The position numbers and the translations under genes were made by a program. Positions 1-64,000 of a stretch of 64,000 nucleotides of DNA are shown here, one piece after another. This DNA is from a virus. Within the stretch, counting starts at the first letter, position 1, and each line of letters starts with the position of its first letter. The notes beneath the pieces were generated by a model that saw only the letters and a program-made list of their open reading frames with translations, was not told the origin of the DNA and did no database searches. Location of the stretch: the IMG/VR virus record IMGVR_UViG_3300027708_000032, positions 62,001 to 126,000 of that record. One strand, given 5' to 3'.

Positions 1-221
1 TTATTACAGATGTTAGATTTCCTAATGAAGCTCAAGCTATCAAAGACAAGGGTGGAATTATGATCCGTATAGACAGACCAGGAGTATCACCTATTAATGA
101 TCATCCTAGTGAGACAGGCTTAGATGGTTGGAAGTTTGATTATAGAATAGCCAACGTATCTGATATATACACTCTTAAAGAAACTATAAGAGGAATTTTA
201 AAGCATGCTAAAATAATATAA
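1..221 (+). CDS. deoxynucleoside monophosphate kinase-like protein, C-terminal part (5' end outside window)
   Basis: The first bases are already inside an open frame (first full codon at 3) that runs to TAA at 219-221, so only about 72 C-terminal residues are present. The visible sequence has ITDVRFPNEA followed by GGIMIRIDRPG, then HPSETGLD and a terminal Tyr-Arg-Ile-Ala-Asn segment. This pattern (DVRFPNEA, a basic-Arg-Pro strand, then H-x-SE) is typical of the C-terminal half of phage T4 gp1-like dNMP kinases, which phosphorylate deoxynucleoside monophosphates for phage DNA synthesis. The P-loop would lie upstream of the window. The stop overlaps the next start (TAATG), so the two genes are probably translationally coupled. 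The rightward strand fits a replication/nucleotide module facing the leftward virion module. I am fairly sure of the family but not of substrate specificity. Confidence 0.7.
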   Translation, partial: ITDVRFPNEAQAIKDKGGIMIRIDRPGVSPINDHPSETGLDGWKFDYRIANVSDIYTLKETIRGILKHAKII

Positions 222-403
222 TGAAAAATAAATTCTCAGTAGAGTTTTTTCCTAAACAGTATACTGTAATAGGACTAGTTTATGATGAAGGAGAAGCAGA
301 AAATTTAAATACGGGAAAAGTTTTTCCCGTTTACAAAATAAGTCTAGGACTATTAATAGTACTATTTGAATTTGTATTTAGTTTTGAAAAAGGAGAGAAA
401 TAA
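221..403 (+). CDS. small hypothetical protein (60 aa)
   Basis: A 60-residue frame starts with ATG at 221, sharing one base with the TAA of the kinase-like gene, and ends with TAA at 401-403 in the loop of a terminator hairpin. The tight coupling at the start and the terminator at the end argue that it is real. The N-terminal two thirds are mixed charged and hydrophobic residues; the C-terminal third holds a hydrophobic run (ISLGLLIVLFEFVFSF) that could be a short membrane segment or a buried strand. I recognise no family. It is the last gene of the rightward unit before the convergent leftward operon. Confidence 0.5.
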   Translation: MKNKFSVEFFPKQYTVIGLVYDEGEAENLNTGKVFPVYKISLGLLIVLFEFVFSFEKGEK

Positions 404-415
404 TCTCTCCTTTTT
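387..415. terminator. bidirectional intrinsic terminator between convergent operons
   Basis: The inverted repeat AGGAGAGA (391-398) / TCTCTCCT (404-411) has a 5-nt AATAA loop. The stem can be lengthened by A-U pairs because it is flanked by AAAA on the left and TTTTTT on the right. Read rightward it is a stem followed by a run of U, ending the kinase-like/60-aa unit; the stop codon of the 60-aa gene lies in the loop. Read leftward the stem is followed by TTTTTC, so it can also end the long late operon, whose last stop codon is at 418-420. Confidence 0.9.
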
Positions 416-417
416 TA

Positions 418-3400
418 TTAGTATTTTATGTCAAAAGACTTTCTAAAGTCATCATTAATAAAAGCATAGTTACTCTGTAGTTCTTTGGTGATAGGTAAAA
501 TCTTATTAAGATATTTTAACGGATGGTTCTTCTTCATCTGCTCTTCATCATCTCTTAAGAAACCTACACCTTGTCCTATAGTATTACCAATTAAGTCTTC
601 AGTATCTGTTAGAAGACCTATAAGAGGAACTGGACTCTTTATCATAGATGTAAACTCTCCAGGACTATAATAAAAAGCAAACTCATTCTTATATTTTCTA
701 AGAGCTTTAGCTATCCATTTTCTAGCTCCTGATTTATCTTCATCATCATCTCCACCACCTGCAGCCCAGAATACTAAGCTAGCAAACCCTAACCACATAA
801 TAAGTTCTCTCATCATAGATCTTAGATTACCAACATACATATCTATGAACTCAGCTTCTGTCATAAACTCAGAGTCATCATTAATTTTTCCTTCTTCTTT
901 AAGTCTGACAATAAACTCTCTGTAACGTTCTTTAGCTTTATCTATAGTATTTGTTCCAAAACCTGTAGTAAGTTCTCCGATAAGAGGAAGAATGTTTTTA
1001 TTAGCCAAATGCTTAAAGAACAATCTAGCTTTACCGTACTGCCATGATTCCATGTCCATATCATATGTCATGTCTCCAAAACGTTCTGCCATCATCTGAG
1101 GCATCCATGAACGAAACTGCATCATGATACTACCAGCTAGACTCATTCTTACTTGGTTAATATCTTGACGACTAGCATTACCTATAATTTGCTTTATAGT
1201 CTTTTGTACAGCTCCTCTAAATGCTGTAGTGTTTTCTATGTTATCAGTCATGCCAGGAATAACAAGCTTTCCATTTTCTATTTTAGCTGTAGCTTTTAAA
1301 GACTTATTATCCATTAAGTCTTGTACTTCAGCTTCCATCTTAGCTCTTAAAGTTTTTTGTTCAGATATAGGTAGATTATAAAAGTTGTCATAGTTGTTCT
1401 TAGATTTTACATAGTTACGGATGTTTACAACTTTACCATCTTCTCCTATCATATATGTTCTAAGCATTGTAGCAGATACTGGAAGAGTTGCCCACTTATC
1501 ACCTGTTCTCTGTATAAACATTAAATGGTCACTAGTAGCATGTTTCATTACACCTTCTACAGATAACTCTCTTAACTTTTTATTAGTTTCGTCTTCTACA
1601 CTAAGTCCAAACTGATATATGGCAGCTAATGTTACTTCATCTTTAGATGTATAATCTTTTACACCCTGCACCCACTCACCTTCTGTAAACACTAAACGTT
1701 TACTACCTATAAAGAAAGCATTGGCTGTACCACCTACAAACGTAGCTGTACCACTCAATACGTTTAGACCAAGGGTTTTCATAGCCATATACCTTAAAGC
1801 TTTTCTAACTCCTTTTACAGCAGAGTATTCTTCACCATTAATTTGTATAGCTTTATCTATATTAGATGATGTTTCTCTACCGTATAAATAGTAGTTAATA
1901 TGGTTTTCTAAAACCTCAGCATTAGTTTCATTTTTATTTATTTTTTTCTCTTTATTTATTTTACCAAACTGGTTTTCAGCATAGCTTTGTTTATCATTTT
2001 CTATTTCTAAAAGCATTTCTGATATGTCTTCTATATCAGACATAGCTTGGTAGTTTTCTATATGTACGCCCCATTGTCCAAATACTTTAAAGAGATCCTG
2101 AGATTTTCTCTTAACATCTTCTATTTCTTTAGTATAGTATACTGGTATTTCTTTTCTAAGATCACCTGTAAGTTCATCTATATTACTAAAGCCCTGATCT
2201 GATTTTACTTTTAAGTCATCTAATATTTTACCAGGATTAAACTCAGTGCCAGTAAGAATACTAGGTATAAATCTTGCAGAAAATCCATCTATCATACCAA
2301 GGTCAGCAGCACGTCTTGTAAGCTTCTGAAAATACTCATAAGCATCTTTAACAGGTTTGTTTACATATTCTCCTTTAGAATTTTTCTGATAGATAAACTT
2401 ATACTTATCACTATGCCATTTAGCAGCAGGTTTAATAAATGTATTATACTTATTTATATAAGCAAAGTCATGTTTGCTACTGTGTTTTTCTTCCCATGCT
2501 AATAAAGCTTTATCACGTTTTATTTTTATCTTTTCGTCTGTTCCTGGATAACGTTCTTCTAAAAGTTTAATCTGCTCTAAACGTGCAGCAGTGTATGCAG
2601 CTTGATCAAAATCAGTGTTAGCTTTAAACCATCCAAAGTCATTATTTTTAAGAGCAATATCTCTTTGTTTAAAGAAGTCTTTAGAGTATATGTTTAACAA
2701 ATTACCATTCCATTTTCCTTCATCATCAAACTCTAGTAAATACTGAAACATATCTGTGCCAGACTTACCATTAATAGATGCCCATTCTGTGTATGCTTTT
2801 TCTATATCTTTAAGTTCATCAAGATTAGTTAGTACATTTCGATCACGTATACCCTGAGCTTTTCTAAGAGTCTTATAAAAAGTTTGCATAGCAGCAGTAT
2901 CAAGTGTAGATGTAGATCTAAAGTTACGCTTGAACCAATCCATAGATTTTTCAGCATTAAGTAATGTATTTATACCTTCTGATCTAGCATAAGCATCAGC
3001 TAATTCATTTCTTCTTTTTACTAATTTACCTAGCACGTAAGTAGAATTACCTATCATATCTTGGAACTGATCCTTAAGACCTTTTAGATATTCTGTAACA
3101 GTGGGTTCTTTGGAAGCAGTTATTTGTTTGTTTATTTCTATAAGCTGTTCTTGAAGATAGTTTTGAGACTGAGCATAAACTCTCATGGTTTTTATAGCCT
3201 CTCCTATATCATAAATAGTAAACTCATTAGCATCTAACTTCTTTTTGTACTTAGTTAGTTCAAACAAACCATTATCTACAAAAGAGTTTATATCTTTTCT
3301 AACCTGAAGATCTCTTATGGTTCTAGCAAGATCATTTAGTTCTTGAGACTTAAGATTCTTTTCAGAAGCTTTTACTTTCTTACTTGATAGTATATCATAT

Positions 3401-5229
3401 ATAGCATTAAGCTTAGTAATCAAACTATCTAGATTTTCATCACCTGTACTTTCATATAACATAACTACAGGAAGAAGATAATTCTTGGTATCTGGTGTCT
3501 TAGCAGGGTCAGCATTTCCTATCTCTATACCTGTAAGATTTTTTAACATTAACCCACCCACTTCTCTACTGTAAAGATATTCTGTCTTAATAGGAATGGC
3601 TCTAAGCTTATTAAACTTACTAAACCCATAATGCTTACTTAGTATTTTTTTATACTGTTCCATTTGGATTCTGTAAGCAGGAGCTTTAAACCACTTAAGT
3701 TCATCTTGATCTTTACCAATCTCTTGAGACTTCCAGTCATAGATATCTACAGAACCATCAGGTAGTATAACAACAAGATCTATTGTACCAGCAACATTCT
3801 TTTCAGGATCGTATATCTTAACCTCTGCTAAAAATCTAGTTTTAGGATCTGAGTATTGTTTAAGTAGATCAGTGAAGTATGTTTCTAACTTCTGATATAC
3901 ATCAGTAGTGGTAGATATATTTTTTTTAGTTACAGCTGTAGCTCTACGAATACCCTTTTCATCAAAGTATCTTCTAATGATATCTTCCATGTCCTTGTGT
4001 ATCTTAGTACCTTCATCAGCTTTAAGACTATCAATCATCTTCTGACGCTCTGATCTATTATCTGTAGGGAATCTTTCTTTATACCATGCATCTACATACA
4101 CAGAGTTAACACTTCTACCTTTTCCTTCTTTGTCTACAACAGGTTTACCATCTACATTATATATATGTTTCTTCTCCCCCGTGGCAGGATCTATATTATC
4201 GTCCAGTTTAATTTTATCTTGGTCAGCTATAAGTTTGTTTGTAGAATACTCAGGAGAGTTAACATTGTTAGCTTGGAGAAACTCTTCATCAGATAGTTGT
4301 TTCTGTGTATCTAGCTGAGATGTGTCATTTGTGGTAATACTTTCTGCAGCAGTTTGGAAAGGATTAGTGGTAGCTACGTTAAATACTTTCTTTATAAAGT
4401 CCCACACTTTATTCCACCATTTCTTAACTGTGTTTATTTTATCACTAACTTCCTCACCTGTCTCGTTCTTTATTATATGAGCCATGATGAGTTTACCTAT
4501 AGCCTCTTTCTTAAGCTTATCAAAGTTTATAGTACCATCTGCGTTACGGTACATCTTAATATCTTTATACTCATCAACTGTCTGCTTGTATATCTTGTAT
4601 CCAGTTATCTGGTTGTACATCTCTTTGTATAAAGCATTCTCTGTACCAAGCATCTCTACAAAAAAGTGAGCAGCCTCTTCAGAGAGTGTAGTAATATCAG
4701 CTCTGCCTTCTACCACTTGTATAATCTTATTAAGCATATCAGCCTTAGCTACAGCATCTAGTACATTACCAGCTCTGTCTCTAATCTGAGATAGTGTTTG
4801 TATGTTCACACCAACAGATGCTAAGAAGTTTTTTATCTTACCATCTATTTGTTCGTTAGATTCTTTAGGAGATTGTTGTTCTTTCTGAAAAAACTCTCCA
4901 CGCTGTTCTTCACTATACTCACCTCTAGCTTGTTCTGCGTCCTGAAGGTTACGAGCTTCATCTATAAGTTTATTCTGTTCATCTTGTTTATACTTTGTAA
5001 AGTATGTATCTACAAGTTTATCAGAAGGATCTATAAAGAAGGATCCTTTTTCTCCTTCTTTAATAACAAGATCTTTAAACTCTGCATTAACTTCTGCAAT
5101 AGCTTTAGAAGCTTTGTTAGGATTAGCAAAGTAGCCAGCTGTATCTTGTACAGTGGCTCCTCTATCAGTAAGTTTATTTCCTACTTTATCTATTATATCT
5201 TTCTTAATATCTAATGAACATTTACTCAT
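418..5229 (-). CDS. giant virion-associated protein with RecB-like PD-(D/E)XK nuclease domain (1603 aa)
   Basis: Last gene of the leftward operon, 2 nt after the RNA polymerase gene and followed directly by a terminator. Residues about 400-510 carry a RecB/Cas4-type PD-(D/E)XK signature: H411 in EGTKIHKDME, D484 in GTIDLVV, and D498-W-K500 in DIYDWKSQ. This is the usual metal-binding and catalytic set, so a DNA nuclease is plausible. Near residue 190 there is TTLSEEAAHFFVEML, which resembles a helix seen in phage polyvalent proteins but is not a complete HExxH site. The middle is long, charged and helical. Residues about 1478-1497 form a hydrophobic segment (LIMWLGFASLVFWAAGG) followed by an acidic GGGDDDED run, which may be a membrane-inserting segment. 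By position it is probably packaged with the polymerase and injected. Whether the nuclease degrades host DNA or processes phage DNA cannot be told from sequence. Confidence 0.75.
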   Translation of the reverse strand: MSKCSLDIKKDIIDKVGNKLTDRGATVQDTAGYFANPNKASKAIAEVNAEFKDLVIKEGEKGSFFIDPSDKLVDTYFTKYKQDEQNKLIDEARNLQDAEQARGEYSEEQRGEFFQKEQQSPKESNEQIDGKIKNFLASVGVNIQTLSQIRDRAGNVLDAVAKADMLNKIIQVVEGRADITTLSEEAAHFFVEMLGTENALYKEMYNQITGYKIYKQTVDEYKDIKMYRNADGTINFDKLKKEAIGKLIMAHIIKNETGEEVSDKINTVKKWWNKVWDFIKKVFNVATTNPFQTAAESITTNDTSQLDTQKQLSDEEFLQANNVNSPEYSTNKLIADQDKIKLDDNIDPATGEKKHIYNVDGKPVVDKEGKGRSVNSVYVDAWYKERFPTDNRSERQKMIDSLKADEGTKIHKDMEDIIRRYFDEKGIRRATAVTKKNISTTTDVYQKLETYFTDLLKQYSDPKTRFLAEVKIYDPEKNVAGTIDLVVILPDGSVDIYDWKSQEIGKDQDELKWFKAPAYRIQMEQYKKILSKHYGFSKFNKLRAIPIKTEYLYSREVGGLMLKNLTGIEIGNADPAKTPDTKNYLLPVVMLYESTGDENLDSLITKLNAIYDILSSKKVKASEKNLKSQELNDLARTIRDLQVRKDINSFVDNGLFELTKYKKKLDANEFTIYDIGEAIKTMRVYAQSQNYLQEQLIEINKQITASKEPTVTEYLKGLKDQFQDMIGNSTYVLGKLVKRRNELADAYARSEGINTLLNAEKSMDWFKRNFRSTSTLDTAAMQTFYKTLRKAQGIRDRNVLTNLDELKDIEKAYTEWASINGKSGTDMFQYLLEFDDEGKWNGNLLNIYSKDFFKQRDIALKNNDFGWFKANTDFDQAAYTAARLEQIKLLEERYPGTDEKIKIKRDKALLAWEEKHSSKHDFAYINKYNTFIKPAAKWHSDKYKFIYQKNSKGEYVNKPVKDAYEYFQKLTRRAADLGMIDGFSARFIPSILTGTEFNPGKILDDLKVKSDQGFSNIDELTGDLRKEIPVYYTKEIEDVKRKSQDLFKVFGQWGVHIENYQAMSDIEDISEMLLEIENDKQSYAENQFGKINKEKKINKNETNAEVLENHINYYLYGRETSSNIDKAIQINGEEYSAVKGVRKALRYMAMKTLGLNVLSGTATFVGGTANAFFIGSKRLVFTEGEWVQGVKDYTSKDEVTLAAIYQFGLSVEDETNKKLRELSVEGVMKHATSDHLMFIQRTGDKWATLPVSATMLRTYMIGEDGKVVNIRNYVKSKNNYDNFYNLPISEQKTLRAKMEAEVQDLMDNKSLKATAKIENGKLVIPGMTDNIENTTAFRGAVQKTIKQIIGNASRQDINQVRMSLAGSIMMQFRSWMPQMMAERFGDMTYDMDMESWQYGKARLFFKHLANKNILPLIGELTTGFGTNTIDKAKERYREFIVRLKEEGKINDDSEFMTEAEFIDMYVGNLRSMMRELIMWLGFASLVFWAAGGGDDDEDKSGARKWIAKALRKYKNEFAFYYSPGEFTSMIKSPVPLIGLLTDTEDLIGNTIGQGVGFLRDDEEQMKKNHPLKYLNKILPITKELQSNYAFINDDFRKSFDIKY

Positions 5230-5231
5230 TA

Positions 5232-8200
5232 TTAACAGCTGTTTTGATTGTTATTATCAATAGATGGAAAACCTTCTGGTTGTACATTTGTATTTCCAGG
5301 AACCCAGATACCTGTTTCATCTTGTCTTATATATCCTTTACTTGTAAGATACTTAGCTAATGCAACTTCTCCTATATTATAACTTTTTGTGTTTTCTATA
5401 TGTGCTGCTGTATCCATTATGAACTTAGCACCAGCTGCAATAGCTTTGTCTATATTTTTATAAGCAAACTGTAACACTCCATTTTCTACAGGATTAACTC
5501 TACCACCACGAGATCCATTACTACTTACATATATTAAATCTGAAGAGTTATAAACACCAGTGTTAGCTAAACCATATTGATCATAAAGTTTCTTGTAGTT
5601 ATCTGTGCTACTCTTAACAGAACCTTCACCTATATACTGAGTGGCTTGTCTTGTTTTAAACTGTTCTTTAGGAAGATATTTCTTAGCTGTTTCATTTATA
5701 ACCTCAGGCATTCTGTTAGTTATATCTTGTTTCTGAGCTTCTGTAGCTTGTTTAATATTTGATGCTGCTGTAGTTTCTAACTTATATGCACTAATATCAT
5801 ACATGTGTACCATCTCACCTCTCATTAAGTTCTTACCTGCATACTTAGCATCTTTCTTAAAGTTCTCCCATGTACCATATCCTTCTTTCTTAGCAAACTC
5901 ATCTTTAGTGTAAGAGATACCATCACCCACTATATTATTTTCTTTCATCTGTACTAAGCCAAGATACTTTATAGAAAACGTGTTACCTTTTTCTGTTCTA
6001 TACACACCATCTCCTTTATAAAAAGTTTTATGGTATGTGTTACTACGCACTGTGGCAGATGCTGTACCTTTTAATACCCAGTCTTCTATTACATTAAGTT
6101 TAATAGATCCCTTTGCAGGGTCTGCTGATACATTCTGTTCTGCCATCTCATCTGCAAAAGACTTACCTTTTTCTGTTTTTACTTTATTAGCAAATACTTT
6201 AGATTGTACAGTGTTTAAAACATCATTCTTTTTTAATATAGATTCTGCAAACTCATCAGGACTAACCTCTATCATATACATTCCATTTCCTAGTTTATTA
6301 ATAGGTACATAACTATAGTATCCTTTTTCATTAGGTTCTCCCACACGTTCATAAAGAGTGTAACTATTTATCTTATCCCACATCTTTTTCTTAGCATACT
6401 CTTCACGTAGTTCTTTATCATTAGAAACTTCTTTAGAAAGTTGTTTAACCGTTACAAACTCTCCTTTATTACGAAAACTTTCTACATTTGGAAATTCAGG
6501 ATCATGTATTAGTTTATTTTCATCATACTCTTCTTCAGACCTATCTAAATCTTTTAATCCTACTACATCTACAAACTTAGCATTTTTATAATTATTCTGA
6601 TGGAACTGTCTCCACACTGTATCGGGATCCATAGAGTTAGAATCATCTGTCATAAAACTATCTATAATATCATGCACTCTTTCTGAATACAAAGATATAG
6701 GCATTATCTTACTGAATGATATAGGACTCTGTTGCACACCAGACTGGGCCATTAAAAATATACTAAGATTATTTACAAAGCTCTGAAGATATTTATCTTG
6801 TTTCTTATCTGCTATTTCTTTAAGCTGTTCTAAAGACTCCCCCATAGAGTTCATCTCAAACGAAGTCAGTCTTGTGTTAAACAGTTTGATATTGTCTGTA
6901 TCTTTAGTGTCTGAATTTATTACAGCAAATAAGTTTTGAAGAGCTTTATTATCTGGATATAGTTTTTGGAACTCTTTTAATTGTCTACCTATAGAGTTAG
7001 ATCCTGTAAATAAATTTTTATAGTAACTATAAACACTTATATACTTACCAGAAGGAGCCTTAAACTTAACAGTGTGTAAAACGTAGTTAAGAACAAAGTT
7101 TTGATAACGGTTTAATAAATCTATCTTATCATCTTTACTCATGAACTCATCATTCAACACTACATCAAACATTTTATCCATTACAGCTTTACTCTTAGGG
7201 TGAGCTGTTATAAAAAAGTCTTTAAACATTTTAGGAACATCATCTTTAATATCTTTCATTTTTCCTAAGAATGTATTCTCCATAACTCTCTCTAAAGAGT
7301 CTGCTGTAACAAACCCATCTTTTTCAGCTTGTCTATATGCAGCTTCTTGTAAACGGTTCTCGTTTATATTTTTAGTTCTGCTAGTATCATAAGAGATAGC
7401 CTTAATAAAGTTACCTAAGAGTCTACCCTGGTCTTCATACTTTTGATAGTCTTGTAAAAGCTGCAGCTGTTTAATAGCTTCTTCTTTAGTTAGATTGTAT
7501 GTACCATCTTGATTGGTAGGTTTAATCATATTTACAAGTTCATTAGTCTTGTACATATCTACAGGATCTAATGTTCTTAAAGCATTATCTATAGCTTCTA
7601 TAATTTTTCTTTTTTTCCATGCATACTGAGATGTTAGAGCACTTTGGAAAGTATCATTTCCTTTAAATGTATTTTTAATAAACTTATCCAGTTCAGGAAA
7701 AGCTTTCATTAAGAACTGTTCCATAGCAAGATATCTAACAGTAGACTTAGATAGTTCAGCACCATTAACCTTATTTATTAAAGAGTTGTTCTTAGATAGT
7801 TCTTTAAAATAAGTTTCAATAATAGGCTGAGTGTGTAGGTATGCTATATCATCCACAGTTACACCAAGCTTCTGTAAGTAGAACCATACGTTTGCTGTAT
7901 TTAGTGTAAGGTTAAGATCAAATATAAATGGATCCTTAGCAGCATCCACTGCAGCAGTCATAGCTTCAGATAAAAGTTCAGAAATCCACTTGTGTCCTTT
8001 GTCCTCTATAAGGTTAAGCATATACTTACCTTCTGCAGTGTTAGAGTCAAACTTAATGTTTATGGCTACAGGATTACCATTTTTGTAGTACACTCCGTTT
8101 AGTTCTACATCACCGTACTGAGAAAGACTATGAGATGTAATCTGTAAAGCTATCACACCTACAAGCTTCTTACCCGTTATATAACGCTCTCTAACTTCAG

Positions 8201-11200
8201 TCATGTTTTTCCACTCTGACATAGCTGTCATATCTAGATCAGCAGGTGGAAGATTCTTAAGCTCACGTATTTTAGTAGCAATAGCTTTAAGAGTGGCAGC
8301 AGCATTTGGTACAACCATCTGACGGTAGTTATCAGGGTGACTAAGAATATTACCCATAAGTTCTATCAATCTATTCTGACGAGCCTTCTTGCTATTTTGT
8401 TCTTCTATAGGAAGTTCTTTAAACTCTTCTAAACTAGGTAATCCTCCTACACGAGCAAGCTCTTTTGTATACTCTAGTCTTTGTTCTTTAAGAGATTTTA
8501 AAAACTCATCTCTTGTTTTTTCCAGGTTATCTTCTTTCCAGTTTTCCCATTTACCAAGGGCATCATTAGCTCTATCAGCTAAAGAATTTAACTGTTCATC
8601 TGTCCAAGCATTTATCTGACCATATACATCTAACATAGCCTCATGATACTGGATCATCTGCATAAGTGTAGGAGCATATTTAGCATCAGAGTTAGCTTGA
8701 AGAAGACGTTCAGCCACTGCTTTATTTTCTGCTACAGATAATATACCCTCATCTTTTAAATCATAGAAGGGTTGTTTAATAGACAGAGGAAGAGTTTTAA
8801 ATAATTTAAGACCTTCAGCTTTATATCTACTTATGGTATCATCATTACTCTTGGTCTCATTAGCTATCTTAAATATTTCATTTTTAGCATTTTCATACTG
8901 ATCATCATATTGCTGTCTAGCGTTATTAAACTTTTTAAATATATCATCCTTGTTACTACCGTACTTTTCTTGAAGACTAGTTCTTTCACCTGAATATCTT
9001 TCAAGAGTTTTAACATAACTCTTAGTATCAGAGTCAACACTCTCATTAATAAAACGAGTGTATCTGTCTTCCACCTCAGCATCAGATGTGCTATACTCAA
9101 TGTATGTAGGCTTACCTGATTTCTTATCTATATAATAGTTAGCTAAGAATAAGTTTAGCTTATCTATATCAAAATCCGAACCAGCCTTAGCCACAATCTC
9201 AGAAGGAACAACAATCATGTCTCCCCATTGTGAGTCTAAGAAACCAGCTATTCTAATACTATCTATAGAGTTAAGAGCCTGTGTAGGAATACGGAAACCA
9301 ATAGCTTGAAGTAATCTTGGATCTAGTTCTGATAATTTAATTTCCTCACCTTCTTTGAATACATCTTTAAAAAAGTTAGGAACCAAAACTTCCATGTAAG
9401 GTTTCTCTTTCGTGTAGAAGTTAAGATCTGCAGAAACCATCTTAGCTGTTTTACGTTGAGCTTTTGTAAGTTCAGATCCTTTAACTGGAGCTACATACTT
9501 ACTATTCTCTTTGTACGTAAACATTCTATCACTAGTCTCAAACATTGTAGCAGGAACCTGAACAGCTGCTTTACCATGCATAGTCTGAGCAAGTATTCTA
9601 CTATCTACAATAGAGTTTAGAATGTTATCAAGCTTCTCACGTACAGGACTAGCATCAAATCTATACTGTACTCTTTGAACACCTGTATTAGCATCTGTCA
9701 TAACCTTGAGCATATCCAATACATTATCTGGAAGATCTCTACGTTCCATCTCGGACTTAAGAGTATCCATCATTCCGTTAAGATCATCTGTAATATACTC
9801 TTCACCCACCTGACGTAATCCTAAGTCTTTAAGAACACCTCTAAACTCAGTGGCTGTAAGACTATCTATTAATCTATTATACTCTTCTGCAAATGCTCTA
9901 AGTTCTGTATTATCTTTTGAAATATTACTAAGATTGATCTTTCTCATCTGACTACCAAAGATAGTGCTGTCTTTACTATACGCAGCCATCTCTACCTGGA
10001 AGCCATAATACTTAGTATACATCTCTTGTATAGGAGGAGCTTCTTGATTAAATGCACCGTTCTCATCATACAAAGGTTGTATAGTTCTTGTACCTTCTTC
10101 TTTAGTCTTTGATTTAGTAACAACACCCACTTTCTGTCCAGAAACAAAACCTACAATATCAACCTGATCTGTCTGAGCTTGTAAATACTTACCAAGCATA
10201 TTACGTTTATCAACCACTCTAGACCATACAAGAGGAACAACTGAATGCTTAAGCATACTTGTATGAGTTAAACCTTTAGTATTTTGATATCCAAACCCTT
10301 GAGGTTTTAACACTTGTAGTATAGCTTTAGGTTTTGGATTAGCCATTACAGCTTTAGCATTATCAATCTCATCTTGAGTGTATGTCTTAGCAAACCCTGG
10401 AACATCATACATAGGATGTTTAGGATTAGATCTATCTACTATTTCATTAGCATTTTCCCATTGAAGAAGAGAATCTTGTTCAGATAATAACTTACCACTT
10501 AAGAAGTGCATGTCTCTAAAGAAGTCAGGCATAATATAAGCACCACCATCAGCTTCACTAGCATTAATATATCCGTCTATCGTTGTACCTTTTCCACCTA
10601 CTATTTCACTTACAGTACCGTCATCATTAAACTCTGCACCTATAAGTTTCTCTATAAGTTTTTTATCTTTCTTAGTAATCTCTTTATTAGCACTTTCATA
10701 TGTAGCTTTCATACTAGCATATATCCCTTCTGCTATATTGTTTAAGTACACAGACACAGACTCAGGATCTTCATGAGTGACAAACCTAAATGTATTAGTA
10801 CGTTCTTTACCATCAAAACGTGACATATTACTATCCATCCAACCTAGATACTGAGAGTTCTCAGTGATAGCTTGCTTCTGAGAGTTAATACCTGATGAAC
10901 GTTTAGCAAGTTCTTTACCATACAATGCAGGGTGTCCAAACAAAAGTTTGTGCTGTTCAAACACTGCCATCTGTCTATTAGTTGTTATAAATGTAATCAG
11001 CTTCTTAAAATCACGAGCAGGTATAGCACCATCTTTATACGGAAACTTTTCACCTAAACCATCAAGCTGTTCTTTAGAAAACATATTAGTCTTGTAAATG
11101 TTTGCAACCCTATCATACTTAACTAATCCTAAATCCTGTAACCATTTAATATTTTCTTCAACTTTAGCATTAGCATAGTTTACTATTAGAGTTGTCACTA

Positions 11201-14200
11201 TATCACTATCTGCAAACTGTTCTTCTGATATTTTACCAGCCATGTAATCTGCAAATAACTTTTTAACTGTCTCATTGCTATCCACTTTAATGATCTCTCT
11301 GAAGTTACCAAGTTTAACAACATTATCAGAATAGTTCTTTATTTTATACTTAGTATTACCACTTTCAAATAGTGCTGTTCTAAGTTCATCTTTTAATCCT
11401 TCTTTGTATAGATCTACAATCTCTGGTGTCTCTGCAACAGAACCAAGCTTAACATCACCAAGCTTTATAAAGTGTCCAAAGTTTAAACCAAACTCACTAG
11501 ACTTATCTGAGTTGATGATTGTAAAATATGTACCATCTAAAATATGATATATCTCTTGTACCACTTTATCAGGGAACTCAAGTCTATCAGTACTTGTTCC
11601 TACGGACTCTGACTCACTAGAAATACCTAATATATATCGGTATTCAAACTTAGCATCTTTTAATTTCTTACCCGTACTATCAAACAAAGGACCATCCTTC
11701 TTAAGAAGATGTGAACCTACTACATATGGATTAAGTTTAACTTCTCCTGTTTTTAAATCTACCTGACCCAGGTGAGGATTAGATGCTATAAAGTCTGTAA
11801 GATTATCTACTGCTTTAAATGAGTTAGCTATATAACTCACTGCAGATGGTTGTGTAATACTATATTGTTGTTTACCTTCTGCGTTACGTGTAGATAGAAT
11901 AGTTTCATCTCCTGTAAACTTCTGCTCTACGGCAATCAGATTATTTATACGACCATTTACAATTTGTTTACCAAACAAGTCGTCAAAGGTTCTTATAGTA
12001 CCATCATCAAACTTAGCTTTAATAGCTGAGAAGTCTTTAGATATTTGACTAGCTCCTGCTTCTAATACCACTTCTTCATCTGTAGCACTAAATTCAAAAC
12101 CTAACTTTCTAAGACTATCTACCATTTGTAATGGACTAGTAACACTCATTATTTTAGCATACTGCTCTGATAAAGTATTAAATACTATCTCTGCATTAGC
12201 ATTGATGTAGATCATAGGACCCTTTTTAAAGTCCTCTTCTGAACTACCATAAAATTCTTTAGCGTTATATTTTATATTATTCTGCCAGTCTTCTCTAATA
12301 CGTCTAGCATTTGTAGAGTCAAGAGTATTATCAGAATATATAACACCGTTTTCTCCAACAATAAGTTTATGTGGGCTGTTTCTATTATTACTAAATGAAC
12401 TTTCAAAAGCTACTAACAATGCTACTTCATCTTTGTTAAGAGAAGTAATATCTCTTTTAGTACCATTTAAATCTTCATAGGCTAGTCTTCTTTTAAGACG
12501 AGCTATCCACTCATACCCCACTTTATATCTTCCGTTCTTTTTAAACCTGTTGTCTAACTTTTCAAACATCTGATCCAGTGCAGATACTTCTTCAAGTCTT
12601 TTGGTTTTAGGATTGTATTTAGTAACAGCCACTGTACTATGTAATTCATTATGTAAGAGGTTAAGCTTACGAGCATAGTCTTCTAGTATAGGTAGGCCAA
12701 GTTCATTACGTCTGTTAGTTGTAATACCATTATCACTATATTCATCAGAAGGTAAAGACGCAATAAGAAGTTTAACTTCTGCTTTGGTCATATCTCTAGG
12801 ATCAATAAACATAGCTTCTACAATACCCAATCTATCATTGCGTTCTATTTCCTCAGCAGCCATTGTTTCTTTAACCTCATCATCTATTTTGTTCTTTACA
12901 TCTTTAAACTCTAAACCAAACTGACTTATATATTTTTTAAATAGGTCTCTTACTTCTGTATTTATAGAGTTAACTGCTAGTAGCTGATTTAACATATCAG
13001 GAATAGATATCAACTGATTATTAATAGCTTCTTGATTAAAACCTAATTGGGATAGATGATTAGAAATAAAGTCTTTATTTTCATCAAACCTATCCATTAC
13101 ATTATTAGCAACACCAGCATATAACTGATTAAATAATAAAGGCTTGCTACCATCAAACAAAGCTTTAATATTATTTTCTCCTGCATATAAATCTATAAAG
13201 AACTGAGCAGCCATACCTTCCATTAACTTCTGTGTAAACTCTGCATTTGTACCTGTAAGAGTGGAACGGAATGCAGGCATCTGTGGCTGTACATTTTCTA
13301 CCTCTTTAGCATTAGCAAACTCACCTGCTGCTATCTTACGGAACATTTCATTTATAGCACTATTCTCAGGTTGTGCAGTTGTTATACCAAATGCTTCTTG
13401 TATATACTTCCAGATACTTTTAAAGAAGTTCAATATCTTACGAAACAATGTATTTCTTACTGGAGAGTTTTCTTTAACCACACCTTTATCACTTCTTATG
13501 TAAGGAATAAACTCTTCAGCCAACATTTCTTTTACATCGTATGCTGTAGCTTTAGAATGATCTTTAGTTTCTCCTGTAAAGATGTTTGTAAACTTACCTG
13601 GTCTATTTCTAAACTCTTCTATTAATTTCTCTTGGTCTTTAGCAGTAAGATAACTATTCCATACAGCTTCAAATGCTTCATGGAAACCTGTACCAGCTCC
13701 AGCATTCTGATAAATCTGTATTACACCTTTTATAAATTTACCCATAGCTCTACCATCAATAAGATCATTTGCTATTTCTAAATGAATCTGAGGAAGTATT
13801 CTAGCTAATGTTTTTTTAAACTCTTCTATGTTTTCTTTTTCTTTAACTAGTTGTTCTAAATATAGACGATGATGTCCATTATCAGAAGATGTAGTTTTAT
13901 TACGTGAGTTTAATAATTGTAATGCTGCTTGAGCTGCTGCAGTTATACTTGCAGGATCAGAAGCTTGTACTACTGGTTCTGTTTGTGTAGGCTTACCTTC
14001 TAAAGCAGCTAGTTTAAATACTTTATTTTCAAAATCTTTTCTATCAAAAGTCTCACTGAATTTTTCACCATCAGGATAAGTTACTTCAACTTCTACAGTA
14101 TCAGCTGTAGTACTTAAAACTTTAACTTTAGTTCCTTCATAAGATTCTTTTGAAGCAGCTTTATAATCAATAATAGGAGTTGCAGTTTCTCCTTTTGGAT

Positions 14201-17200
14201 GATCTACTGTAAGCTCTTTATTTTCTATTACATACTCAACTCCAATAACTTTAGTATCTATAGAAACAGGAGCTGTTTGTGTAGCAGTAGGAGTTTTATA
14301 TTTTTCAGATATAGCAGCTTGTAATATCGGTACACTATATAAACCACCAGGAACACTTCTAACATTTTTTGAAGGATCAACTGATGTAAGATTAAACTCT
14401 CCATTTCCAAAGTCACTAACTTTAGCTTGGATTATACTACCGTCCTCAGCAAATGCTGATACAATATCTCCATTCTTTAAGTTCTTAAGAGCCTCTAGTT
14501 CAGATTCTTTTGTAAGAGCAGTAGCTACAGGTTGTGCAGCTGTAGTTTGTTGAGCTGCTGCTTGTGGAGCTGCAGCACCTTCTGTACTTATAAGTGTATA
14601 TCTTTTTTTAAGTGCAGCAATTTCTTCATCAACTAGTTGTTTAATATCTGGTTTACTTATTTCACTATATCTTTCAATGTATCCTTTTAGAGGACCTGCA
14701 TAAAAATCATTTAGAAACTCTTCATCTTGAACAACTATTTTATTATATAGGTCATCATCATACTTTGCACCATTTGTACGTTCTACTTTAGTGACTACAA
14801 ACTTCTCACCGTTCCACTCAGCAAACACATTAAGCATACCTTGTTTGTCACCAGGTACACGACTAAACACAACAGTCTTTCCTTTTACTAATGGAACCTT
14901 TACTGGACTATCAAACACTTGGTTTGTTGTAGATGTTGTTTGAGTGGTAGTTACAGGAGCAGCCACAACAGCAGCAGGAGTAACACCCATTAACTTATCT
15001 AATGCTTCTTTAGCAGATTGTTCAGTGTTATAATGAATAGTGTTTCCTTTCCAGCTAAATGAATAACTTGGAAGTCCTGACTCAGGATCTATATCTTTTG
15101 CTATAGCAGGTCTTGTTGCAGCGAGAGTATTTGTTTGTGTAGTAGCAGGAGCTGGTTTCTGTCCAGCAGCTTCTTCTTTGGGACCTTGGAATTTTAAATA
15201 TACATTCTTAAGCTGTGGATCATTTATGTTTTCTACAGCACTGTATGGTACTATGTTAGTGTATACAACAGGAGTGTGACCTTTTACTTTATCTGTAAGA
15301 AGATATTCTAAGTAGTTATTAAACTTCTTATCTTCTACAATTTTACCATCTACCACTTTAGCTGTAGAGAACTTATCATTCTTACGCTTACCACTAAGCA
15401 TAGTGTTATTTACATTGTGGTACAGTCCGTTTAATATTTCATCTTTAGCTGCAGTGATAGCATCTAAGTTTAACTGACCATCCACTTCAAACATATATTC
15501 TTTACCACGTATAAAGAACAATCCTCCACTTATATAAAACTGATTCTTGCTTGCTGTCTCACCAGCGTCAAGCTGACTAAAGTGTACAAGCCCAGCTATA
15601 TAAGACATAGCTAAGTCATACTGGTTTGCTTCTTGATTAGTAAGCTGAGTGGTAAGTCTTACAAGTTGTTCAGATGTAATTTTTCCATCTGAAAATAGTT
15701 CATTAAGTTTTTCTTTACGCTCGTCTGACAAAGGATTTCTTCTTCCGTACATGGGAAGCATGGCTAACAAAACATTAAACAAGTTTTCTTTTTCTTGTTC
15801 TTCCATTTGTCTGTTATACACTTGAAATTCTGTATCAGACTTAGAACCGTTTTCTGCTTGTTTAGTTTTAATTATAACAAGTCTACCTGGTTTAATTCTT
15901 CTATTACCACTATTCTTATTTGTTACTACTTCTAACACTATCTTAGATCCATCAGGATGACGTAGATCAGAAAAGTTAGGATTGTTTTCTATTAGTCTTC
16001 CTTGTAATGAAAGCTCCTGTGGTTTGTTAGTAGCTACATCTAATGGTTCTCTTTTTTGTTTACCCTTAGACTTCTCCGTTACTTTAAGATGTACAGCTTC
16101 TTTGTTCTTAGTCTTGTTAAGAATATCTGCTCTGAATCCTCTGAACCTTTTAACTTCATTAAGTATTTCATCATCAGACATTCCTTTAGTAGTAAATGGT
16201 GATGATGCATCTTTAAGATAGTTAAGAACTTGTTCATCACTGCCTTCCATAATAGTTACATTATTAGGCATAGATGTATATACAATAGTATCCTTAGTAG
16301 GGTTGTCTAGTATCTTACCATCTACACCTACATACTGAAACTTATCACCAACCTTTTTTACAAGAACAAGTTTAATATCATCCTTAACAGCTACAGTTTT
16401 TCCAAACTCATCATAAGACTCTATAGTAATACCAAACTCATCGTTAGCTTTAGATACAGGCATGAAATAATATGTACCATCTAGTGCAACTGTTTCAGAA
16501 AATCTAAAGAACCTAGCAGCCTGAGGATTAGTAGGTGTAGGATCACTATCATTCCAGTAGTGTCTGTCTGCAGTTTTAAATAATCCACCTTCATTTAATA
16601 AAGGTTTATCTACATCACTAATAAATATCTTATCGTTCTCATCATCTGTTACCACTTCTTCATCACTCATGATATCACCAAACTCTGAAAACTCTTGAGC
16701 TGCTTGTTTGGTAATAGCAGTAACTCCCTTATTTGTTTGTGTAACAAGATTAATAGCAGCAGCTTTTTGAAACCCTTCTGTAATAGCTGCTTGTAAATCT
16801 TTTAAGAATTGTAAACGAGAGTTTAAATCTTTAAGTTCTATTATCTGTTCTTTAGCTAATGTCAGTCTATCAAGTTTGTCTTGAAGTTCTGCCATACGAT
16901 TTAAGATATCAGACATGTCTTCTTTAGCAAACTTATATTCTGTAAGAGCAGCTAAAGCTTGCATTACTTCTTTAGACATCACTTGATTAATGATAGCTTC
17001 CCCAGGTTCTATGAGAGACTTAAGATTTTTCTTTATACCTCCTATGAGTGTATTTATCAGATCTATCTTTTCATAGTCAGGATTATCTTTCTGTTCTTCT
17101 TGATTTCTTAGAGCAACAAGGTTTTTAGATAGTCTACCTAAAGACTTATCACTCATATTGTCTGTTCTAAAAATGGTGTTAATAAGATCATCATACTTTA

Positions 17201-20200
17201 CAAAACGAGAAAGAAGTTTCTCCATCATCTTGATAGAGTCATAAACTATATTTAGTTTTTGTGTAAGAGCTTCTTGTTCTATTTCTACACCAAGAATAAC
17301 ATCATCTAATTTTTCTTCAGGTACTCTTGTACGTAATTGATTACCTTCTGCTTCATTTACAGCTTCTTGTTGTTCACCGTATATAGTTCCACTCTCATCT
17401 CTTAAGAATGGTTCTTTATTAGTTTCTAATTCAGCAAGACCTTCTGTATATACTTTCTTAGCTTCTTTTAAAGCTTCAAGTTCTTTTGTTACATCTGCTT
17501 TCTCTTGTTCAAGTTTAGCAGCTAGTTCTTTAGCAGCTTCTATCTTTCCAGGAAACTGAGCTATGATTTGGTTGTATTCTGTTCTTGCAGCATTAGCAAG
17601 CTTAGAACGTTTGGTTCTAAGGTCTGCAATATTTTCTTCAGCTATCTGAAGGATAACTTGCATGTCTTCTACACTCTGTCTAAGATCAGCTATTTGCTTA
17701 TCTATTTCTTCAGATCTCTTCTGACGTAAACCAACTTTGTTTTCTTGCTCCTGGATTAAAAACTTAAGAGCATCCAACTGCTGTTGATAAACTAAAGCCA
17801 CTCTTTGTTTACGAGCTAGCTCTTGAGCTTCAGCAACTGTAGGAAGAACATTTAATTCTAATGCAGCTTTACCACTAGCATCTTTCTGAGCATACTTTTT
17901 ATAATATGCCATGTTAAAATCTACACTGGTTTCTTTATTTGTAACAGGATTGGTGTATTTAAGTTTCAACACCCACTTGTCATTTTCTTTTACAAGATCT
18001 AGTCTAGCAGAAATAGTAATACTATTATTAGTATAATCTCTCTTAGCATGAACACCTGTTATGTTATGAAGTGTACCTGTAGTTTTACTAACATTTATTC
18101 TTAATATCTTATCTCTGTTTTCAAAATATATTTTTTGATCAGGTGTTAGTTTAGTAAAGTTTGTAATTTTACCAGCAAGTTCTGCAAACTCTTCCATCTG
18201 ATATGTTACAGATTCTGGATCATTGTTTACAGTGATGGTCACTGTATTACCTTCAACATCTATTTTATTAATTTTAATAATATCCTGATCATACGTAGTG
18301 TATATCTTTTTATCCTTACCCACTCTTTTTGTAGGAGTGGACTCTGTAATAAACTTATTACCTTCTATTAGTTCTACATCACTTTCTACACCATTCTTAT
18401 CTTTCACTTTAATAGTAACTCTTGTAGCATTTGGATTCTCAGCTTGTACTGTAGTAGCAACAGCTGCTGCTTCTCCTGTAAGACCTTTATCAGCTTCTGT
18501 TTTAGCTTTACGAGCTTCATCTATTGTATCAAACACTTCTATAAGAGATCCATCTGGATTATATAAAGCATGTACATCGTGTATACTAAGAATAAATGTT
18601 TTACCATCACCGATAGTTTTCTTAACATGTTCAGCACCAGCCATGCCAAGAAGTTCCATGTATGCTTTACTAGCTCCCATAGTCATTCTTTCATGAAGCT
18701 TCATAAAGTTCTCAGGATTGCTAAGCATGTTTATAGCTTCTACGTGAGAGTTATGCTTTTCATGTAGTTTTATATAATCTATAAAGTCTAAGAAATGATC
18801 TTCTGTATCTTGTTTATCTACAGATAACTCTCTACCGTTTTGTTTATTCTTAGATGCTAAGTATCCTGCAAAAGCTCTGTAAGATTTATCTACAACAGCT
18901 TCATTAAGAAGCTCACCTTTAGATGCTTTCCAGTCATTGATATGTTTAAGCTGTTCTTCTTTTATAGCAAGACTATCTTCAAGTTTTTGTCTGTCTTCTT
19001 TAGTAAGACCTTCTAACTTTAATTGTTCTTTGTTAAGTTTAATCTCTGCCGTTAGTACACCAACCTCAGCAGTCATGTTCGTTTCTGATCCCATGATATG
19101 GAATGCATCTGCAAGAGAAGCTCCTAAGTTTTTGTTAGATGAAACTTTACGGAATATGTTTGTAATACGATCAAGAGCATCTGTAGCTTTAAATTCATTA
19201 CTAGCCAAATGTTCTATCATATCATCTAGAACTTTCTTTTTTATTAGCTCATTCATGAAAGCTTTGGTTCCAGGTTTAAATCTGTTAGGGTTAAATTTAT
19301 TACCATAACGTTCCTGAAGTTTATTCCATGTCTTAGTATAAGAGTCTATAGCTCCTACCACTTTATCTGTGTAGTCTTCTACAGTCTTTTTATTTTCACT
19401 TGTATACTCTGCACCAACAAAAGCTTTTTCAAACTCTTCTTTGGTCATATGTTTACCATAAGAAGTAAGAGTATCTTTTAATCCTTCATAAGTATTATTA
19501 CGTATAGATGCAGCTATCATTTTATCAAGCATAGCTGTACGTATATTTTCATACACAAACTTATCTTGATTTTTAGCAGCAGCTTCTAAAGCAGTGGATC
19601 CTTCCTTTTGGAAGTTAAGATTTTTTACAGCTTCTTGGAATGCTGCAGATGGATCTTTAGCAAATGCATTAAACTCTGCATAGTGTTTACCAGCTGCTCC
19701 TTTTTGTGTTTCTTTATTTTTAAAGTATTCTGTCTTTTGTTCTGCAGTCATGCCAGAAGTTTTCTGCATGTCTGTTATCTTTTCACTACCATACTTTAAA
19801 GCTCTACCACCTAATGCAGTGGGACCATGTAATATAAGTCCTGTAAGAGCACCAGACATAAATGTCTTAACGCCCTGCATGTTAAGCTGTGATGCTACTG
19901 CTCTTTTAAAACTATCTCCTTCTGGTTGATAGTCAGGGTTAATAGATACGTTGTATGCATTACGATAGTAGTCTTGGAAGTATACATTAGAACCTTCTTG
20001 TAAAAGTTCTTGTATACCTTCAGTTATTTCCATCTTAGCCATACTTTTAAGAAGAGAAATACCAGCTACTTCAAATGCTTTTGCTTTTCCAAAATCAGCC
20101 GCTACTTTTTTAAATGCTCCTACACCACCTAATATTCCTGTTTCATAATAATGAGGAACAAGTTTATCAGTACCATTTAACCTACCTACCACTTTAATCC

Positions 20201-21506
20201 TATTTTCTACAGCTTCATCTAAACCATATTTAGATAAAATCTGATTCATCACTTTACTGTTCTTAAAGATGTTATCAAACTGAATACGGTTTGATATACC
20301 AAGAATAGCAGTGTTGAAATTAAAGTTTCTATCAGCAGCCTCCATGGCCATCTTGTTCATATTTTCTATAGCATCTGCATCAGGTCTTTTACCATTAAGA
20401 TCTACATAGTCTTGGTATAGTTTAGAATACAAATCTGAATATGTACCAGCAGCTTCCATACGAGCTTCTGTAAATGCAAAGTTAGCCTCACTAAGAGTTC
20501 TCTTTACGCCACCTACACCCACTTTAGTTAAATCCCATGCAAGCTCAGCTCCACCTATCCCTGCTACTTTAGCAGCTCTATATGTCTCAGCTAAGTCTAC
20601 ACCTATATCAATAACAGGAAGTCTTTTACCTACACTTAGCATAAAGTCTTTAACCATGTTATCTTCTTTCCAAATATCACCAAGTTTTTTAAGAGCTTTA
20701 AAGTTTTTAGCAGCATCAAAAAACTCTTTAGTTTTTTCTCCAACTCTTCCTAAACGTGTAATATTTGCAGCTGTTTCTATATCTGATGCTGTTTCTAAAG
20801 CAGCTGCAGCAGGAGCACCAATACCAGTAGCAGTTAATCCAGCCTCTATAGCTTTAGTAATAAGTTGTTCAGATAACATACCACCCATAGCACCTACAGT
20901 AAAACCAGATTGCTGTAAAAAGTTTCCCCATGTTTGACGGTTCCAAAATGTATTCTCCCCTTCTTTTGTAGCATAGATGGGGTTTTCATTCATGATGTCA
21001 TTCATAGACTTGTCTAGCTCTAACATAGACGTAGCATCACCATGAAGTTTATCCCAGTCCCATGTTACTAAAGCATCAAACATTCTACCAAAACCTTTCC
21101 AGTTATCTACAAAACCATTAGCTGCCAGTTTTCTCATTCCAGTAAAACCATTAGACATAACTTCTCCCCATGATTGGTTCAGTCCATATCTTTCTTCATT
21201 AGAACCATCTAGTTCAATACCAAGTTTTTGAAAGTCAGGAGAAGATCTATATCTTTCTACATTCATAGCTTGAGCATCAAAACCTATAGGACGCATCTGC
21301 TGTTCTAAAGAAGGAGCCTGTGTATTTATTTTAGTAAGAAAGTCACCCAATGGGTTAGAGTCACCACCTCCAAATCTGTTTAGATCATACTTATACGTAG
21401 GAGTTGTATAGTTAAGAGGTGTTATAGATGAAAGACTTTGTGGAATTTCTTTAACCGCAGGATTACCAATTATATCTTGACTAACTTGGCTGTTATATTC
21501 AGGCAT
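5232..21506 (-). CDS. giant virion RNA polymerase polyprotein, crAss-like (5424 aa)
   Basis: The largest gene in the window. Residues 4111-4115 read DFDID inside VVPSEIVAKAGSDFDIDKL, preceded by GFRIPTQ. This is the catalytic, metal-binding loop and double-psi barrel context of the virion RNA polymerase of crAss-like phages (Cellulophaga phage phi14:2 gp66 family), injected to transcribe early genes. A segment near 3750-3800 (SMLKHSVVPLVW, FVSGQKVGVV) probably belongs to the partner barrel. The protein is far longer than phi14:2 gp66, a roughly 2,200-residue polymerase. The N-terminal ~600 residues are cargo-like with a hydrophobic Ala/Gly segment near 200-245. Long coiled coils lie around 1220-1360. 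Thr/Gln/Ala-rich linkers lie near 2100-2200 and 2310-2330. A zincin-like GFHEAFE (H2609, E2610) is degenerate because the second His is Glu. Residues about 5130-5240 resemble an ASCH domain, followed by an unrecognised C-terminal domain. TAA stop; standard code throughout. Confidence 0.93.
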   Translation of the reverse strand: MPEYNSQVSQDIIGNPAVKEIPQSLSSITPLNYTTPTYKYDLNRFGGGDSNPLGDFLTKINTQAPSLEQQMRPIGFDAQAMNVERYRSSPDFQKLGIELDGSNEERYGLNQSWGEVMSNGFTGMRKLAANGFVDNWKGFGRMFDALVTWDWDKLHGDATSMLELDKSMNDIMNENPIYATKEGENTFWNRQTWGNFLQQSGFTVGAMGGMLSEQLITKAIEAGLTATGIGAPAAAALETASDIETAANITRLGRVGEKTKEFFDAAKNFKALKKLGDIWKEDNMVKDFMLSVGKRLPVIDIGVDLAETYRAAKVAGIGGAELAWDLTKVGVGGVKRTLSEANFAFTEARMEAAGTYSDLYSKLYQDYVDLNGKRPDADAIENMNKMAMEAADRNFNFNTAILGISNRIQFDNIFKNSKVMNQILSKYGLDEAVENRIKVVGRLNGTDKLVPHYYETGILGGVGAFKKVAADFGKAKAFEVAGISLLKSMAKMEITEGIQELLQEGSNVYFQDYYRNAYNVSINPDYQPEGDSFKRAVASQLNMQGVKTFMSGALTGLILHGPTALGGRALKYGSEKITDMQKTSGMTAEQKTEYFKNKETQKGAAGKHYAEFNAFAKDPSAAFQEAVKNLNFQKEGSTALEAAAKNQDKFVYENIRTAMLDKMIAASIRNNTYEGLKDTLTSYGKHMTKEEFEKAFVGAEYTSENKKTVEDYTDKVVGAIDSYTKTWNKLQERYGNKFNPNRFKPGTKAFMNELIKKKVLDDMIEHLASNEFKATDALDRITNIFRKVSSNKNLGASLADAFHIMGSETNMTAEVGVLTAEIKLNKEQLKLEGLTKEDRQKLEDSLAIKEEQLKHINDWKASKGELLNEAVVDKSYRAFAGYLASKNKQNGRELSVDKQDTEDHFLDFIDYIKLHEKHNSHVEAINMLSNPENFMKLHERMTMGASKAYMELLGMAGAEHVKKTIGDGKTFILSIHDVHALYNPDGSLIEVFDTIDEARKAKTEADKGLTGEAAAVATTVQAENPNATRVTIKVKDKNGVESDVELIEGNKFITESTPTKRVGKDKKIYTTYDQDIIKINKIDVEGNTVTITVNNDPESVTYQMEEFAELAGKITNFTKLTPDQKIYFENRDKILRINVSKTTGTLHNITGVHAKRDYTNNSITISARLDLVKENDKWVLKLKYTNPVTNKETSVDFNMAYYKKYAQKDASGKAALELNVLPTVAEAQELARKQRVALVYQQQLDALKFLIQEQENKVGLRQKRSEEIDKQIADLRQSVEDMQVILQIAEENIADLRTKRSKLANAARTEYNQIIAQFPGKIEAAKELAAKLEQEKADVTKELEALKEAKKVYTEGLAELETNKEPFLRDESGTIYGEQQEAVNEAEGNQLRTRVPEEKLDDVILGVEIEQEALTQKLNIVYDSIKMMEKLLSRFVKYDDLINTIFRTDNMSDKSLGRLSKNLVALRNQEEQKDNPDYEKIDLINTLIGGIKKNLKSLIEPGEAIINQVMSKEVMQALAALTEYKFAKEDMSDILNRMAELQDKLDRLTLAKEQIIELKDLNSRLQFLKDLQAAITEGFQKAAAINLVTQTNKGVTAITKQAAQEFSEFGDIMSDEEVVTDDENDKIFISDVDKPLLNEGGLFKTADRHYWNDSDPTPTNPQAARFFRFSETVALDGTYYFMPVSKANDEFGITIESYDEFGKTVAVKDDIKLVLVKKVGDKFQYVGVDGKILDNPTKDTIVYTSMPNNVTIMEGSDEQVLNYLKDASSPFTTKGMSDDEILNEVKRFRGFRADILNKTKNKEAVHLKVTEKSKGKQKREPLDVATNKPQELSLQGRLIENNPNFSDLRHPDGSKIVLEVVTNKNSGNRRIKPGRLVIIKTKQAENGSKSDTEFQVYNRQMEEQEKENLFNVLLAMLPMYGRRNPLSDERKEKLNELFSDGKITSEQLVRLTTQLTNQEANQYDLAMSYIAGLVHFSQLDAGETASKNQFYISGGLFFIRGKEYMFEVDGQLNLDAITAAKDEILNGLYHNVNNTMLSGKRKNDKFSTAKVVDGKIVEDKKFNNYLEYLLTDKVKGHTPVVYTNIVPYSAVENINDPQLKNVYLKFQGPKEEAAGQKPAPATTQTNTLAATRPAIAKDIDPESGLPSYSFSWKGNTIHYNTEQSAKEALDKLMGVTPAAVVAAPVTTTQTTSTTNQVFDSPVKVPLVKGKTVVFSRVPGDKQGMLNVFAEWNGEKFVVTKVERTNGAKYDDDLYNKIVVQDEEFLNDFYAGPLKGYIERYSEISKPDIKQLVDEEIAALKKRYTLISTEGAAAPQAAAQQTTAAQPVATALTKESELEALKNLKNGDIVSAFAEDGSIIQAKVSDFGNGEFNLTSVDPSKNVRSVPGGLYSVPILQAAISEKYKTPTATQTAPVSIDTKVIGVEYVIENKELTVDHPKGETATPIIDYKAASKESYEGTKVKVLSTTADTVEVEVTYPDGEKFSETFDRKDFENKVFKLAALEGKPTQTEPVVQASDPASITAAAQAALQLLNSRNKTTSSDNGHHRLYLEQLVKEKENIEEFKKTLARILPQIHLEIANDLIDGRAMGKFIKGVIQIYQNAGAGTGFHEAFEAVWNSYLTAKDQEKLIEEFRNRPGKFTNIFTGETKDHSKATAYDVKEMLAEEFIPYIRSDKGVVKENSPVRNTLFRKILNFFKSIWKYIQEAFGITTAQPENSAINEMFRKIAAGEFANAKEVENVQPQMPAFRSTLTGTNAEFTQKLMEGMAAQFFIDLYAGENNIKALFDGSKPLLFNQLYAGVANNVMDRFDENKDFISNHLSQLGFNQEAINNQLISIPDMLNQLLAVNSINTEVRDLFKKYISQFGLEFKDVKNKIDDEVKETMAAEEIERNDRLGIVEAMFIDPRDMTKAEVKLLIASLPSDEYSDNGITTNRRNELGLPILEDYARKLNLLHNELHSTVAVTKYNPKTKRLEEVSALDQMFEKLDNRFKKNGRYKVGYEWIARLKRRLAYEDLNGTKRDITSLNKDEVALLVAFESSFSNNRNSPHKLIVGENGVIYSDNTLDSTNARRIREDWQNNIKYNAKEFYGSSEEDFKKGPMIYINANAEIVFNTLSEQYAKIMSVTSPLQMVDSLRKLGFEFSATDEEVVLEAGASQISKDFSAIKAKFDDGTIRTFDDLFGKQIVNGRINNLIAVEQKFTGDETILSTRNAEGKQQYSITQPSAVSYIANSFKAVDNLTDFIASNPHLGQVDLKTGEVKLNPYVVGSHLLKKDGPLFDSTGKKLKDAKFEYRYILGISSESESVGTSTDRLEFPDKVVQEIYHILDGTYFTIINSDKSSEFGLNFGHFIKLGDVKLGSVAETPEIVDLYKEGLKDELRTALFESGNTKYKIKNYSDNVVKLGNFREIIKVDSNETVKKLFADYMAGKISEEQFADSDIVTTLIVNYANAKVEENIKWLQDLGLVKYDRVANIYKTNMFSKEQLDGLGEKFPYKDGAIPARDFKKLITFITTNRQMAVFEQHKLLFGHPALYGKELAKRSSGINSQKQAITENSQYLGWMDSNMSRFDGKERTNTFRFVTHEDPESVSVYLNNIAEGIYASMKATYESANKEITKKDKKLIEKLIGAEFNDDGTVSEIVGGKGTTIDGYINASEADGGAYIMPDFFRDMHFLSGKLLSEQDSLLQWENANEIVDRSNPKHPMYDVPGFAKTYTQDEIDNAKAVMANPKPKAILQVLKPQGFGYQNTKGLTHTSMLKHSVVPLVWSRVVDKRNMLGKYLQAQTDQVDIVGFVSGQKVGVVTKSKTKEEGTRTIQPLYDENGAFNQEAPPIQEMYTKYYGFQVEMAAYSKDSTIFGSQMRKINLSNISKDNTELRAFAEEYNRLIDSLTATEFRGVLKDLGLRQVGEEYITDDLNGMMDTLKSEMERRDLPDNVLDMLKVMTDANTGVQRVQYRFDASPVREKLDNILNSIVDSRILAQTMHGKAAVQVPATMFETSDRMFTYKENSKYVAPVKGSELTKAQRKTAKMVSADLNFYTKEKPYMEVLVPNFFKDVFKEGEEIKLSELDPRLLQAIGFRIPTQALNSIDSIRIAGFLDSQWGDMIVVPSEIVAKAGSDFDIDKLNLFLANYYIDKKSGKPTYIEYSTSDAEVEDRYTRFINESVDSDTKSYVKTLERYSGERTSLQEKYGSNKDDIFKKFNNARQQYDDQYENAKNEIFKIANETKSNDDTISRYKAEGLKLFKTLPLSIKQPFYDLKDEGILSVAENKAVAERLLQANSDAKYAPTLMQMIQYHEAMLDVYGQINAWTDEQLNSLADRANDALGKWENWKEDNLEKTRDEFLKSLKEQRLEYTKELARVGGLPSLEEFKELPIEEQNSKKARQNRLIELMGNILSHPDNYRQMVVPNAAATLKAIATKIRELKNLPPADLDMTAMSEWKNMTEVRERYITGKKLVGVIALQITSHSLSQYGDVELNGVYYKNGNPVAINIKFDSNTAEGKYMLNLIEDKGHKWISELLSEAMTAAVDAAKDPFIFDLNLTLNTANVWFYLQKLGVTVDDIAYLHTQPIIETYFKELSKNNSLINKVNGAELSKSTVRYLAMEQFLMKAFPELDKFIKNTFKGNDTFQSALTSQYAWKKRKIIEAIDNALRTLDPVDMYKTNELVNMIKPTNQDGTYNLTKEEAIKQLQLLQDYQKYEDQGRLLGNFIKAISYDTSRTKNINENRLQEAAYRQAEKDGFVTADSLERVMENTFLGKMKDIKDDVPKMFKDFFITAHPKSKAVMDKMFDVVLNDEFMSKDDKIDLLNRYQNFVLNYVLHTVKFKAPSGKYISVYSYYKNLFTGSNSIGRQLKEFQKLYPDNKALQNLFAVINSDTKDTDNIKLFNTRLTSFEMNSMGESLEQLKEIADKKQDKYLQSFVNNLSIFLMAQSGVQQSPISFSKIMPISLYSERVHDIIDSFMTDDSNSMDPDTVWRQFHQNNYKNAKFVDVVGLKDLDRSEEEYDENKLIHDPEFPNVESFRNKGEFVTVKQLSKEVSNDKELREEYAKKKMWDKINSYTLYERVGEPNEKGYYSYVPINKLGNGMYMIEVSPDEFAESILKKNDVLNTVQSKVFANKVKTEKGKSFADEMAEQNVSADPAKGSIKLNVIEDWVLKGTASATVRSNTYHKTFYKGDGVYRTEKGNTFSIKYLGLVQMKENNIVGDGISYTKDEFAKKEGYGTWENFKKDAKYAGKNLMRGEMVHMYDISAYKLETTAASNIKQATEAQKQDITNRMPEVINETAKKYLPKEQFKTRQATQYIGEGSVKSSTDNYKKLYDQYGLANTGVYNSSDLIYVSSNGSRGGRVNPVENGVLQFAYKNIDKAIAAGAKFIMDTAAHIENTKSYNIGEVALAKYLTSKGYIRQDETGIWVPGNTNVQPEGFPSIDNNNQNSC

Positions 21507-21539
21507 ATCTTATTTATTACTATGTAAATATAAATTATT

Positions 21540-24500
21540 TTATTGTATCTGTTGGTACTGTTTCCAAAGATCAGTATACGCATCTCTCAATGATGGTTTT
21601 GGTTTAGTAACATTACTAATTGTTGTAGAGTTTTTTCCAAAAACAGCTATAGCACTTTGCTTTAAACCTTGTACAAAAACTTCTAAATCTGTTGTAGGTG
21701 GAAGTACCCTATATGTAGTATAGTCTTCAGAGATAGAAGGGTTTAAAGGATCTACCATTTTTGTTGTATACCCTCCAGGTGCTTTAGGATCTGGTGTAAC
21801 AACTTCTACAGCAGACTTATAATATATTTTTCCTGTACCGTCTTTGTACATATCATATTTAATACCAAGTTGTTCTTCAATAGGATCACTTTTTACATGT
21901 TGTTGTGGTCCCTGACTTAATAACATATCATAGTAACTAACGTTAGCAGCTGTAGGAAAACCTTTCACTGTTTCATTAGGTCTAAGCTGAAGTACTATTC
22001 CTTCTCCACTATTAGCATATGCTGTAAACTGAGACGCATATTTCTTTTGTTCATCTGCTGTAAACAACTTTTGTATATCATCTAAAGAATATTTAAGTTT
22101 TACTTCTTTAGCTGCAGGATTATATTGACCAATCGTATAAAGAGTAACACCTGTTAAACCTGCACCAGGTGATTGAGAAAGTCTAGCTACTAATTTGTTT
22201 GCAAAGTCTTTAGCCTCATCATTGTCTGAGAAATTTACAATAGGACTATCGTTAACCATTTCATATTTTAATCCTGGTCCTAATATATCTGCAGCTACAA
22301 TATCACCCATGTCCTGTTTTTCTTGTTTAGTATCAGAACCGTATGTAATAGCTTTACCCATGTTTCCTGTATTGAAAACATTTGTAAAGTTTGTTTCTAT
22401 CATAGAACCAGCTTTCTTTAAAGCTGTATCCATTTTAGTTTTTATATCTTTAGACTCTCCGTATTTGTTTACTAATGCTGTAAAGTCATATGCATTATTA
22501 GCATCTTCGTAGAAATACTTTTTTTCTTGAGCAGGAGCATTACTAACAGCCATACTAGTAGTTCCCATAGTGTACGGTGAGTATGCTGAAATCCCACTAC
22601 TTCCCGTAGGTGTATAGTAAGACTTAAGATCAAGCGTACCATTTAAATACTTAGCAGCAAGTTGTTGTGGTATGCCATATTCACTAGTAATATGTTGAGT
22701 GTTCAACATAGTAAATGTACCATCAGCATTTTTCACTCTAACTTCTTCATAACCAGGTTGAGCCATCTCTGCATTCAGAGCTCTATCAAACTCTTTTTCT
22801 TTAGCATATAGATCATTTAATTTACTCTGATTACTTTTTAATGTTAAATAAACCTGAGCTTCACGCATAGCTTCTGCTCTAAGATCTGGATTAGTACGAT
22901 TAGCATTAGCTAATTTAAGTTTATCTTCCATGTCTTTTTCTATCTCAGAAGATAGTGTAGACATTAATGTAATAGGTCCTGTAATCTGATTTTCGTTCTG
23001 AATTTTACCAGCATCTTTTAATCTTTTTACAACAGACATGAATGCAGTTTTATAAGCAGGGTCTTTAAAATTTTGACTAGCTAATGCTGATTTTATTATA
23101 GCAGCTTCCGTAGGTTGTATATAACTTCCTACAATGGCTGCACCTTCTGTTTGGAATAATTCAAACTGACCTGTTATAGCTTGATTCTTTTGATCAAATA
23201 TAAACTGTTTAGTAACCCCAACTTTATCTGTAGTTGTTGCTATAGATGCTTTAGCAACATCTACTGTAGGAACATTATAGTTTACATTAACAGCATCTTT
23301 TTCTTTTAGATCATTAATACTATTATTATTAATATCACTATAAGCTCCTCCTGTACCAGTACCATCACTATCTGATCCATCTCCACTTTTTCCTTTAGCA
23401 GCAATCTCCATCTGTTTTACAATAATATCATTCTGATTTTTCTCATGAGCTAGTATAGCTTGTTGTTCTAACTCTTTACCTTTCCAATACCCTTGATCAA
23501 ATTCTACTTTAGTAGACTGATTAGATGCTAGTATTCTTGCAGTGTTACTTATTTCTGTTCTTCTATATAAGTTTGTAAAGAAGTTAGAAGGATCTCTAGA
23601 TATACCCTTCTGAGCTTCTATGTATGTGTTAGAGTTAGGATTTTTCCAGTCTTCTATTTCTTTTAGATTGTCTTTCTGATTATCCTTTAACATCATTATA
23701 TCAGACTGCAACTTTGCAATAGTTTCTATATTAGCTGGATCATTCTTAGCCCACAAATCATCTAGTTGTTTTTTTAACTTAGTGGCTCTTTCTCCTATGT
23801 TTACATTATACTTTTCAAGAGATGCTATCCAACTACCCTGATGATATTCTAATATATGTTTCTTAGCTTCTTCTTCAGACATCTTTATACCCTTAGCCTC
23901 ATAATCTTTTTGAATATTCTGAATAGCTTCCATAGCGTGATACTGTCCTGTCAGCTGATCTTGACCTTGGTATTTAGCACCTCTAAGCTGTTGTGCTAAT
24001 TCTTCAAATGTCATCACTGTACCTGGACCGTTAACATAAGTTTCTATTCTACCATTACGTGTAACAGTGTTTGTTATTTTATAATCATTATCCTTTATAA
24101 ACTCCATAGCCTCTTTAGTAAGATTATAAAAAGGTGTCGACTTAATAATAGCTTGATCATAAACACTCATGTCTCCTTTCTTAGCTCCTTTAACTTTCTG
24201 CATTGCATTCTGCATAAGAGCTATCGGTATAGTACTAAACTGATCTCTTATCTTTTCATCTTTAGAGTTCTGCATAGCATACTGTGATTGCATTTCTGCT
24301 GTCTGCTGTCTTGTCCAGTTATAATCACTAACAACATCTTTATCATCCCAGAAAGGAGAGAATACGTTTATAGCACTATTAACATTTTGCTGAAGAGATA
24401 AGTCACTACCTGCTATTTTCTTAATCTGTTCCTGAGCATTTTTAACATAAGCATCCCTAGATTCTTTATTAGCATCTTTAGTAAGGGGTGCATTTAAAAC

Positions 24501-24650
24501 ACTACTATACGCAGCAATGGATTTTGACATACCCTGTTCAAAGTTCTGGTTCTTTTTGTCAAGAACATATTTCAGAAAACTAAAGTCTGGGGTATACAGG
24601 ATTGGCACAGTGGCCGTATTGTATGTATTATATTGAATATCTGCTGGCAT
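21540..24650 (-). CDS. virion cargo protein, crAss-like (1036 aa)
   Basis: No enzyme motif recognised. The protein begins MPADIQYNTYNTATVPILYTP and continues as a long, polar, mostly helical chain with many Lys, Gln and Asp residues. A glycine/serine/aspartate-rich linker (GKSGDGSDSDGTGTGG) near residue 420 divides it into two parts. It lacks a signal peptide and clear membrane helices. It lies 33 nt upstream of the giant RNA polymerase gene and downstream of the lytic cargo protein. In crAss-like phages this interval encodes large proteins stored in the capsid and tail and expelled with the DNA, so a cargo/ejection role is inferred from position and composition rather than from a domain. Confidence 0.65.
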   Translation of the reverse strand: MPADIQYNTYNTATVPILYTPDFSFLKYVLDKKNQNFEQGMSKSIAAYSSVLNAPLTKDANKESRDAYVKNAQEQIKKIAGSDLSLQQNVNSAINVFSPFWDDKDVVSDYNWTRQQTAEMQSQYAMQNSKDEKIRDQFSTIPIALMQNAMQKVKGAKKGDMSVYDQAIIKSTPFYNLTKEAMEFIKDNDYKITNTVTRNGRIETYVNGPGTVMTFEELAQQLRGAKYQGQDQLTGQYHAMEAIQNIQKDYEAKGIKMSEEEAKKHILEYHQGSWIASLEKYNVNIGERATKLKKQLDDLWAKNDPANIETIAKLQSDIMMLKDNQKDNLKEIEDWKNPNSNTYIEAQKGISRDPSNFFTNLYRRTEISNTARILASNQSTKVEFDQGYWKGKELEQQAILAHEKNQNDIIVKQMEIAAKGKSGDGSDSDGTGTGGAYSDINNNSINDLKEKDAVNVNYNVPTVDVAKASIATTTDKVGVTKQFIFDQKNQAITGQFELFQTEGAAIVGSYIQPTEAAIIKSALASQNFKDPAYKTAFMSVVKRLKDAGKIQNENQITGPITLMSTLSSEIEKDMEDKLKLANANRTNPDLRAEAMREAQVYLTLKSNQSKLNDLYAKEKEFDRALNAEMAQPGYEEVRVKNADGTFTMLNTQHITSEYGIPQQLAAKYLNGTLDLKSYYTPTGSSGISAYSPYTMGTTSMAVSNAPAQEKKYFYEDANNAYDFTALVNKYGESKDIKTKMDTALKKAGSMIETNFTNVFNTGNMGKAITYGSDTKQEKQDMGDIVAADILGPGLKYEMVNDSPIVNFSDNDEAKDFANKLVARLSQSPGAGLTGVTLYTIGQYNPAAKEVKLKYSLDDIQKLFTADEQKKYASQFTAYANSGEGIVLQLRPNETVKGFPTAANVSYYDMLLSQGPQQHVKSDPIEEQLGIKYDMYKDGTGKIYYKSAVEVVTPDPKAPGGYTTKMVDPLNPSISEDYTTYRVLPPTTDLEVFVQGLKQSAIAVFGKNSTTISNVTKPKPSLRDAYTDLWKQYQQIQ

Positions 24651-24704
24651 TATATTAATAATTTAAACAAAAATTTTGAAAGTTTAAAACTAAACTTGTT
24701 AGGT
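24651..24704. promoter_or_regulatory. AT-rich intergenic spacer with perfect 7-bp inverted repeat
   Basis: The 54-nt gap upstream of the 1,478-aa gene's stop and the 1,036-aa gene's start contains AAGTTTA (24680-24686), loop AAAC, TAAACTT (24691-24697). It is one of few gaps in this densely packed operon. The stem is A/T-rich and lacks a following U-run, so it is not a convincing terminator. It could be a binding site for a regulator or polymerase, or a weak RNA structure. Confidence 0.3.
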
Positions 24705-27700
24705 TTACTTTAAGTAAGGATTGTTCATAACATATCCACCATACTTTTGTACTGTAGGTGTAGGTGTTTTAGTTACTTGTTTATTCTTTTTACGATCTTG
24801 ATCATACTCATAATCTGTAGTGTATCCTCCACCATTACCATTTATTATACCTAAAGCAATTTTAGGATCAGTACCATCTGCTACATACTTTTTATATAGA
24901 GCATATCTTCTATCAGCTTCTGTTTGAGAATAAGCATCAGGATTTTTTAAGTTATTAAAATATGCAGCACGAGCTTCATCAGAATTAAATCTTAAGTCTT
25001 GATCCCATGGATTGTAGTAGAAGTATGGACTAGTGGCATTAACACCAGCTAACATTGCAGCATTAGTATCAGCTTGGTTTTTGGCTGCAGCTATTCTATC
25101 ATATCCTTGTCCTAAAGCTTTAAGATACTTAGATTCATTACCCTGATCTTCTTGTCTAGATGATAAAGCATTCTGAGCATTATACATAGCAAACTGATTA
25201 GCCATAGCAGCATCTTGAGCAAGTTTCTGATTATACCCTGTTACGTTATAATCATTAACACCTTTAATATCTTGAGCAGCACCTTCTCCAGTTCTACCTG
25301 CAGCTAGTGATGAGTTAGCCATATATGCTTGAGGAGCACCGTATTGTTGTAAATCACCATTAACCATATTAAACTGAGCTTGTCTTGTAGCTACATCAAA
25401 TCTAGGATCTCTAGCTACAAATGGAGAAAACTCAGCATTAACATTCATCCTTGGAGCTATGAATCTTTTTATAAGAGCAGCGTTCAAATTAGCAGCACCA
25501 ATATTACGTACATCTTGTCTCATTCTTCCATAAGGAACATCTGAACCAACAGGTGTAAATTCATTAGGTTTAGTTTCAGTGGTAGAACCTGTAGGTTGTT
25601 TACAAGCAGCTTGAGCTTCTGCATCAGTAGCATAGTATGTCTGACCTGGAACTTTAGAAGCGTCATCTACTGCTGACACTACACCATTAACACATTGATA
25701 TACAGGAGGAAGAGGTGTAGGAGTTGGACCAGCAGGTGTACCTGGAGTTACTTGAACTACAGGAGGAGAAGGAGGAGTTTTAAATTTTTCTAGTTTAGGA
25801 AAACGATAGTCATATAAAGCATCATTAAACTGATTAAACAACTCATCATCTGTAAACTGACTTTTTGTTTTTCTTAATTTTTTAGCAAGCCTTAATCCTT
25901 TATTTGTTAAAGGTACTTCGTTAAGATAATTTACAAGCTCTGCTTTAATATCATTATTTCCACCAGCTTGTTCTATTATCCATTTTTGAAGTTTATCAAT
26001 ATTTTCAGGTCCGTTATATCCAAACTGTTTATAATAATCTGAAATTTCTTTTACGTCTTTAAAGTTTTTAACATTAGGAGTAGAGCCAACAGTATTAGCT
26101 GGAACATTTTGAGAAGATGCAGAAGTTCCTTGAGCTGGTGTAGTAGTTTGAGCTGGTGCAGCTTGTGTATTATCTGTTTCATCTTCCCATTTTATCTTAC
26201 CAGCAGCATCAACAGTCCCCATAGTTTTTCTACCATCTGCATATATGTATTGTGATCTACCATTTTTAAAATGGGTCATTTTTGTTCCATTACCATATAT
26301 AACTATAGGTGTACCATCAGACGTTTTTTTAATATCTACAATGGTTTCTGCAGCATCAACCATTTTAGAAGTTCCATTTGAGTATTGTATTTTTACTCTA
26401 CCATTAGGAAATATAGTATCAATTTGACCATCAGGATATTTTATAATAGTGGCCGCACCTTGTTTACTAATAACAGCATTAGCATATTTATTATAATATA
26501 TAGGATCTGCAGAAGTTCCACCAAGTGCAAATGTTTGAACAGGAGCATAACCACCATAGGCCATCATACCAAGATCTTCAGGAACATACCCACCTTGAGC
26601 ATAATACCCTATACCACCACCATATCTCTGCATAGGAGGCATTTGTTCCATACCTTCTTGCATAGGAGGTTCTTGTTGACCTTCCATCATTTCTTCTTGT
26701 GGACCTTGTTGCTGAGGTTCTTGTCCTTCAGGATATTCTTGTACACCATTAGGTTCTTCACCACCTGGCTGAGGCATCTGTTGTTCACCTTGTTGTTGCT
26801 GCATCATTTGCTGCTGTTGTTGTAAATACTCACCAGCAATCTGTTGACCTAACTGAGTGTCTACAACCTTTTCTGCAATCTCAGGAATACCTTGAGGGAA
26901 ACCTTTCTTAGATTCTTGTATAAGAGCAAGGTATCCAAGTTTAGCTTCATAGTTTTCTATCATTCTTTCAGCTGTTCTCTTTTGTACAACATCTGATTGA
27001 GGATTTTCTAACACACCTCTATACTTATTTACATCATACTTCTTAGCAATCTCAGCTGGAGTGTATCCTCCTTTCTTAGCTGTCATACCAAAGAACCTTA
27101 GAATTTGTTCATCTTTAATCATCATCTTCTTAGTGTCAGAAAATATAAAACTTCCTTCTGGTACTTTAAGTGGTGTGCCTCCATTAGTATGACGCTCACC
27201 ACCAATCTGCATATGTTCATTCTGACCATCTCCATTAATATCACCGTATACAGTTTCACCTCTTTCAGCTTCTATATTAGCTTCTTCTCTTGGAACTGGT
27301 CCAATAGTTTTAGAAGATTTATCATATGGGTTCTTATTCATAGGAGCATATACATCTCTATGACCAAGATTTAAAGCATAAGCAGATTGACCACCATATG
27401 CCATTTTTTGGTTAGGTCCTGATACAATACGTATTTTCATAGTTTTATTATTATTTTGTCCACCAAATTTTCTAGTTTGTATATGTAAATGAGGACCACC
27501 CCATACAGGTTGACCTGCAGGTCTTTGTCTTTCATCTAACACTTTATATCCTCTTCGTTCTGCTTCTTGTATAAAATCTGCAATTTCTTTATCACTTTTA
27601 TTACGTGTTCTAACATCCATAGCATTTCCTGTATAATGCTTACTACCAACATTATGCTGACCTTGATTAGTAGATGTTATATCAAAATTAAACTGATTAG

Positions 27701-29141
27701 CAAAATCAGTAGCTCCAGATAAGAAATCAGAAGTAGCTACAGGATTATCAAGTTTAAAATATTTATCTTGAGCCTTTTTAAGATAACCTCCCCAAGTTAT
27801 AGCATTTCCATAATCTGCTCTTGGAACCATATTAAGAACTTTAGTATCACCTGTTAAATACTTTTCAGCATATTCAGGATAGTACCAAGCACCAAATATA
27901 AGTGAACCATACTTAGGAAGCATTTCTTCTACAAGTTTTCTAGCAACTTCTCTTTCAAAGTTTGGATCAGTGTTATATTTATTTTCAAACTCTCCTATTG
28001 ACATCTGACCTTTAAAATTCTTTTCATAAATACCTTGTCTAGTTCCAGATGTTATCCCCCATCTTCCCATAGCAGAAGCTCTTTGACCATTAGGACCAAC
28101 AAGATTTGTTTGGTTACCTATAGCAGATTTTTCATTAGATGCTAAAACATCTAACACTTTATCTACATTCATTTGTGGGGCATCTAAGAAAGTAATTTCA
28201 TCAGGAGTGATTACAGTATTTTTATTATACTTTCTATCTGCTGGAGCAAACTTATGATTAACTGAAGAACTAGATGTTGGTGCTGCTGATGTTGAAGGAG
28301 CACCAGCTGATGTAGGCATACTTGTAGGCATAGGAGAATACTCTGCAGCGGGGATCATTTCTGAACTCATCTGCATAGGTTGAGCATGAGGCATTAGACT
28401 ATCATACTGTCCACCACCTGCCATGTATCTTCCTATGGGTGCAGAGAAAGGATTGGTAGCCATACCCTCACTTTTAAAACCTGTGTTACGTGGATCAAAT
28501 AAACCAGAGTCCATAACATGCGTAAAGTTTCCTAGTCTAGTTTGTCTAACAGGAAGAGAGTATTCATTTAAGTCTAACATTCTTCTTTTACGCTCACCTT
28601 GTTTTCCTGTAGTATTCTGTTCTATCTGAGATGATATTAATCTACCAGTATTCATTAAAGGATTAAGAACAGCCTCATTAAAAAAATATGCTTTATTTAA
28701 AAGGTTATTTTTTGGTCCTTCTGGTACACACTGTTTAATTTTTTCACTCCATCTATATCCTTCAGCACAAGTATGACCAGAAGTATCTGGTTTAACTCTA
28801 GACTGATCCATTGGATTAGATGGTGTTCCTTCATTACCTGTAGTTTTCCAAGGGTTGAGAGACATCCCCATAGATTGTTTTCTATTTCTTTCTCCAACAG
28901 CTGCAGAAAGACTAGAAAAAGAAGGATCATTAATTATTGGATCCATTATTTCTTTATTATCCCAATAGTCATTATCTGTTAAATCTCCAGACTTAACTGC
29001 ACTATGTGTAATAGGATCCCAATATCCATCTACACACTGACCACTTTCTTCATCCCATACTTGACCTTCTGGACAAGAATCAGTTGTCATTCCTAATTTA
29101 GCCTTTGGTAACTTTCTCTTTCCTGTAATACGTATTTTCAT
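24705..29141 (-). CDS. virion cargo protein with lysozyme-like and M15-type peptidase domains (1478 aa)
   Basis: Residues about 330-450 look like a lysozyme/transglycosylase-type domain (NEKSAIGNQ, then SAMGRWGITSGTRQGIY), a layout common in phage muralytic domains. Residues about 485-555 carry the zinc-ligand pattern of M15 D,D/L,D-peptidases: H502 in SKHYTGNAMDV, D509, and H551-L-H553 in GGPHLHIQ. Together these would cut glycan and peptide parts of peptidoglycan during DNA entry. The N-terminus has KLPKAKLG and two Cys-hairpin motifs (CPEGQVWDEESGQCV near 23-37; CAEGYRWSEKIKQCV near 124-138) also found in the neighbouring 1,540-aa protein. The middle contains Gln/Met/Pro-rich tracts around 770-880, and Gly-Gly-Tyr repeats (MAYGGQ, KYGGY) recur. 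An internal MKIRI repeats the N-terminal MKIRI. The gene is in the cargo block between a Q-rich protein and the 1,036-aa cargo protein. Domain calls are from motifs only; the peptidase is more secure than the lysozyme-like part. Confidence 0.75.
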   Translation of the reverse strand: MKIRITGKRKLPKAKLGMTTDSCPEGQVWDEESGQCVDGYWDPITHSAVKSGDLTDNDYWDNKEIMDPIINDPSFSSLSAAVGERNRKQSMGMSLNPWKTTGNEGTPSNPMDQSRVKPDTSGHTCAEGYRWSEKIKQCVPEGPKNNLLNKAYFFNEAVLNPLMNTGRLISSQIEQNTTGKQGERKRRMLDLNEYSLPVRQTRLGNFTHVMDSGLFDPRNTGFKSEGMATNPFSAPIGRYMAGGGQYDSLMPHAQPMQMSSEMIPAAEYSPMPTSMPTSAGAPSTSAAPTSSSSVNHKFAPADRKYNKNTVITPDEITFLDAPQMNVDKVLDVLASNEKSAIGNQTNLVGPNGQRASAMGRWGITSGTRQGIYEKNFKGQMSIGEFENKYNTDPNFEREVARKLVEEMLPKYGSLIFGAWYYPEYAEKYLTGDTKVLNMVPRADYGNAITWGGYLKKAQDKYFKLDNPVATSDFLSGATDFANQFNFDITSTNQGQHNVGSKHYTGNAMDVRTRNKSDKEIADFIQEAERRGYKVLDERQRPAGQPVWGGPHLHIQTRKFGGQNNNKTMKIRIVSGPNQKMAYGGQSAYALNLGHRDVYAPMNKNPYDKSSKTIGPVPREEANIEAERGETVYGDINGDGQNEHMQIGGERHTNGGTPLKVPEGSFIFSDTKKMMIKDEQILRFFGMTAKKGGYTPAEIAKKYDVNKYRGVLENPQSDVVQKRTAERMIENYEAKLGYLALIQESKKGFPQGIPEIAEKVVDTQLGQQIAGEYLQQQQQMMQQQQGEQQMPQPGGEEPNGVQEYPEGQEPQQQGPQEEMMEGQQEPPMQEGMEQMPPMQRYGGGIGYYAQGGYVPEDLGMMAYGGYAPVQTFALGGTSADPIYYNKYANAVISKQGAATIIKYPDGQIDTIFPNGRVKIQYSNGTSKMVDAAETIVDIKKTSDGTPIVIYGNGTKMTHFKNGRSQYIYADGRKTMGTVDAAGKIKWEDETDNTQAAPAQTTTPAQGTSASSQNVPANTVGSTPNVKNFKDVKEISDYYKQFGYNGPENIDKLQKWIIEQAGGNNDIKAELVNYLNEVPLTNKGLRLAKKLRKTKSQFTDDELFNQFNDALYDYRFPKLEKFKTPPSPPVVQVTPGTPAGPTPTPLPPVYQCVNGVVSAVDDASKVPGQTYYATDAEAQAACKQPTGSTTETKPNEFTPVGSDVPYGRMRQDVRNIGAANLNAALIKRFIAPRMNVNAEFSPFVARDPRFDVATRQAQFNMVNGDLQQYGAPQAYMANSSLAAGRTGEGAAQDIKGVNDYNVTGYNQKLAQDAAMANQFAMYNAQNALSSRQEDQGNESKYLKALGQGYDRIAAAKNQADTNAAMLAGVNATSPYFYYNPWDQDLRFNSDEARAAYFNNLKNPDAYSQTEADRRYALYKKYVADGTDPKIALGIINGNGGGYTTDYEYDQDRKKNKQVTKTPTPTVQKYGGYVMNNPYLK

Positions 29142-29153
29142 ATTAGTATCTTA

Positions 29154-30131
29154 TTAGTCGTTTACTATTTCATATGTATATCCACCTGCTTGTAATTTCT
29201 GTAACATAGCTGGGTCAGCATCGTACACTCCTCCTATTACAACACCACCTTGAGCCATGCCGCCACCATACATCATAGCACCATATGCAGATTGACCGTA
29301 TGAAGGTACGAAAGCTCCACCATTATTAAAATATTGACCTGCAGTAGACGTACCACTATAACCATCTTCATAAGTTCCAGGGTTAGGGTTCTGTCCACTT
29401 ACACCACCATAAGCATATATTTCCATTGCTCCTTTTCCTGTTGTTTGTAGCATTACTTTTCTTTCTCTTTCTTTTTGTCTTTCTGGATCATCTATACCTT
29501 TAAAATTTGGATCTACAGGTGGTGTATAATAAGGATTGGTAAAAGGAATATTTTGTACATTGCCTTCAGTGTCATAATACTTATTCATAAAAGTAGCAAT
29601 ATTACCTGCTTCTTGACTAGGAACACCTTTTTTTACTAAGTTACGTGTAAATTTATCATAAGTATCTCCATTATTTATTCTTGGAATACCGTATGTATTT
29701 TTATACTCAGGAATATACTGTTTAAAATGTTCCATGTTGTAAGGAGCAGTTTGATAAATTTCAGGTGTAGGTGTAGCTGGGACATTAAAAAAACTTCCAT
29801 TTTCAAAACCTCCACCAGTAGCATACATACCACCACAGTTATAACATGGTTGTCCTCCCATACGTTGCATAGGAGCAGCTTGTTGTTGTGGAGCCATTTG
29901 TTGTTGGCTCTGAGCACCTTGTTGTACTTCAGCTACAATCTGTTGTAAAGCTTGTTTCTGAGCTGTAGGATCTAGCTGCTGTAATTGTTGTATAATCTGT
30001 TTAGGATCTTGTCCTTTCATTTGAGCATACATCTGTATGATCTGCATTAGCTGTTGTTGCTGTTGATCAGCTGTTCCACCTGCTGCCATTTGTACTTGAG
30101 CATCTGCTGGGTAATCGTAAAAACTGTACAT
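29154..30131 (-). CDS. Gln/Gly-rich virion cargo protein (325 aa)
   Basis: The N-terminal third (about residues 20-100) is extremely glutamine-rich (QQQQQ, QQLQQL, QQQAAPMQ) and likely helical or disordered. It is followed by a Cys-x-x-Cys motif (PCYNCGGMYATGGG). The C-terminal half is rich in Gly-Gly-Tyr and Gly-Gly-Ala stretches like those in both neighbours, ending with LQKLQAGGYTYEI. It is spaced 5 nt from the 1,540-aa gene and 12 nt from the lytic cargo gene. Shared composition and position suggest that it is packaged with them, possibly as a flexible or assembly-helper cargo protein. No enzymatic domain is visible and the exact role is unknown. Confidence 0.6.
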   Translation of the reverse strand: MYSFYDYPADAQVQMAAGGTADQQQQQLMQIIQMYAQMKGQDPKQIIQQLQQLDPTAQKQALQQIVAEVQQGAQSQQQMAPQQQAAPMQRMGGQPCYNCGGMYATGGGFENGSFFNVPATPTPEIYQTAPYNMEHFKQYIPEYKNTYGIPRINNGDTYDKFTRNLVKKGVPSQEAGNIATFMNKYYDTEGNVQNIPFTNPYYTPPVDPNFKGIDDPERQKERERKVMLQTTGKGAMEIYAYGGVSGQNPNPGTYEDGYSGTSTAGQYFNNGGAFVPSYGQSAYGAMMYGGGMAQGGVVIGGVYDADPAMLQKLQAGGYTYEIVND

Positions 30132-30136
30132 GATAA

Positions 30137-33100
30137 TTATATTTTAATATTATTTAAAGCATTTTGTAAACCTTCTATTGATATAGATCCACCATTCTGA
30201 AATTTATACCCACCATATCTCATACGTTGTCCACCATATCTATGAGATGGAACACCTGATGTATCTAAAGCTAGTCTTATTTCTTCTGGTGTTAGTGGAG
30301 CATTTATACTACTGTCTATATTTACTGGAGCTGCATAACCACTAGTATCTGCATATTGGTTCATAGAAGTATCTATAGTAGGATTGCTATAAAAGTTAGT
30401 ATCAGAAGGAGTTACATTATTAGTTGGACTATTACTAAATGGTTTAGTAGGTGGTGCTGAGTTTGACATAAGTTTATTCAGACCATACATACCTAAACCT
30501 ATACCTCCAAGTACGCCTGCTCCTTTAAGAACTGGTTTAACTACCTGACCAAATCCATTTCCTTTTTTTGGAGGTGTAGCTGGGGCTGCTTGTCCTGTAT
30601 TTTTTTCTGTAGTAGATGGTGGAGGAGTAGGATCAGACTGTGCTCTAGCTTTATTAAGATTTTCTTCTAATGTTGAAACTGGTTTTGGAGTACTAGTTTG
30701 TGCAGGTGTTGTAGTTTGTTGAACAGGTTCTGTTTTAGCAGGAGTAGTAGTTTCTTTAGGAAGTGTAGCACTATACTTTTCTTGTACTTTAGGAATATCA
30801 GCTTCAGAAGCATGAGTAAGAGTCCTCTGACCTTCTTCCATCATCATAATTTCTGTAGGGTTATCTTTATTTACAAAATATGTATTATTATTATGTACAA
30901 TCTCAGCTTGATTTTCAAAAGGATAGGTACGTTCAACTCGTGGACTTACCTCAGCTTCTGGAGTTACGTTAGAAGGTTTAGGTTTATTTTCTAAATTATT
31001 AAATAATACTTCATCTCCAGAACCTCCAAACATTTCATCAAAAGCACCATATGCTTTATTAATAAGTTTCTTAGTTCCTCTAATAGGATTAAACCCAGCT
31101 TGAGTGACACCAGGTGTAGGTTCAGCACTAAGTCCTTTAAAAGGACTACCTATTCCTAGCATTCCAATATCTCCTACAAAGTTTAAAGCTCCTAATGCAT
31201 TTTCTCCAAAACTATTATCTTTAGAGTAATAAGCATTCTCTCCTTTTCTTGGATTATTAGGTCCTACAGAATTAACAAACGTAGCAAGTCTAGATGATGC
31301 TGGAATAATACCAATACCAGGTGTCATGTTAACAAATGTATTAGCTCCTATTACACCTGCATTAATATCACCAGATGGTGTAAGACTAGCAAATGTTTGA
31401 GCAAGCTCAGTGTTTTTCATAGCCTCTTGTCTTCTTATTTCTGCAGCTTGTCTCTGTCTCCATGGTTCATCACCATATGATCTTCCCACTGTAGCTTGTT
31501 GTTGGTTAGGTTGAAGTTGTTTATATCTTGCTTTAGCAGCTATTTCATGAACATCATTCAACATTCTAGCTCTTCTCATATTTTCTGCAGCTTGTACAGT
31601 AGGTCCTACTTGTGTTTGAGTAGGAGGGTTCCACCCATTAGGTATACATGTCCCCAATATAGGATGTCTATCAAAGCCTGGACCACAACCATCTGTAGTT
31701 TGTCCACCTGGACCATATTGATCTATAGAACCACCATATTTGTTCATAGGATTACTAAACATGTTAGTAAGTGTTTGACCATATCCAACTGGTTTTTGAT
31801 TATTTAAAAATAACTGTCCTGATCTGTTATTAAAGAAAGTTCTAAAGTTTTCAACATCTTTTGGATTAGTAGGTTCATAACCTAATTTACGCATTAGTCC
31901 TCTCATCTCATCTCCAAACTCTCTACTGTTAGAACTTCTAAACCACTCATCTATAGGATGCTGATCAGATGGATTTTTTTCCATACCTCTAACCATCTTT
32001 CCTGATTGTTGTCTAAGCTGTTGATCCTGTAACATTTTTCTATACTGGTCAGGACTAATTCCATAACTACCTGCTTCATCAATACCTTCTGCCATAGCTT
32101 GAGCCATTTCTTCTTCAGTTAATGCTAAAGTAGAAACTTTTTTTCCTAATCTATTTCTTAAAGCATTAATACCTATACCTGCTCCTGTAAGATTATATGC
32201 TGCATCAAGACCTCTTGCAATATGTCCTAGTCCTTTATCAAATCTTTTAGCATTAGGTGTTAAAGGTTGTCCTTGAAAACCTCTATTTGGATTTATTCCT
32301 ACTATGGTGTTCTGATCATTCAACTGAGTGTTTGGATTATTCTGTACAAACTGTTGTTTCCTTTGTTGATTAAGTCTTTGCTCATCTAGTGTTTGCATTC
32401 TAGCTGGTCCAACAGAAGCTTGGTTTTGAACACTTTGTCTAAATCTTAAATCATTTAGCATTTCAGCATTTCTCTGAGGAACACCTGCAGATGTAGATGA
32501 GCTAACATTAGGAGACTGTGTAGCAAACACTGTAGAGCCTGCTGTATATCCTGGAGGACAATCTATTGTATTACCAAACATGTCTTTACATAGAGCACCT
32601 CCGTTAACATACTTTCTTAAGTTCATAGCCGATGTTGTAATTCTACCACCCATTTCATTAAATTTTGGATTAAAATAATCTAGTTTTTTTGTATATGCAT
32701 TCCCACCATATTTTTTATTATTAGCCTGTACATATTCTACAGAAGCTATTGAAGAAGTTGGTTTACTATCAAATAAGTTATCCATAGGTTTAGTATTTCC
32801 TTCAATATACTCTTCATTTAATATGTTATTAAAATCTTCTTCAGTTAAACCAGCTAGTAATGTACTAGCTTCTGACTTATCTCCTTTCTCTTGACTACCT
32901 CTATATGCTCTTGAACCTACAAACCTATCATTTATTAATTTCCAAGTTTCATAATCATATATATAAGGAAATGTATGTTGTTTACCATCTGGTGTTGAAT
33001 ATGTAACACTATACTTTGATGGTGTTTCTTTATATTTAACTTCTTGTTTAGCTTCTTGAAACTCTGGAATATACTGGAAAGTACTAGTATCAATAAGATT

Positions 33101-34759
33101 TCCTTTCTCATCATAATGTTTACCATCTATAGAATAATTTGTAATAGCAACTGGATTAATTGTTTGATTTCCACTTATTACAGAAGCTGAGTTATCAACA
33201 AAGTCATTAGCTGCTTTTGAATCAAATCCTTGTTTAACTAAATTTTCTTTATACTGCTCCGTAGTATATCTTTGAGAAGGAGTATTATTATATTTAGTAA
33301 CTCGTTTAGCAACTTTTGGTTTATCCTTATAAGATTTATCAGTATTTGCTAATCCAGCATTTTGATTAAAGTCAGTAACTGTTTTCTGATTAGCACTATT
33401 AAGATTAGCTTCTTGTATATTAAGTCTTGAATCAACTGCAGCATTAGTACTATCAGATGCAAGTTGTAGTCTTCTATTGTATTCATCTTCATCTGAAGTA
33501 ACAAAAGGAGCAGGTCTTAGTACACATTTTTTTGATAGAGTATCCCAATACATATTTGTTGGACATGGTCCTTGTCCACCATCATCCATTCTTTTTATAC
33601 CACCATACCTACCCATATCTAACGCCTGTGTACCATCATTCTTTACATACTTATTTAACATGTCTGCTATAACTTTTGGGTTATTTCCAAACTGCTTCAT
33701 CCATGTTTGTATAAGATATGGTGTATAGTTTTCTTTAGTATGGTCATTTATATATTTCTTATCACTATACTTATTTATATATGGCATAATATTTTTCTCA
33801 TCCCACACTTGTTTAGGATTAATACCCTCACTCATTCTAAACATATTTATTACACCAGATGGTTCTGGATTATTTTGTGTTCTCACTCTATCAGGATTTC
33901 CTGGGTCATATCCAGAAACACTTCTCCACCATGATAAAGGTTTACCTTTTTCATCAATATTTTTAACACGTTGCATACCCATCATCCAGTTACGCATAGA
34001 TGGTTCTAACCCTGCAACTTTAGCTGGAACAGGTCTAAAGAAACCTCTGTTCTCCTGTGGATTATTATAATCTAAAGCATGTGTATATTCATGAGCTATT
34101 ACTTCTGGAAGAATACCAAGACCATCAGCATTAAAGTTAGGATCCTTTGGATCTGTTAGATATATGTTTTTACCCCCCTCTACAGGAAAATATGCAATCT
34201 GATCATGAGCTTTATTATCAGAACCTGATGCAAACTTATAGTTTAAATCATTAAGAGTTTTTAATCTTGCTGTAGCTACATCTTTAAACTGAGGAAGTTC
34301 TGCTCTTCCTGTATACCAGTTCCTTAAAAACTCTTTGGCTTTAGCTTCATTTGCAACTACATCATCACCTGGTCCACCTTCATCAAACCTAGGCATACTA
34401 CCACCTTGTTGCATCTTAATCATTCCTCCACACTTATGACATGTCATAGGATCAGAGCCACCATCTACGGCTTTCCATGACCATCCACAATTAGAACATG
34501 TCACTGTTCTACTAAGAAGTCCTCCACCATTAGCCATTCTAGGAGGAGCATAACTATGATACTCAGGAAACATTCCACCACCAAACTTTTCTTTAGGTAA
34601 ACTGCTTTTAGCTTTACGAGTTATGTGGCTAGTCTTATCTTTATTAGCCTCTATAATCTGACTTAAATTAGGTTTACCATTTCTATCAACAGGTCCTCCC
34701 TTCTTAGCCTTAGGAAGCTTAGAATTATAAAAGTTTTGTAAGATAGAATCCTTTCTCAT
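30137..34759 (-). CDS. virion cargo protein with zinc ribbon and HExxH metallopeptidase motif (1540 aa)
   Basis: Three N-terminal elements are clear. KLPKAKKGG (residues 14-22) and SLPKEKFGGG (53-62) are two copies of an LPKxKxG motif. C88-x2-C91 and C107-x2-C110 form a zinc ribbon (CSNCGWSWK, then CHKCGG). H223-E-Y-T-H227 in VIAHEYTHALDY is a zincin active-site motif, so residues about 130-390 are probably a metallopeptidase. Two Cys hairpins (CPTNMYWDTLSKKCV near 398; CGPGFDRHPILGTCI near 1024) resemble those of the next cargo protein. A short Ala/Gly-rich hydrophobic segment near 1430 (VLGGIGLGMYGLNKLM) could contact membrane, and the end is Tyr-Gly-Gly rich. The stop shares a base with no downstream start; the start overlaps the muzzle gene's stop (TAATG). 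An ejection protein that opens or processes an envelope or virion target is inferred; the substrate is unknown. Confidence 0.7.
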   Translation of the reverse strand: MRKDSILQNFYNSKLPKAKKGGPVDRNGKPNLSQIIEANKDKTSHITRKAKSSLPKEKFGGGMFPEYHSYAPPRMANGGGLLSRTVTCSNCGWSWKAVDGGSDPMTCHKCGGMIKMQQGGSMPRFDEGGPGDDVVANEAKAKEFLRNWYTGRAELPQFKDVATARLKTLNDLNYKFASGSDNKAHDQIAYFPVEGGKNIYLTDPKDPNFNADGLGILPEVIAHEYTHALDYNNPQENRGFFRPVPAKVAGLEPSMRNWMMGMQRVKNIDEKGKPLSWWRSVSGYDPGNPDRVRTQNNPEPSGVINMFRMSEGINPKQVWDEKNIMPYINKYSDKKYINDHTKENYTPYLIQTWMKQFGNNPKVIADMLNKYVKNDGTQALDMGRYGGIKRMDDGGQGPCPTNMYWDTLSKKCVLRPAPFVTSDEDEYNRRLQLASDSTNAAVDSRLNIQEANLNSANQKTVTDFNQNAGLANTDKSYKDKPKVAKRVTKYNNTPSQRYTTEQYKENLVKQGFDSKAANDFVDNSASVISGNQTINPVAITNYSIDGKHYDEKGNLIDTSTFQYIPEFQEAKQEVKYKETPSKYSVTYSTPDGKQHTFPYIYDYETWKLINDRFVGSRAYRGSQEKGDKSEASTLLAGLTEEDFNNILNEEYIEGNTKPMDNLFDSKPTSSIASVEYVQANNKKYGGNAYTKKLDYFNPKFNEMGGRITTSAMNLRKYVNGGALCKDMFGNTIDCPPGYTAGSTVFATQSPNVSSSTSAGVPQRNAEMLNDLRFRQSVQNQASVGPARMQTLDEQRLNQQRKQQFVQNNPNTQLNDQNTIVGINPNRGFQGQPLTPNAKRFDKGLGHIARGLDAAYNLTGAGIGINALRNRLGKKVSTLALTEEEMAQAMAEGIDEAGSYGISPDQYRKMLQDQQLRQQSGKMVRGMEKNPSDQHPIDEWFRSSNSREFGDEMRGLMRKLGYEPTNPKDVENFRTFFNNRSGQLFLNNQKPVGYGQTLTNMFSNPMNKYGGSIDQYGPGGQTTDGCGPGFDRHPILGTCIPNGWNPPTQTQVGPTVQAAENMRRARMLNDVHEIAAKARYKQLQPNQQQATVGRSYGDEPWRQRQAAEIRRQEAMKNTELAQTFASLTPSGDINAGVIGANTFVNMTPGIGIIPASSRLATFVNSVGPNNPRKGENAYYSKDNSFGENALGALNFVGDIGMLGIGSPFKGLSAEPTPGVTQAGFNPIRGTKKLINKAYGAFDEMFGGSGDEVLFNNLENKPKPSNVTPEAEVSPRVERTYPFENQAEIVHNNNTYFVNKDNPTEIMMMEEGQRTLTHASEADIPKVQEKYSATLPKETTTPAKTEPVQQTTTPAQTSTPKPVSTLEENLNKARAQSDPTPPPSTTEKNTGQAAPATPPKKGNGFGQVVKPVLKGAGVLGGIGLGMYGLNKLMSNSAPPTKPFSNSPTNNVTPSDTNFYSNPTIDTSMNQYADTSGYAAPVNIDSSINAPLTPEEIRLALDTSGVPSHRYGGQRMRYGGYKFQNGGSISIEGLQNALNNIKI

Positions 34760-37700
34760 TATCTGTAAGATTGTAATGTTTTTTGGTTAGATATTTTAAA
34801 CAGCATCTTTACATCATTACTAATAGTTTTTCTAAGAAACACTCTGCTTACATTATGTCTAAACTTTTTACGTTGTAATGTATCCTTAGTATAATTAACA
34901 GCAGTGGGGTTTATGTTATATTGATAGCCATTTGCTTCTGTTATGAATAGTGGTACTTCAGCATTAGTATACTCACCACGGTCTTTTGTAATATCCCAGA
35001 ACTGGTTGAATCTGTATTTGTTTTCCTCTTTAGAGAACTGTATATCTATAGAGTCAAAGTTTATCTTAGGATACTGTAACAAAGCTAACGGATTATTCTT
35101 AGTTTTAATCTGTAAGTTAAGTATTCCTGATATCTGTTCAGAGTTGTATATTATAGCTTGGTCAAAGTTCTCATCTAGGATATGAAACTTATCTCTACAC
35201 TCATTCTTTATTTTATAAGCCTCTAGTAAGTATTCTATACTTCTCATAGAAACTACACTTTGTCCAGTGCTAGATACAAACTCTATTTCAAATGGATAGT
35301 CTACACCATAAAAGTTACAATAGCTAGTACATGTTACATTGTGTTTCCAAATGGTTCTGTTTTTTACAGACATAAAATGTTTCTTACCTGGAACTAAGAA
35401 TGTAGGTATCCAGTCATGGAAACTAATAAATGTTTGAGCTTTAGGATCATACGATATAGTCCAGCTAGCATCTTCAAAATATCTAGTGTCAGTGAACTGT
35501 ATCTGAGTTCCTTTATAGTAAAAGTTTCCATCATCGTCAAATGTATAATCAGATCTTAATGGTCTATAATCCTTCTTACTAAAGTATACTATTTCATTAG
35601 TATTATCATATATAGTTTGTACACCTACACCAGCTAATGGATTATCAAATAAAAGATAGTCAGGATATACTTTAAGAAGTTCTGATGGTAGATATCTTGC
35701 AAACCACCACTTCATTCCATTATTAGATATCTCAGCAAGTTTTCCCATGTAGTTAAATATCTTACCCTGGTTCTGACTCACCCAAAATACACCGTGCAAC
35801 GTATTAATAGCAGAAAATTTATTTTGACAAGATCCATATTCATAAGCATCATCTACATTTACTACAGATTGAAGCTGTTTATTATTATCAAACAGCTTAC
35901 CATCACCCACTGTAATCTTAGTGTTTGTACCATCCATCTGAAGTTCTTCTACACCCATGAAAGACATTGGGCTTGTATACCTCATCATAAATAAAGCACC
36001 CGTCTTGTTGATAGACTTTATAGAAGTTATTTCAGAATCAAAGTCATAATAGTTATTAGCTAAGAAAACTCTCCAACTATCTTTCTTAGACTCATACTGT
36101 TGTGGTAGAGAGTAGATGGCTCTTAATGGTTTGTATACATAACATGCTGCTTGTACTAATGGATCATAATCCCTTGGTAGTAAGTCTCCCCATGTTATAC
36201 CACTATTAAATAATTTAGAAATACTTAAAGAATAATCATACTTATAGTAGTTACCGTTTTTAATAACATCACTCCTAAACATAGAGTTAATATCTGTATA
36301 CCCGTATGGATCATAGTGACGCTTTCCTGTTTCATCTTCCCAATCTCTATATGCTAAGTTTATTTCACTCTCACAAAAGAAGTCTCTAACACCAGAATTA
36401 AAAAGATAGAAGTGTCCACTGTTTACATACCACTTATTAGTTTTAGTAGATTCGTTTACTGACTTATCTAAACTTCTATGTTCACTAGCTTGGTCTGCAA
36501 ACAAACCAATATATTCTATTGAGTTAATCCAGTATCTAGGATAGGGAAGATTAGGGTAGAGAGTGTAGTCAAACTGTGTACCATCAGGTTCATCCATTAA
36601 CCATTGTTTAAAAAAGAACATTGTGTTCTTTTCAGTAAATCTGTTTATATAGGTATCTCCACTAAAAAATACAGAAGAACTTACTCTAGCTGCTTTTATA
36701 GGAAAAGATGGTTGAATGCATTCAGATATAGAAAACTGTTTTACAGATTCAAGCTGGCCATACTGAGATCCTACAGCAAGCTTTAGTGCTCCATAATGAG
36801 ATGATATAGTGGATGTAATATTTCTATTTAATACAGCTGCAGATTGGCCCATGCTAAATCTACTAGTATCAGCAACAGTAGAGTTTTCAAATGTTCCATC
36901 TGTTCTAATAATTACATACTGGCTACGCATAACATTGTTAACCAAATAATCCTGCGTAAACTGATTAAGAGAAGAACCTACATATCCTGTATTAGTAACT
37001 TTTCTACGTCTGTTCCCTTCTACAGAACTTATCCCTGTATCATAAAATCCATGAGAGTTATATTGTGTAGCATATTGTCTATATGGTATAAGAGACAACA
37101 CCATATCTAACACTTGTTGCTTTTGAACTTTAGATCCAAAGAATGCACTATATGCTGTATTAAAAATAACGTTAGCTGCTGCAGCTGCAACTTGTAATGC
37201 TGTTCCCAATCCTCCTTGAACACCTTCAGCTAATACTTTACCAACACCTGTTTTAGTAGCAGGTAAATCTTTTTTTGAATTAGCTGATATAATTTTATTA
37301 TAATCACCAACAAGTGTAGCTGCTGCTTCTACCACTGTAATAGCTGTTACAAATACATCTATAATAGTATCAAGCTTATTACTTATCTGTTTAAACTTAG
37401 GATGTAAATAAGGTACAGAAAAACTACCTGTTGATGTACCACTAAGTTGTTGATAAAGCCTCACTTCATTTACATTAAGATAGACATTAGTAAATGTAAC
37501 TTCAGGACTATGAAAAGAAAATACATCTTTTCTGTATGTAGAAAGTTGAGATGATCTAGGATTATCATGAGCATCTCCGTTTAAACCATTTTGTTCTTCA
37601 GAAGTTAAGTATACATCTGGTCTAAGATCATTGTATGGATAGTTTTGGTATAGTCCTTTAACCGTATCATTCTCAGGAATTTTATATTCCCTCATGTTGT

Positions 37701-39336
37701 TAAACAACCCTTTGCCAAGAATGGACTTATTACCCTCACGAGAACCTCTGAGGATTTCGTAACCTATGATACTATCAATAGGATTACCATCTTGATCTAA
37801 AGGGTGACTAATATTATCAAACTGTACACCAAGTAATACTATAGTGTTGTTTATAGGATTGTATGTATTTAATATAGCATCCACTGTTTCATCAGGCATC
37901 TTATGATGTCTAATAGGTTTACCACAAAGATTACCCCATATATCAGGTCTGTCTGCAGGATAGAGTTCTTCACTCTGCCAATATCCCATAGCACCTGTAG
38001 CAACAACTACACCTCCGTCAGAAAGTGTACTAGTATTTCTATTTATAACATTAGCTGTGTTAGTAACCTGCCAGGTTTTTACTTGAACACCTGAAGACAT
38101 TTCAAAAGCATCTAACCCACTAGCATTAGTAATATCAGCGTTAGAAGATTTTCTACCTGGTATATGATAAGACTCTGAACGCTCACCTGTATTATATATC
38201 CATCTTATAAAAAAAGGATACTGCTCATCTCTCATGTATGCAGCATTGTTTCCTCCTTTTACATAATAGTCAGCAGGATATTCTACAGCCACCCATCTAG
38301 TTTTAATAAGGTTAGCTTGTTTTTGATAGTTGAACTTAAACTTACTATGAGTGCCCACTCTAATAAGATAGTTATTAACAGAATATATTGCATCTGTTTT
38401 TTCTATAGCTTGTGTTCTAAGAACAACTTCACTTAACGGTACAGCATAAAGTTCAGGATCCCATCTATCTACATAGATTGTACCCTGCACTGTAGAATAA
38501 TAACCTATACGTTTACATATAGTTTGAGAGTTTATATTACTTACTATAACAAGTTCAAACTCGTCAAACCTATCATCTATTTCTAAAATTTTAACTTCTA
38601 ATGCAGAGCTTACATTTTGATATGTAAATAATCCCTGCACTTCTGATAGTCCTATATAGTCTGTAACTCTCACTTTGTTTATAGTGTACGCTATAACAGC
38701 TTGGTAAGATCCATTAGGTAAACTACCTGTTACATTAGACTTGTTAAGTTTTATACAAGGATGTTTTATAAGTTGAGCCATTCTTATAGCTTCACAATCT
38801 AATGCCGTTGTATATGTTCTTTGTATACAACCTGCCACAACTTTATCAGTGTATTTAAATGGAACATTATCTATATCCATAGTTCTACTAGGATTAAGAG
38901 CATCATCCCAATAGATTATTCTTTCACAGTCATATCTGTATCTAAAAGCAGCTGTAATTAAGTGTGACCTTTTAAAGTTTAAACATGGGTCGTTTACAAT
39001 CTTAGTGTATGAACATTGTGACTCATCAAAGAGTCCTATTTCTGAACTAACGTCATCTGTAGTGAATACCACCCATTGATCATCATATGTATGAACACAC
39101 CCAATAAGATCATAAGGTAGAGTGATACATTTTATATTAGAAGGTTCATTTCCTATAACCCCTACTTGACCATCATGAGAGTTGTTTACAGCATTACGTG
39201 CATGCGTATATAATCCCTCTCCTACAAAGGTCTCGTTATAGTCCTTAAGCATACCTTTACTAAATGTATTAGTGGTACCGCTTTGGCTAGCTGTACTATC
39301 AGTAGTATCATCTGATGTTCTTCTTTTCTTAGCCAT
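34759..39336 (-). CDS. tail nozzle ('muzzle')/P22 gp10-like tail protein candidate (1525 aa)
   Basis: A long beta-rich protein without signal peptide. It opens with a low-complexity Thr/Ser tail, then GMLKDYNETFVGEGLYTHARNA and alternating strands of the kind seen in beta-propeller nozzle proteins (VGVIGNEPSN, VVFTTDDVSSEIGLFDE, VYFSKKDYRPL). One hydrophobic Ala/Val-rich stretch near residues 680-750 could form helices lining a channel. The position directly after the tail-ring candidates and before the cargo genes is where crAss-like genomes encode the large muzzle protein, related in role to P22 gp10 and the T7 nozzle gp12. Its function would be to close the tail and release DNA and cargo on contact. 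The start overlaps the zincin gene by 8 nt. The call rests on position, size and general fold impression, as no short diagnostic motif exists. Confidence 0.65.
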   Translation of the reverse strand: MAKKRRTSDDTTDSTASQSGTTNTFSKGMLKDYNETFVGEGLYTHARNAVNNSHDGQVGVIGNEPSNIKCITLPYDLIGCVHTYDDQWVVFTTDDVSSEIGLFDESQCSYTKIVNDPCLNFKRSHLITAAFRYRYDCERIIYWDDALNPSRTMDIDNVPFKYTDKVVAGCIQRTYTTALDCEAIRMAQLIKHPCIKLNKSNVTGSLPNGSYQAVIAYTINKVRVTDYIGLSEVQGLFTYQNVSSALEVKILEIDDRFDEFELVIVSNINSQTICKRIGYYSTVQGTIYVDRWDPELYAVPLSEVVLRTQAIEKTDAIYSVNNYLIRVGTHSKFKFNYQKQANLIKTRWVAVEYPADYYVKGGNNAAYMRDEQYPFFIRWIYNTGERSESYHIPGRKSSNADITNASGLDAFEMSSGVQVKTWQVTNTANVINRNTSTLSDGGVVVATGAMGYWQSEELYPADRPDIWGNLCGKPIRHHKMPDETVDAILNTYNPINNTIVLLGVQFDNISHPLDQDGNPIDSIIGYEILRGSREGNKSILGKGLFNNMREYKIPENDTVKGLYQNYPYNDLRPDVYLTSEEQNGLNGDAHDNPRSSQLSTYRKDVFSFHSPEVTFTNVYLNVNEVRLYQQLSGTSTGSFSVPYLHPKFKQISNKLDTIIDVFVTAITVVEAAATLVGDYNKIISANSKKDLPATKTGVGKVLAEGVQGGLGTALQVAAAAANVIFNTAYSAFFGSKVQKQQVLDMVLSLIPYRQYATQYNSHGFYDTGISSVEGNRRRKVTNTGYVGSSLNQFTQDYLVNNVMRSQYVIIRTDGTFENSTVADTSRFSMGQSAAVLNRNITSTISSHYGALKLAVGSQYGQLESVKQFSISECIQPSFPIKAARVSSSVFFSGDTYINRFTEKNTMFFFKQWLMDEPDGTQFDYTLYPNLPYPRYWINSIEYIGLFADQASEHRSLDKSVNESTKTNKWYVNSGHFYLFNSGVRDFFCESEINLAYRDWEDETGKRHYDPYGYTDINSMFRSDVIKNGNYYKYDYSLSISKLFNSGITWGDLLPRDYDPLVQAACYVYKPLRAIYSLPQQYESKKDSWRVFLANNYYDFDSEITSIKSINKTGALFMMRYTSPMSFMGVEELQMDGTNTKITVGDGKLFDNNKQLQSVVNVDDAYEYGSCQNKFSAINTLHGVFWVSQNQGKIFNYMGKLAEISNNGMKWWFARYLPSELLKVYPDYLLFDNPLAGVGVQTIYDNTNEIVYFSKKDYRPLRSDYTFDDDGNFYYKGTQIQFTDTRYFEDASWTISYDPKAQTFISFHDWIPTFLVPGKKHFMSVKNRTIWKHNVTCTSYCNFYGVDYPFEIEFVSSTGQSVVSMRSIEYLLEAYKIKNECRDKFHILDENFDQAIIYNSEQISGILNLQIKTKNNPLALLQYPKINFDSIDIQFSKEENKYRFNQFWDITKDRGEYTNAEVPLFITEANGYQYNINPTAVNYTKDTLQRKKFRHNVSRVFLRKTISNDVKMLFKISNQKTLQSYR

Positions 39337-39688
39337 GTTTTATTTCAAGCTTCTTTTTTTCTATAAACTTGTACATCACACCTGTTATATGCCCACATAA
39401 CCAAGACTGAGCTTCTTCATCTGTTATTCCTCTATCCTCTGTTATTCCGACCACTGCATGGTATATCTCGTGAGCTATTGTATTGTGACTTAAATATTTA
39501 TTATCTATCAATAAAAAATACTTACTAATATCTGTTGTTATAAATACTCCTTCATCTTCACTTTCTTCACCTGCATCTATCTTATATTTTTTGTATATTT
39601 TCTTAGACTCAGCCTTTAACTGATCAGTTATAATTATAACCAATGCACAACTATAAGTTTCCAATTTTATAGTGGCCGTAGCTTTCAT
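39329..39688 (-). CDS. small HExxH metallopeptidase-like protein (119 aa)
   Basis: Residues 73-77 read HEIYH within SHNTIAHEIYHAVVGI, a complete zincin motif; the following DEEAQSWLCGH (90-100) could supply a third, acidic ligand as in IrrE-type small phage peptidases. The protein is one compact domain with an N-terminal beta-strand (ATIKLETYSCALVIII). Its start shares a base with the stop of the tail-ring gene (TAATG) and its end overlaps the muzzle gene by 8 nt, so expression is probably coupled to both. A role in tail maturation, or as a small virion enzyme, is plausible from context; the substrate is not identifiable. Confidence 0.65.
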   Translation of the reverse strand: MKATATIKLETYSCALVIIITDQLKAESKKIYKKYKIDAGEESEDEGVFITTDISKYFLLIDNKYLSHNTIAHEIYHAVVGITEDRGITDEEAQSWLCGHITGVMYKFIEKKKLEIKHG

Positions 39689-40566
39689 TAATAATCATTA
39701 AATGATTTAAACATATTGTAATACTTATGGTACATTGCTTTTCTATTAAGCTCCCAGTTCTTTTTCATTTCTGCAAAGTCTGGAGTGTTTACAATAGTAA
39801 GAGCATTGTTACGTGCACCACGTAGTCTTTGTTCTACCAACTGTAACTTCTGTGTTACATCCTCACCATTAATATACAAGTTCTCTAAAAGACGTTGTTT
39901 AATAGCATACTCATAGTATTCATTGATCATTGGATGGTCCATAACTAATAAGTTACCTTCTTCATCTTCAAGAGCACCTTGGTATGATATATATAGTTTA
40001 CCTTCTACTAAATTAGTATATATGTAACCATTCTTAATATACCCTACATTATCATTATCATTAAGAGCATCTCTTCTACCAGTGTCTGTAGCTATTCTAA
40101 TTCTATCAAATGTTTCATATATTCTAGTTTCAGTCTTACGTTTCTCTACCACCTGCACATGTATACTTTCACCATTCTGACACTCTACGCTATATGTAGC
40201 TTCACAACAACAATCTACTTCTGGCTTATAACATTTAGGACATTTTTCTGTAGGTCCCTTTCCAATGATAACGTTCTCGGTCTCTCTACCTGCCATAGAT
40301 TTATATGTAACTTTATATGTGCCAGTTAAGTAGGCATAGTTTAATACATAAAAATCATCTGGTAATTTTACCTTTTTATTTTCTACATCAAGTAGTACTT
40401 CTTTAGTTCCATGAATACGTAGACCAAGATCATAATTTACACGCTGAGCCACTTTAATAAGTTGAGCAGGTTCAATTAAATTCTCATTATTATATATCAT
40501 AAAGTCTGTACCAACCTCTTGAAGAAGCTCGTCAAACGTACGATACCTAATTTCTGTATTAGCCAT
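39688..40566 (-). CDS. tail ring/connector structural protein candidate (292 aa)
   Basis: The N-terminal half (RTFDELLQEVGTDF, LIKVAQRVNYDLGLRI, KVKLPDDFYVLNYAYL) alternates helices and strands as in head-tail connector and tail-ring proteins of podoviruses. A Cys-rich insertion near residues 112-125 (CPKCYKPEVDCCCE) could bind a metal. The C-terminus is helical (YYEYAIKQRLLENLYING, then LRGARNNALTIVNTPDF). The start overlaps the HNH endonuclease gene by 8 nt and the end overlaps the zincin gene. In crAss-like virions several ring proteins join the portal to the muzzle; this gene and the 224-aa gene beyond the HNH gene are the best candidates here. The assignment is by context and length. Confidence 0.6.
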   Translation of the reverse strand: MANTEIRYRTFDELLQEVGTDFMIYNNENLIEPAQLIKVAQRVNYDLGLRIHGTKEVLLDVENKKVKLPDDFYVLNYAYLTGTYKVTYKSMAGRETENVIIGKGPTEKCPKCYKPEVDCCCEATYSVECQNGESIHVQVVEKRKTETRIYETFDRIRIATDTGRRDALNDNDNVGYIKNGYIYTNLVEGKLYISYQGALEDEEGNLLVMDHPMINEYYEYAIKQRLLENLYINGEDVTQKLQLVEQRLRGARNNALTIVNTPDFAEMKKNWELNRKAMYHKYYNMFKSFNDY

Positions 40567-41050
40567 TATTTTTAATTATATGTTTACAATAAAATAATAG
40601 TTCGTCTAAAGTCATATTTAATTTCATTTTATTAATTATACAACAAACAAGTTGAATATTATCTTTTATATAGCCTTTACTAGAATCTATTCTATCTATT
40701 GATATATTTGTATTATTATGTCCATTATATAATACATATGTCATTGGAATATTTGATATAGCACAAAGACCATTTTGTTTATTATATAGTTGTTCTAAAT
40801 ATAAAATATCAAAATCTAATGGTACATTATATTTTACTCTTTTATTTTTTATTCTTGTTTTTAAATCAGTAAATCTTTCAGTTAATAATCTTGATAAACT
40901 TTCTTTAGGTTTTCTTTTTAAATAATAACTTTCTTCTCTGCATTTTTTACAATGACTACTACATCTGCTTAATGCTGCACCACTGTAATGAAAAAATTCT
41001 GTAGTTGCTGGTAAATCATTTTTACACTTATTACATCTTTTAGTATTCAT
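40559..41050 (-). CDS. HNH-type endonuclease with N-terminal zinc ribbon (163 aa)
   Basis: The N-terminus holds a zinc-ribbon pattern typical of phage HNH proteins (C6-NK-C9, then C30, C34 and C37 with FFHYSG between). The catalytic part contains NGLCAISNIPM (93-103) followed by NISIDRIDSSKGYIKDNIQ (115-133), with D119, D122 and N131 in the usual HNH positions. Such free-standing enzymes cut DNA and spread as homing genes. It sits between two tail-ring genes, with TAATG overlap at its start and 8-nt overlap at its end. It is visibly more AT-rich than its neighbours, consistent with later insertion. It probably has no structural role. Confidence 0.85.
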   Translation of the reverse strand: MNTKRCNKCKNDLPATTEFFHYSGAALSRCSSHCKKCREESYYLKRKPKESLSRLLTERFTDLKTRIKNKRVKYNVPLDFDILYLEQLYNKQNGLCAISNIPMTYVLYNGHNNTNISIDRIDSSKGYIKDNIQLVCCIINKMKLNMTLDELLFYCKHIIKNNG

Positions 41051-41724
41051 TAGCGTGCTATGTTTTGTTTATCAGCTGTAGGATCAGCTGGAATCTGAAA
41101 CAAACCCATCATATCTTTCATCACCTGACCTTCTAGTTCTCCTAATAAATAATCAGGTACATTAAAACTTTGTTCTTGTTTAACTATACAATTATCTTCA
41201 TCACATGTATACTTACTAATATCATCTTCAAATATTCCTTCTATACGTACAGCCTCCCATTCTAAATTTGGAAAGTAGAGATAGTCATTAAGAAACCAGT
41301 AGTATTTAGTTTTATTAAACCTGTAATTTTTAGAATTAGCTATACCTATGTATATACTAGGAAGAATAGGTTGTAATTCTTCTGACCCATCAATAGAACT
41401 AATAGTTCTAATAAGCGGTCCAAAGTATCCTTGAAGGAACACAGGAAGTTTATCTTTAGTACGTTTTATTTTACAATCAGATCTTATACCAGTGCAGCAT
41501 GCTTCCACCTTATCTATTTCTACAAGCTCTACATAATCCATTGTTTGAATAACACCAGAAAAAGCCATAAGCTTATTCTTAGCATCCTCACGTTTCATTA
41601 ACCACTTAGCATGCTTAAGAACAAATGTATATATCATACGATCAGTCATAAAACTATCTTGACGTACACCTTTAAACTGTATACGCAATCTTGATACAAC
41701 ATCTCCTATAGTATTTTTAGCCAT
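41050..41724 (-). CDS. tail ring/completion protein candidate (224 aa)
   Basis: The N-terminal region (TIGDVVSRLRIQFKGVRQDSFMTDRMIYTFVLKHAKWLMKR, read in two parts) is helical and resembles podoviral head-completion or tail-tube adaptor proteins of the P22 gp4 kind. The middle is beta-rich (VELVEIDKVEACC, YFGPLIRTISSIDG). It ends with a helical DYLLGELEGQVMKDMMGLF segment. Cys residues at CCTGIRSDC and CDEDNC are notable for a cytoplasmically assembled virion protein. The gene is 1 nt downstream of the IHF-like gene and overlaps the HNH gene (TAATG). It is part of the conserved neck/tail block. The family call is tentative. Confidence 0.55.
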   Translation of the reverse strand: MAKNTIGDVVSRLRIQFKGVRQDSFMTDRMIYTFVLKHAKWLMKREDAKNKLMAFSGVIQTMDYVELVEIDKVEACCTGIRSDCKIKRTKDKLPVFLQGYFGPLIRTISSIDGSEELQPILPSIYIGIANSKNYRFNKTKYYWFLNDYLYFPNLEWEAVRIEGIFEDDISKYTCDEDNCIVKQEQSFNVPDYLLGELEGQVMKDMMGLFQIPADPTADKQNIAR

Positions 41725-41725
41725 G

Positions 41726-42310
41726 TTAATCTAATTTAAATTCGTCATAGTCTTTAAGAAGATCTATTGTTTCTATCTTTCTATTATTTTCTGACTTATG
41801 CTTTCTAAATAACCTACTCACCTTTATCATATTATCCACCTGTATATATTTCTTCCACTCTTTAGGATATGTCTGACCTACAGTTCTTGTAAAGTCTCTC
41901 ACTCCTTTGAACCCCCAGAGCTCATGATTTTTAAACCTGTATTTATTTTCATAATTGGTATAAAAAATCTTAGCCATAAACTGATCAGATTCCCAGTTTT
42001 GATTTTGTAAGACAAGCCCATACTCAGATGATTTTTTAAAGTCTACATTACTCTTCTTACGTGGACAGCTTCCTATAAAAAGAAAACCAAGTTGTTCTGG
42101 CAGCTGTACACCATCTCTCTCCTTTACAACTGTATTCCATATCATACCATTAAAACTTGTAATGATCTCTTTAAACTTTTCTAAAGACACATCTGCATGC
42201 TTAGGGTTATCTTCTATAAACCTTTCATAAAAATCTGAGTTTGTCAGATTTAGTTTTTTAGGTCTATACCTAGGAGCATTAAGATCTGGTTTCTTACAAG
42301 CTTTGGCCAT
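41726..42310 (-). CDS. IHF/HU-like DNA-binding protein candidate (194 aa)
   Basis: Residues about 23-83 resemble a divergent HU/IHF core: a helix (VSLEKFKEIITSFNGMIWNT), then VQLPEQLGFLFIGSCPRKK, which lines up with the 'V-x-L-x-x-x-G-x-F' beta-hairpin entry of HU-family proteins. The rest, including WGFKGVRDFTRTVG and a basic C-terminus (RLFRKHKSENNRK), extends beyond a normal HU length of about 90 residues. crAss-like phages commonly encode IHF-like proteins next to the tail genes, and this one lies directly upstream of the ring candidates. It may bend or package phage DNA, or be a virion protein with an HU-like fold. Similarity is weak at motif level, so confidence is moderate. Confidence 0.5.
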   Translation of the reverse strand: MAKACKKPDLNAPRYRPKKLNLTNSDFYERFIEDNPKHADVSLEKFKEIITSFNGMIWNTVVKERDGVQLPEQLGFLFIGSCPRKKSNVDFKKSSEYGLVLQNQNWESDQFMAKIFYTNYENKYRFKNHELWGFKGVRDFTRTVGQTYPKEWKKYIQVDNMIKVSRLFRKHKSENNRKIETIDLLKDYDEFKLD

Positions 42311-42371
42311 ACACTCTTATATTATTAATTTACGAAAAATTTATGAAGTTTCCCACTTAAACTTTAATAGT
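42311..42371. promoter_or_regulatory. intergenic spacer with AAGTTT/AAACTT inverted repeat
   Basis: The 61-nt gap between the metallophosphoesterase and IHF-like genes contains AAGTTT (42346-42351), a 7-nt spacer and AAACTT (42359-42364). It is otherwise AT-rich. There is no U-run on either side, so it is not a clear terminator. It resembles the inverted repeat at 24680-24697 in sequence. Function unknown; possible regulator site or promoter region. Confidence 0.25.
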
Positions 42372-43559
42372 TTAAACAGTATATATAAACTCTGATACTT
42401 TACCCTTCTCTACATCATGCACTTCCATGAGAGCTTGACGCTTAGAGCCTACAAACTTATTATGGTAATGCCAGTAGTCAGTGGAGCATAAACTAGGTAA
42501 GTGCTTAATAGCAAAACCATTATGTTCATTTTCTGTTATATACTCTGTAGTTTTCTTAGAATGGAAATGTCCTGTGTAGCATGTACGATATTTGGTCTTT
42601 CCCCACGACATAGGAAATTCTGTAGCATAAACTAAAGGTGTGTTTTTCTTAGTAACATCTCCATGTTCAAAAGCAAAAAAGTTATGGCCACAAACCACAA
42701 CTTTTCTTTCTGCATATTCTACGTCAAAATAAATGCTATAATCTTCATGATCAAAACATTTAGATAGAGCATGAGCTAGATGATATGAACTTAGTCTATC
42801 ATGATTACCTGGTATATAGACAACATGTAAGTTTTCACAGAATTGTTTAATGTAACTTACAGACCAATAGAGAGCATTGAATGCTTCCGTGTATGCGTGC
42901 TGAGCTCTCTGATGGTTATCTAGTGGTGTGCCTGATGTGGTAGTACCAGAGAATGTATCCATGTTAAGAAGGTCACCACCTATTACATAAACTATCTTGT
43001 GTAGCTTATGAGACATAAAAGCTCTCTGAACTAAGTTAGTTATAGATTGTTTAAAGTGATGGAATATCCACTGGTTATCTTCTTTACCAAAGTGTAGATC
43101 CTGTGTAGATAATACACCTATACAATCCCTATCAAACTTTTCATTTATAAATACTTCTCCAATTGGTTGATACTCAGGTTTAAAGTTAGCTATCACCTCA
43201 GCTAATATATCTATAGGTTGATGCTTAAGAGCACTCACCATAGCTGATACCATCCAACCACTATATGTTTCTTTGTTCCAGTAACTACTGAGCTTCCATT
43301 TAGTAGTATCTATCTTTAAAAGTTCTATGATTTCTTCAGATGATCGTGGTTCAGAAACAAGAATACCTTTTAGTTCTGCGGTTCCTTCATCTAGGTTTTC
43401 TTTCCACTCTATAATTTTATTGGTAGGTTTGGGGGGAGAGTTTTGTACTTGAGCTTTTAAACTTTTGTATTCATCAAGAGAGAGACCTAAGCGTGAGGCA
43501 CAATAGTCATCAGATTTTTTCCATCTAATGCTACTGTAAACCTGATTTAATAAATTCAT
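42372..43559 (-). CDS. metallophosphoesterase (calcineurin-like) (395 aa)
   Basis: All conserved blocks of the metallophosphoesterase fold are present in order: D154-L-H156 in STQDLHFG, GGDLLN (194-199), GNHD (251-254), EHGD (298-301) and GHFH (330-333). They build the two-metal site that hydrolyses phosphoester bonds; relatives include SbcD/Mre11-type nucleases and small phosphatases. Residues 1-130 form a helical N-terminal extension without recognised motifs. The gene begins the conserved neck/tail block and follows a structured 128-nt spacer, so it may be the first gene of a sub-transcript. Similar phosphoesterases recur in this block of crAss-like phages. Whether it acts on DNA during packaging or on a nucleotide cannot be decided. 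Start ATG at 43559 follows an A/T-rich leader. Confidence 0.85.
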   Translation of the reverse strand: MNLLNQVYSSIRWKKSDDYCASRLGLSLDEYKSLKAQVQNSPPKPTNKIIEWKENLDEGTAELKGILVSEPRSSEEIIELLKIDTTKWKLSSYWNKETYSGWMVSAMVSALKHQPIDILAEVIANFKPEYQPIGEVFINEKFDRDCIGVLSTQDLHFGKEDNQWIFHHFKQSITNLVQRAFMSHKLHKIVYVIGGDLLNMDTFSGTTTSGTPLDNHQRAQHAYTEAFNALYWSVSYIKQFCENLHVVYIPGNHDRLSSYHLAHALSKCFDHEDYSIYFDVEYAERKVVVCGHNFFAFEHGDVTKKNTPLVYATEFPMSWGKTKYRTCYTGHFHSKKTTEYITENEHNGFAIKHLPSLCSTDYWHYHNKFVGSKRQALMEVHDVEKGKVSEFIYTV

Positions 43560-43631
43560 GGGTTTAGGGTTTACAAATTAAACTAAAAGTTTTTAACATT
43601 TTATTAAAAACTTATCCACATTAAAAGTAGT

Positions 43632-43689
43632 CCCCAGCGTAGACACGCCAGGGATCTTGTTATTGGAGGAACCAACAAACCTCCTTTTT
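43632..43689. terminator. two hairpins in the spacer between the glycosyltransferase cassette and the neck/tail block
   Basis: Hairpin 1, read on the minus strand, is CCCTGGCGT / ACGCTGGGG (43632-43653) with a GUCU tetraloop. The nine pairs include two G-U wobbles that only work in the minus-strand RNA, showing that this is the transcribed direction. It is followed by ACUACUUUUAAUG, a weak terminator tail. Hairpin 2 is GGAGG (43665-43669) / CCTCC (43680-43684), followed on the plus strand by a long T-run, so it would terminate rightward, antisense transcription. This GC-rich patch stands out in an AT-rich genome and is probably a terminator or processing site. Confidence 0.5.
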
Positions 43690-44359
43690 ATTTTTTTTCT
43701 ATTTTTTCTTTATTCATTCTAGACCACACAGCATCAGGATATTTATTATCAATACTATCTAAATAATATTTTTCTTCTTCACTTATAGTAGCAGGATCTA
43801 TATACCAAGGAACATGTCTACATGCAAAGTCTCCACCTATTCTAACACTTTCATATCTATAACCTGCAGCTTTAGCATCAAATGAAAATGTCATATCTGT
43901 AACTGCTTTGTAAACATTTTCTTCTTCTGTTGGATACCAGCAAACAGATTGATGATGTGTAATATGTTTCTTTATATCGGTTTCAGGTACATCATCTAAT
44001 CTTAAAACAAGACTTGGTTTTCTATTATATTTCTTATAATAGTCCATCATTATTTCTTGCCAGTTAGATGGCATGTTAGGATTAAGCTCAAGGTCAGCAT
44101 CCGAGTATACATAAAAATCTTCTGTACATTTAGAAGCATGTCCACTATAAAAAAATGTCCATGGTCCTAAGTTATTCTGCTGCTTTATAATATTTACGTC
44201 ATCTTTTATTTCATCATACCATTTTAGCAATGGCGGATATGTAGAAGCATTATCTATTATGTTTATTTTAGCATTTCCATTTAACCTAAACAGATCCTCC
44301 ACCATCTTTTTAGTGGTGGTAAGCCTATTCATATTAGTTAAATATATTGGATAGTTCAT
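43688..44359 (-). CDS. GT2-like (GT-A fold) glycosyltransferase (223 aa)
   Basis: The N-terminus shows the nucleotide-sugar-binding start of GT-A enzymes (PIYLTNMNRL, then INIIDNASTYPPLLKWY at about 33-48 and NNLGPW at 62-67). The DxD motif is YSDADLEL with D87 and D89, which would bind the metal and UDP/GDP-sugar. The chain is shorter than most GT2 proteins, with a compact acceptor half (FACRHVPWY near 177-185). No membrane anchor is present, so the enzyme should act in the cytoplasm, where virions assemble. It is the last of four sugar-modification genes located after the Thr-rich appendage genes. Donor and acceptor are unknown. Confidence 0.75.
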   Translation of the reverse strand: MNYPIYLTNMNRLTTTKKMVEDLFRLNGNAKINIIDNASTYPPLLKWYDEIKDDVNIIKQQNNLGPWTFFYSGHASKCTEDFYVYSDADLELNPNMPSNWQEIMMDYYKKYNRKPSLVLRLDDVPETDIKKHITHHQSVCWYPTEEENVYKAVTDMTFSFDAKAAGYRYESVRIGGDFACRHVPWYIDPATISEEEKYYLDSIDNKYPDAVWSRMNKEKIEKK

Positions 44360-44366
44360 TATAAAT

Positions 44367-44906
44367 TTATTTTTTAAATAAAAATATTACATCATCATAC
44401 CTACCTTTAACACCTCTTAGATCTATTATTTCAAAAGGGTATCCAAGTTCTTCAAAATGTTTTTTATCTAAATCAACATTCTGAATATCTTCTACTATTA
44501 CCATACCACCTTCTAAAATATTAGGGTAAAACTTTTTTACAAAGTCTAACTGATCTTGTAACATATGAGAACCATCATCTAAAGCTATTTTAATTTTCAT
44601 ACCAGTTATTTCTTCTGAAGTAACTTTATTTATATCTTTTACAATATAATTAGTTCTGTTATTGAAAGTATTAGGTATTGCACTATCCATTATATCATAC
44701 CCATAAATAATAGCTTTAGTAAAATAATCTCCAAATAAACGGATACTACCTCCTTCTCTAACACCCACTTCTACAAAAACTATATCCTCATCTTTATAAG
44801 GTTTAAATAATTTTTCATAAGTTTCTAAATATGAATGAGCAGTGTTTTTATCTGTTTGATAATATGAATAACCTCTAGAATTAAACAGCTCAGTAAGTGT
44901 TTGCAT
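44367..44906 (-). CDS. class I SAM-dependent methyltransferase (179 aa)
   Basis: Motif I is VEVGVREGGS (45-54), the glycine-rich SAM-binding loop, followed by an acidic strand end in IIYGYDIMD (67-74) and a DDGSHMLQDQL motif (110-120), then GGMVIVEDI. This arrangement matches TylF/MycF-like and Methyltransf_24 enzymes, several of which O-methylate sugars using a metal near the DDGSH motif. The gene lies between two glycosyltransferases; its start overlaps the stop of the GT6 gene region by 17 nt. The best reading is an O-methyltransferase that caps or trims a glycan. Methylation of a small molecule or protein is possible. Confidence 0.8.
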   Translation of the reverse strand: MQTLTELFNSRGYSYYQTDKNTAHSYLETYEKLFKPYKDEDIVFVEVGVREGGSIRLFGDYFTKAIIYGYDIMDSAIPNTFNNRTNYIVKDINKVTSEEITGMKIKIALDDGSHMLQDQLDFVKKFYPNILEGGMVIVEDIQNVDLDKKHFEELGYPFEIIDLRGVKGRYDDVIFLFKK

Positions 44907-45672
44907 TATGTATGGTTTTTATATTTATAATTTTTCCATTAGCTATATCATATGTAGCATCTTTATGCAAAAGCATTTCTTGTTTAAGATGTTCAACATC
45001 TAGTTTAGTATTTCTAGTTTCACCTATTCCACCCTTATGACTTATTTCAAACGCAAACTTTTCACATGGTACCGTCATAGGAGGATTAAAATGAAAGTAG
45101 GTATTTATATAGCTCTCATCATTTACACCAGGTTCATACGGTATTTTCTTATCTTCTATCTGCCACTCTCTAAGAGTTTTGCAAAAGTCTACCACTCTAT
45201 CTTTCTTACCACCAAAGAATGCTCCATAGTGATATGTATATGGTAGTTTACTATCTAATGGTACATAAGCTTTAGACTTTTCAAACCTGTCAAAACCAGC
45301 ACCATTTTTTAACCAGTCTCTATTACCATAGTGTTCTCCACCTACCATGTCTCCAAGAAACCAATCTGCAGTAAAGTCTCTAGACACACTAGTATCAGCA
45401 TCAAAGTAGTAGAGATAATCACTATCACAATCTGCAAGATCTACTATGTTTCTAAACTTATCATTTGTAGCATCCACCCAACTAGTATGATGAGCAGGAT
45501 GATACTCTACCTTTATATCATCAGATATATAAGCAGCAGGATCTTCATCTGAAAAAAAGTAAAACTTAATTTCAGACTCTCCTTTATAATGATGCATAAA
45601 CTTTTTAATAAATCTAACCCCTAGAACGAAGTAGGAGTTAGTAGCTAGTATTACTATTCCTATTTTAGACAT
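44890..45672 (-). CDS. GT6-family (ABO blood-group type) glycosyltransferase (260 aa)
   Basis: Four features match GT6 enzymes: the DxD motif YYFDADTSV (D91, D93); FDRFEKSKAYVPLD (127-140), equivalent to the family's 'RRPxSxAYIP' segment; YHYGAFFGGKKDRV (147-160), equivalent to 'YYxGAFFGG'; and NDESYINTYF (184-193), equivalent to 'HDESHLNKYF'. GT6 enzymes are retaining alpha-1,3-galactosyl- or N-acetylgalactosaminyltransferases, including the human ABO enzymes. Bacterial relatives usually have NxN in place of DxD, so the intact DxD here is notable. At 260 residues it is a bare catalytic domain without stem or membrane anchor. Stop codon is TGA, unlike the TAA of nearly all genes here. It follows another glycosyltransferase by an overlapping start and precedes the methyltransferase. 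Specificity beyond the family is not claimed. Confidence 0.85.
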   Translation of the reverse strand: MSKIGIVILATNSYFVLGVRFIKKFMHHYKGESEIKFYFFSDEDPAAYISDDIKVEYHPAHHTSWVDATNDKFRNIVDLADCDSDYLYYFDADTSVSRDFTADWFLGDMVGGEHYGNRDWLKNGAGFDRFEKSKAYVPLDSKLPYTYHYGAFFGGKKDRVVDFCKTLREWQIEDKKIPYEPGVNDESYINTYFHFNPPMTVPCEKFAFEISHKGGIGETRNTKLDVEHLKQEMLLHKDATYDIANGKIINIKTIHNANTY

Positions 45673-46577
45673 GATGTTTGTTTGGTTTTTATAATTTCTT
45701 GAACGTAGTTAAAAGAGCAGAAGTTTGTATTAAATGCTTGGTTTTCTATATCTGCATATGGTAGCTTGCTCATGTATGCACCCTTGTAGAAAAGATCTTT
45801 TCTGTCTGCTGTTACGCCAGCATTGTGAAAGATGGGATGCTTATCATAGTCTGATATATGAGAAGTGGCCCATGAGAATGAAAGCTTATCAGAAACTTTT
45901 ACAACACCTCCAAAGAACCATAGGTTCCATAGTACAGCCCACATATCAGCACACCATATCTGTAGTGCATGAGGTGGGTTATCTTTTTTAATCTGGTCAT
46001 TAACCATTCTAAAAAGATTTTCAGAGTCATAATACACTTTCTTCCAAAACTCTACAGGAATATTTTTCATGAGATACTGAGCTCCACCACTTTCTTTCTC
46101 ATTAAGAACTACATGTTCTTTGTTTACATTCACTATAGATGTCATTAAATCTAGATAGTGCTCTCCTTTAGAACGTATATAGTTAGCACCTATGTAACTG
46201 ACAGTATCACTTACATAGTTTATCTCATCTTGTAATAGTTCACTAAAGTCTATAGGTTTGCTAAAAATAATATCACAGTCATGGTAGAATACTGTTTCCT
46301 TTGCTAGTTCAGGATAACGCAGCCAATGCTGGTGCAGAATATGGGGACGTATACTAGAAATATACCCTGGTTTAACTCTTTCATCTTTGTAAAAGAAAAA
46401 TCTAACAGTGTTATAATTAGCTGCTAGCTTAGTCCAATTTTCTGGAATCTTTCCTGAATAACCAGCTACTATTTCTATATTATTAGGATTAACTCCATTT
46501 TTAATAAAGTTGTTAATCATAACCTCCACCTGCCAAGTATAGTAGTCTATAGCAGGTTGTGCACAAATAAATCTCAT
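45660..46577 (-). CDS. GT-A-type glycosyltransferase (305 aa)
   Basis: The segment ETVFYHDCDIIFSKPIDF (94-111) contains a DxD motif (D100, D102) at the end of a hydrophobic strand, the usual metal- and sugar-nucleotide-binding site of GT-A enzymes. Further candidate acceptor or catalytic segments are LQIWCADMWAVLWNLW and HPIFHNAGV. I cannot assign a numbered family. It is the first gene of the sugar-modification cassette, 28 nt after a Thr-rich appendage gene. It ends with TAG, overlapping the GT6 start by 13 nt; this is the only TAG stop I saw. The leader contains a repeated AAAACCAAAC sequence. A role in glycosylating appendage proteins is inferred from context. Confidence 0.7.
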   Translation of the reverse strand: MRFICAQPAIDYYTWQVEVMINNFIKNGVNPNNIEIVAGYSGKIPENWTKLAANYNTVRFFFYKDERVKPGYISSIRPHILHQHWLRYPELAKETVFYHDCDIIFSKPIDFSELLQDEINYVSDTVSYIGANYIRSKGEHYLDLMTSIVNVNKEHVVLNEKESGGAQYLMKNIPVEFWKKVYYDSENLFRMVNDQIKKDNPPHALQIWCADMWAVLWNLWFFGGVVKVSDKLSFSWATSHISDYDKHPIFHNAGVTADRKDLFYKGAYMSKLPYADIENQAFNTNFCSFNYVQEIIKTKQTSCLK

Positions 46578-46604
46578 ATGTTGGTTTTAGTTTGGTTTTA
46601 TTTT

Positions 46605-48230
46605 TTAACAAGCTACATCAACTAATACAATACTTGCTCCACTTACTCCTCCAGCATCATCAAGGAATACTCCAGTAAATGTTATAACTCCTGGTGCAGT
46701 TATTTGTACACAAGTTGGTGTACCATTGGAATCTGTTAATATTACAGAACCATGAATATCAAAATTATTTATAGTTACTTCAAAATCATATAAACCATTA
46801 GGTAATGTAATAGTACCATCTTGTAATGATGTAAGAGGGTATGTTCCAGCATCTAATGGTAAAGGTAATCCTGAACCTAGATCAGTTATTGATAGTATTT
46901 CCATACCATAAGTAACATCTGAATTTTGAATATGCATTATAGTAACAGTAGGATTAACTGTAGTCGTTGTACTAGTGGTTGTTGTTATAGCAGGATCAGC
47001 TGTTGTTGTTGTCGTTGTAGTAGGCTCTACAGTTGTAGTTGTAGTTGTAGTAGGTTCTATAGTAGTGGTCGTTGTAGTAGGTTCTGCTGTTGTGGTTGTA
47101 GTAGTTGTAGGTATTTCAGTGGTAGTAGTTGTAGTAGTAGGAATATCCTGACATACATATTGTGTACCAACTGGAACACAATCTGGACCTTCTATAAATG
47201 AAGTAATACAATTTGCACCAATAAGTGGATTAGAACCACAAACTGTATAAGATCCTCCAGGAGGTAAACTTGGTACATATTGTAATATACCATTACAATC
47301 ATTATATTTAGCTGCAATTGGATCAGAATAAACAGCACATGTGTTAAAGAAGGTTATGCAATGACAGTTAGGAGCTGGATTAGGAGCAGGACAAGCTACA
47401 CCAGGTGTAACTGTAACACCAGCTATTGTAGGAATAGAATCTAAACAAGCACAGATTTCTGCTGTATTATTTAAAGGATCTCCAAGTACAACAACACCGT
47501 TAGGATCAGGTAGACCTGTCAAACAATCTGTAAATGGAACTGTTACATCAAAACCAGAATTGTTAGTAACAGTATATGTAGCACACTCACATAAGAATGG
47601 AGCAAATGGACTAGCTGTTGTTGTAGTAGTAGTGCTAGACGTAGTACTTGTTGTGCTAGTAGTTGTAGGACATAAATCTAATGCATTAACTACACCATTG
47701 ATCATTGTAACCACTCCTGGCTGACCACCAATAATATAATAACCATTTGGTACAAGTGTACAATCTGTAGTATCTCCATTATATATAACAGATCCATATG
47801 ATAAAGAAGAACCTTGTGCAGTTATACCTGTTAATGTATTTCCACCTGGATCAGCTAGATATTGGTTATATGCATTACAAGCATCTACAAGATTAGCATT
47901 AAAGCTTACACCATTTATAGCAGTATTAAAATTATAGGTAGTCAATCCTGTAGGTCTTACACATACAGTGGTAGTAGTTGTGGTGGTAGTTGTACAAGGG
48001 TCAAGCTGTGCAATAATAATATTAAGAATCTGTGTTACAGTGCTACCACTTGTTATACCATAACATGTTAAGTCTGGTCCATTGTATATAATACAATCAG
48101 ACTGATAAGCTTCTTCACATATTATAGCATCAGGGCACAACGTTGTTGTGGTTGTTGTTGTAGTACCCACCTTAGCTGGAGGACAACAACATGGTAAGTT
48201 ATAGTATGAATTATTGCAACCGCACGCCAT
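46605..48230 (-). CDS. Thr-rich (mucin-like) virion appendage protein (541 aa)
   Basis: Begins with a Cys-rich tag (MACGCNN, then CCCPP) and a short Thr run, followed by DCIIYNGPDLTC (45-56), a motif shared with two other appendage proteins in this block. The rest alternates small Cys-containing beta domains (for example DLC, CECAT, CHCIT, CVPVGTQYVC) with Thr tracts near 23-30, 83-89, 190-208 and 365-425, the longest built from repeats of the type EPTTTTTTT. The C-terminal 110 residues form a beta-rich globular domain ending ASIVLVDVAC. It is probably a fibre or surface protein whose linkers hold binding domains apart. The glycosyltransferase genes follow immediately. No enzymatic motif. Confidence 0.6.
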   Translation of the reverse strand: MACGCNNSYYNLPCCCPPAKVGTTTTTTTTLCPDAIICEEAYQSDCIIYNGPDLTCYGITSGSTVTQILNIIIAQLDPCTTTTTTTTTVCVRPTGLTTYNFNTAINGVSFNANLVDACNAYNQYLADPGGNTLTGITAQGSSLSYGSVIYNGDTTDCTLVPNGYYIIGGQPGVVTMINGVVNALDLCPTTTSTTSTTSSTTTTTTASPFAPFLCECATYTVTNNSGFDVTVPFTDCLTGLPDPNGVVVLGDPLNNTAEICACLDSIPTIAGVTVTPGVACPAPNPAPNCHCITFFNTCAVYSDPIAAKYNDCNGILQYVPSLPPGGSYTVCGSNPLIGANCITSFIEGPDCVPVGTQYVCQDIPTTTTTTTEIPTTTTTTTAEPTTTTTTIEPTTTTTTTVEPTTTTTTTADPAITTTTSTTTTVNPTVTIMHIQNSDVTYGMEILSITDLGSGLPLPLDAGTYPLTSLQDGTITLPNGLYDFEVTINNFDIHGSVILTDSNGTPTCVQITAPGVITFTGVFLDDAGGVSGASIVLVDVAC

Positions 48231-48250
48231 TTTATTTATATTTTAATGTT

Positions 48251-49108
48251 TTAAAAACAACTACCTAAATCTATTATTAAACCTGTAACATCAACTCTAT
48301 ATACAGTATCATATGAATCTAGTGACATTCTATATAAACCAGGATTTACTGGTGTACCATATGAATCTGCATATATATAACACCCTAGCCCTACTGTTTC
48401 ACAGTTACTATACACTTCATATTCTTGACCATAACAATCATACATATTAAAAGGAGATGGCCTACCTGTAGGAGATGTAGTAGTAGTTGTAGGTAGTGGT
48501 GTAATATCATTTATAACACCTGCTTTAATATTATAACAGTTAAAGCCATCTGAATAAGTACCATCTATTACTACACTTGTAAGATATGGATCAGCATATA
48601 ATGTATTACAAGGAGGATTTAGGGTTAATGAGAAACATCCTGAAGGTAAATAGTATGTTGTAGGATTGAGTAAAAACTCTTCTCCTGCTGTAATACAAGA
48701 TGTTGAATTAGTAGTTCCACCATACCCTAATAATATAGGAACACCAGGAGCAGTGGTTGTACTAGTCGTTGTACTAGTAGAAGTTGTGCTTGTAGTAGTT
48801 GGTTCTAGTGTTGTAGTACTTGTCGTTGTAGATGTTGTAATAGGTTCTAATGTAGTGGTAGTTGTAGTAGTAATGATATTTAAAAAGATGTCTAAACTAA
48901 CTGGACAATCTATAGCAGTAGATACCACTCTTATAGTAACAGCATCATTAGGTACATTAATAGATACAAACCCAGCCAAAAGCTGAGCTCTTGTAACACC
49001 TGTTTCAAAAGGACCTGTAACCACTCCTGTATTATCTAGAGAATAGAAGTTAAAGGGACCTGTTCCAGGACCTATTGTACTTACTGTTATGATTGCTGTT
49101 TGTGCCAT
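48251..49108 (-). CDS. Thr-rich (mucin-like) virion appendage protein (285 aa)
   Basis: An N-terminal beta domain of about 78 residues is followed by a long Thr/Ser tract (about 79-130, units such as LEPTTTSTT). A second Cys-containing domain follows (NSTSCITAGEEFLLNP, then SDGFNCYNIKAGV), then a short TTTTTS linker and a third small domain ending LIIDLGSCF. The second domain resembles a segment of the 541-aa neighbour (YYIIGGQPGVVTMINGVV), suggesting a shared repeat module. It lies between the other two Thr-rich genes with gaps of 10-20 nt. It is presumably a virion fibre or decoration protein; the linkers are candidate O-glycosylation regions. Confidence 0.6.
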   Translation of the reverse strand: MAQTAIITVSTIGPGTGPFNFYSLDNTGVVTGPFETGVTRAQLLAGFVSINVPNDAVTIRVVSTAIDCPVSLDIFLNIITTTTTTTLEPITTSTTTSTTTLEPTTTSTTSTSTTTSTTTAPGVPILLGYGGTTNSTSCITAGEEFLLNPTTYYLPSGCFSLTLNPPCNTLYADPYLTSVVIDGTYSDGFNCYNIKAGVINDITPLPTTTTTSPTGRPSPFNMYDCYGQEYEVYSNCETVGLGCYIYADSYGTPVNPGLYRMSLDSYDTVYRVDVTGLIIDLGSCF

Positions 49109-49118
49109 TTATATTCTA

Positions 49119-52100
49119 TTAAGGAGGACTAGTGGTTGTACTAGTGGTTGTTGTTGTTGGTAAATTAGAACAATTTTGTGTTATCACTGCACCACCAGAT
49201 ATTTCATATACTGTTGTATAAATTGCATTTCCTGTTATTCCAACTCCAGTATAACAACCATTAGCATCTAAAAGTGTTTCTATTTTATAATTATTTAAAG
49301 CATCTGCTGTATTAGTAATAGTAGCTCTATAAAAATGTCTATATGATCTAAGAAACTTTGAAACATTACCTGGATATGAATCACGACACCATCCTGTTGG
49401 AATAGTTGACGTACCAAAAACACTATAAATACTACCCCAAGTTGCTGCTACTATATAATCTTGTATCCATGCAAACATTGGATTTTGTAAAGTTGGAGCA
49501 GTAAAAGCCCATTGTATACCATATGATGAACCAGTAACTTTTATATATGTTGTGTAGCTATAAGCAGGACCTGATGTATTAATAGTGTTAGCACCATTAT
49601 GATCAGAAACTCCTAAAGTTCCACAATTAGTAGCAAGACCTGAACTTCCTGGACATAATGAAGGAGTAATATAACCATAAGCTATATTAGCAAGTGTTAA
49701 TGATATTGTTTTAGTAGCATTATCAAAGTTTACAAATGTTCCATAGTGAAAAATGAAATCTTTATTAATAATAGTATCACCAGGAGTGTTGGCTACTCTC
49801 ACTCTAAATACTACATATTTATAATAATCTATAGTAGTATTAGAAGGAAGAGTAAATGTTCTATTAGATGGATTATATCCAGGAACATGTATAGCCATTG
49901 CTGTAAAGTAGTCATTATAATATGAATCATAATCTGCCTGTTGACTAAATACATATGTATATGTTACGTTACCAGTAGTTCCTGTTTTACTAATAGTATA
50001 ACCACCTGCTGCTAATATATTAGTATTACCAGTATTTCCTACATTACTGCTTCCACAACTTGCTTGATTTCTTAAATAAGTCCTAATATTTAGTGTAGAA
50101 GATGTCCAAGTATATCCACCATATTGACCATCATAATATCCATAAACACCAATATATTTCATTAAATCTGATGAAGCATTAGTATCTTGGTTAGCACCAG
50201 TACCTGTTATAGCAGGATATTGAGCAAACTGCATATCTAATGTATATCTACAAGCATTAGTATCATATGCTAAAGTAGGATGACATACATCTAATATTGG
50301 TTTTGTATAATTTAAACTAAAGGATGCTAAACACTTCATAGATAAATCCCAGTTAGTATTAGCATTAGCAGGAGCATTATATGAAGCTGTTATTGTAATT
50401 TTTATATAATCACCAGGAGTATATGTAAAAGGTGTTAAATTAATTACATCTTTGTAACTTTCCCTTTTTACTAATTTAGGTGTTACTGTATAGTTATCAG
50501 TAGCATTATCAGTACCTATAACTAAATCATGCATTACAGTTTCAGTTGCACCACTTACATATGAAAACTTAAGTCTATCAGCTATGAGATAACCATTAAA
50601 AAAATACGCAAAATACTGTACAGTACCGTCTAGATCAAAGGCTATTGTCTTAGAAGCTTCTGAAGCTAACTGAGTACCATTTTGATAAGCTACTAAATGC
50701 GTATAGTTACCAGTAGTAACAGTACCATTAGTGCAATTAAAGTTTTGTACTAGTATAGGTGTAAGACATGTAGCAAGATCCGTTGCAGAGTTATATCCTG
50801 ATCTAGGAGTAGATGTATATGTAATACCACCTATTGTTGCATATCTAATAACTGGCACCCAATACCCTGCAATAACAGGAATAGTATTGGTTCCTGTAAG
50901 AGGATGAGCTGTACCAACTGCTGAACCAAACAATGCAGCACCAGCTGTTTTACCTGTTACAAATTGTACAGTACCTAATGGATCAGTTAATTGATCTTTT
51001 CTATACCAATCTATTACATAATCACTTATAATACATGCTCCTCCTACTGGAGAAAAAAGATCTCCTACATTAATAAAACCAATAGGATTTGGTTCTTGAC
51101 TAAGAAATGAAGGAGTACAATCTGTACACTTGTTAAAATTAGGTATAGTGGTGGTAGTACTAGTAGTGCTAGTAGTGGTACTAGTAGTGGATGTCGTACT
51201 TGTAGTAGACGTAGTACTAGTTGTAGTAGTAGGTGCTAACGTAGTAGTACTAGTAGTGGACGTTGTTGACGTAGTACTAGTTGTCGTTGGTCTAAGTGTT
51301 GTTGTACTAGTTGTACTAGTTGTGGACGTAGTACTACTTGTTGTACTCGTAGTACTAGTGGTGCTAGTAGTAGTAGGAGCCAATGTTGTGGTTGACGTAG
51401 TACTTGTCGTAGATGTCGTAGTAGGCGGTGCTGTAGTTGTACTTGTAGTAGATGTAGACGTTGTGCTAGTAGTAGTTGGTCTTGCTGTAGTCGTACTGGT
51501 GGTACTTGTGGTAGATGTAGTTGTTGTAGGAGGAATGGTTTGTATAGCACAAACATTATCTATAAACATATAATAAACACCATCCCCAGGTCTACTATCT
51601 ACACCATATATAGAAAGGTATCCATTTCCTGTACATGTTAATGTAACATCTACAAGAGTGTTACCTATAACATTCTGAATAGCACTAGCTGTTGTACCTG
51701 CATAAACTCTTATACTTTTATTATTTAAAAAACCAGAGTTTATAATAGTAAGATCTAATGTTATTCTATATGTAAATCCTACAGTTAATACATTTTGACC
51801 AATATAACCACCTGTTGTACCACCATTATAAGCAGCTCTACCTGCATCCCATACCCAATCAGATGTAGCAGCACTAGGAAGAGCAGTTTTACCTACTTCC
51901 CATTGTGATAAATCTGTATCAAAAGATGGGTTATTAAACTGGTTAATACAATTTCTAAGTGGGTTAAGAGTTGTACTAGTTGTTGTACTACTTGTTGTAG
52001 TAGGAGCAGCAGTGGTTGTGCTCGTGGTAGATGTTGTACTGGTACTAGATGTAGTTGAAGTACTACTAGTAGTAGTTATTGGAGCAGCTGTAGTTGTTGA

Positions 52101-52820
52101 TGTAGTGCTAGTAGTAGATGTTGTACTGGTTGTAGTAGGTGTAGTTATACAAGCAGCATCACCACAAAATCCCTTACGACCAGTTAAACCTAAAGGTGTA
52201 GGGTTTTCAAGATATGCTATTGTAGTTATAGACTGTGTACAAAAATCAATATACTCACCATAATTTAAAGTAACTAAAACTCTTCTATTATTACAATCTA
52301 CATATCTAAACGAATAACTAACACCTTCTAAATTACTACCATTAACCATTGTCCAACAACCACAAGGAGGTGCAGTGGTTGTAGATGTAGTGCTCGTTGT
52401 TGTTTCTGGTGGAGCCGTAGTAGTAGACGTGGTACTAGTAGATGTAGTGGATGTCGTTGTACTTGTAGTGCTTGTTGTACTTGTGGTACTAGTCGTACTG
52501 GTAGTGGATGTTGTAGATGTTGTGGTTGTCGTAGATGTTGTAGTAATATAATAAGTCTCGGCTGTACCACCTACCAACTGACAACAAACCTCTGGAGGAA
52601 AGTATACAGCAAGAATGTTTAGTAACACACTCATTAATGATTGACCATTAGTAACATTTATACATTCATGATCTGGTCCTGAATAAGTTACACAATCAAT
52701 ATCTGGCTTTTCTTCACATGGATCAATAGGCTGACAAGTAGTAAGTCCTGTAACACCTGGTGGTGTACAGAACATACATGGGTCACATGTTTTAGAAGCA
52801 GTATTACAATTACAAGCCAT
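49119..52820 (-). CDS. large Thr-rich (mucin-like) virion appendage protein (1233 aa)
   Basis: Starts MACNCN with clustered Cys residues, then DCVTYSGPDHEC (42-53), the motif also present in the 541- and 423-aa proteins. Four Thr/Ser blocks built from TST/STT units with periodic APP or APTT breaks lie near residues 93-155, 225-285, 428-560 and at the extreme C-terminus. They separate a Cys-containing small domain (about 160-220), a carbohydrate-binding-like beta domain (about 290-425, with FNNPSFDTDLSQWEVG and YIGQNV, an opening typical of jelly-roll CBM-type modules) and a large beta-rich C-terminal region (about 565-1215). The likely role is an adhesive fibre that recognises surface glycans. 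The repetitive DNA probably makes tract length variable. The CBM-like call is by pattern only. Confidence 0.65.
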   Translation of the reverse strand: MACNCNTASKTCDPCMFCTPPGVTGLTTCQPIDPCEEKPDIDCVTYSGPDHECINVTNGQSLMSVLLNILAVYFPPEVCCQLVGGTAETYYITTTSTTTTTSTTSTTSTTSTTSTTSTTSTTTSTTSTSTTSTTTAPPETTTSTTSTTTAPPCGCWTMVNGSNLEGVSYSFRYVDCNNRRVLVTLNYGEYIDFCTQSITTIAYLENPTPLGLTGRKGFCGDAACITTPTTTSTTSTTSTTSTTTAAPITTTSSTSTTSSTSTTSTTSTTTAAPTTTSSTTTSTTLNPLRNCINQFNNPSFDTDLSQWEVGKTALPSAATSDWVWDAGRAAYNGGTTGGYIGQNVLTVGFTYRITLDLTIINSGFLNNKSIRVYAGTTASAIQNVIGNTLVDVTLTCTGNGYLSIYGVDSRPGDGVYYMFIDNVCAIQTIPPTTTTSTTSTTSTTTARPTTTSTTSTSTTSTTTAPPTTTSTTSTTSTTTLAPTTTSTTSTTSTTSSTTSTTSTTSTTTLRPTTTSTTSTTSTTSTTTLAPTTTTSTTSTTSTTSTTSTTTSTTSTTTTIPNFNKCTDCTPSFLSQEPNPIGFINVGDLFSPVGGACIISDYVIDWYRKDQLTDPLGTVQFVTGKTAGAALFGSAVGTAHPLTGTNTIPVIAGYWVPVIRYATIGGITYTSTPRSGYNSATDLATCLTPILVQNFNCTNGTVTTGNYTHLVAYQNGTQLASEASKTIAFDLDGTVQYFAYFFNGYLIADRLKFSYVSGATETVMHDLVIGTDNATDNYTVTPKLVKRESYKDVINLTPFTYTPGDYIKITITASYNAPANANTNWDLSMKCLASFSLNYTKPILDVCHPTLAYDTNACRYTLDMQFAQYPAITGTGANQDTNASSDLMKYIGVYGYYDGQYGGYTWTSSTLNIRTYLRNQASCGSSNVGNTGNTNILAAGGYTISKTGTTGNVTYTYVFSQQADYDSYYNDYFTAMAIHVPGYNPSNRTFTLPSNTTIDYYKYVVFRVRVANTPGDTIINKDFIFHYGTFVNFDNATKTISLTLANIAYGYITPSLCPGSSGLATNCGTLGVSDHNGANTINTSGPAYSYTTYIKVTGSSYGIQWAFTAPTLQNPMFAWIQDYIVAATWGSIYSVFGTSTIPTGWCRDSYPGNVSKFLRSYRHFYRATITNTADALNNYKIETLLDANGCYTGVGITGNAIYTTVYEISGGAVITQNCSNLPTTTTTSTTTSPP
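51130..51530. repeat. low-complexity trinucleotide/hexanucleotide repeat encoding Thr/Ser tract
   Basis: On the plus strand this reads as many imperfect copies of GTAGTACTAGT- and GTTGTACTAG-like units; on the coding minus strand these give ACT/ACA/AGT codons for Thr and Ser. Synonymous codons are mixed, so the protein repeat is better conserved than the DNA repeat. Similar smaller blocks occur at about 52370-52545, 51975-52140, 48735-48870 and 46955-47145. These repeats are likely recombination or slippage hot spots. Confidence 0.85.
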
Positions 52821-52833
52821 TTATTAGTTTTTA

Positions 52834-53427
52834 TTAAGGTGCTGGTGGTAAACTATTATAACAAGGATCTACTATAGTATATCCTGTTTGTGGTAAACAA
52901 TCTGCCTGTAGTTCACCATATATATAAATGTATCCAGTGTTATCTGCATTTCTCACTTTAAGAATAGGAAAGTCTGTTCCTAATACTTTAAGAATATATG
53001 ATTGTTCAGAGTTAAATTCAGGAATACTATTATTTCCAGAATAACTTATTTTATATCCTATTACTTTAATTCTATCATCTCCTAAATCATTTACCATAGA
53101 TACAAAACTTTTACCTGTTATTGGAAAATTTATTTCAGATACTGTAATTGTTTCTGAACCTAATATTAATGCACTAGTTTTATAATTATTACTAGCAATC
53201 CCTTTCCAAAATAATATATAACAACTAGCTGGAAGTTCTGTAATAGTGAGGCATCCAGATGATGCTGTAAGATCACCACTAAGTGTCGTATATGTAACAC
53301 TTGTTGCAGTATCTTCTATGTAAAAACTTCCTATAGAAGTCTCTATAGTATATGGTGTACCACTTATAGTGTAGTTAATTCTTATTACACCTGATGTTCC
53401 TGAAACTGTTATTAAACAAGCAGCCAT
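52834..53427 (-). CDS. small beta-rich appendage protein (197 aa)
   Basis: No family recognised. The protein is predicted beta-rich from alternating hydrophobic/polar residues (VIRINYTISGTPYTIETSIG, split here as VIRINYTI and YTIETSIG) and has a few Cys residues (GCLTI, SCYILF, ADCLP). It ends Pro-rich (NSLPPAP). Spacing to neighbours is 13 and 19 nt within the appendage block. Size and composition suggest a fibre subunit, chaperone or decoration protein; I cannot choose between them. Confidence 0.5.
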   Translation of the reverse strand: MAACLITVSGTSGVIRINYTISGTPYTIETSIGSFYIEDTATSVTYTTLSGDLTASSGCLTITELPASCYILFWKGIASNNYKTSALILGSETITVSEINFPITGKSFVSMVNDLGDDRIKVIGYKISYSGNNSIPEFNSEQSYILKVLGTDFPILKVRNADNTGYIYIYGELQADCLPQTGYTIVDPCYNSLPPAP

Positions 53428-53446
53428 TTATATAAATTTTAAAGTA

Positions 53447-54019
53447 TTAAGTTAAAGGACAAGTTGGAAGACCAGAATAACCATTCATACTTGCATATGT
53501 TACAAATTTAAAATAACCTTTAGCATCTGTAGGAGGAGTTATTCTATTAGCAGTTGTATTAACAACTAATTCTAAATTATTAGCTATTGAAGAAATAGTA
53601 GTTATTAATATATAATTAAGTGTTCCAGTATGAAAATCATTATTTGTACTACTATAATCTACAAATGCTACACCTGGAATATTTAAAATTTCATTTTTTA
53701 AAGCTGTAGGATCATTAAATCTACCAGGATCCCATGATCCAAAACTTGTTGAAAATGCAGTGTATACACCATTTAAAACATAACCGATTAAAGAAGGATC
53801 ACCTCCACCTTGAGCTTCCCAATATTGTCTATTATTTCCATCATCTGCTGCAATAGGAATAGGGCATATATAACAACCTAATTTTTGTAAATTATCTGTA
53901 TTAGCACAACCATTTTGTGAAGAAAATATATCTGGATTAGATAGACTAACAATAGTAGCACCTGCAGGTAGAACATAACTATCACCAGGAGCTAATGTTA
54001 ATGATTTATAAACTGGCAT
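53447..54019 (-). CDS. small beta-rich appendage protein (190 aa)
   Basis: No family recognised. The N-terminal KSLTLAPGDSYVLPAGATIVSL is a beta pattern common in phage fibre and decoration proteins. A CANTDNLQKLGCYICP segment (38-53) has clustered Cys residues. The middle (SWDPGRFNDPTALKNEILNIPGV) looks like a helix insertion, and the C-terminus is beta-rich. It lies 12 nt from the 423-aa gene. A virion surface role is inferred from the surrounding appendage genes. Confidence 0.5.
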   Translation of the reverse strand: MPVYKSLTLAPGDSYVLPAGATIVSLSNPDIFSSQNGCANTDNLQKLGCYICPIPIAADDGNNRQYWEAQGGGDPSLIGYVLNGVYTAFSTSFGSWDPGRFNDPTALKNEILNIPGVAFVDYSSTNNDFHTGTLNYILITTISSIANNLELVVNTTANRITPPTDAKGYFKFVTYASMNGYSGLPTCPLT

Positions 54020-54031
54020 ATTATTAATTTT

Positions 54032-55303
54032 TTAAATACTATAAACTACGGTTAATATTTCTCCTGTTGTAGAAGTATTGCTGATTGTACAACAATCTCC
54101 AAAGTATGGTATTACGCTTACATTCAAACACTTAATACAAGTGATATCATCATTAGTAAAACATGCATTAGCTGATATTGTAAGACCTGTTGTGACATCT
54201 ACACCGCCAAGTGTTGTAACATCAAAACTGTATAATGGATTAAGAGTAAGATCATCTAACACACCGTCATGAATGGTAGGGTCAGCATCTCTTAACTTAA
54301 GACCAACAGTAGTAGCAATGTTACCCAAACCATCTGTAAGTGTAAGTACTGTTTCTCCACCACAGTCATAGAAGCCCATAGGAAGGGTTGTTCCTGTAAA
54401 GAATAATCTAAGAGTGTTCTTATCTATCCACTTGTAACTAATCTTGATTATTACATTTTCACAACTAACTTGACAACATGTAGTGAGTATTAGATTAACA
54501 GCTGATCTTATATCACATACAGTGAGCCATAAGTTTTGTAAGTTCTGAGCTAGTGTTGTAGGAGTGTTAACCCAACCTGTAATAGCAGACATGGTCTGTT
54601 TAGGATTAACCAATTGTTTAGTAGATCCTGTTACGCACACTACACTTGGAGCATATGAGCTTGTTAACTGTGATGTACTACCTAATACTGTTTTATAACT
54701 ACAGAACTCACCTTCTAAGTTTTCTAACACTACATCTATATCTTCTATAGCTCCTAATAAACAGCTAGACACTGATAATGTAGGGGTAGTAGCATTTTGT
54801 AAATTGATTACATCTTGCTGTAGTTGAGCTATATTTTGAGTGTTTGTATTTATTTGAGCCCATGCATTACATAGCACAGTGGCTATTCTTTTAACTAAGT
54901 CACTAAGTACTAATGATGTAAGAACACCACCAGTTATTTCTGGACAATAAGTTGTAAGATCAATAGTAGGTTCTACATATGGAGTGCCTGGGTTAGGAAT
55001 ATTCTTTACAATATCAGAAAGACAGCATACTTTATTAACTAATAATGTTAGTATGTTAGTAAGTGTTTTCTCTGGCTCTGGTGTAGTCTGACATACTTGT
55101 ACAAGACATGTTAAATCTATATCAGTAAGTCCTAAGTCTGCTTTAAGCTGACATACTTCTACAGCTGTTTTATAAACCACATCAGAGATACTATCTCCTT
55201 TACAAAGATTTATACAAGGTAAATCTGGACCCTGCCATACCACACAATTAGAGGATATGGGAGAACAGTTTTCTTTATTTGAGTTAGACCTGATTGGTAC
55301 CAT
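54032..55303 (-). CDS. appendage/baseplate-like structural protein with C-x-GPD-x-C motif (423 aa)
   Basis: The N-terminus has NCVVWQGPDLPC (19-30), then LCKGDSISDVVYK, the fullest version of the motif found in the two large Thr-rich proteins. The first 200 residues are helical with heptad-like segments (NTQNIAQLQQDVINLQNA near 157-174), suggesting a coiled-coil oligomer. The C-terminal half is beta-rich and Cys-containing (TCCQVSCENVIIKISY, then CIKCLNVSVIPYFGDCC). It lacks a Thr-rich linker. It may be the core or adaptor to which the related linker proteins attach through a common N-terminal module. This is an inference from the shared motif and adjacency. Confidence 0.55.
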   Translation of the reverse strand: MVPIRSNSNKENCSPISSNCVVWQGPDLPCINLCKGDSISDVVYKTAVEVCQLKADLGLTDIDLTCLVQVCQTTPEPEKTLTNILTLLVNKVCCLSDIVKNIPNPGTPYVEPTIDLTTYCPEITGGVLTSLVLSDLVKRIATVLCNAWAQINTNTQNIAQLQQDVINLQNATTPTLSVSSCLLGAIEDIDVVLENLEGEFCSYKTVLGSTSQLTSSYAPSVVCVTGSTKQLVNPKQTMSAITGWVNTPTTLAQNLQNLWLTVCDIRSAVNLILTTCCQVSCENVIIKISYKWIDKNTLRLFFTGTTLPMGFYDCGGETVLTLTDGLGNIATTVGLKLRDADPTIHDGVLDDLTLNPLYSFDVTTLGGVDVTTGLTISANACFTNDDITCIKCLNVSVIPYFGDCCTISNTSTTGEILTVVYSI

Positions 55304-55367
55304 TTTATTAATTTTTAACTAGTCTATATTATAATATACTAAATTTTGAAGAGTTATCCAATTTATT
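55304..55367. promoter_or_regulatory. AT-rich spacer with 14-bp palindrome
   Basis: The 64-nt gap holds the perfect palindrome TATATTATAATATA (55325-55338). It could be part of a promoter or an operator. Palindromes made only of A and T arise easily by chance in such AT-rich DNA, so this is weak. Confidence 0.2.
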
Positions 55368-56474
55368 TTATCCCACACCACCACATCCTAGAAGAGATTG
55401 TACACTTGGAGGGTTTGATAGTATTGGTCCTGTACTTCCACTATTTGTACTATTAGGCCCTATATACCAGGTGTTAGTTGTAGGAGATGCTGTAAAACTT
55501 CCACCAAATGTAATATAATCAGAAGAAGATACTACATCCCTACCTAGCTTATTTACAAAGTATCCTCCTAATGCTCCTCTTTGTATACTAACTGGATTTC
55601 CTGGAGTTCCTTTTACAATGAACCTATAAAAGTTATTTGTACTAAATCCTGTAAACTGGATACCATGACCTGCAGTAGATGTATTATCTATGAAGTTTAC
55701 AAATGTATTACTACCACTTGTTATAACAAGACCAGTTCCTGCTCCTCTTGCTATTTCTAATGTATAAAAAGAATGCCCACCACTATTAAAACTAAGATTA
55801 CTTGTACTTGAATTAGTTAATAGTACTCTACTTTGTTCAGCATTAAATGTTAAATTTGTTATTGTACTAGTACTCCAAGGAACTGTACCAGTTAATGTCC
55901 AAGTACCACATCCCATATAAAGAGCTCTTACATTAGAGTTATTACTACTAAATGAAGCAGCAGTTATATTTGCACAATTAAAAGCTGTTAAAGTTCCTGC
56001 TGTTAAAGTTAATGTACCTGAGATAGTTACATTTGCATTAATAATCACAGCATTAGCAGCTACTATATTAAAATTACCTACTGCATTCAAAACATCTAAA
56101 ACTTGCCAAACACCAGCTCCATTATTAAATGTTACTGAATTTAAAGATTTACCATTAAGAGTTATATATCCTCCAACACCTGAAGTAAATGTAACTCCAC
56201 CTGTCCAACTCTGAGTCATACCTGTAGAAAAACGTAAAGCTACTCCTGTTACTGTTCCTGTACTAGATCCTGTTATAGTTTGATTATTTCCTCCACTAAG
56301 TATACCTGTATATCCATTAAAATCAATACTATTAAAAGTGTAAGTTGCATTTATGTTACAATCAGCTGAGTTATTAAACACAAGGTCATCTGTTGCTGTA
56401 GGAACAGCAGCAGGACTCCAATTGGAAGCTACGTTCCAGTTAGCAGTTGTCCCAACCCATGTTTTAATAGCCAT
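55368..56474 (-). CDS. beta-solenoid adhesin-like appendage protein (368 aa)
   Basis: Opens with WVGTTANWNVASNWSPAAVP then DDLVFNN, a sequence pattern common at the start of bacterial and phage beta-helix adhesins. Repeating short strands follow (TITGSSTGTV, VTFNNGAGVW, VIINANVTISGTLTLTAGTL, LRFSTGM), consistent with a right-handed beta-solenoid. No transporter or autochaperone domain is visible; the protein ends Gly/Cys-rich (LLGCGGVG). It is the gene after the 232-aa protein and the big fibre gene. The likely role is attachment to a glycan or surface; specificity is not predictable. Confidence 0.6.
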   Translation of the reverse strand: MAIKTWVGTTANWNVASNWSPAAVPTATDDLVFNNSADCNINATYTFNSIDFNGYTGILSGGNNQTITGSSTGTVTGVALRFSTGMTQSWTGGVTFTSGVGGYITLNGKSLNSVTFNNGAGVWQVLDVLNAVGNFNIVAANAVIINANVTISGTLTLTAGTLTAFNCANITAASFSSNNSNVRALYMGCGTWTLTGTVPWSTSTITNLTFNAEQSRVLLTNSSTSNLSFNSGGHSFYTLEIARGAGTGLVITSGSNTFVNFIDNTSTAGHGIQFTGFSTNNFYRFIVKGTPGNPVSIQRGALGGYFVNKLGRDVVSSSDYITFGGSFTASPTTNTWYIGPNSTNSGSTGPILSNPPSVQSLLGCGGVG

Positions 56475-56480
56475 TATACT

Positions 56481-57179
56481 TTATTTATAGAATATATTAA
56501 TAACAAGATCATTTAAAGCTACAGCAGTAGCATCACTATCTGCAAGTCCTGTTACAGTGGTAATAGCTATACCTGTAGAAAAAGCTAATCCATTAGGAAA
56601 ACTTACGTTTGTTGCAGCAAGACCAGGAATAACTATACTATAGAATACACTTGATCCAGCTGTAGGTGTACCAGCTGTATTATGAAAAGCTACCTTTCTA
56701 GCATTAGCATTTGAGTTATAAATATACCATCCTGTTACCACTCCTGCAGAAGCTTTAATGTTTGTAGCATTAACTGATGCTGCAGACACTAAGTGATATG
56801 TAGTATCACCACCTGTAGCAGAAGATACAGATGTTACATATAAAGGATTGGAAGAACTCACTGCAGACCCACCTTGATAATTCTCAGCTGCTGTTTTAAG
56901 GTTTGTAGCTGTAGCTTGTGTAGCAGCAAAACTTGTATTAGTTATAGAACCAATAGCATTAGATCCTGTAGCTAATGCTGGAAGAGAAGCTAATGATACA
57001 GGTTGAGTTGCTTGATAAAAAGTTCCAGTTACTGCTACAGAAGCAGCAATGCTCACTGGCTGTGTAGCTTGGTAAAAGGTTCCTGATACAGGTACAGCTG
57101 CCTGATCATTAGCTATTACAACTGGTGATGAGTTAGCACTACTTGCTGAACCATTTGGATTTTGAGGATTATATGCCAT
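56481..57179 (-). CDS. phage surface/decoration protein with TFYQATQPVS repeats (232 aa)
   Basis: The N-terminal region (ANDQAAVPVSGTFYQATQPVS, written here as ANDQAAVPVSG and TFYQATQPVS) carries two near-identical TFYQATQPVS copies separated by an Ala/Val spacer. This 'ANDQ-x-x-(V/I)PV' opening is widespread in phage structural proteins. The C-terminal ~120 residues form a beta-sandwich-like domain (TGWYIYNSNANARKVAFHN, VFYSIVIPG, LVINIFYK). It lies 4 nt from the 1,465-aa fibre gene, with which it is probably co-assembled. It is likely a fibre-tip or decoration protein. Exact role unknown. Confidence 0.6.
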   Translation of the reverse strand: MAYNPQNPNGSASSANSSPVVIANDQAAVPVSGTFYQATQPVSIAASVAVTGTFYQATQPVSLASLPALATGSNAIGSITNTSFAATQATATNLKTAAENYQGGSAVSSSNPLYVTSVSSATGGDTTYHLVSAASVNATNIKASAGVVTGWYIYNSNANARKVAFHNTAGTPTAGSSVFYSIVIPGLAATNVSFPNGLAFSTGIAITTVTGLADSDATAVALNDLVINIFYK

Positions 57180-57183
57180 AGTC

Positions 57184-60100
57184 TTAAATTATATTCCAAT
57201 TAGTACCATCACTTACCAAAGTGAGAGATACATATTGTCTAGTTATAGTTATTGGTGAAGCACTACCATCTATTGTTCCAGCTGTAGTTGCTATAGATAC
57301 AGTGTTTGTTCCCACTCTTTTTATAGTGTATAAATTAGTATTTCCTGCTGCTGCTGGAAGTGTAACTGTTGTAGTTCCTGATACAAGATAGACGTAGTCT
57401 GTATTAGCTGTAGATCCAGCTGCTGTATTTGAATTTACTGAAGATACAACTCTTGTAAAACCAGTTACAGTGCCCCATGTTGGAGCACTAGTTCCATTTG
57501 ATATAAGAACTTGACCTGAAGTACCTGCTGCTGTAGATGCTAATGCAGAAGTAGAAGATCCATACATTATACCACCTTGAACAAAAGGTGATGATTGACC
57601 TGTACCACCTCTATTATATGCAATAGTTGTACCATTCCATTGTGCAGAGGTTATTGAGCCACCATAATTAAATGTATTAGTAGACCAAGATACATTACTT
57701 GGTGCTTGATCATGATAGTCCCAACTACCAGCTGCAATAGCATTATCTAATAATGTAACTGTTGTGTATGCCCCTGAAGGTATTGATACTATTAATGTAT
57801 TACTATTATTATTAACAGTAATAGCCCCACTAGTTTGATTATTATTAAATGAAAAAGATGTTCCTTTTGCTAGTGTAGTTGCATCAGGTAGTTTAAATGT
57901 TTGTCCACCTGATCCTGTTATTACATAATCTGGAACAGAAGCTTTTGTTAATACAATTTGAGTTCCTGATGCAGCAGTATTTAAAAAACCTGTAATTAAT
58001 GAATTAGCTGTTATATTATTATCATCATCTAATGTAGCACCTGAGTTTTGTATAAGTTTACCTGTAGTGGTATCAAATCTTACAATAGCATTATCTGTAG
58101 CTGAAGATGGTCCAACTACATCTCCTACACTCCAAGTTCTATTAGCTGTAAGATCTTGTGTTGTACCATTAATTGTTAATGTTCTAGCATTTGTTACTGG
58201 TGTATATCCAAGAGCTGTAGTTACATCAGATGATGTTATACTTGTAAGATATGTATTTGTATCTAAACTAAATGTACCTGCTGCAGTCATTTTAACAAAA
58301 GGAGTTCCTGATATCCATGTGGGATAATTTGCTACAGCAAAAGTACCTAATCCTAAAGATGTTCTACCTGTAGCTGCTACTAATCCTGTTGCTCCACCAT
58401 CCCATTTATTTCTATCTGTATATGCTGTATCCCAATTAGTTGTATTATCAGTGAGATATGATATTGTACCTGCTGTAGATTTAACTATACCTGTACCACT
58501 TAAAGCAGCCTGCTTACCATTCCATGTAGAAGCTGAAGCTATTCTACTATCTGCAAGTGTGCCAGCCCATGTTATAGCATGAGCTGTTCCTGAGGATACT
58601 ATTGTGATATTGGTGTCATCAGTAAATGTCTGTGTTGCTCCTGATAGTCCATTAAGAGATGTTATACCTCCTCCACCACCAGGGATAGCTTGTGTACTAA
58701 TAAAACCATTGTTATCTGTAACCACCATCTGTGTTCCACCTCCTGCTAGTGTTTGAAAAGACACTCTACCATTTGCATATATATTAAATATATTTTGGTT
58801 TGAGCCTGCAACACCACCTGCAGAATCTCTTTCTATAAAATTATATCTTATAAAATTATCATCAGCAACAAAAGCAGGACTAAACTGAAACTCAAACCCT
58901 GGAAAATAACCATTATCATCAGTAATATTTGTAGCACCTAATACTATAGCTGAACCTCCTGCTCCAAAAGTATTTACAGAAGTGTACACACCAAACTTGG
59001 TATCTCCATTTCTTTCTATAATACTTTCCTCATAAGGGAAACCCATGCTTCCACCACCATCACCAACATGCAATCTTACTTGTGGATTACTATTACCTAT
59101 ACCAACTCTTTGTGTTGGTGTTAATACTAATAACTTTGATGATACATTCCAACTTTGTCCTGCAGGAGCTACACCAAATATTAAAGGCCAACCAGCACCA
59201 CTTGGATATGCATCTGTATGTATATAATGAGCTTGTGTAGTATTATCTCCTACAAATAATAATTGATTTTTTTGTTGGTTAGCTATAAACTGAAAATCAT
59301 AACCATAACCAGCAGGATTACCATTAGGTACAACCACTATAGCTGTACCTGTATCAGTGCTTGTAGCTTGAAAAGTAGCATAGTCCAATCCAAAAGCATT
59401 TACAGAACCTCCTAATTTTACATAGGACAAGTTCAAATAGTTTGGAGAACTAATAGTTAAGTCTCCATTTATATATCCTGCTCCATTAACATGTAAAGGA
59501 TATGTAGGTGTATTAGTTCCTATACCAAGATATTTATTAGTATTGTCCCACCACAAACCATTATCTCCTATTATAGAAGAACTTGTATCCCAAAATGCCA
59601 CTTGTGTAGCTGAACCAGTTCCTGTAATAGGATTGGTAAGTAAAGGTTGATATGAAGTAGTATCAAGAGTAAATGAACCAGCTGCATCCATTTTTACAAA
59701 TGGTGTACCTGTAGTCCATGCAGGATAATCTAAAGTACCCCAAGTACCAACAGTTGGTATAGTGGGGAAGGTCTGCCAAGTCTTGTCACCTCTCCAATAT
59801 TGACTAGTAGTTCCAGCTGTAATAGCTGGTTCTTTACTATTAAATGTAGTCCAATTTGTAGAAGATAGATAACCAGCTTGTGATCCACTGGCTTGTTGTA
59901 TAGTTATGTTAGGAGTGGTTCCTCCTGAAGAGAATAGTGGAGATGTTGCTGTTACAGCTGTTACTGTACCTGTTCCTACAGGAATAGTTATATTACCATC
60001 TGTTCCTGCTGGTTGACCATTTACAGATAGAGCAAATGTACCTGAAGCATCAGGAATATTTATTAATATATCACTTGTGTTTGTTTGTTGAAGTCTTGTT

Positions 60101-61581
60101 TTAAATGAAGTAAATGGACTTGTACTTTTAGAAAATACTATTTGATCATTAGCTGTAGCTGTAGCATTTTTTCCAATTAATGTTACATTATTGTATATAT
60201 TTCCATATGCTGAATAATAACCTAATGATATTACATCATCACCAGTATTACTATAACCAGAACTTGTACCAATAGCAATTAAATTATCTCCTGAATTAGT
60301 ATTTGCTACATTATTACCAATAGCAATTATACTATCTCCTGAATTATTAGTTGCTGCTCCATAACCAATACCATAGCTTTGAAAACCAGAATTAGAACTT
60401 CCTGCATTAGGACCAATAAAAAGACCAATCTGTCCAGTATTATTATAACCAGCATTAGAACCAATACTAACTACTCCAAATCCTGAATTATTAGCTGCTG
60501 CATTATCTCCTAATGCAATAACATATTGACCTGTATTTCCTAAACCTGCTCCTGTTCCTTGAAAATTATTTCCATTAGTAAGCTCATGATTAAAATTAAG
60601 AACTTGTTGTAATGTAGGAATAGGTATAGTAGCTGATGTAAGATAACCAGCTGGATTAGTAGATAGAGGATAGTATAAAAAATCAGCAGCTGTCTGTGTA
60701 AGATAACTTGATAAATCAGAAGTTAATGCAAATGTTCCACTCTGACTAGGATAGCTTAATACAAAACTACCAGAACTATTTCCAATAGCAATTTCATTTG
60801 TATAATAATCAGCAGTTAAAACAGGATTAGCAAAATCTTGAAGTGTTATTACATTAGTATTAATTGAAGCAGATACACTATTTACAGTATCAAATATCTG
60901 AATACCTGGAGTAGTACCATATAGTCCTGTATTATCTAATATAATCTGACCACTTGTATTAGATAATGTTATTGAATTAGTTGTACTAGCTCCTTGATCA
61001 GTAACTTGCTGAAGATTCTGTGACACTCCACTTATTGTAATGTTACCAAGTTTATCTGCAAAATTACCATTTACTGATAATGTTAATATACCAGTTGCAT
61101 CTGGTAAACTATATGTTCTAAAGTCTGTTAAACCAGTTGGTTGAAATAAACCATATACAACATTTGCAGGATCATTTACATTATTTATATATAATCCTGT
61201 ATTATCAAGATGTACAAGTGTACGATATGCACCATCTGTAAATGAAAAACCATCTGTAGTATCTATATTAGCATATGTTCCATTAGCACTATCATATACA
61301 TAGAGACCTCCCATATATATGGGGTCTGTAGTAATATTACCTACTGTGGTTACTTCTTGTAATGTTGGAATAGTTATACTACTGGCTGCATTCCATTGTC
61401 CACCATCCCAGAAAAAAGGAGTGAGAAGATCTATATCATACACCTGATAACCTTTATCAGCTGTAGATAGTCCTCCACCTAATGTAATTCTATCAGCTGT
61501 AGTAATGTTGTGTAGCCTACTATTAAATAGTTGGTTAGCTTTTAGATCTACATCATGGAAGTATTCTTTTACTTGAGGCAT
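57184..61581 (-). CDS. long virion fibre protein with YadA-like head repeats (1465 aa)
   Basis: Contains tandem repeats of the 'AIGxxAxxNNSG' and 'VSIGxNAGYNNTG' kind at about 340-480, the left-handed parallel beta-roll pattern of trimeric adhesin (YadA) heads. Elsewhere it repeats fibre modules: GNITISG (two regions), TPFVKMDAAGSFTLDTTSYQ and its later copy TPFVKMTAAGTFSLDTNTYL, and two 'GIG-N/T-P-LHV' segments (YLGIGTNTPTYPLHV; VGIGNSNPQVRLHV). The last ~90 residues (YLVSGTTTVTLPAA, then LYTIKRVG, ending LVSDGTNWNII) match a C-terminal beta domain common to phage fibres. No S74 chaperone domain is evident. The start overlaps the stop of the head-fibre-like gene (TAATG). It is very likely a trimeric fibre attached to head or tail. 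Confidence 0.8.
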   Translation of the reverse strand: MPQVKEYFHDVDLKANQLFNSRLHNITTADRITLGGGLSTADKGYQVYDIDLLTPFFWDGGQWNAASSITIPTLQEVTTVGNITTDPIYMGGLYVYDSANGTYANIDTTDGFSFTDGAYRTLVHLDNTGLYINNVNDPANVVYGLFQPTGLTDFRTYSLPDATGILTLSVNGNFADKLGNITISGVSQNLQQVTDQGASTTNSITLSNTSGQIILDNTGLYGTTPGIQIFDTVNSVSASINTNVITLQDFANPVLTADYYTNEIAIGNSSGSFVLSYPSQSGTFALTSDLSSYLTQTAADFLYYPLSTNPAGYLTSATIPIPTLQQVLNFNHELTNGNNFQGTGAGLGNTGQYVIALGDNAAANNSGFGVVSIGSNAGYNNTGQIGLFIGPNAGSSNSGFQSYGIGYGAATNNSGDSIIAIGNNVANTNSGDNLIAIGTSSGYSNTGDDVISLGYYSAYGNIYNNVTLIGKNATATANDQIVFSKSTSPFTSFKTRLQQTNTSDILINIPDASGTFALSVNGQPAGTDGNITIPVGTGTVTAVTATSPLFSSGGTTPNITIQQASGSQAGYLSSTNWTTFNSKEPAITAGTTSQYWRGDKTWQTFPTIPTVGTWGTLDYPAWTTGTPFVKMDAAGSFTLDTTSYQPLLTNPITGTGSATQVAFWDTSSSIIGDNGLWWDNTNKYLGIGTNTPTYPLHVNGAGYINGDLTISSPNYLNLSYVKLGGSVNAFGLDYATFQATSTDTGTAIVVVPNGNPAGYGYDFQFIANQQKNQLLFVGDNTTQAHYIHTDAYPSGAGWPLIFGVAPAGQSWNVSSKLLVLTPTQRVGIGNSNPQVRLHVGDGGGSMGFPYEESIIERNGDTKFGVYTSVNTFGAGGSAIVLGATNITDDNGYFPGFEFQFSPAFVADDNFIRYNFIERDSAGGVAGSNQNIFNIYANGRVSFQTLAGGGTQMVVTDNNGFISTQAIPGGGGGITSLNGLSGATQTFTDDTNITIVSSGTAHAITWAGTLADSRIASASTWNGKQAALSGTGIVKSTAGTISYLTDNTTNWDTAYTDRNKWDGGATGLVAATGRTSLGLGTFAVANYPTWISGTPFVKMTAAGTFSLDTNTYLTSITSSDVTTALGYTPVTNARTLTINGTTQDLTANRTWSVGDVVGPSSATDNAIVRFDTTTGKLIQNSGATLDDDNNITANSLITGFLNTAASGTQIVLTKASVPDYVITGSGGQTFKLPDATTLAKGTSFSFNNNQTSGAITVNNNSNTLIVSIPSGAYTTVTLLDNAIAAGSWDYHDQAPSNVSWSTNTFNYGGSITSAQWNGTTIAYNRGGTGQSSPFVQGGIMYGSSTSALASTAAGTSGQVLISNGTSAPTWGTVTGFTRVVSSVNSNTAAGSTANTDYVYLVSGTTTVTLPAAAGNTNLYTIKRVGTNTVSIATTAGTIDGSASPITITRQYVSLTLVSDGTNWNII

Positions 61582-62216
61582 TATGATAAGTAGGCTTTAC
61601 CAGTAACAGCTGTACTGAATGTTAATGTAATTGAGTTATTATCTATTACGGTAACAGTACCATCTATGTTTACACCAGCACCATCTACAGCCCATACGTT
61701 AGGTACATATCCTAAGTTGTGACTGATTAACCACACTGTAGCTGGTACTATTTGATCATGTATAAATGATGCTCCACCATTTGTACCGTAGTTGTTAGTT
61801 ATACTAACTGCAGGGTTTACATTAATACGTGTAACACATCCACCAGAGTTAACTTCTATGATGTTAGTAGAAACATTTTGTGTAGCATAGTTCATACCTA
61901 TAGATCTAGGTCCAGTACTACATCTCTGTATTTGGTATCTACTAACGTCACACCATGGTGGTCTGTATTCACAAGTTTCATCTGTAGTAGGGTAGTATAC
62001 AGGTAACCAACCCATATGGTTGATACTAACCTGAGTGAGAGCCTCTCCATCATCATGAGCTTGGTATTCTACTATCTGTTTACGAACTTCATCAAGCCAT
62101 AGTTTTCTTTCCTTTTTACAAGACTGAATACCATACTTAATTTTACGCATCTCGTTGTACACAGAGTCTGCAAAGTTCTTATCATATTTTAGTTTATCAA
62201 ATAGTAGATTTCTCAT
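61581..62216 (-). CDS. head-fibre/adaptor-like structural protein (211 aa)
   Basis: Residues about 1-65 are helical and charged (KLKYDKNFADSVYNEMRKIKYGI), suited to binding a virion partner. Then come a Cys-containing middle (CEYRPPWCDVSRYQIQRC) and a beta-rich C-terminal domain with VWLISHNLGYVPNVWAVD and ITLTFSTAVTGKAYLS. This 'HNLGxxPxV' domain recurs at the C-terminus of many phage fibre and decoration proteins. The gene is coupled to the long fibre gene by a TAATG overlap, so it may be the adaptor that holds that fibre. Four nucleotides separate it from the zinc-ribbon peptide gene. Confidence 0.6.
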   Translation of the reverse strand: MRNLLFDKLKYDKNFADSVYNEMRKIKYGIQSCKKERKLWLDEVRKQIVEYQAHDDGEALTQVSINHMGWLPVYYPTTDETCEYRPPWCDVSRYQIQRCSTGPRSIGMNYATQNVSTNIIEVNSGGCVTRINVNPAVSITNNYGTNGGASFIHDQIVPATVWLISHNLGYVPNVWAVDGAGVNIDGTVTVIDNNSITLTFSTAVTGKAYLS

Positions 62217-62219
62217 CTG

Positions 62220-62363
62220 TTAAGGTTTCGGATTAGCCTTACTGTTGTTTGTTAAAAACTTCTCGTAAGCTGGTAGACAACTTGAACACACTTGTTTACC
62301 ATCTGATGCTGTACGTTTTTGACAACCGCATGTAATAGCTGCTTTACAATTTGGACAATTCAT
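62220..62363 (-). CDS. 47-aa zinc-ribbon peptide
   Basis: Starting at ATG 62363, the frame gives 47 residues beginning MNCPNCKAAITCGCQKRTAS and ending with TAA at 62220-62222. Cys residues fall in pairs (C3-x2-C6, C12-x-C14, C26-x2-C29), a zinc-ribbon or zinc-knuckle pattern. It fills an otherwise empty 166-nt gap exactly, with 3 nt to the next start and 19 nt after the previous stop. Its leader (AATAAAACCAAC) resembles that of the first glycosyltransferase. These points make it a real gene despite its size. It could bind nucleic acid or a virion protein; function unknown. Confidence 0.75.
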   Translation of the reverse strand: MNCPNCKAAITCGCQKRTASDGKQVCSSCLPAYEKFLTNNSKANPKP

Positions 62364-62382
62364 AGTAGTTGGTTTTATTTAT

Positions 62383-62925
62383 TTAACATTCTTCTGTAAA
62401 CTTCTGTAATCTTTTTTGTGCATAGAAGAGTAGTTCTATTCCTTGATCAGGACTGTTACATTCTTCTACCTTCACTTTAGCAGCATCTATAAAAGATTTA
62501 ATCATTCTAAGTTCTGCTAAATCTTCTTTTACATCTGGCTCTGGTTCACACGCTACTAGTTCTAATTTACAAAGCTCGTGAAAATATTTATTCAAAGTTT
62601 GACAAACTCTTAAATAATAATATTCTACAAACACTTTATCATTAGGACTAACTGAATATCTAACTACATATATACCATCAGGAATAACTTCACTAGTTGT
62701 ACCACAACCAGATGTTTGTAATCCTAATGTACATGCATTAAGAATAAGATTAAATCCTGGAAGAGCATCTATAACAACAGGTTCATTAAAACCTGGTGAT
62801 GTTATTTCTAACTTACCACATGTTACAGCCAAGTCTTCTGTATATATACTTGTATCAAATATTCTAAATACTTGACAGTTATTAGTTTCTGGAACTTCTA
62901 AACTTAATTGGTGTTTACTAGCCAT
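62383..62925 (-). CDS. virion structural protein (180 aa)
   Basis: An N-terminal beta-rich domain (LSLEVPETNNCQVFRIFD, LEITSPGFNEPVVI, GIYVVRYSVSPNDKVFVEYYYLRVC) is followed by a C-terminal helical tail with heptad character (LAELRMIKSFIDAAKVKVEEC, AQKRLQKFTEEC). Eight or more Cys residues are spread through the chain. It is the first gene after the terminator that follows the capsid-associated protein. A capsid auxiliary or head-fibre base protein is plausible by position. I cannot name a family. Confidence 0.5.
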   Translation of the reverse strand: MASKHQLSLEVPETNNCQVFRIFDTSIYTEDLAVTCGKLEITSPGFNEPVVIDALPGFNLILNACTLGLQTSGCGTTSEVIPDGIYVVRYSVSPNDKVFVEYYYLRVCQTLNKYFHELCKLELVACEPEPDVKEDLAELRMIKSFIDAAKVKVEECNSPDQGIELLFYAQKRLQKFTEEC

Positions 62926-63014
62926 TGTATAAACTTTATAGATTTAGGGAAATATTATACACACCCCCTTAATAATAATATACCATATTTTACAGACTTT
63001 TCCAAAATAAAAAA
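62926..63014 (-). promoter_or_regulatory. probable promoter/leader region of the fibre operon
   Basis: About 90 nt of AT-rich DNA lie between the terminator and the 180-aa gene start. On the minus strand it contains TATATTATTATTAAGGGGGTG and then TATAATATTT (first part shortened here to GGTATATTATTATTAAGGG). The run of five G is unusual here. Since a strong terminator precedes it, a new promoter is expected; I cannot identify the recognised sequence. Confidence 0.3.
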
Positions 63015-63055
63015 GAGGGAGACTTTTTACATCTCCCTCTAATTATATAAGAAAC
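63015..63055 (-). terminator. strong intrinsic terminator after the capsid-associated protein gene
   Basis: Read on the minus strand, AGAGGGAGA pairs perfectly with TCTCCCTCT around a 9-nt loop and is followed by TTTTTTATTTT. The 9-bp stem (plus-strand copies at 63023-63031 AGAGGGAGA region and 63041-63049) with a U-run is a textbook Rho-independent terminator. It would separate abundant capsid transcription from the fibre operon. Confidence 0.9.
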
Positions 63056-63061
63056 TATAGA

Positions 63062-64000
63062 TTAGTAAGTTTCTAAAGCAATAGCATTAGTACCTTGAGC
63101 TAAATTAGCTGCAGCTACTACGAAGTTAGTTATTGCTGTAGTAGTATCTCCTGCTTCTACCCAAATTTTTAACAAATACTGATCATTGTCAAATGTACCA
63201 CTAGGGTTGTTAAAACGAGGAACATTATGCAAGATTAACACTTGATCATAGTAACCATTTCTGTCAATGTTAGCCAAACCTGGATTTTGCTCAATCTCTC
63301 TCATCCTTAATGATTCTACTCTAGAACTATCAGGATAAGCTTCTTGTCTGTAACGACCATCTAAGATCATTTCACGAAGAACAGTTTCACCAACACCTTG
63401 AGCTTGAACAGGAGGTTGATTTTCTGTTTCAACAAAACACTGAACATTACAAGGATTACCAGTTTCATCTGTCATAGATGTATAAATACGAATTGGTTCC
63501 AAGTCATATTTATCTGTAGGAGTGAAAGTACAGATACCAAATTTAGTATCCAAGTAAGCCACTTCCATAATAAGACAAGATTGATCAGTTGCAGCAGTTC
63601 CTGATGTAGGATCAAAAGTAGAAACATAAGCATCCAAATCAGCTATAAAAGTAGCAATATCAGCTTGTGATGTAGAAGCTTGAGAAGCTACTTCAACACC
63701 ATCCCAGTCATTAACAGTAAGTTTCAAGAACTGACTAGTAATAGGATTTTGTACAATTTGCTTAGCCCAAAGGATAGTTACAATTGTAGGATCTACAATA
63801 GTTTGAACATCTGGATCTGCACAACATCCTGTGTAAGCATCTAATGTACGGTAGATGTTATGAGACAAGAAACGTAAAGCAGGTGAACCTTTAAGATCAA
63901 TACGTAATCTATAAGTGTCATTACACTTTAAGTTACATACACAAACTTGTTTAATTTGGTTTGCAGCTGTTACAGAATTAATCTTGATTACACGACTAAT
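63062..64000 (-). CDS. capsid-associated virion structural protein (5' end outside window, 312 aa visible)
   Basis: The frame is open from the right edge of the window; an apparent TTG start near 63868 is not the true start, because in-frame coding continues upstream (SVTAANQIKQVCVCNLKCND, then TYRLRIDLKGSPALRFLSHN). Visible parts include GCCADPDVQTIVDP, a beta-rich middle (LKLTVNDWDGVEV) and DGRYRQEAYPDSSRVESLRM, which looks like an exposed loop-helix, ending AIALETY. The gene stands alone before a strong terminator, as expected for an abundant head protein. The terminator and position suggest a major capsid or auxiliary capsid protein; I cannot tell which without the missing N-terminus. Confidence 0.6.
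   Translation of the reverse strand: MSRVIKINSVTAANQIKQVCVCNLKCNDTYRLRIDLKGSPALRFLSHNIYRTLDAYTGCCADPDVQTIVDPTIVTILWAKQIVQNPITSQFLKLTVNDWDGVEVASQASTSQADIATFIADLDAYVSTFDPTSGTAATDQSCLIMEVAYLDTKFGICTFTPTDKYDLEPIRIYTSMTDETGNPCNVQCFVETENQPPVQAQGVGETVLREMILDGRYRQEAYPDSSRVESLRMREIEQNPGLANIDRNGYYDQVLILHNVPRFNNPSGTFDNDQYLLKIWVEAGDTTTAITNFVVAAANLAQGTNAIALETY

Follow-up and report, generated by a model that had tools for sequence, protein, structure and literature searches.

How giant virion RNA polymerases (RNAPs) pass through the narrow tail of a phage is an open question for both crassviruses and N4-like phages (PMC10172136, PMC12633501), and it concerns a locus in which one frame, at positions 5232-21506 on the minus strand, encodes 5,424 amino acids. 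The locus lies in a 64,000-nucleotide stretch of viral DNA (the window), which is part of a 128,065-bp IMG/VR virus record and for which no near DNA match was found. The frame starts with ATG and contains no N and no internal stop, where base composition alone predicts ~448 stops, and its codon-position GC is coding-like from end to end, so the uninterrupted frame described in the initial annotation of this DNA stands. Readthrough was considered and set aside. The parts of the chain are the following, in positions of the window.

5232..21506, minus strand: the whole gp47-gp50 fusion (frame, gp47 and gp50 matches, N-domain HMM, 6vr4 and profile matches)
13227..21506, minus strand: gp47-like part, residues ~1-2760 (N-domain HMM; gp47 zincin match at 2567-2734)
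14007..15149, minus strand: variable Thr/Gln/Ala linker region, residues 2120-2500 (coverage profile; relatives barely cover the region)
13227..14009, minus strand: zincin-like domain, residues 2500-2760, at the C-terminus of the gp47 part (HMM, AlphaFold model)
13668..13682, minus strand: HEAFE, residues 2609-2613, an HExxE variant of HExxH shared by the clade (motif counts in 102 sequences)
6222..13226, minus strand: gp50-like RNA polymerase part, residues 2761-5095 (gp50, 6vr4 and profile matches)
9162..9176, minus strand: DFDID catalytic loop, residues 4111-4115 (Asp residues invariant in alignment A1)
5235..6221, minus strand: variable C-terminal tail, residues 5096-5424 (tail lengths in relatives)
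5793..6137, minus strand: tail module, residues 5124-5238, called ASCH-like in the initial annotation (recurs at residues 1461-1576 of the RNAP of locus L030)
5292..5711, minus strand: mobile module, residues 5266-5405 (recurs in other crass RNAP chains and as standalone ORFs)
5235..5237, minus strand: Cys5424, TGT codon, the final residue before the stop and the sole cysteine (sequence)

The translation places the DFDID loop where it had been reported, and the core has matches to the phi14:2 virion RNAP (PDB 6vr4; E=4e-19) and to an eight-sequence profile (2e-235), confirming that it is that of an RNA polymerase; Pfam and PHROGs searches gave nothing solid on the 5,424-aa protein. The zincin end of gp47 aligns with residues 2567-2734 and gp50 with residues 3782-4569, and by HMM the N-domain belongs to the gp47 family, homologous to the separate gp47 of other crassviruses. 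The earlier suggestion that separately encoded proteins are fused here is thus correct, the two being gp47-like and gp50-like proteins that are separate in phi14:2 and phiCrAss001, and the zincin-like segment, the Thr/Gln/Ala linkers and the C-terminal extension are all present as described. Because the window encodes a muzzle protein with a crAss_MUZ match together with portal, capsid, tail-tube and gp49-like homologues, we assign the virus to the crass-like phages; the RNAP gene and its gp47- and gp49-like partners belong to the cargo/transcription block that lies behind the muzzle gene. Judged by these homologies, the 5,424-aa protein is a natural gp47-gp50 fusion and the predicted virion RNA polymerase of a crass-like phage. 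The neighbouring features needed below are these.

418..5229, minus strand: gp49-like RNAP-associated protein, 1,603 aa, the next link of the series (homology; one Cys, residue 4)
5218..5220, minus strand: Cys4 of the gp49-like protein (MSKC), TGT codon, predicted partner of Cys5424 (sequence)
21540..24650, minus strand: gp46-position cargo protein, 1,036 aa, without cysteine and outside the linked series (position)
34759..39336, minus strand: muzzle protein (Pfam crAss_MUZ, E=2.1e-30)

Elsewhere in the window, the interval between the muzzle and RNAP genes (24705-34759) holds extra large genes whose products have 1,478, 325 and 1,540 aa, the first with a match to a Tcp10_C-type repeat; in many other crassviruses just two cargo genes occupy this place. 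At 46605-52820 two large putative surface proteins of 541 and 1,233 aa contain 30 and 34 cysteines, respectively; they have similar MAC.CN N-termini, and the end of the larger one is Thr-rich.

The length of the chain had been presented as exceptional, and this does not hold. The 68 complete gp47-gp50 fusions that we collected from environmental sequences span 3,581-6,057 aa (median 4,326), nine triple fusions (gp47-gp50-gp49) span 4,799-5,642 aa, and the open frames of the nearest relatives have 5,262 and 5,127 aa. With relatives of this size, and with crass RNAPs of up to ~6000 aa given in a 2023 review (PMC10136315), we rejected length as a novelty. The initial annotation had itself named two observations that would speak against it: relatives of equal length and architecture were largely found, and an internal stop was not. 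A comparison of gene boundaries with other crass-like genomes, also proposed there, upheld the fusion but not its rarity, fusion being the usual state. In Suoliviridae and Fipvunavirus the gp47-gp50 fusions have 4,272-4,946 aa (4,419 aa in Fipvunavirus FPSV-S29), while in Intestiviridae gp50 is fused with gp49 instead (4,070-4,388 aa). The 5,424-aa protein exceeds these giant fused RNAPs chiefly in its gp47 part, where the Thr/Gln/Ala linker at ~2120-2500 has no counterpart, and in its C-terminal tail, a region that ranges from 39 to 1,009 aa in relatives.

What sets the chain apart is its cysteine content, a feature missed in the initial annotation. Base composition predicts ~133 cysteines in the 5,424 residues and there is one, the last residue, while the remaining ORFs listed for this genome average 1.2% cysteine. 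The gp49-like neighbour also has a single cysteine, at residue 4, so that the junction DNA reads ...AGC TGT TAA TA ATG AGT AAA TGT.... When the tails of relatives, otherwise unrelated in sequence, were aligned, the only invariant column was the end cysteine, and in a first set of IMG/VR relatives with intact C-ends a cysteine lay within 7 residues of the C-terminus in 75 of 75.

The cysteines were then counted at every junction of the gp47-gp50-gp49 series in 157 non-redundant crass-like RNAP ORFs from IMG/VR and GenBank; the IMG/VR relatives came from alignment queries, single-protein scans having given none or near kin only. Where a junction is split, a cysteine is found on both sides, with two or three exceptions, and where it is fused there is none. 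At the gp50/gp49 junction, a cysteine falls within 9 residues of the C-terminus in 128 of 129 split RNAPs (1.06 expected if each protein's own number of cysteines is placed at random) against 0 of 22 fused ones, and 119 of 121 gp49-like proteins have one within the first 9 residues (1.0 expected). For the gp47/gp50 junction, classing by length alone misfiled seven loci with a long gp50 (L113, L116, L119, L125, L130, L191, L244); for these the class was corrected from the separate ORF lying upstream or convergent, and we repeated the test with gp47 N-domain homology (HMM) deciding the fusion state and cysteine ignored. In these cysteine-blind classes none of the 77 fused proteins and all 27 split ones have an N-terminal cysteine, and a cysteine in the C-terminal zone is present in every one of the 27 separate gp47 ORFs. 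Accordingly, unfused gp47 has a cysteine at its C-terminus but not at its N-terminus, gp49 shows the reverse, unfused gp50 has cysteines at both termini, and the fused gp50-gp49 of the Intestiviridae type retains the N-terminal cysteine alone; the outer ends of the series have none, and the number of cysteines follows the number of split junctions. Cysteine makes up 0.043% of the bodies of the chain proteins, against 0.39% for the remaining long ORFs in these loci.

The strongest prediction of this rule is that triple fusions, having no split junction, should have no cysteine, and the nine that we found have none in 47,733 residues. The same result bears on the idea that the terminal cysteines are loading tethers, each binding the protein that bears it by a disulfide to a third party (the portal, gp45 or the capsid). 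Virion proteins of phiCrAss001 do make intersubunit disulfides, as this idea requires, but cysteine-free triple fusions, outer ends that never bear a cysteine and a cysteine count that follows the split junctions are not what a tether for each protein would leave behind, and we regard it as distinctly improbable.

The rule is valid in public Steigviridae, Intestiviridae, Suoliviridae (TAG-recoded genomes included) and Fipvunavirus. It also holds in phiCrAss001, cr128_1 and DAC15, in which gp47 and gp50 lie on opposite strands, and a mere effect of gene adjacency is therefore excluded. A nucleotide-level signal, in which the cysteine codons would serve the translational coupling of adjacent genes, could draw on the many genomes in which the two genes abut within ~20 bases; however, TGT and TGC both occur, there is no common context, the distance varies, and the rule persists in these same three phages, where gp47 and gp50 are not adjacent. 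We grade this explanation as already contradicted and barely credible.

To account for shared ancestry, the fusion states were placed on a tree of the polymerase core. Cysteine and fusion state are concordant in 131 of 131 cases at the gp47/gp50 junction and in 150 of 151 at the gp50/gp49 junction, with at least 14 and at least 7 changes of fusion state, respectively. At gp47/gp50, all 8 supported independent pairs are concordant (p=0.0078); at gp50/gp49, 4 of 4 are concordant, or 3 of 4 if locus L228 is drawn, none is reversed, and the supported pairs are too few for the sign test on this junction alone to reach 0.05. The breakpoints are also diverse. The chain is broken before the zincin in ten loci (L088, L097, L115, L118, L119, L131, L153, L158, L164, L244), after it in the crAss001 type, within gp47 in L182, within gp49 in L041 and L253, and near the DxDxD loop in L171 and L260, and the new ends bear a cysteine each time. 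A zincin HMM, tried as a binary marker of fusion, fails because breakpoints fall on both its sides, and this variety of breakpoints is itself evidence for the rule. In L119, L171 and L260 a small ORF (MEKLL..., ~157 aa) lies between the gp47-like and gp50-like genes. The RNAP ORFs of cr108_1 (L003) and bajarod virus 1 (L266) are broken at DxDxD, apparently by introns, and have no cysteine there, which makes them a natural negative control.

The exceptions are few. The RNAP of L228 lacks the C-terminal cysteine, and inserted ORFs may disrupt its 3' end; the gp49 of L121 has its cysteine at residue 20; and in two gp47 proteins the sole cysteine lies 23 and 31 residues before the end. In crAss002 the start is probably mis-set, the cysteine being residue 3 when counted from an internal Met. 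Some gut phages have several internal cysteines, up to ~20 in cr124_1, and the purge is therefore not absolute. Internal cysteines of the RNAP proteins are more numerous in gut crassviruses (L014-L018, L267) than in aquatic isolates, perhaps since oxidation is a smaller risk in anoxic habitats.

We propose that terminal disulfides join gp47, gp50 and gp49 head to tail into one threadable chain that would be reduced in the host, a reading to which we give a probability of about 0.77. The three proteins would act as a single linear chain of RNAP-associated cargo. Between split neighbours, a disulfide would connect the extreme C-terminal cysteine of the first with the extreme N-terminal cysteine of the second; in fused genes the peptide bond would take over this job and the cysteines would be lost. 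Other cysteines would be purged, as internal or branched cross-links would stop the single-file, partly unfolded transit of the portal and tail. Once in the host cytoplasm, the chain would lose its disulfides by reduction and the proteins would refold into the RNAP of early transcription. A disulfide from C-terminus to N-terminus is the only cross-link that leaves a chain linear and threadable, whereas cysteines elsewhere would risk branches or loops, and it would thus explain the placement of the cysteines, their complementarity across junctions, their loss on fusion and their depletion elsewhere. While this pattern is observed directly, the chemistry of the bond (a disulfide), its formation in the virion and its reduction on entry are inferred from it. 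In support, gp47, gp49 and gp50 are present in phiCrAss001 virions, several intersubunit disulfides are found there, and the cargo is thought to be extruded through the tail in partly unfolded form (PMC10172136). Several points speak against it: the exceptions and retained internal cysteines listed above, the small number of supported pairs at gp50/gp49, and the assembly of virions in a reducing cytoplasm, which means that oxidation would have to be late or catalysed. A fuller version, which we still consider probable, with somewhat less confidence, is that of a protein train in which disulfides are interchangeable with fusions, cysteine is purged, ~7,000 residues would pass in single file, reduction would uncouple the parts, and variable slots would carry exchangeable effector modules, helicase, NADAR and SLOG domains among them.

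The terminal cysteines might instead couple neighbours through a shared metal ion or an iron-sulfur centre, which would account equally for the pairing at split junctions and the loss on fusion. Each junction has two cysteines, however, usually with no conserved CxxC or nearby His and with variable flanks, and disulfides are known in phiCrAss001 virions, so that we think this unlikely.

The disulfide-linked chain also bears on how the polymerase might be delivered. The initial annotation held that delivery through the tail would require extensive unfolding or proteolytic processing; the unfolding fits the cysteine pattern, but separation by proteolysis before entry does not, as the fusions have lost their junction cysteines and their parts must therefore stay joined until inside the cell. 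Taken further, that earlier reading would make the protein an unusual polyprotein that its own zincin domain cleaves before or while it is delivered. A zincin-like domain is indeed present, N4-like vRNAPs are fused to zincins, and processing has been proposed for polyvalent proteins (PMC5512222). Yet such length and fusion are common, fusions cut before delivery would need the linking cysteines that they lack, and the motif is HExxE, not HExxH, leaving this reading very improbable.

Concerning the domain itself, HEAFE departs from the HExxH that defines zincin metallopeptidases. Among 102 sequences the motif is HExxE in 39 and HExxH in 59, and HExxE is conserved in the clade of this phage; the form may be a functional variant, not a decayed one. 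The HExxE clade keeps a downstream acidic motif. The AlphaFold model (pLDDT 78.9) gave no Foldseek match with E below 0.001, and nearly all its best VIA-align rows are zincins (top Z 6.9), with the best likeness to Pro-Pro endopeptidases and IrrE also among the rows.

The tails and linkers of relatives are mosaics of mobile modules, including RecD/PIF1-like helicase, NADAR, cpYpsA and histidine phosphatase. RecD/PIF1-like helicase or cpYpsA plus NADAR domains occur in the tails of L026, L028, L040, L042, L052, L045 and L086, and from their sequence these helicase and cpYpsA/NADAR domains are possible injected effectors. A piece of ~120-150 aa in the L026 tail recurs elsewhere in L082 (79% identity) and L097 (72%), whose cores are highly diverged; by this similarity the sharing is a horizontal exchange of modules in a virion protein. 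In the present protein, a Pfam search of the tail gave no match for the ASCH label on residues 5124-5238. The module at 5266-5405 belongs to no Pfam family and its model gave weak Rossmann-like rows only (Z under 5); it occurs at various positions in crass RNAP chains and matches standalone ORFs of ~135 aa adjoining nrdA in the Vibrio phages SUMAE and Kuja.

Among characterised systems, the phi14:2 RNAP (6vr4; Drobysheva et al.) and phiCrAss001 are closest, with a homologous core, the DxDxD loop, the same gene block behind the muzzle and the same terminal-cysteine rule. Their RNAP-associated cargo has been found in the virion, a location predicted for the present homologues, and they have three chains and two cysteine-marked junctions where this phage has one gp47-gp50 chain and only the gp50/gp49 junction marked. 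The phiCrAss001 cargo consists of gp47 (2,341 aa, ending in a zincin-like domain), the polymerase gp50 (2,412 aa) and gp49 (1,349 aa), with the junction cysteines at residue 2339 of gp47, residues 5 and 2404 of gp50 and residue 5 of gp49. The phi14:2 counterparts have 1,797, 2,180 and 1,421 aa, and their annotation derives in each case from virion proteomics. Like the crass cargo, the N4 virion RNAP and the N4 and T7 ejection proteins are very large (RNAP or channel proteins) and leave the virion by way of a narrow tail. N4 vRNAP has no cysteine in 3,500 aa, and N4 gp51 and gp52 and T7 gp15 and gp16 have none either (L268-L270), so by sequence ejected phage proteins may generally avoid cysteine. 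T7 gp14 has one cysteine, at residue 2. The N4 RNAP is of the unrelated single-subunit type, and the paired terminal cysteines of the crass series are absent from these N4 and T7 proteins.

Two-chain AB toxins have one interchain disulfide that is reduced in the cytosol, and their chains are proteolysis products of one precursor. By analogy, a reducible bond holds cargo together in passage and releases it on arrival, as we propose for the crass chain; there is no homology, however, and the crass chains come from separate genes and would be coupled at their ends. Similar multidomain proteins co-delivered with DNA are the polyvalent proteins (Iyer et al. 2017, PMC5512222) that combine a zincin with exchangeable effector modules, and the protein of this study has a zincin-like domain and mobile modules on one chain whose delivery is predicted. 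That article treats N4 RNAPs and does not contain the term crAss, and the passages considered here gave no terminal-cysteine rule. In the literature searched, which did not include the phi14:2 structure paper (PMC12127119), we found no earlier report of terminal cysteines in crass RNAPs, and within that scope the rule is apparently unreported; it is also directly testable.

The end-cysteine code thus offers a concrete and cheap test on the passage of giant RNAPs through the tail. If the proposed linkage is true, it would represent a new way of coupling separate proteins for ordered export and would explain why the RNAP genes of crassviruses fuse and split so freely, and it would guide annotators in telling real protein ends from introns in these much-disrupted genes.

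Follow-up and report, generated by a model that had tools for sequence, protein, structure and literature searches.

A GT6 glycosyltransferase of a crAss-like phage within a candidate cassette for glycosylation of threonine-rich virion proteins

The locus and its phage

The human ABO blood group enzymes belong to glycosyltransferase family GT6, and a gene of this family on a phage genome raises the question of what its product would glycosylate. The gene examined here lies on a window of 64,000 nucleotides (positions 62,001 to 126,000 of IMG/VR record IMGVR_UViG_3300027708_000032, a linear entry of 128,065 bp), to which all coordinates below refer unless a locus is named. In the preliminary description of this DNA the gene was taken to belong to a crAss-like phage, and this was borne out by the terminase, which is closest to those of crAss-like phages (about 25% identity), by the portal (matching phrog_6547) and by a Crassvirus muzzle domain at 34759-39336 (PF25731, E 2.1e-30), features that mark members of Crassvirales. 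Both the portal and the major head protein match PHROGs so named. The window also holds an ORF of 5424 aa (5232-21506) and several further ORFs of more than 1000 aa, comparable in length to the large virion proteins or polymerases of crAss-like phages.

The GT6 gene and its neighbours lie among late genes, and the direction of reading is towards lower coordinates. In that order the genes are as follows.

49119..52820, minus strand: Thr-rich protein, 1233 aa, proposed acceptor; four tracts, 309 aa in tracts
48251..49108, minus strand: Thr-rich protein, 285 aa, proposed acceptor; 52 aa in one Thr/Ser tract
46605..48230, minus strand: mucin-like protein rich in Thr, 541 aa, proposed to accept a glycan; its Thr/Ser tracts amount to 124 aa
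45660..46577, minus strand: phrog_4417 protein, putative retaining GT-A glycosyltransferase, 305 aa; PHROG E 9.5e-71
44890..45672, minus strand: GT6 glycosyltransferase (the reported gene), 260 aa, ATG start; Pfam, PDB and fold
44367..44906, minus strand: class I methyltransferase-like protein, 179 aa; phrog_21658 methyltransferase, E 2.5e-16, and a weak match to Methyltransf_24
43688..44359, minus strand: GT2-like glycosyltransferase, 223 aa, closing the cassette; PF00535 at E 2.3e-4 and 21.5 bits, slightly short of the cut-off of 23.3

Assignment to family GT6

The ORF at 44890-45672 was found to be real, its location on the minus strand being a detail absent from the preliminary description. 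Its product scored 41.5 bits against the Pfam profile PF03414 (Glyco_transf_6; cut-off 25, E 9.5e-11), which places it inside GT6, and a PHROG search matched it to the phage family phrog_3317 ('glycosyltransferase'). Searches of the PDB returned the bacterial enzyme BoGT6a (E 1.7e-10 by sequence, 1.2e-37 with a profile) and the human ABO enzymes (about 7e-9 and 4.7e-32, respectively). An AlphaFold model for which 16 phage sequences were aligned (pLDDT 77.5, pTM 0.83) is poor at residues 211-219, in the C-terminal part. Comparison of this model with known structures, the human ABO and Bacteroides GT6 enzymes included, gave a GT-A fold nearest to GT6 structures, with human GTA/GTB at the top of the Foldseek results (E 3.5e-16) and BoGT6a at a TM-score of 0.72 on the target. 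The family motifs are preserved in 15 phage relatives of 54-76% identity. With motifs, profile, PDB matches, relatives and fold in agreement, the match to GT6 is not one of chance, and the gene is, by sequence and predicted structure, a new member of the family.

Catalytic motifs and the acceptor site

The GT6 blocks lie where the preliminary description had placed them (DAD at 91-93, SKAYVP at 133-138, YHYGAFFGG, and NDESYIN at 184-190). Residue numbers of the ABO enzymes were placed on their alignments with the window GT6. Two of the motifs were mapped to the DNA.

45394..45402, minus strand: DAD metal-site motif, GT6 residues 91-93; sequence, with D91 and D93 invariant in close relatives
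45115..45123, minus strand: Asn184-Asp185-Glu186; aligned with ABO His301-Asp302-Glu303

The DxD motif is thus intact, as had been claimed, and for this reason the enzyme is probably metal-dependent. Comparison of 95 GT6 sequences found DxD in 94, these being human ABO, one Babeliales enzyme and a remainder that is viral; the sole exception was BoGT6a with NxN. According to PMC3961637, NxN is found in the majority of bacterial GT6 enzymes and DxD in a few, which agrees with the preliminary description on the prevalence of NxN. As DxD was present in every viral GT6 found, it is the ordinary state for phage enzymes and does not discriminate between them.

On the donor side the usual features are kept: the catalytic-Glu block NDES (184-187) is intact, Glu186 occupies the position of the catalytic Glu (ABO Glu303), and H114 corresponds to ABO His233. 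The acceptor side is altered. The Trp-His that precedes Asp-Glu-Ser in ABO-type enzymes (Trp300-His301) is missing and is replaced by Val183-Asn184, Asn184 thus standing in for the acceptor-side His; Val-Asn is found in most of the clade of the window GT6, and ABO positions 266 and 268 are Tyr and Ala in that clade. Retention of the donor side together with change of the acceptor side argues against a literal ABO acceptor. In GT6 enzymes a Lys near the C-terminus also makes contact with the diphosphate. Residues K213 and R220, invariant in the close GT6 clade, may belong to this part of the donor site; the PDB alignments end near residue 208.

Relationship to cyanophage-type GT6 enzymes

A tree of 61 GT6 sequences (quick IQ-TREE run with SH-aLRT support) placed the window GT6 in a viral clade of 45 sequences, split at a support of 100 from a side consisting of cyanophage P-SSM2 and its kin, BoGT6a, ABO and a Babeliales enzyme. 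Within the latter side the order is unsure owing to long branches, while the split itself is clear. The preliminary description had grouped the window protein with the cyanophage homologue by its DxD motif; with bacterial and cyanophage sequences included, the tree puts P-SSM2 across the split, and DxD as a sign of cyanophage kinship was ruled out, being present in all viral GT6 enzymes found. The GT6 enzymes of P-SSM2 and P-SSM5 are likewise phage-encoded with DxD, but they are only 28.8% identical to the window GT6, belong to the separate clade and retain the WHDES acceptor motif, whose His is Asn in the window clade. Their gene is clustered with a GT11 fucosyltransferase and nucleotide-sugar epimerases, and P-SSM2 has no phrog_4417.

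Cyanophage-type GT6 genes (L024, L025, L081-L091) often lie near genes for a GT11 alpha-1,2-fucosyltransferase (HxRRGD motif) and for nucleotide-sugar dehydratases or epimerases. An ABO(H)-like glycan could be made by such a set, and with GT11 nearby a pathway of this kind would suit that clade better than the window. The Babeliales GT6 (L171, with DxD, 27% identical) was the only match, and a weak one, of a bacterial genome scan with narrow patterns. At two loci (L074:8001-9410, L078:3272-4714) GT6 was found to be fused to a C-terminal region resembling another glycosyltransferase (LILEDDxEY).

The phrog_4417 protein and the threonine-rich proteins

The gene directly upstream of GT6, the last 13 bp of which also form the start of GT6, encodes a member of phrog_4417, a family without functional annotation (unknown function in PHROG). 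Its AF2 model (pLDDT 96.9) has a GT-A fold with a DxD (D100, D102). Foldseek neighbours were WbbM, UGGT, LARGE1, LgtC, glycogenin and GlyE at TM-scores of about 0.4-0.56, values which give the fold class and not the family. All 60 phrog_4417 sequences compared have D100, D102, H251, G254 and K265, a set that resembles the DxD...His...Lys of GT8 enzymes such as LgtC. Pfam searches up to E 0.1 returned no match, that of GT8 included, and the PDB sequence search returned none; the protein looks like a GT-A enzyme from its model, and we do not file it as GT8. We propose it as the priming enzyme for the Thr tracts. Elsewhere, inspection by eye suggests fusions of phrog_4417, at L272:294-2291 with a region whose cysteine motifs are of radical SAM/SPASM-like type and at L097:8001-9557 with a further glycosyltransferase-like region.

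Strongly Thr-rich proteins (11-12 Thr in 15 residues) are encoded in the 128 kb record only by the three genes upstream of phrog_4417; the other ORFs of the record reach at most 7. The 541-aa protein has weak similarity to Pfam Mucin, below the cut-off, and the 1233-aa protein has a Thr-rich C-terminal end (NLPTTTTTSTTTSPP). An origin of the tracts as a DNA-repeat artefact is unlikely: all four Thr codons are used, as in the 541-aa protein, and are mixed with Ser codons, which indicates that Thr is retained at the protein level. A PHROG search gave no match for any of the three, and their presence in the virion is thus assumed from their position among the late genes. Downstream, the methyltransferase-like gene overlaps the GT6 end by 17 bp, and its product may methylate a glycan. 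The same cassette was also found in records with no muzzle match, some of which are fragments, and so seems to move between phage groups.

Association of phrog_4417 with threonine tracts across viruses

Eighty GT6 loci and 80 phrog_4417 loci were surveyed, with counts dereplicated, the rows still not being phylogenetically independent. In 58 of 77 dereplicated cases the gene just before phrog_4417 (-1) is Thr-rich, where random placement among the genes of the same loci would give 9.2, and a Thr-rich gene is never at +1 or +2 (0/78 and 0/75). Much stricter dereplication left 13 of 23 against an expected 2.5. For GT6 the association depended on its partner, as a Thr-rich gene lies at -2 in 11/16 cases with phrog_4417 nearby and in 2/32 without it; GT6 alone was thus ruled out as the Thr-tract enzyme. 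At L001 and L031, whose GT6 genes are nearest to that of the window in the tree (about 76% identical), neither phrog_4417 nor a Thr-rich gene adjoins GT6, and phrog_4417 was not found anywhere in the L001 record, which indicates that Thr tracts do not go with GT6 as such.

In nearly all close relatives phrog_4417 is immediately ahead of GT6. At locus L073 (7077-8753) the two are joined in a single ORF of 558 aa (phrog_4417 at 1-307, GT6 at 310-531), directly after the gene of a 2181-aa protein with Thr tracts. Genes for GT2, Gly_transf_sug, Caps_synth, FkbM methyltransferase and radical SAM proteins are common after phrog_4417, and given this variety GT6 seems to be one extender among several that can replace one another.

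The phrog_4417 family is common to crAss-like and other aquatic phages and to Gram-positive phages, in which it lies beside capsid or tail genes. The major capsid protein, the major tail protein or both end in poly-Thr in all eight Gram-positive phages with phrog_4417 (L027, L028, L030, L291, L292, L293, L295 and L296), as in phiFL1A (...GETTTTTKPTTTTTKPTTTTTTTQG), and in none of 12 homologous phages in which whole-record searches did not find it. The corresponding Fisher p of 8e-6 is no true probability, the phages being related and picked by availability. In the reverse direction, a scan for poly-Thr DNA found phrog_4417 adjoining in 8/52 testable loci, with mixed Pfam families downstream; a poly-Thr tract alone is therefore no predictor of phrog_4417, and tracts can be plain linkers too.

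A proposed pathway and its alternatives

The reading that we consider probable, on the basis of sequence and models, is that the window GT6 is a metal-dependent, retaining alpha-glycosyltransferase that acts second, after phrog_4417 has primed the Thr tracts, in a cassette for virion glycosylation. Late in infection the phage would make the three proteins that carry long Thr/Ser tracts, which are most likely exposed on the virion, as tail fibres or otherwise. The phrog_4417 protein, with its GT-A fold and GT8/GT24-like features, would place a first sugar on the Thr/Ser hydroxyls in the cytoplasm, using nucleotide sugars of the host, and GT6 would add an alpha-linked Gal or GalNAc to that sugar, at the 3-OH by family precedent. 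The GT2-like enzyme and the methyltransferase would then extend or cap the glycan, leaving the particle with a mucin-like brush of sugars. We infer the sugars, the linkage and the order of action in this scheme, as well as its benefit to the phage.

It is unlikely, though less so than the readings that follow, that GT6 instead acts on the surface polysaccharide of the host, be it LPS or capsule, perhaps as a barrier to superinfection, with the Thr-rich neighbours being due to phrog_4417 only. Enzymes of the same clade without phrog_4417 adjoin GDP-mannose dehydratase/epimerase, GT2 and GT11 genes, as in surface-polysaccharide loci, and L001 and L031 lack phrog_4417 nearby. In the window, by contrast, GT6 overlaps both phrog_4417 and the methyltransferase gene among late structural genes, no nucleotide-sugar pathway genes were recognised beside it with Pfam and PHROG, and the L073 fusion joins it to phrog_4417. 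That the enzyme makes ABO-like caps mimicking host or mucus antigens, as the preliminary description had suggested, is improbable. This suggestion draws on the GT6 family with its DxD, catalytic Glu and retained ABO His233 position, and on the A-antigen-like products of the bacterial homologue BoGT6a (PMC3961637), but most of the clade has Val-Asn in place of the acceptor Trp-His, and judging by the gene neighbourhood the acceptors would be Thr-rich proteins of the phage itself. GT11 (PF01531), which the cyanophage-type clade does pair with GT6, had no match in the 128 kb record, a weak negative since control genomes were equally silent and the record may be a fragment. At best, then, mimicry is weakly supported.

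We would give equally little weight to the reading that the Thr tracts are unmodified flexible linkers, with phrog_4417 linked to them otherwise, such as by hitch-hiking in hypervariable fibre regions. Most poly-Thr proteins from the unbiased DNA scan indeed have no adjoining phrog_4417, but this reading does not sit well with the strict -1 position of the Thr-rich gene (never +1 in 78 loci) or with tags that track phrog_4417 on homologous capsid and tail proteins. Least probable of all, and very much so, is glycosylation of phage DNA bases. Phage glycosyltransferases are known in DNA hypermodification (cited in PMC12619734), but no base-hydroxylating or hydroxymethylating gene was found among the proteins searched in the profiled part of the genome, and the association with Thr tracts would be left unexplained.

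Taking the virion-glycosylation reading across phages, we lean slightly towards the view that poly-Thr tracts and C-terminal poly-Thr tags serve on virion proteins as portable marks for glycosylation, which a previously unrecognised glycosyltransferase family, phrog_4417, would read, with outer sugars from add-ons such as GT6, giving phage-made mucin-like coats. This would provide a testable function for an unannotated family that many phages carry, cultured ones of Enterococcus (phiFL1A, VPE25), Lactobacillus (PLE3) and Chryseobacterium (MA9V-3) among them, and for poly-Thr stretches, which are common in phage proteins. A mucin-like coat could alter mucus or cell binding, protease resistance and immune recognition of phages, and the role of a blood-group-type enzyme would shift from host mimicry to virion decoration.

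Comparison with known systems

BoGT6a and human GTA/GTB share with the window GT6 the profile, fold, motif order and catalytic Glu, and the ABO enzymes also the DxD. They differ in their low identity (about 22-24% in structural alignment), in the NxN of BoGT6a and in the ABO Trp-His and positions 266/268, which are Val-Asn and Tyr/Ala in the window GT6.

In streptococcal serine-rich repeat adhesin loci, a gene for an adhesin with Ser/Thr tracts is followed by glycosyltransferase genes that build an O-glycan stepwise. The window has the same arrangement of a tract-protein gene and then a run of glycosyltransferases, and GlyE, an enzyme of the adhesin loci, is among the structural matches of phrog_4417; the adhesin loci, however, are bacterial and have another priming enzyme and a dedicated secretion system. 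Glycosylation of these adhesins is reviewed in PMC6973325.

The cassette appears to be a variant form of phage virion glycosylation, with the link between phrog_4417 and poly-Thr, and phage poly-Thr glycosylation as such, undescribed in the literature searched, in which subscription papers were sparsely covered. Mycobacteriophages carry glycans at the C-termini of capsid and tail-tube proteins, added by phage-encoded glycosyltransferases (Freeman 2023, as cited in PMC12619734). The window cassette differs in having Thr-rich fibre-like proteins and a GT6; the two systems are alike in the use of phage glycosyltransferases, and the C-terminal glycan sites of the mycobacteriophages match the sites of the poly-Thr tags of the Gram-positive phages described here.
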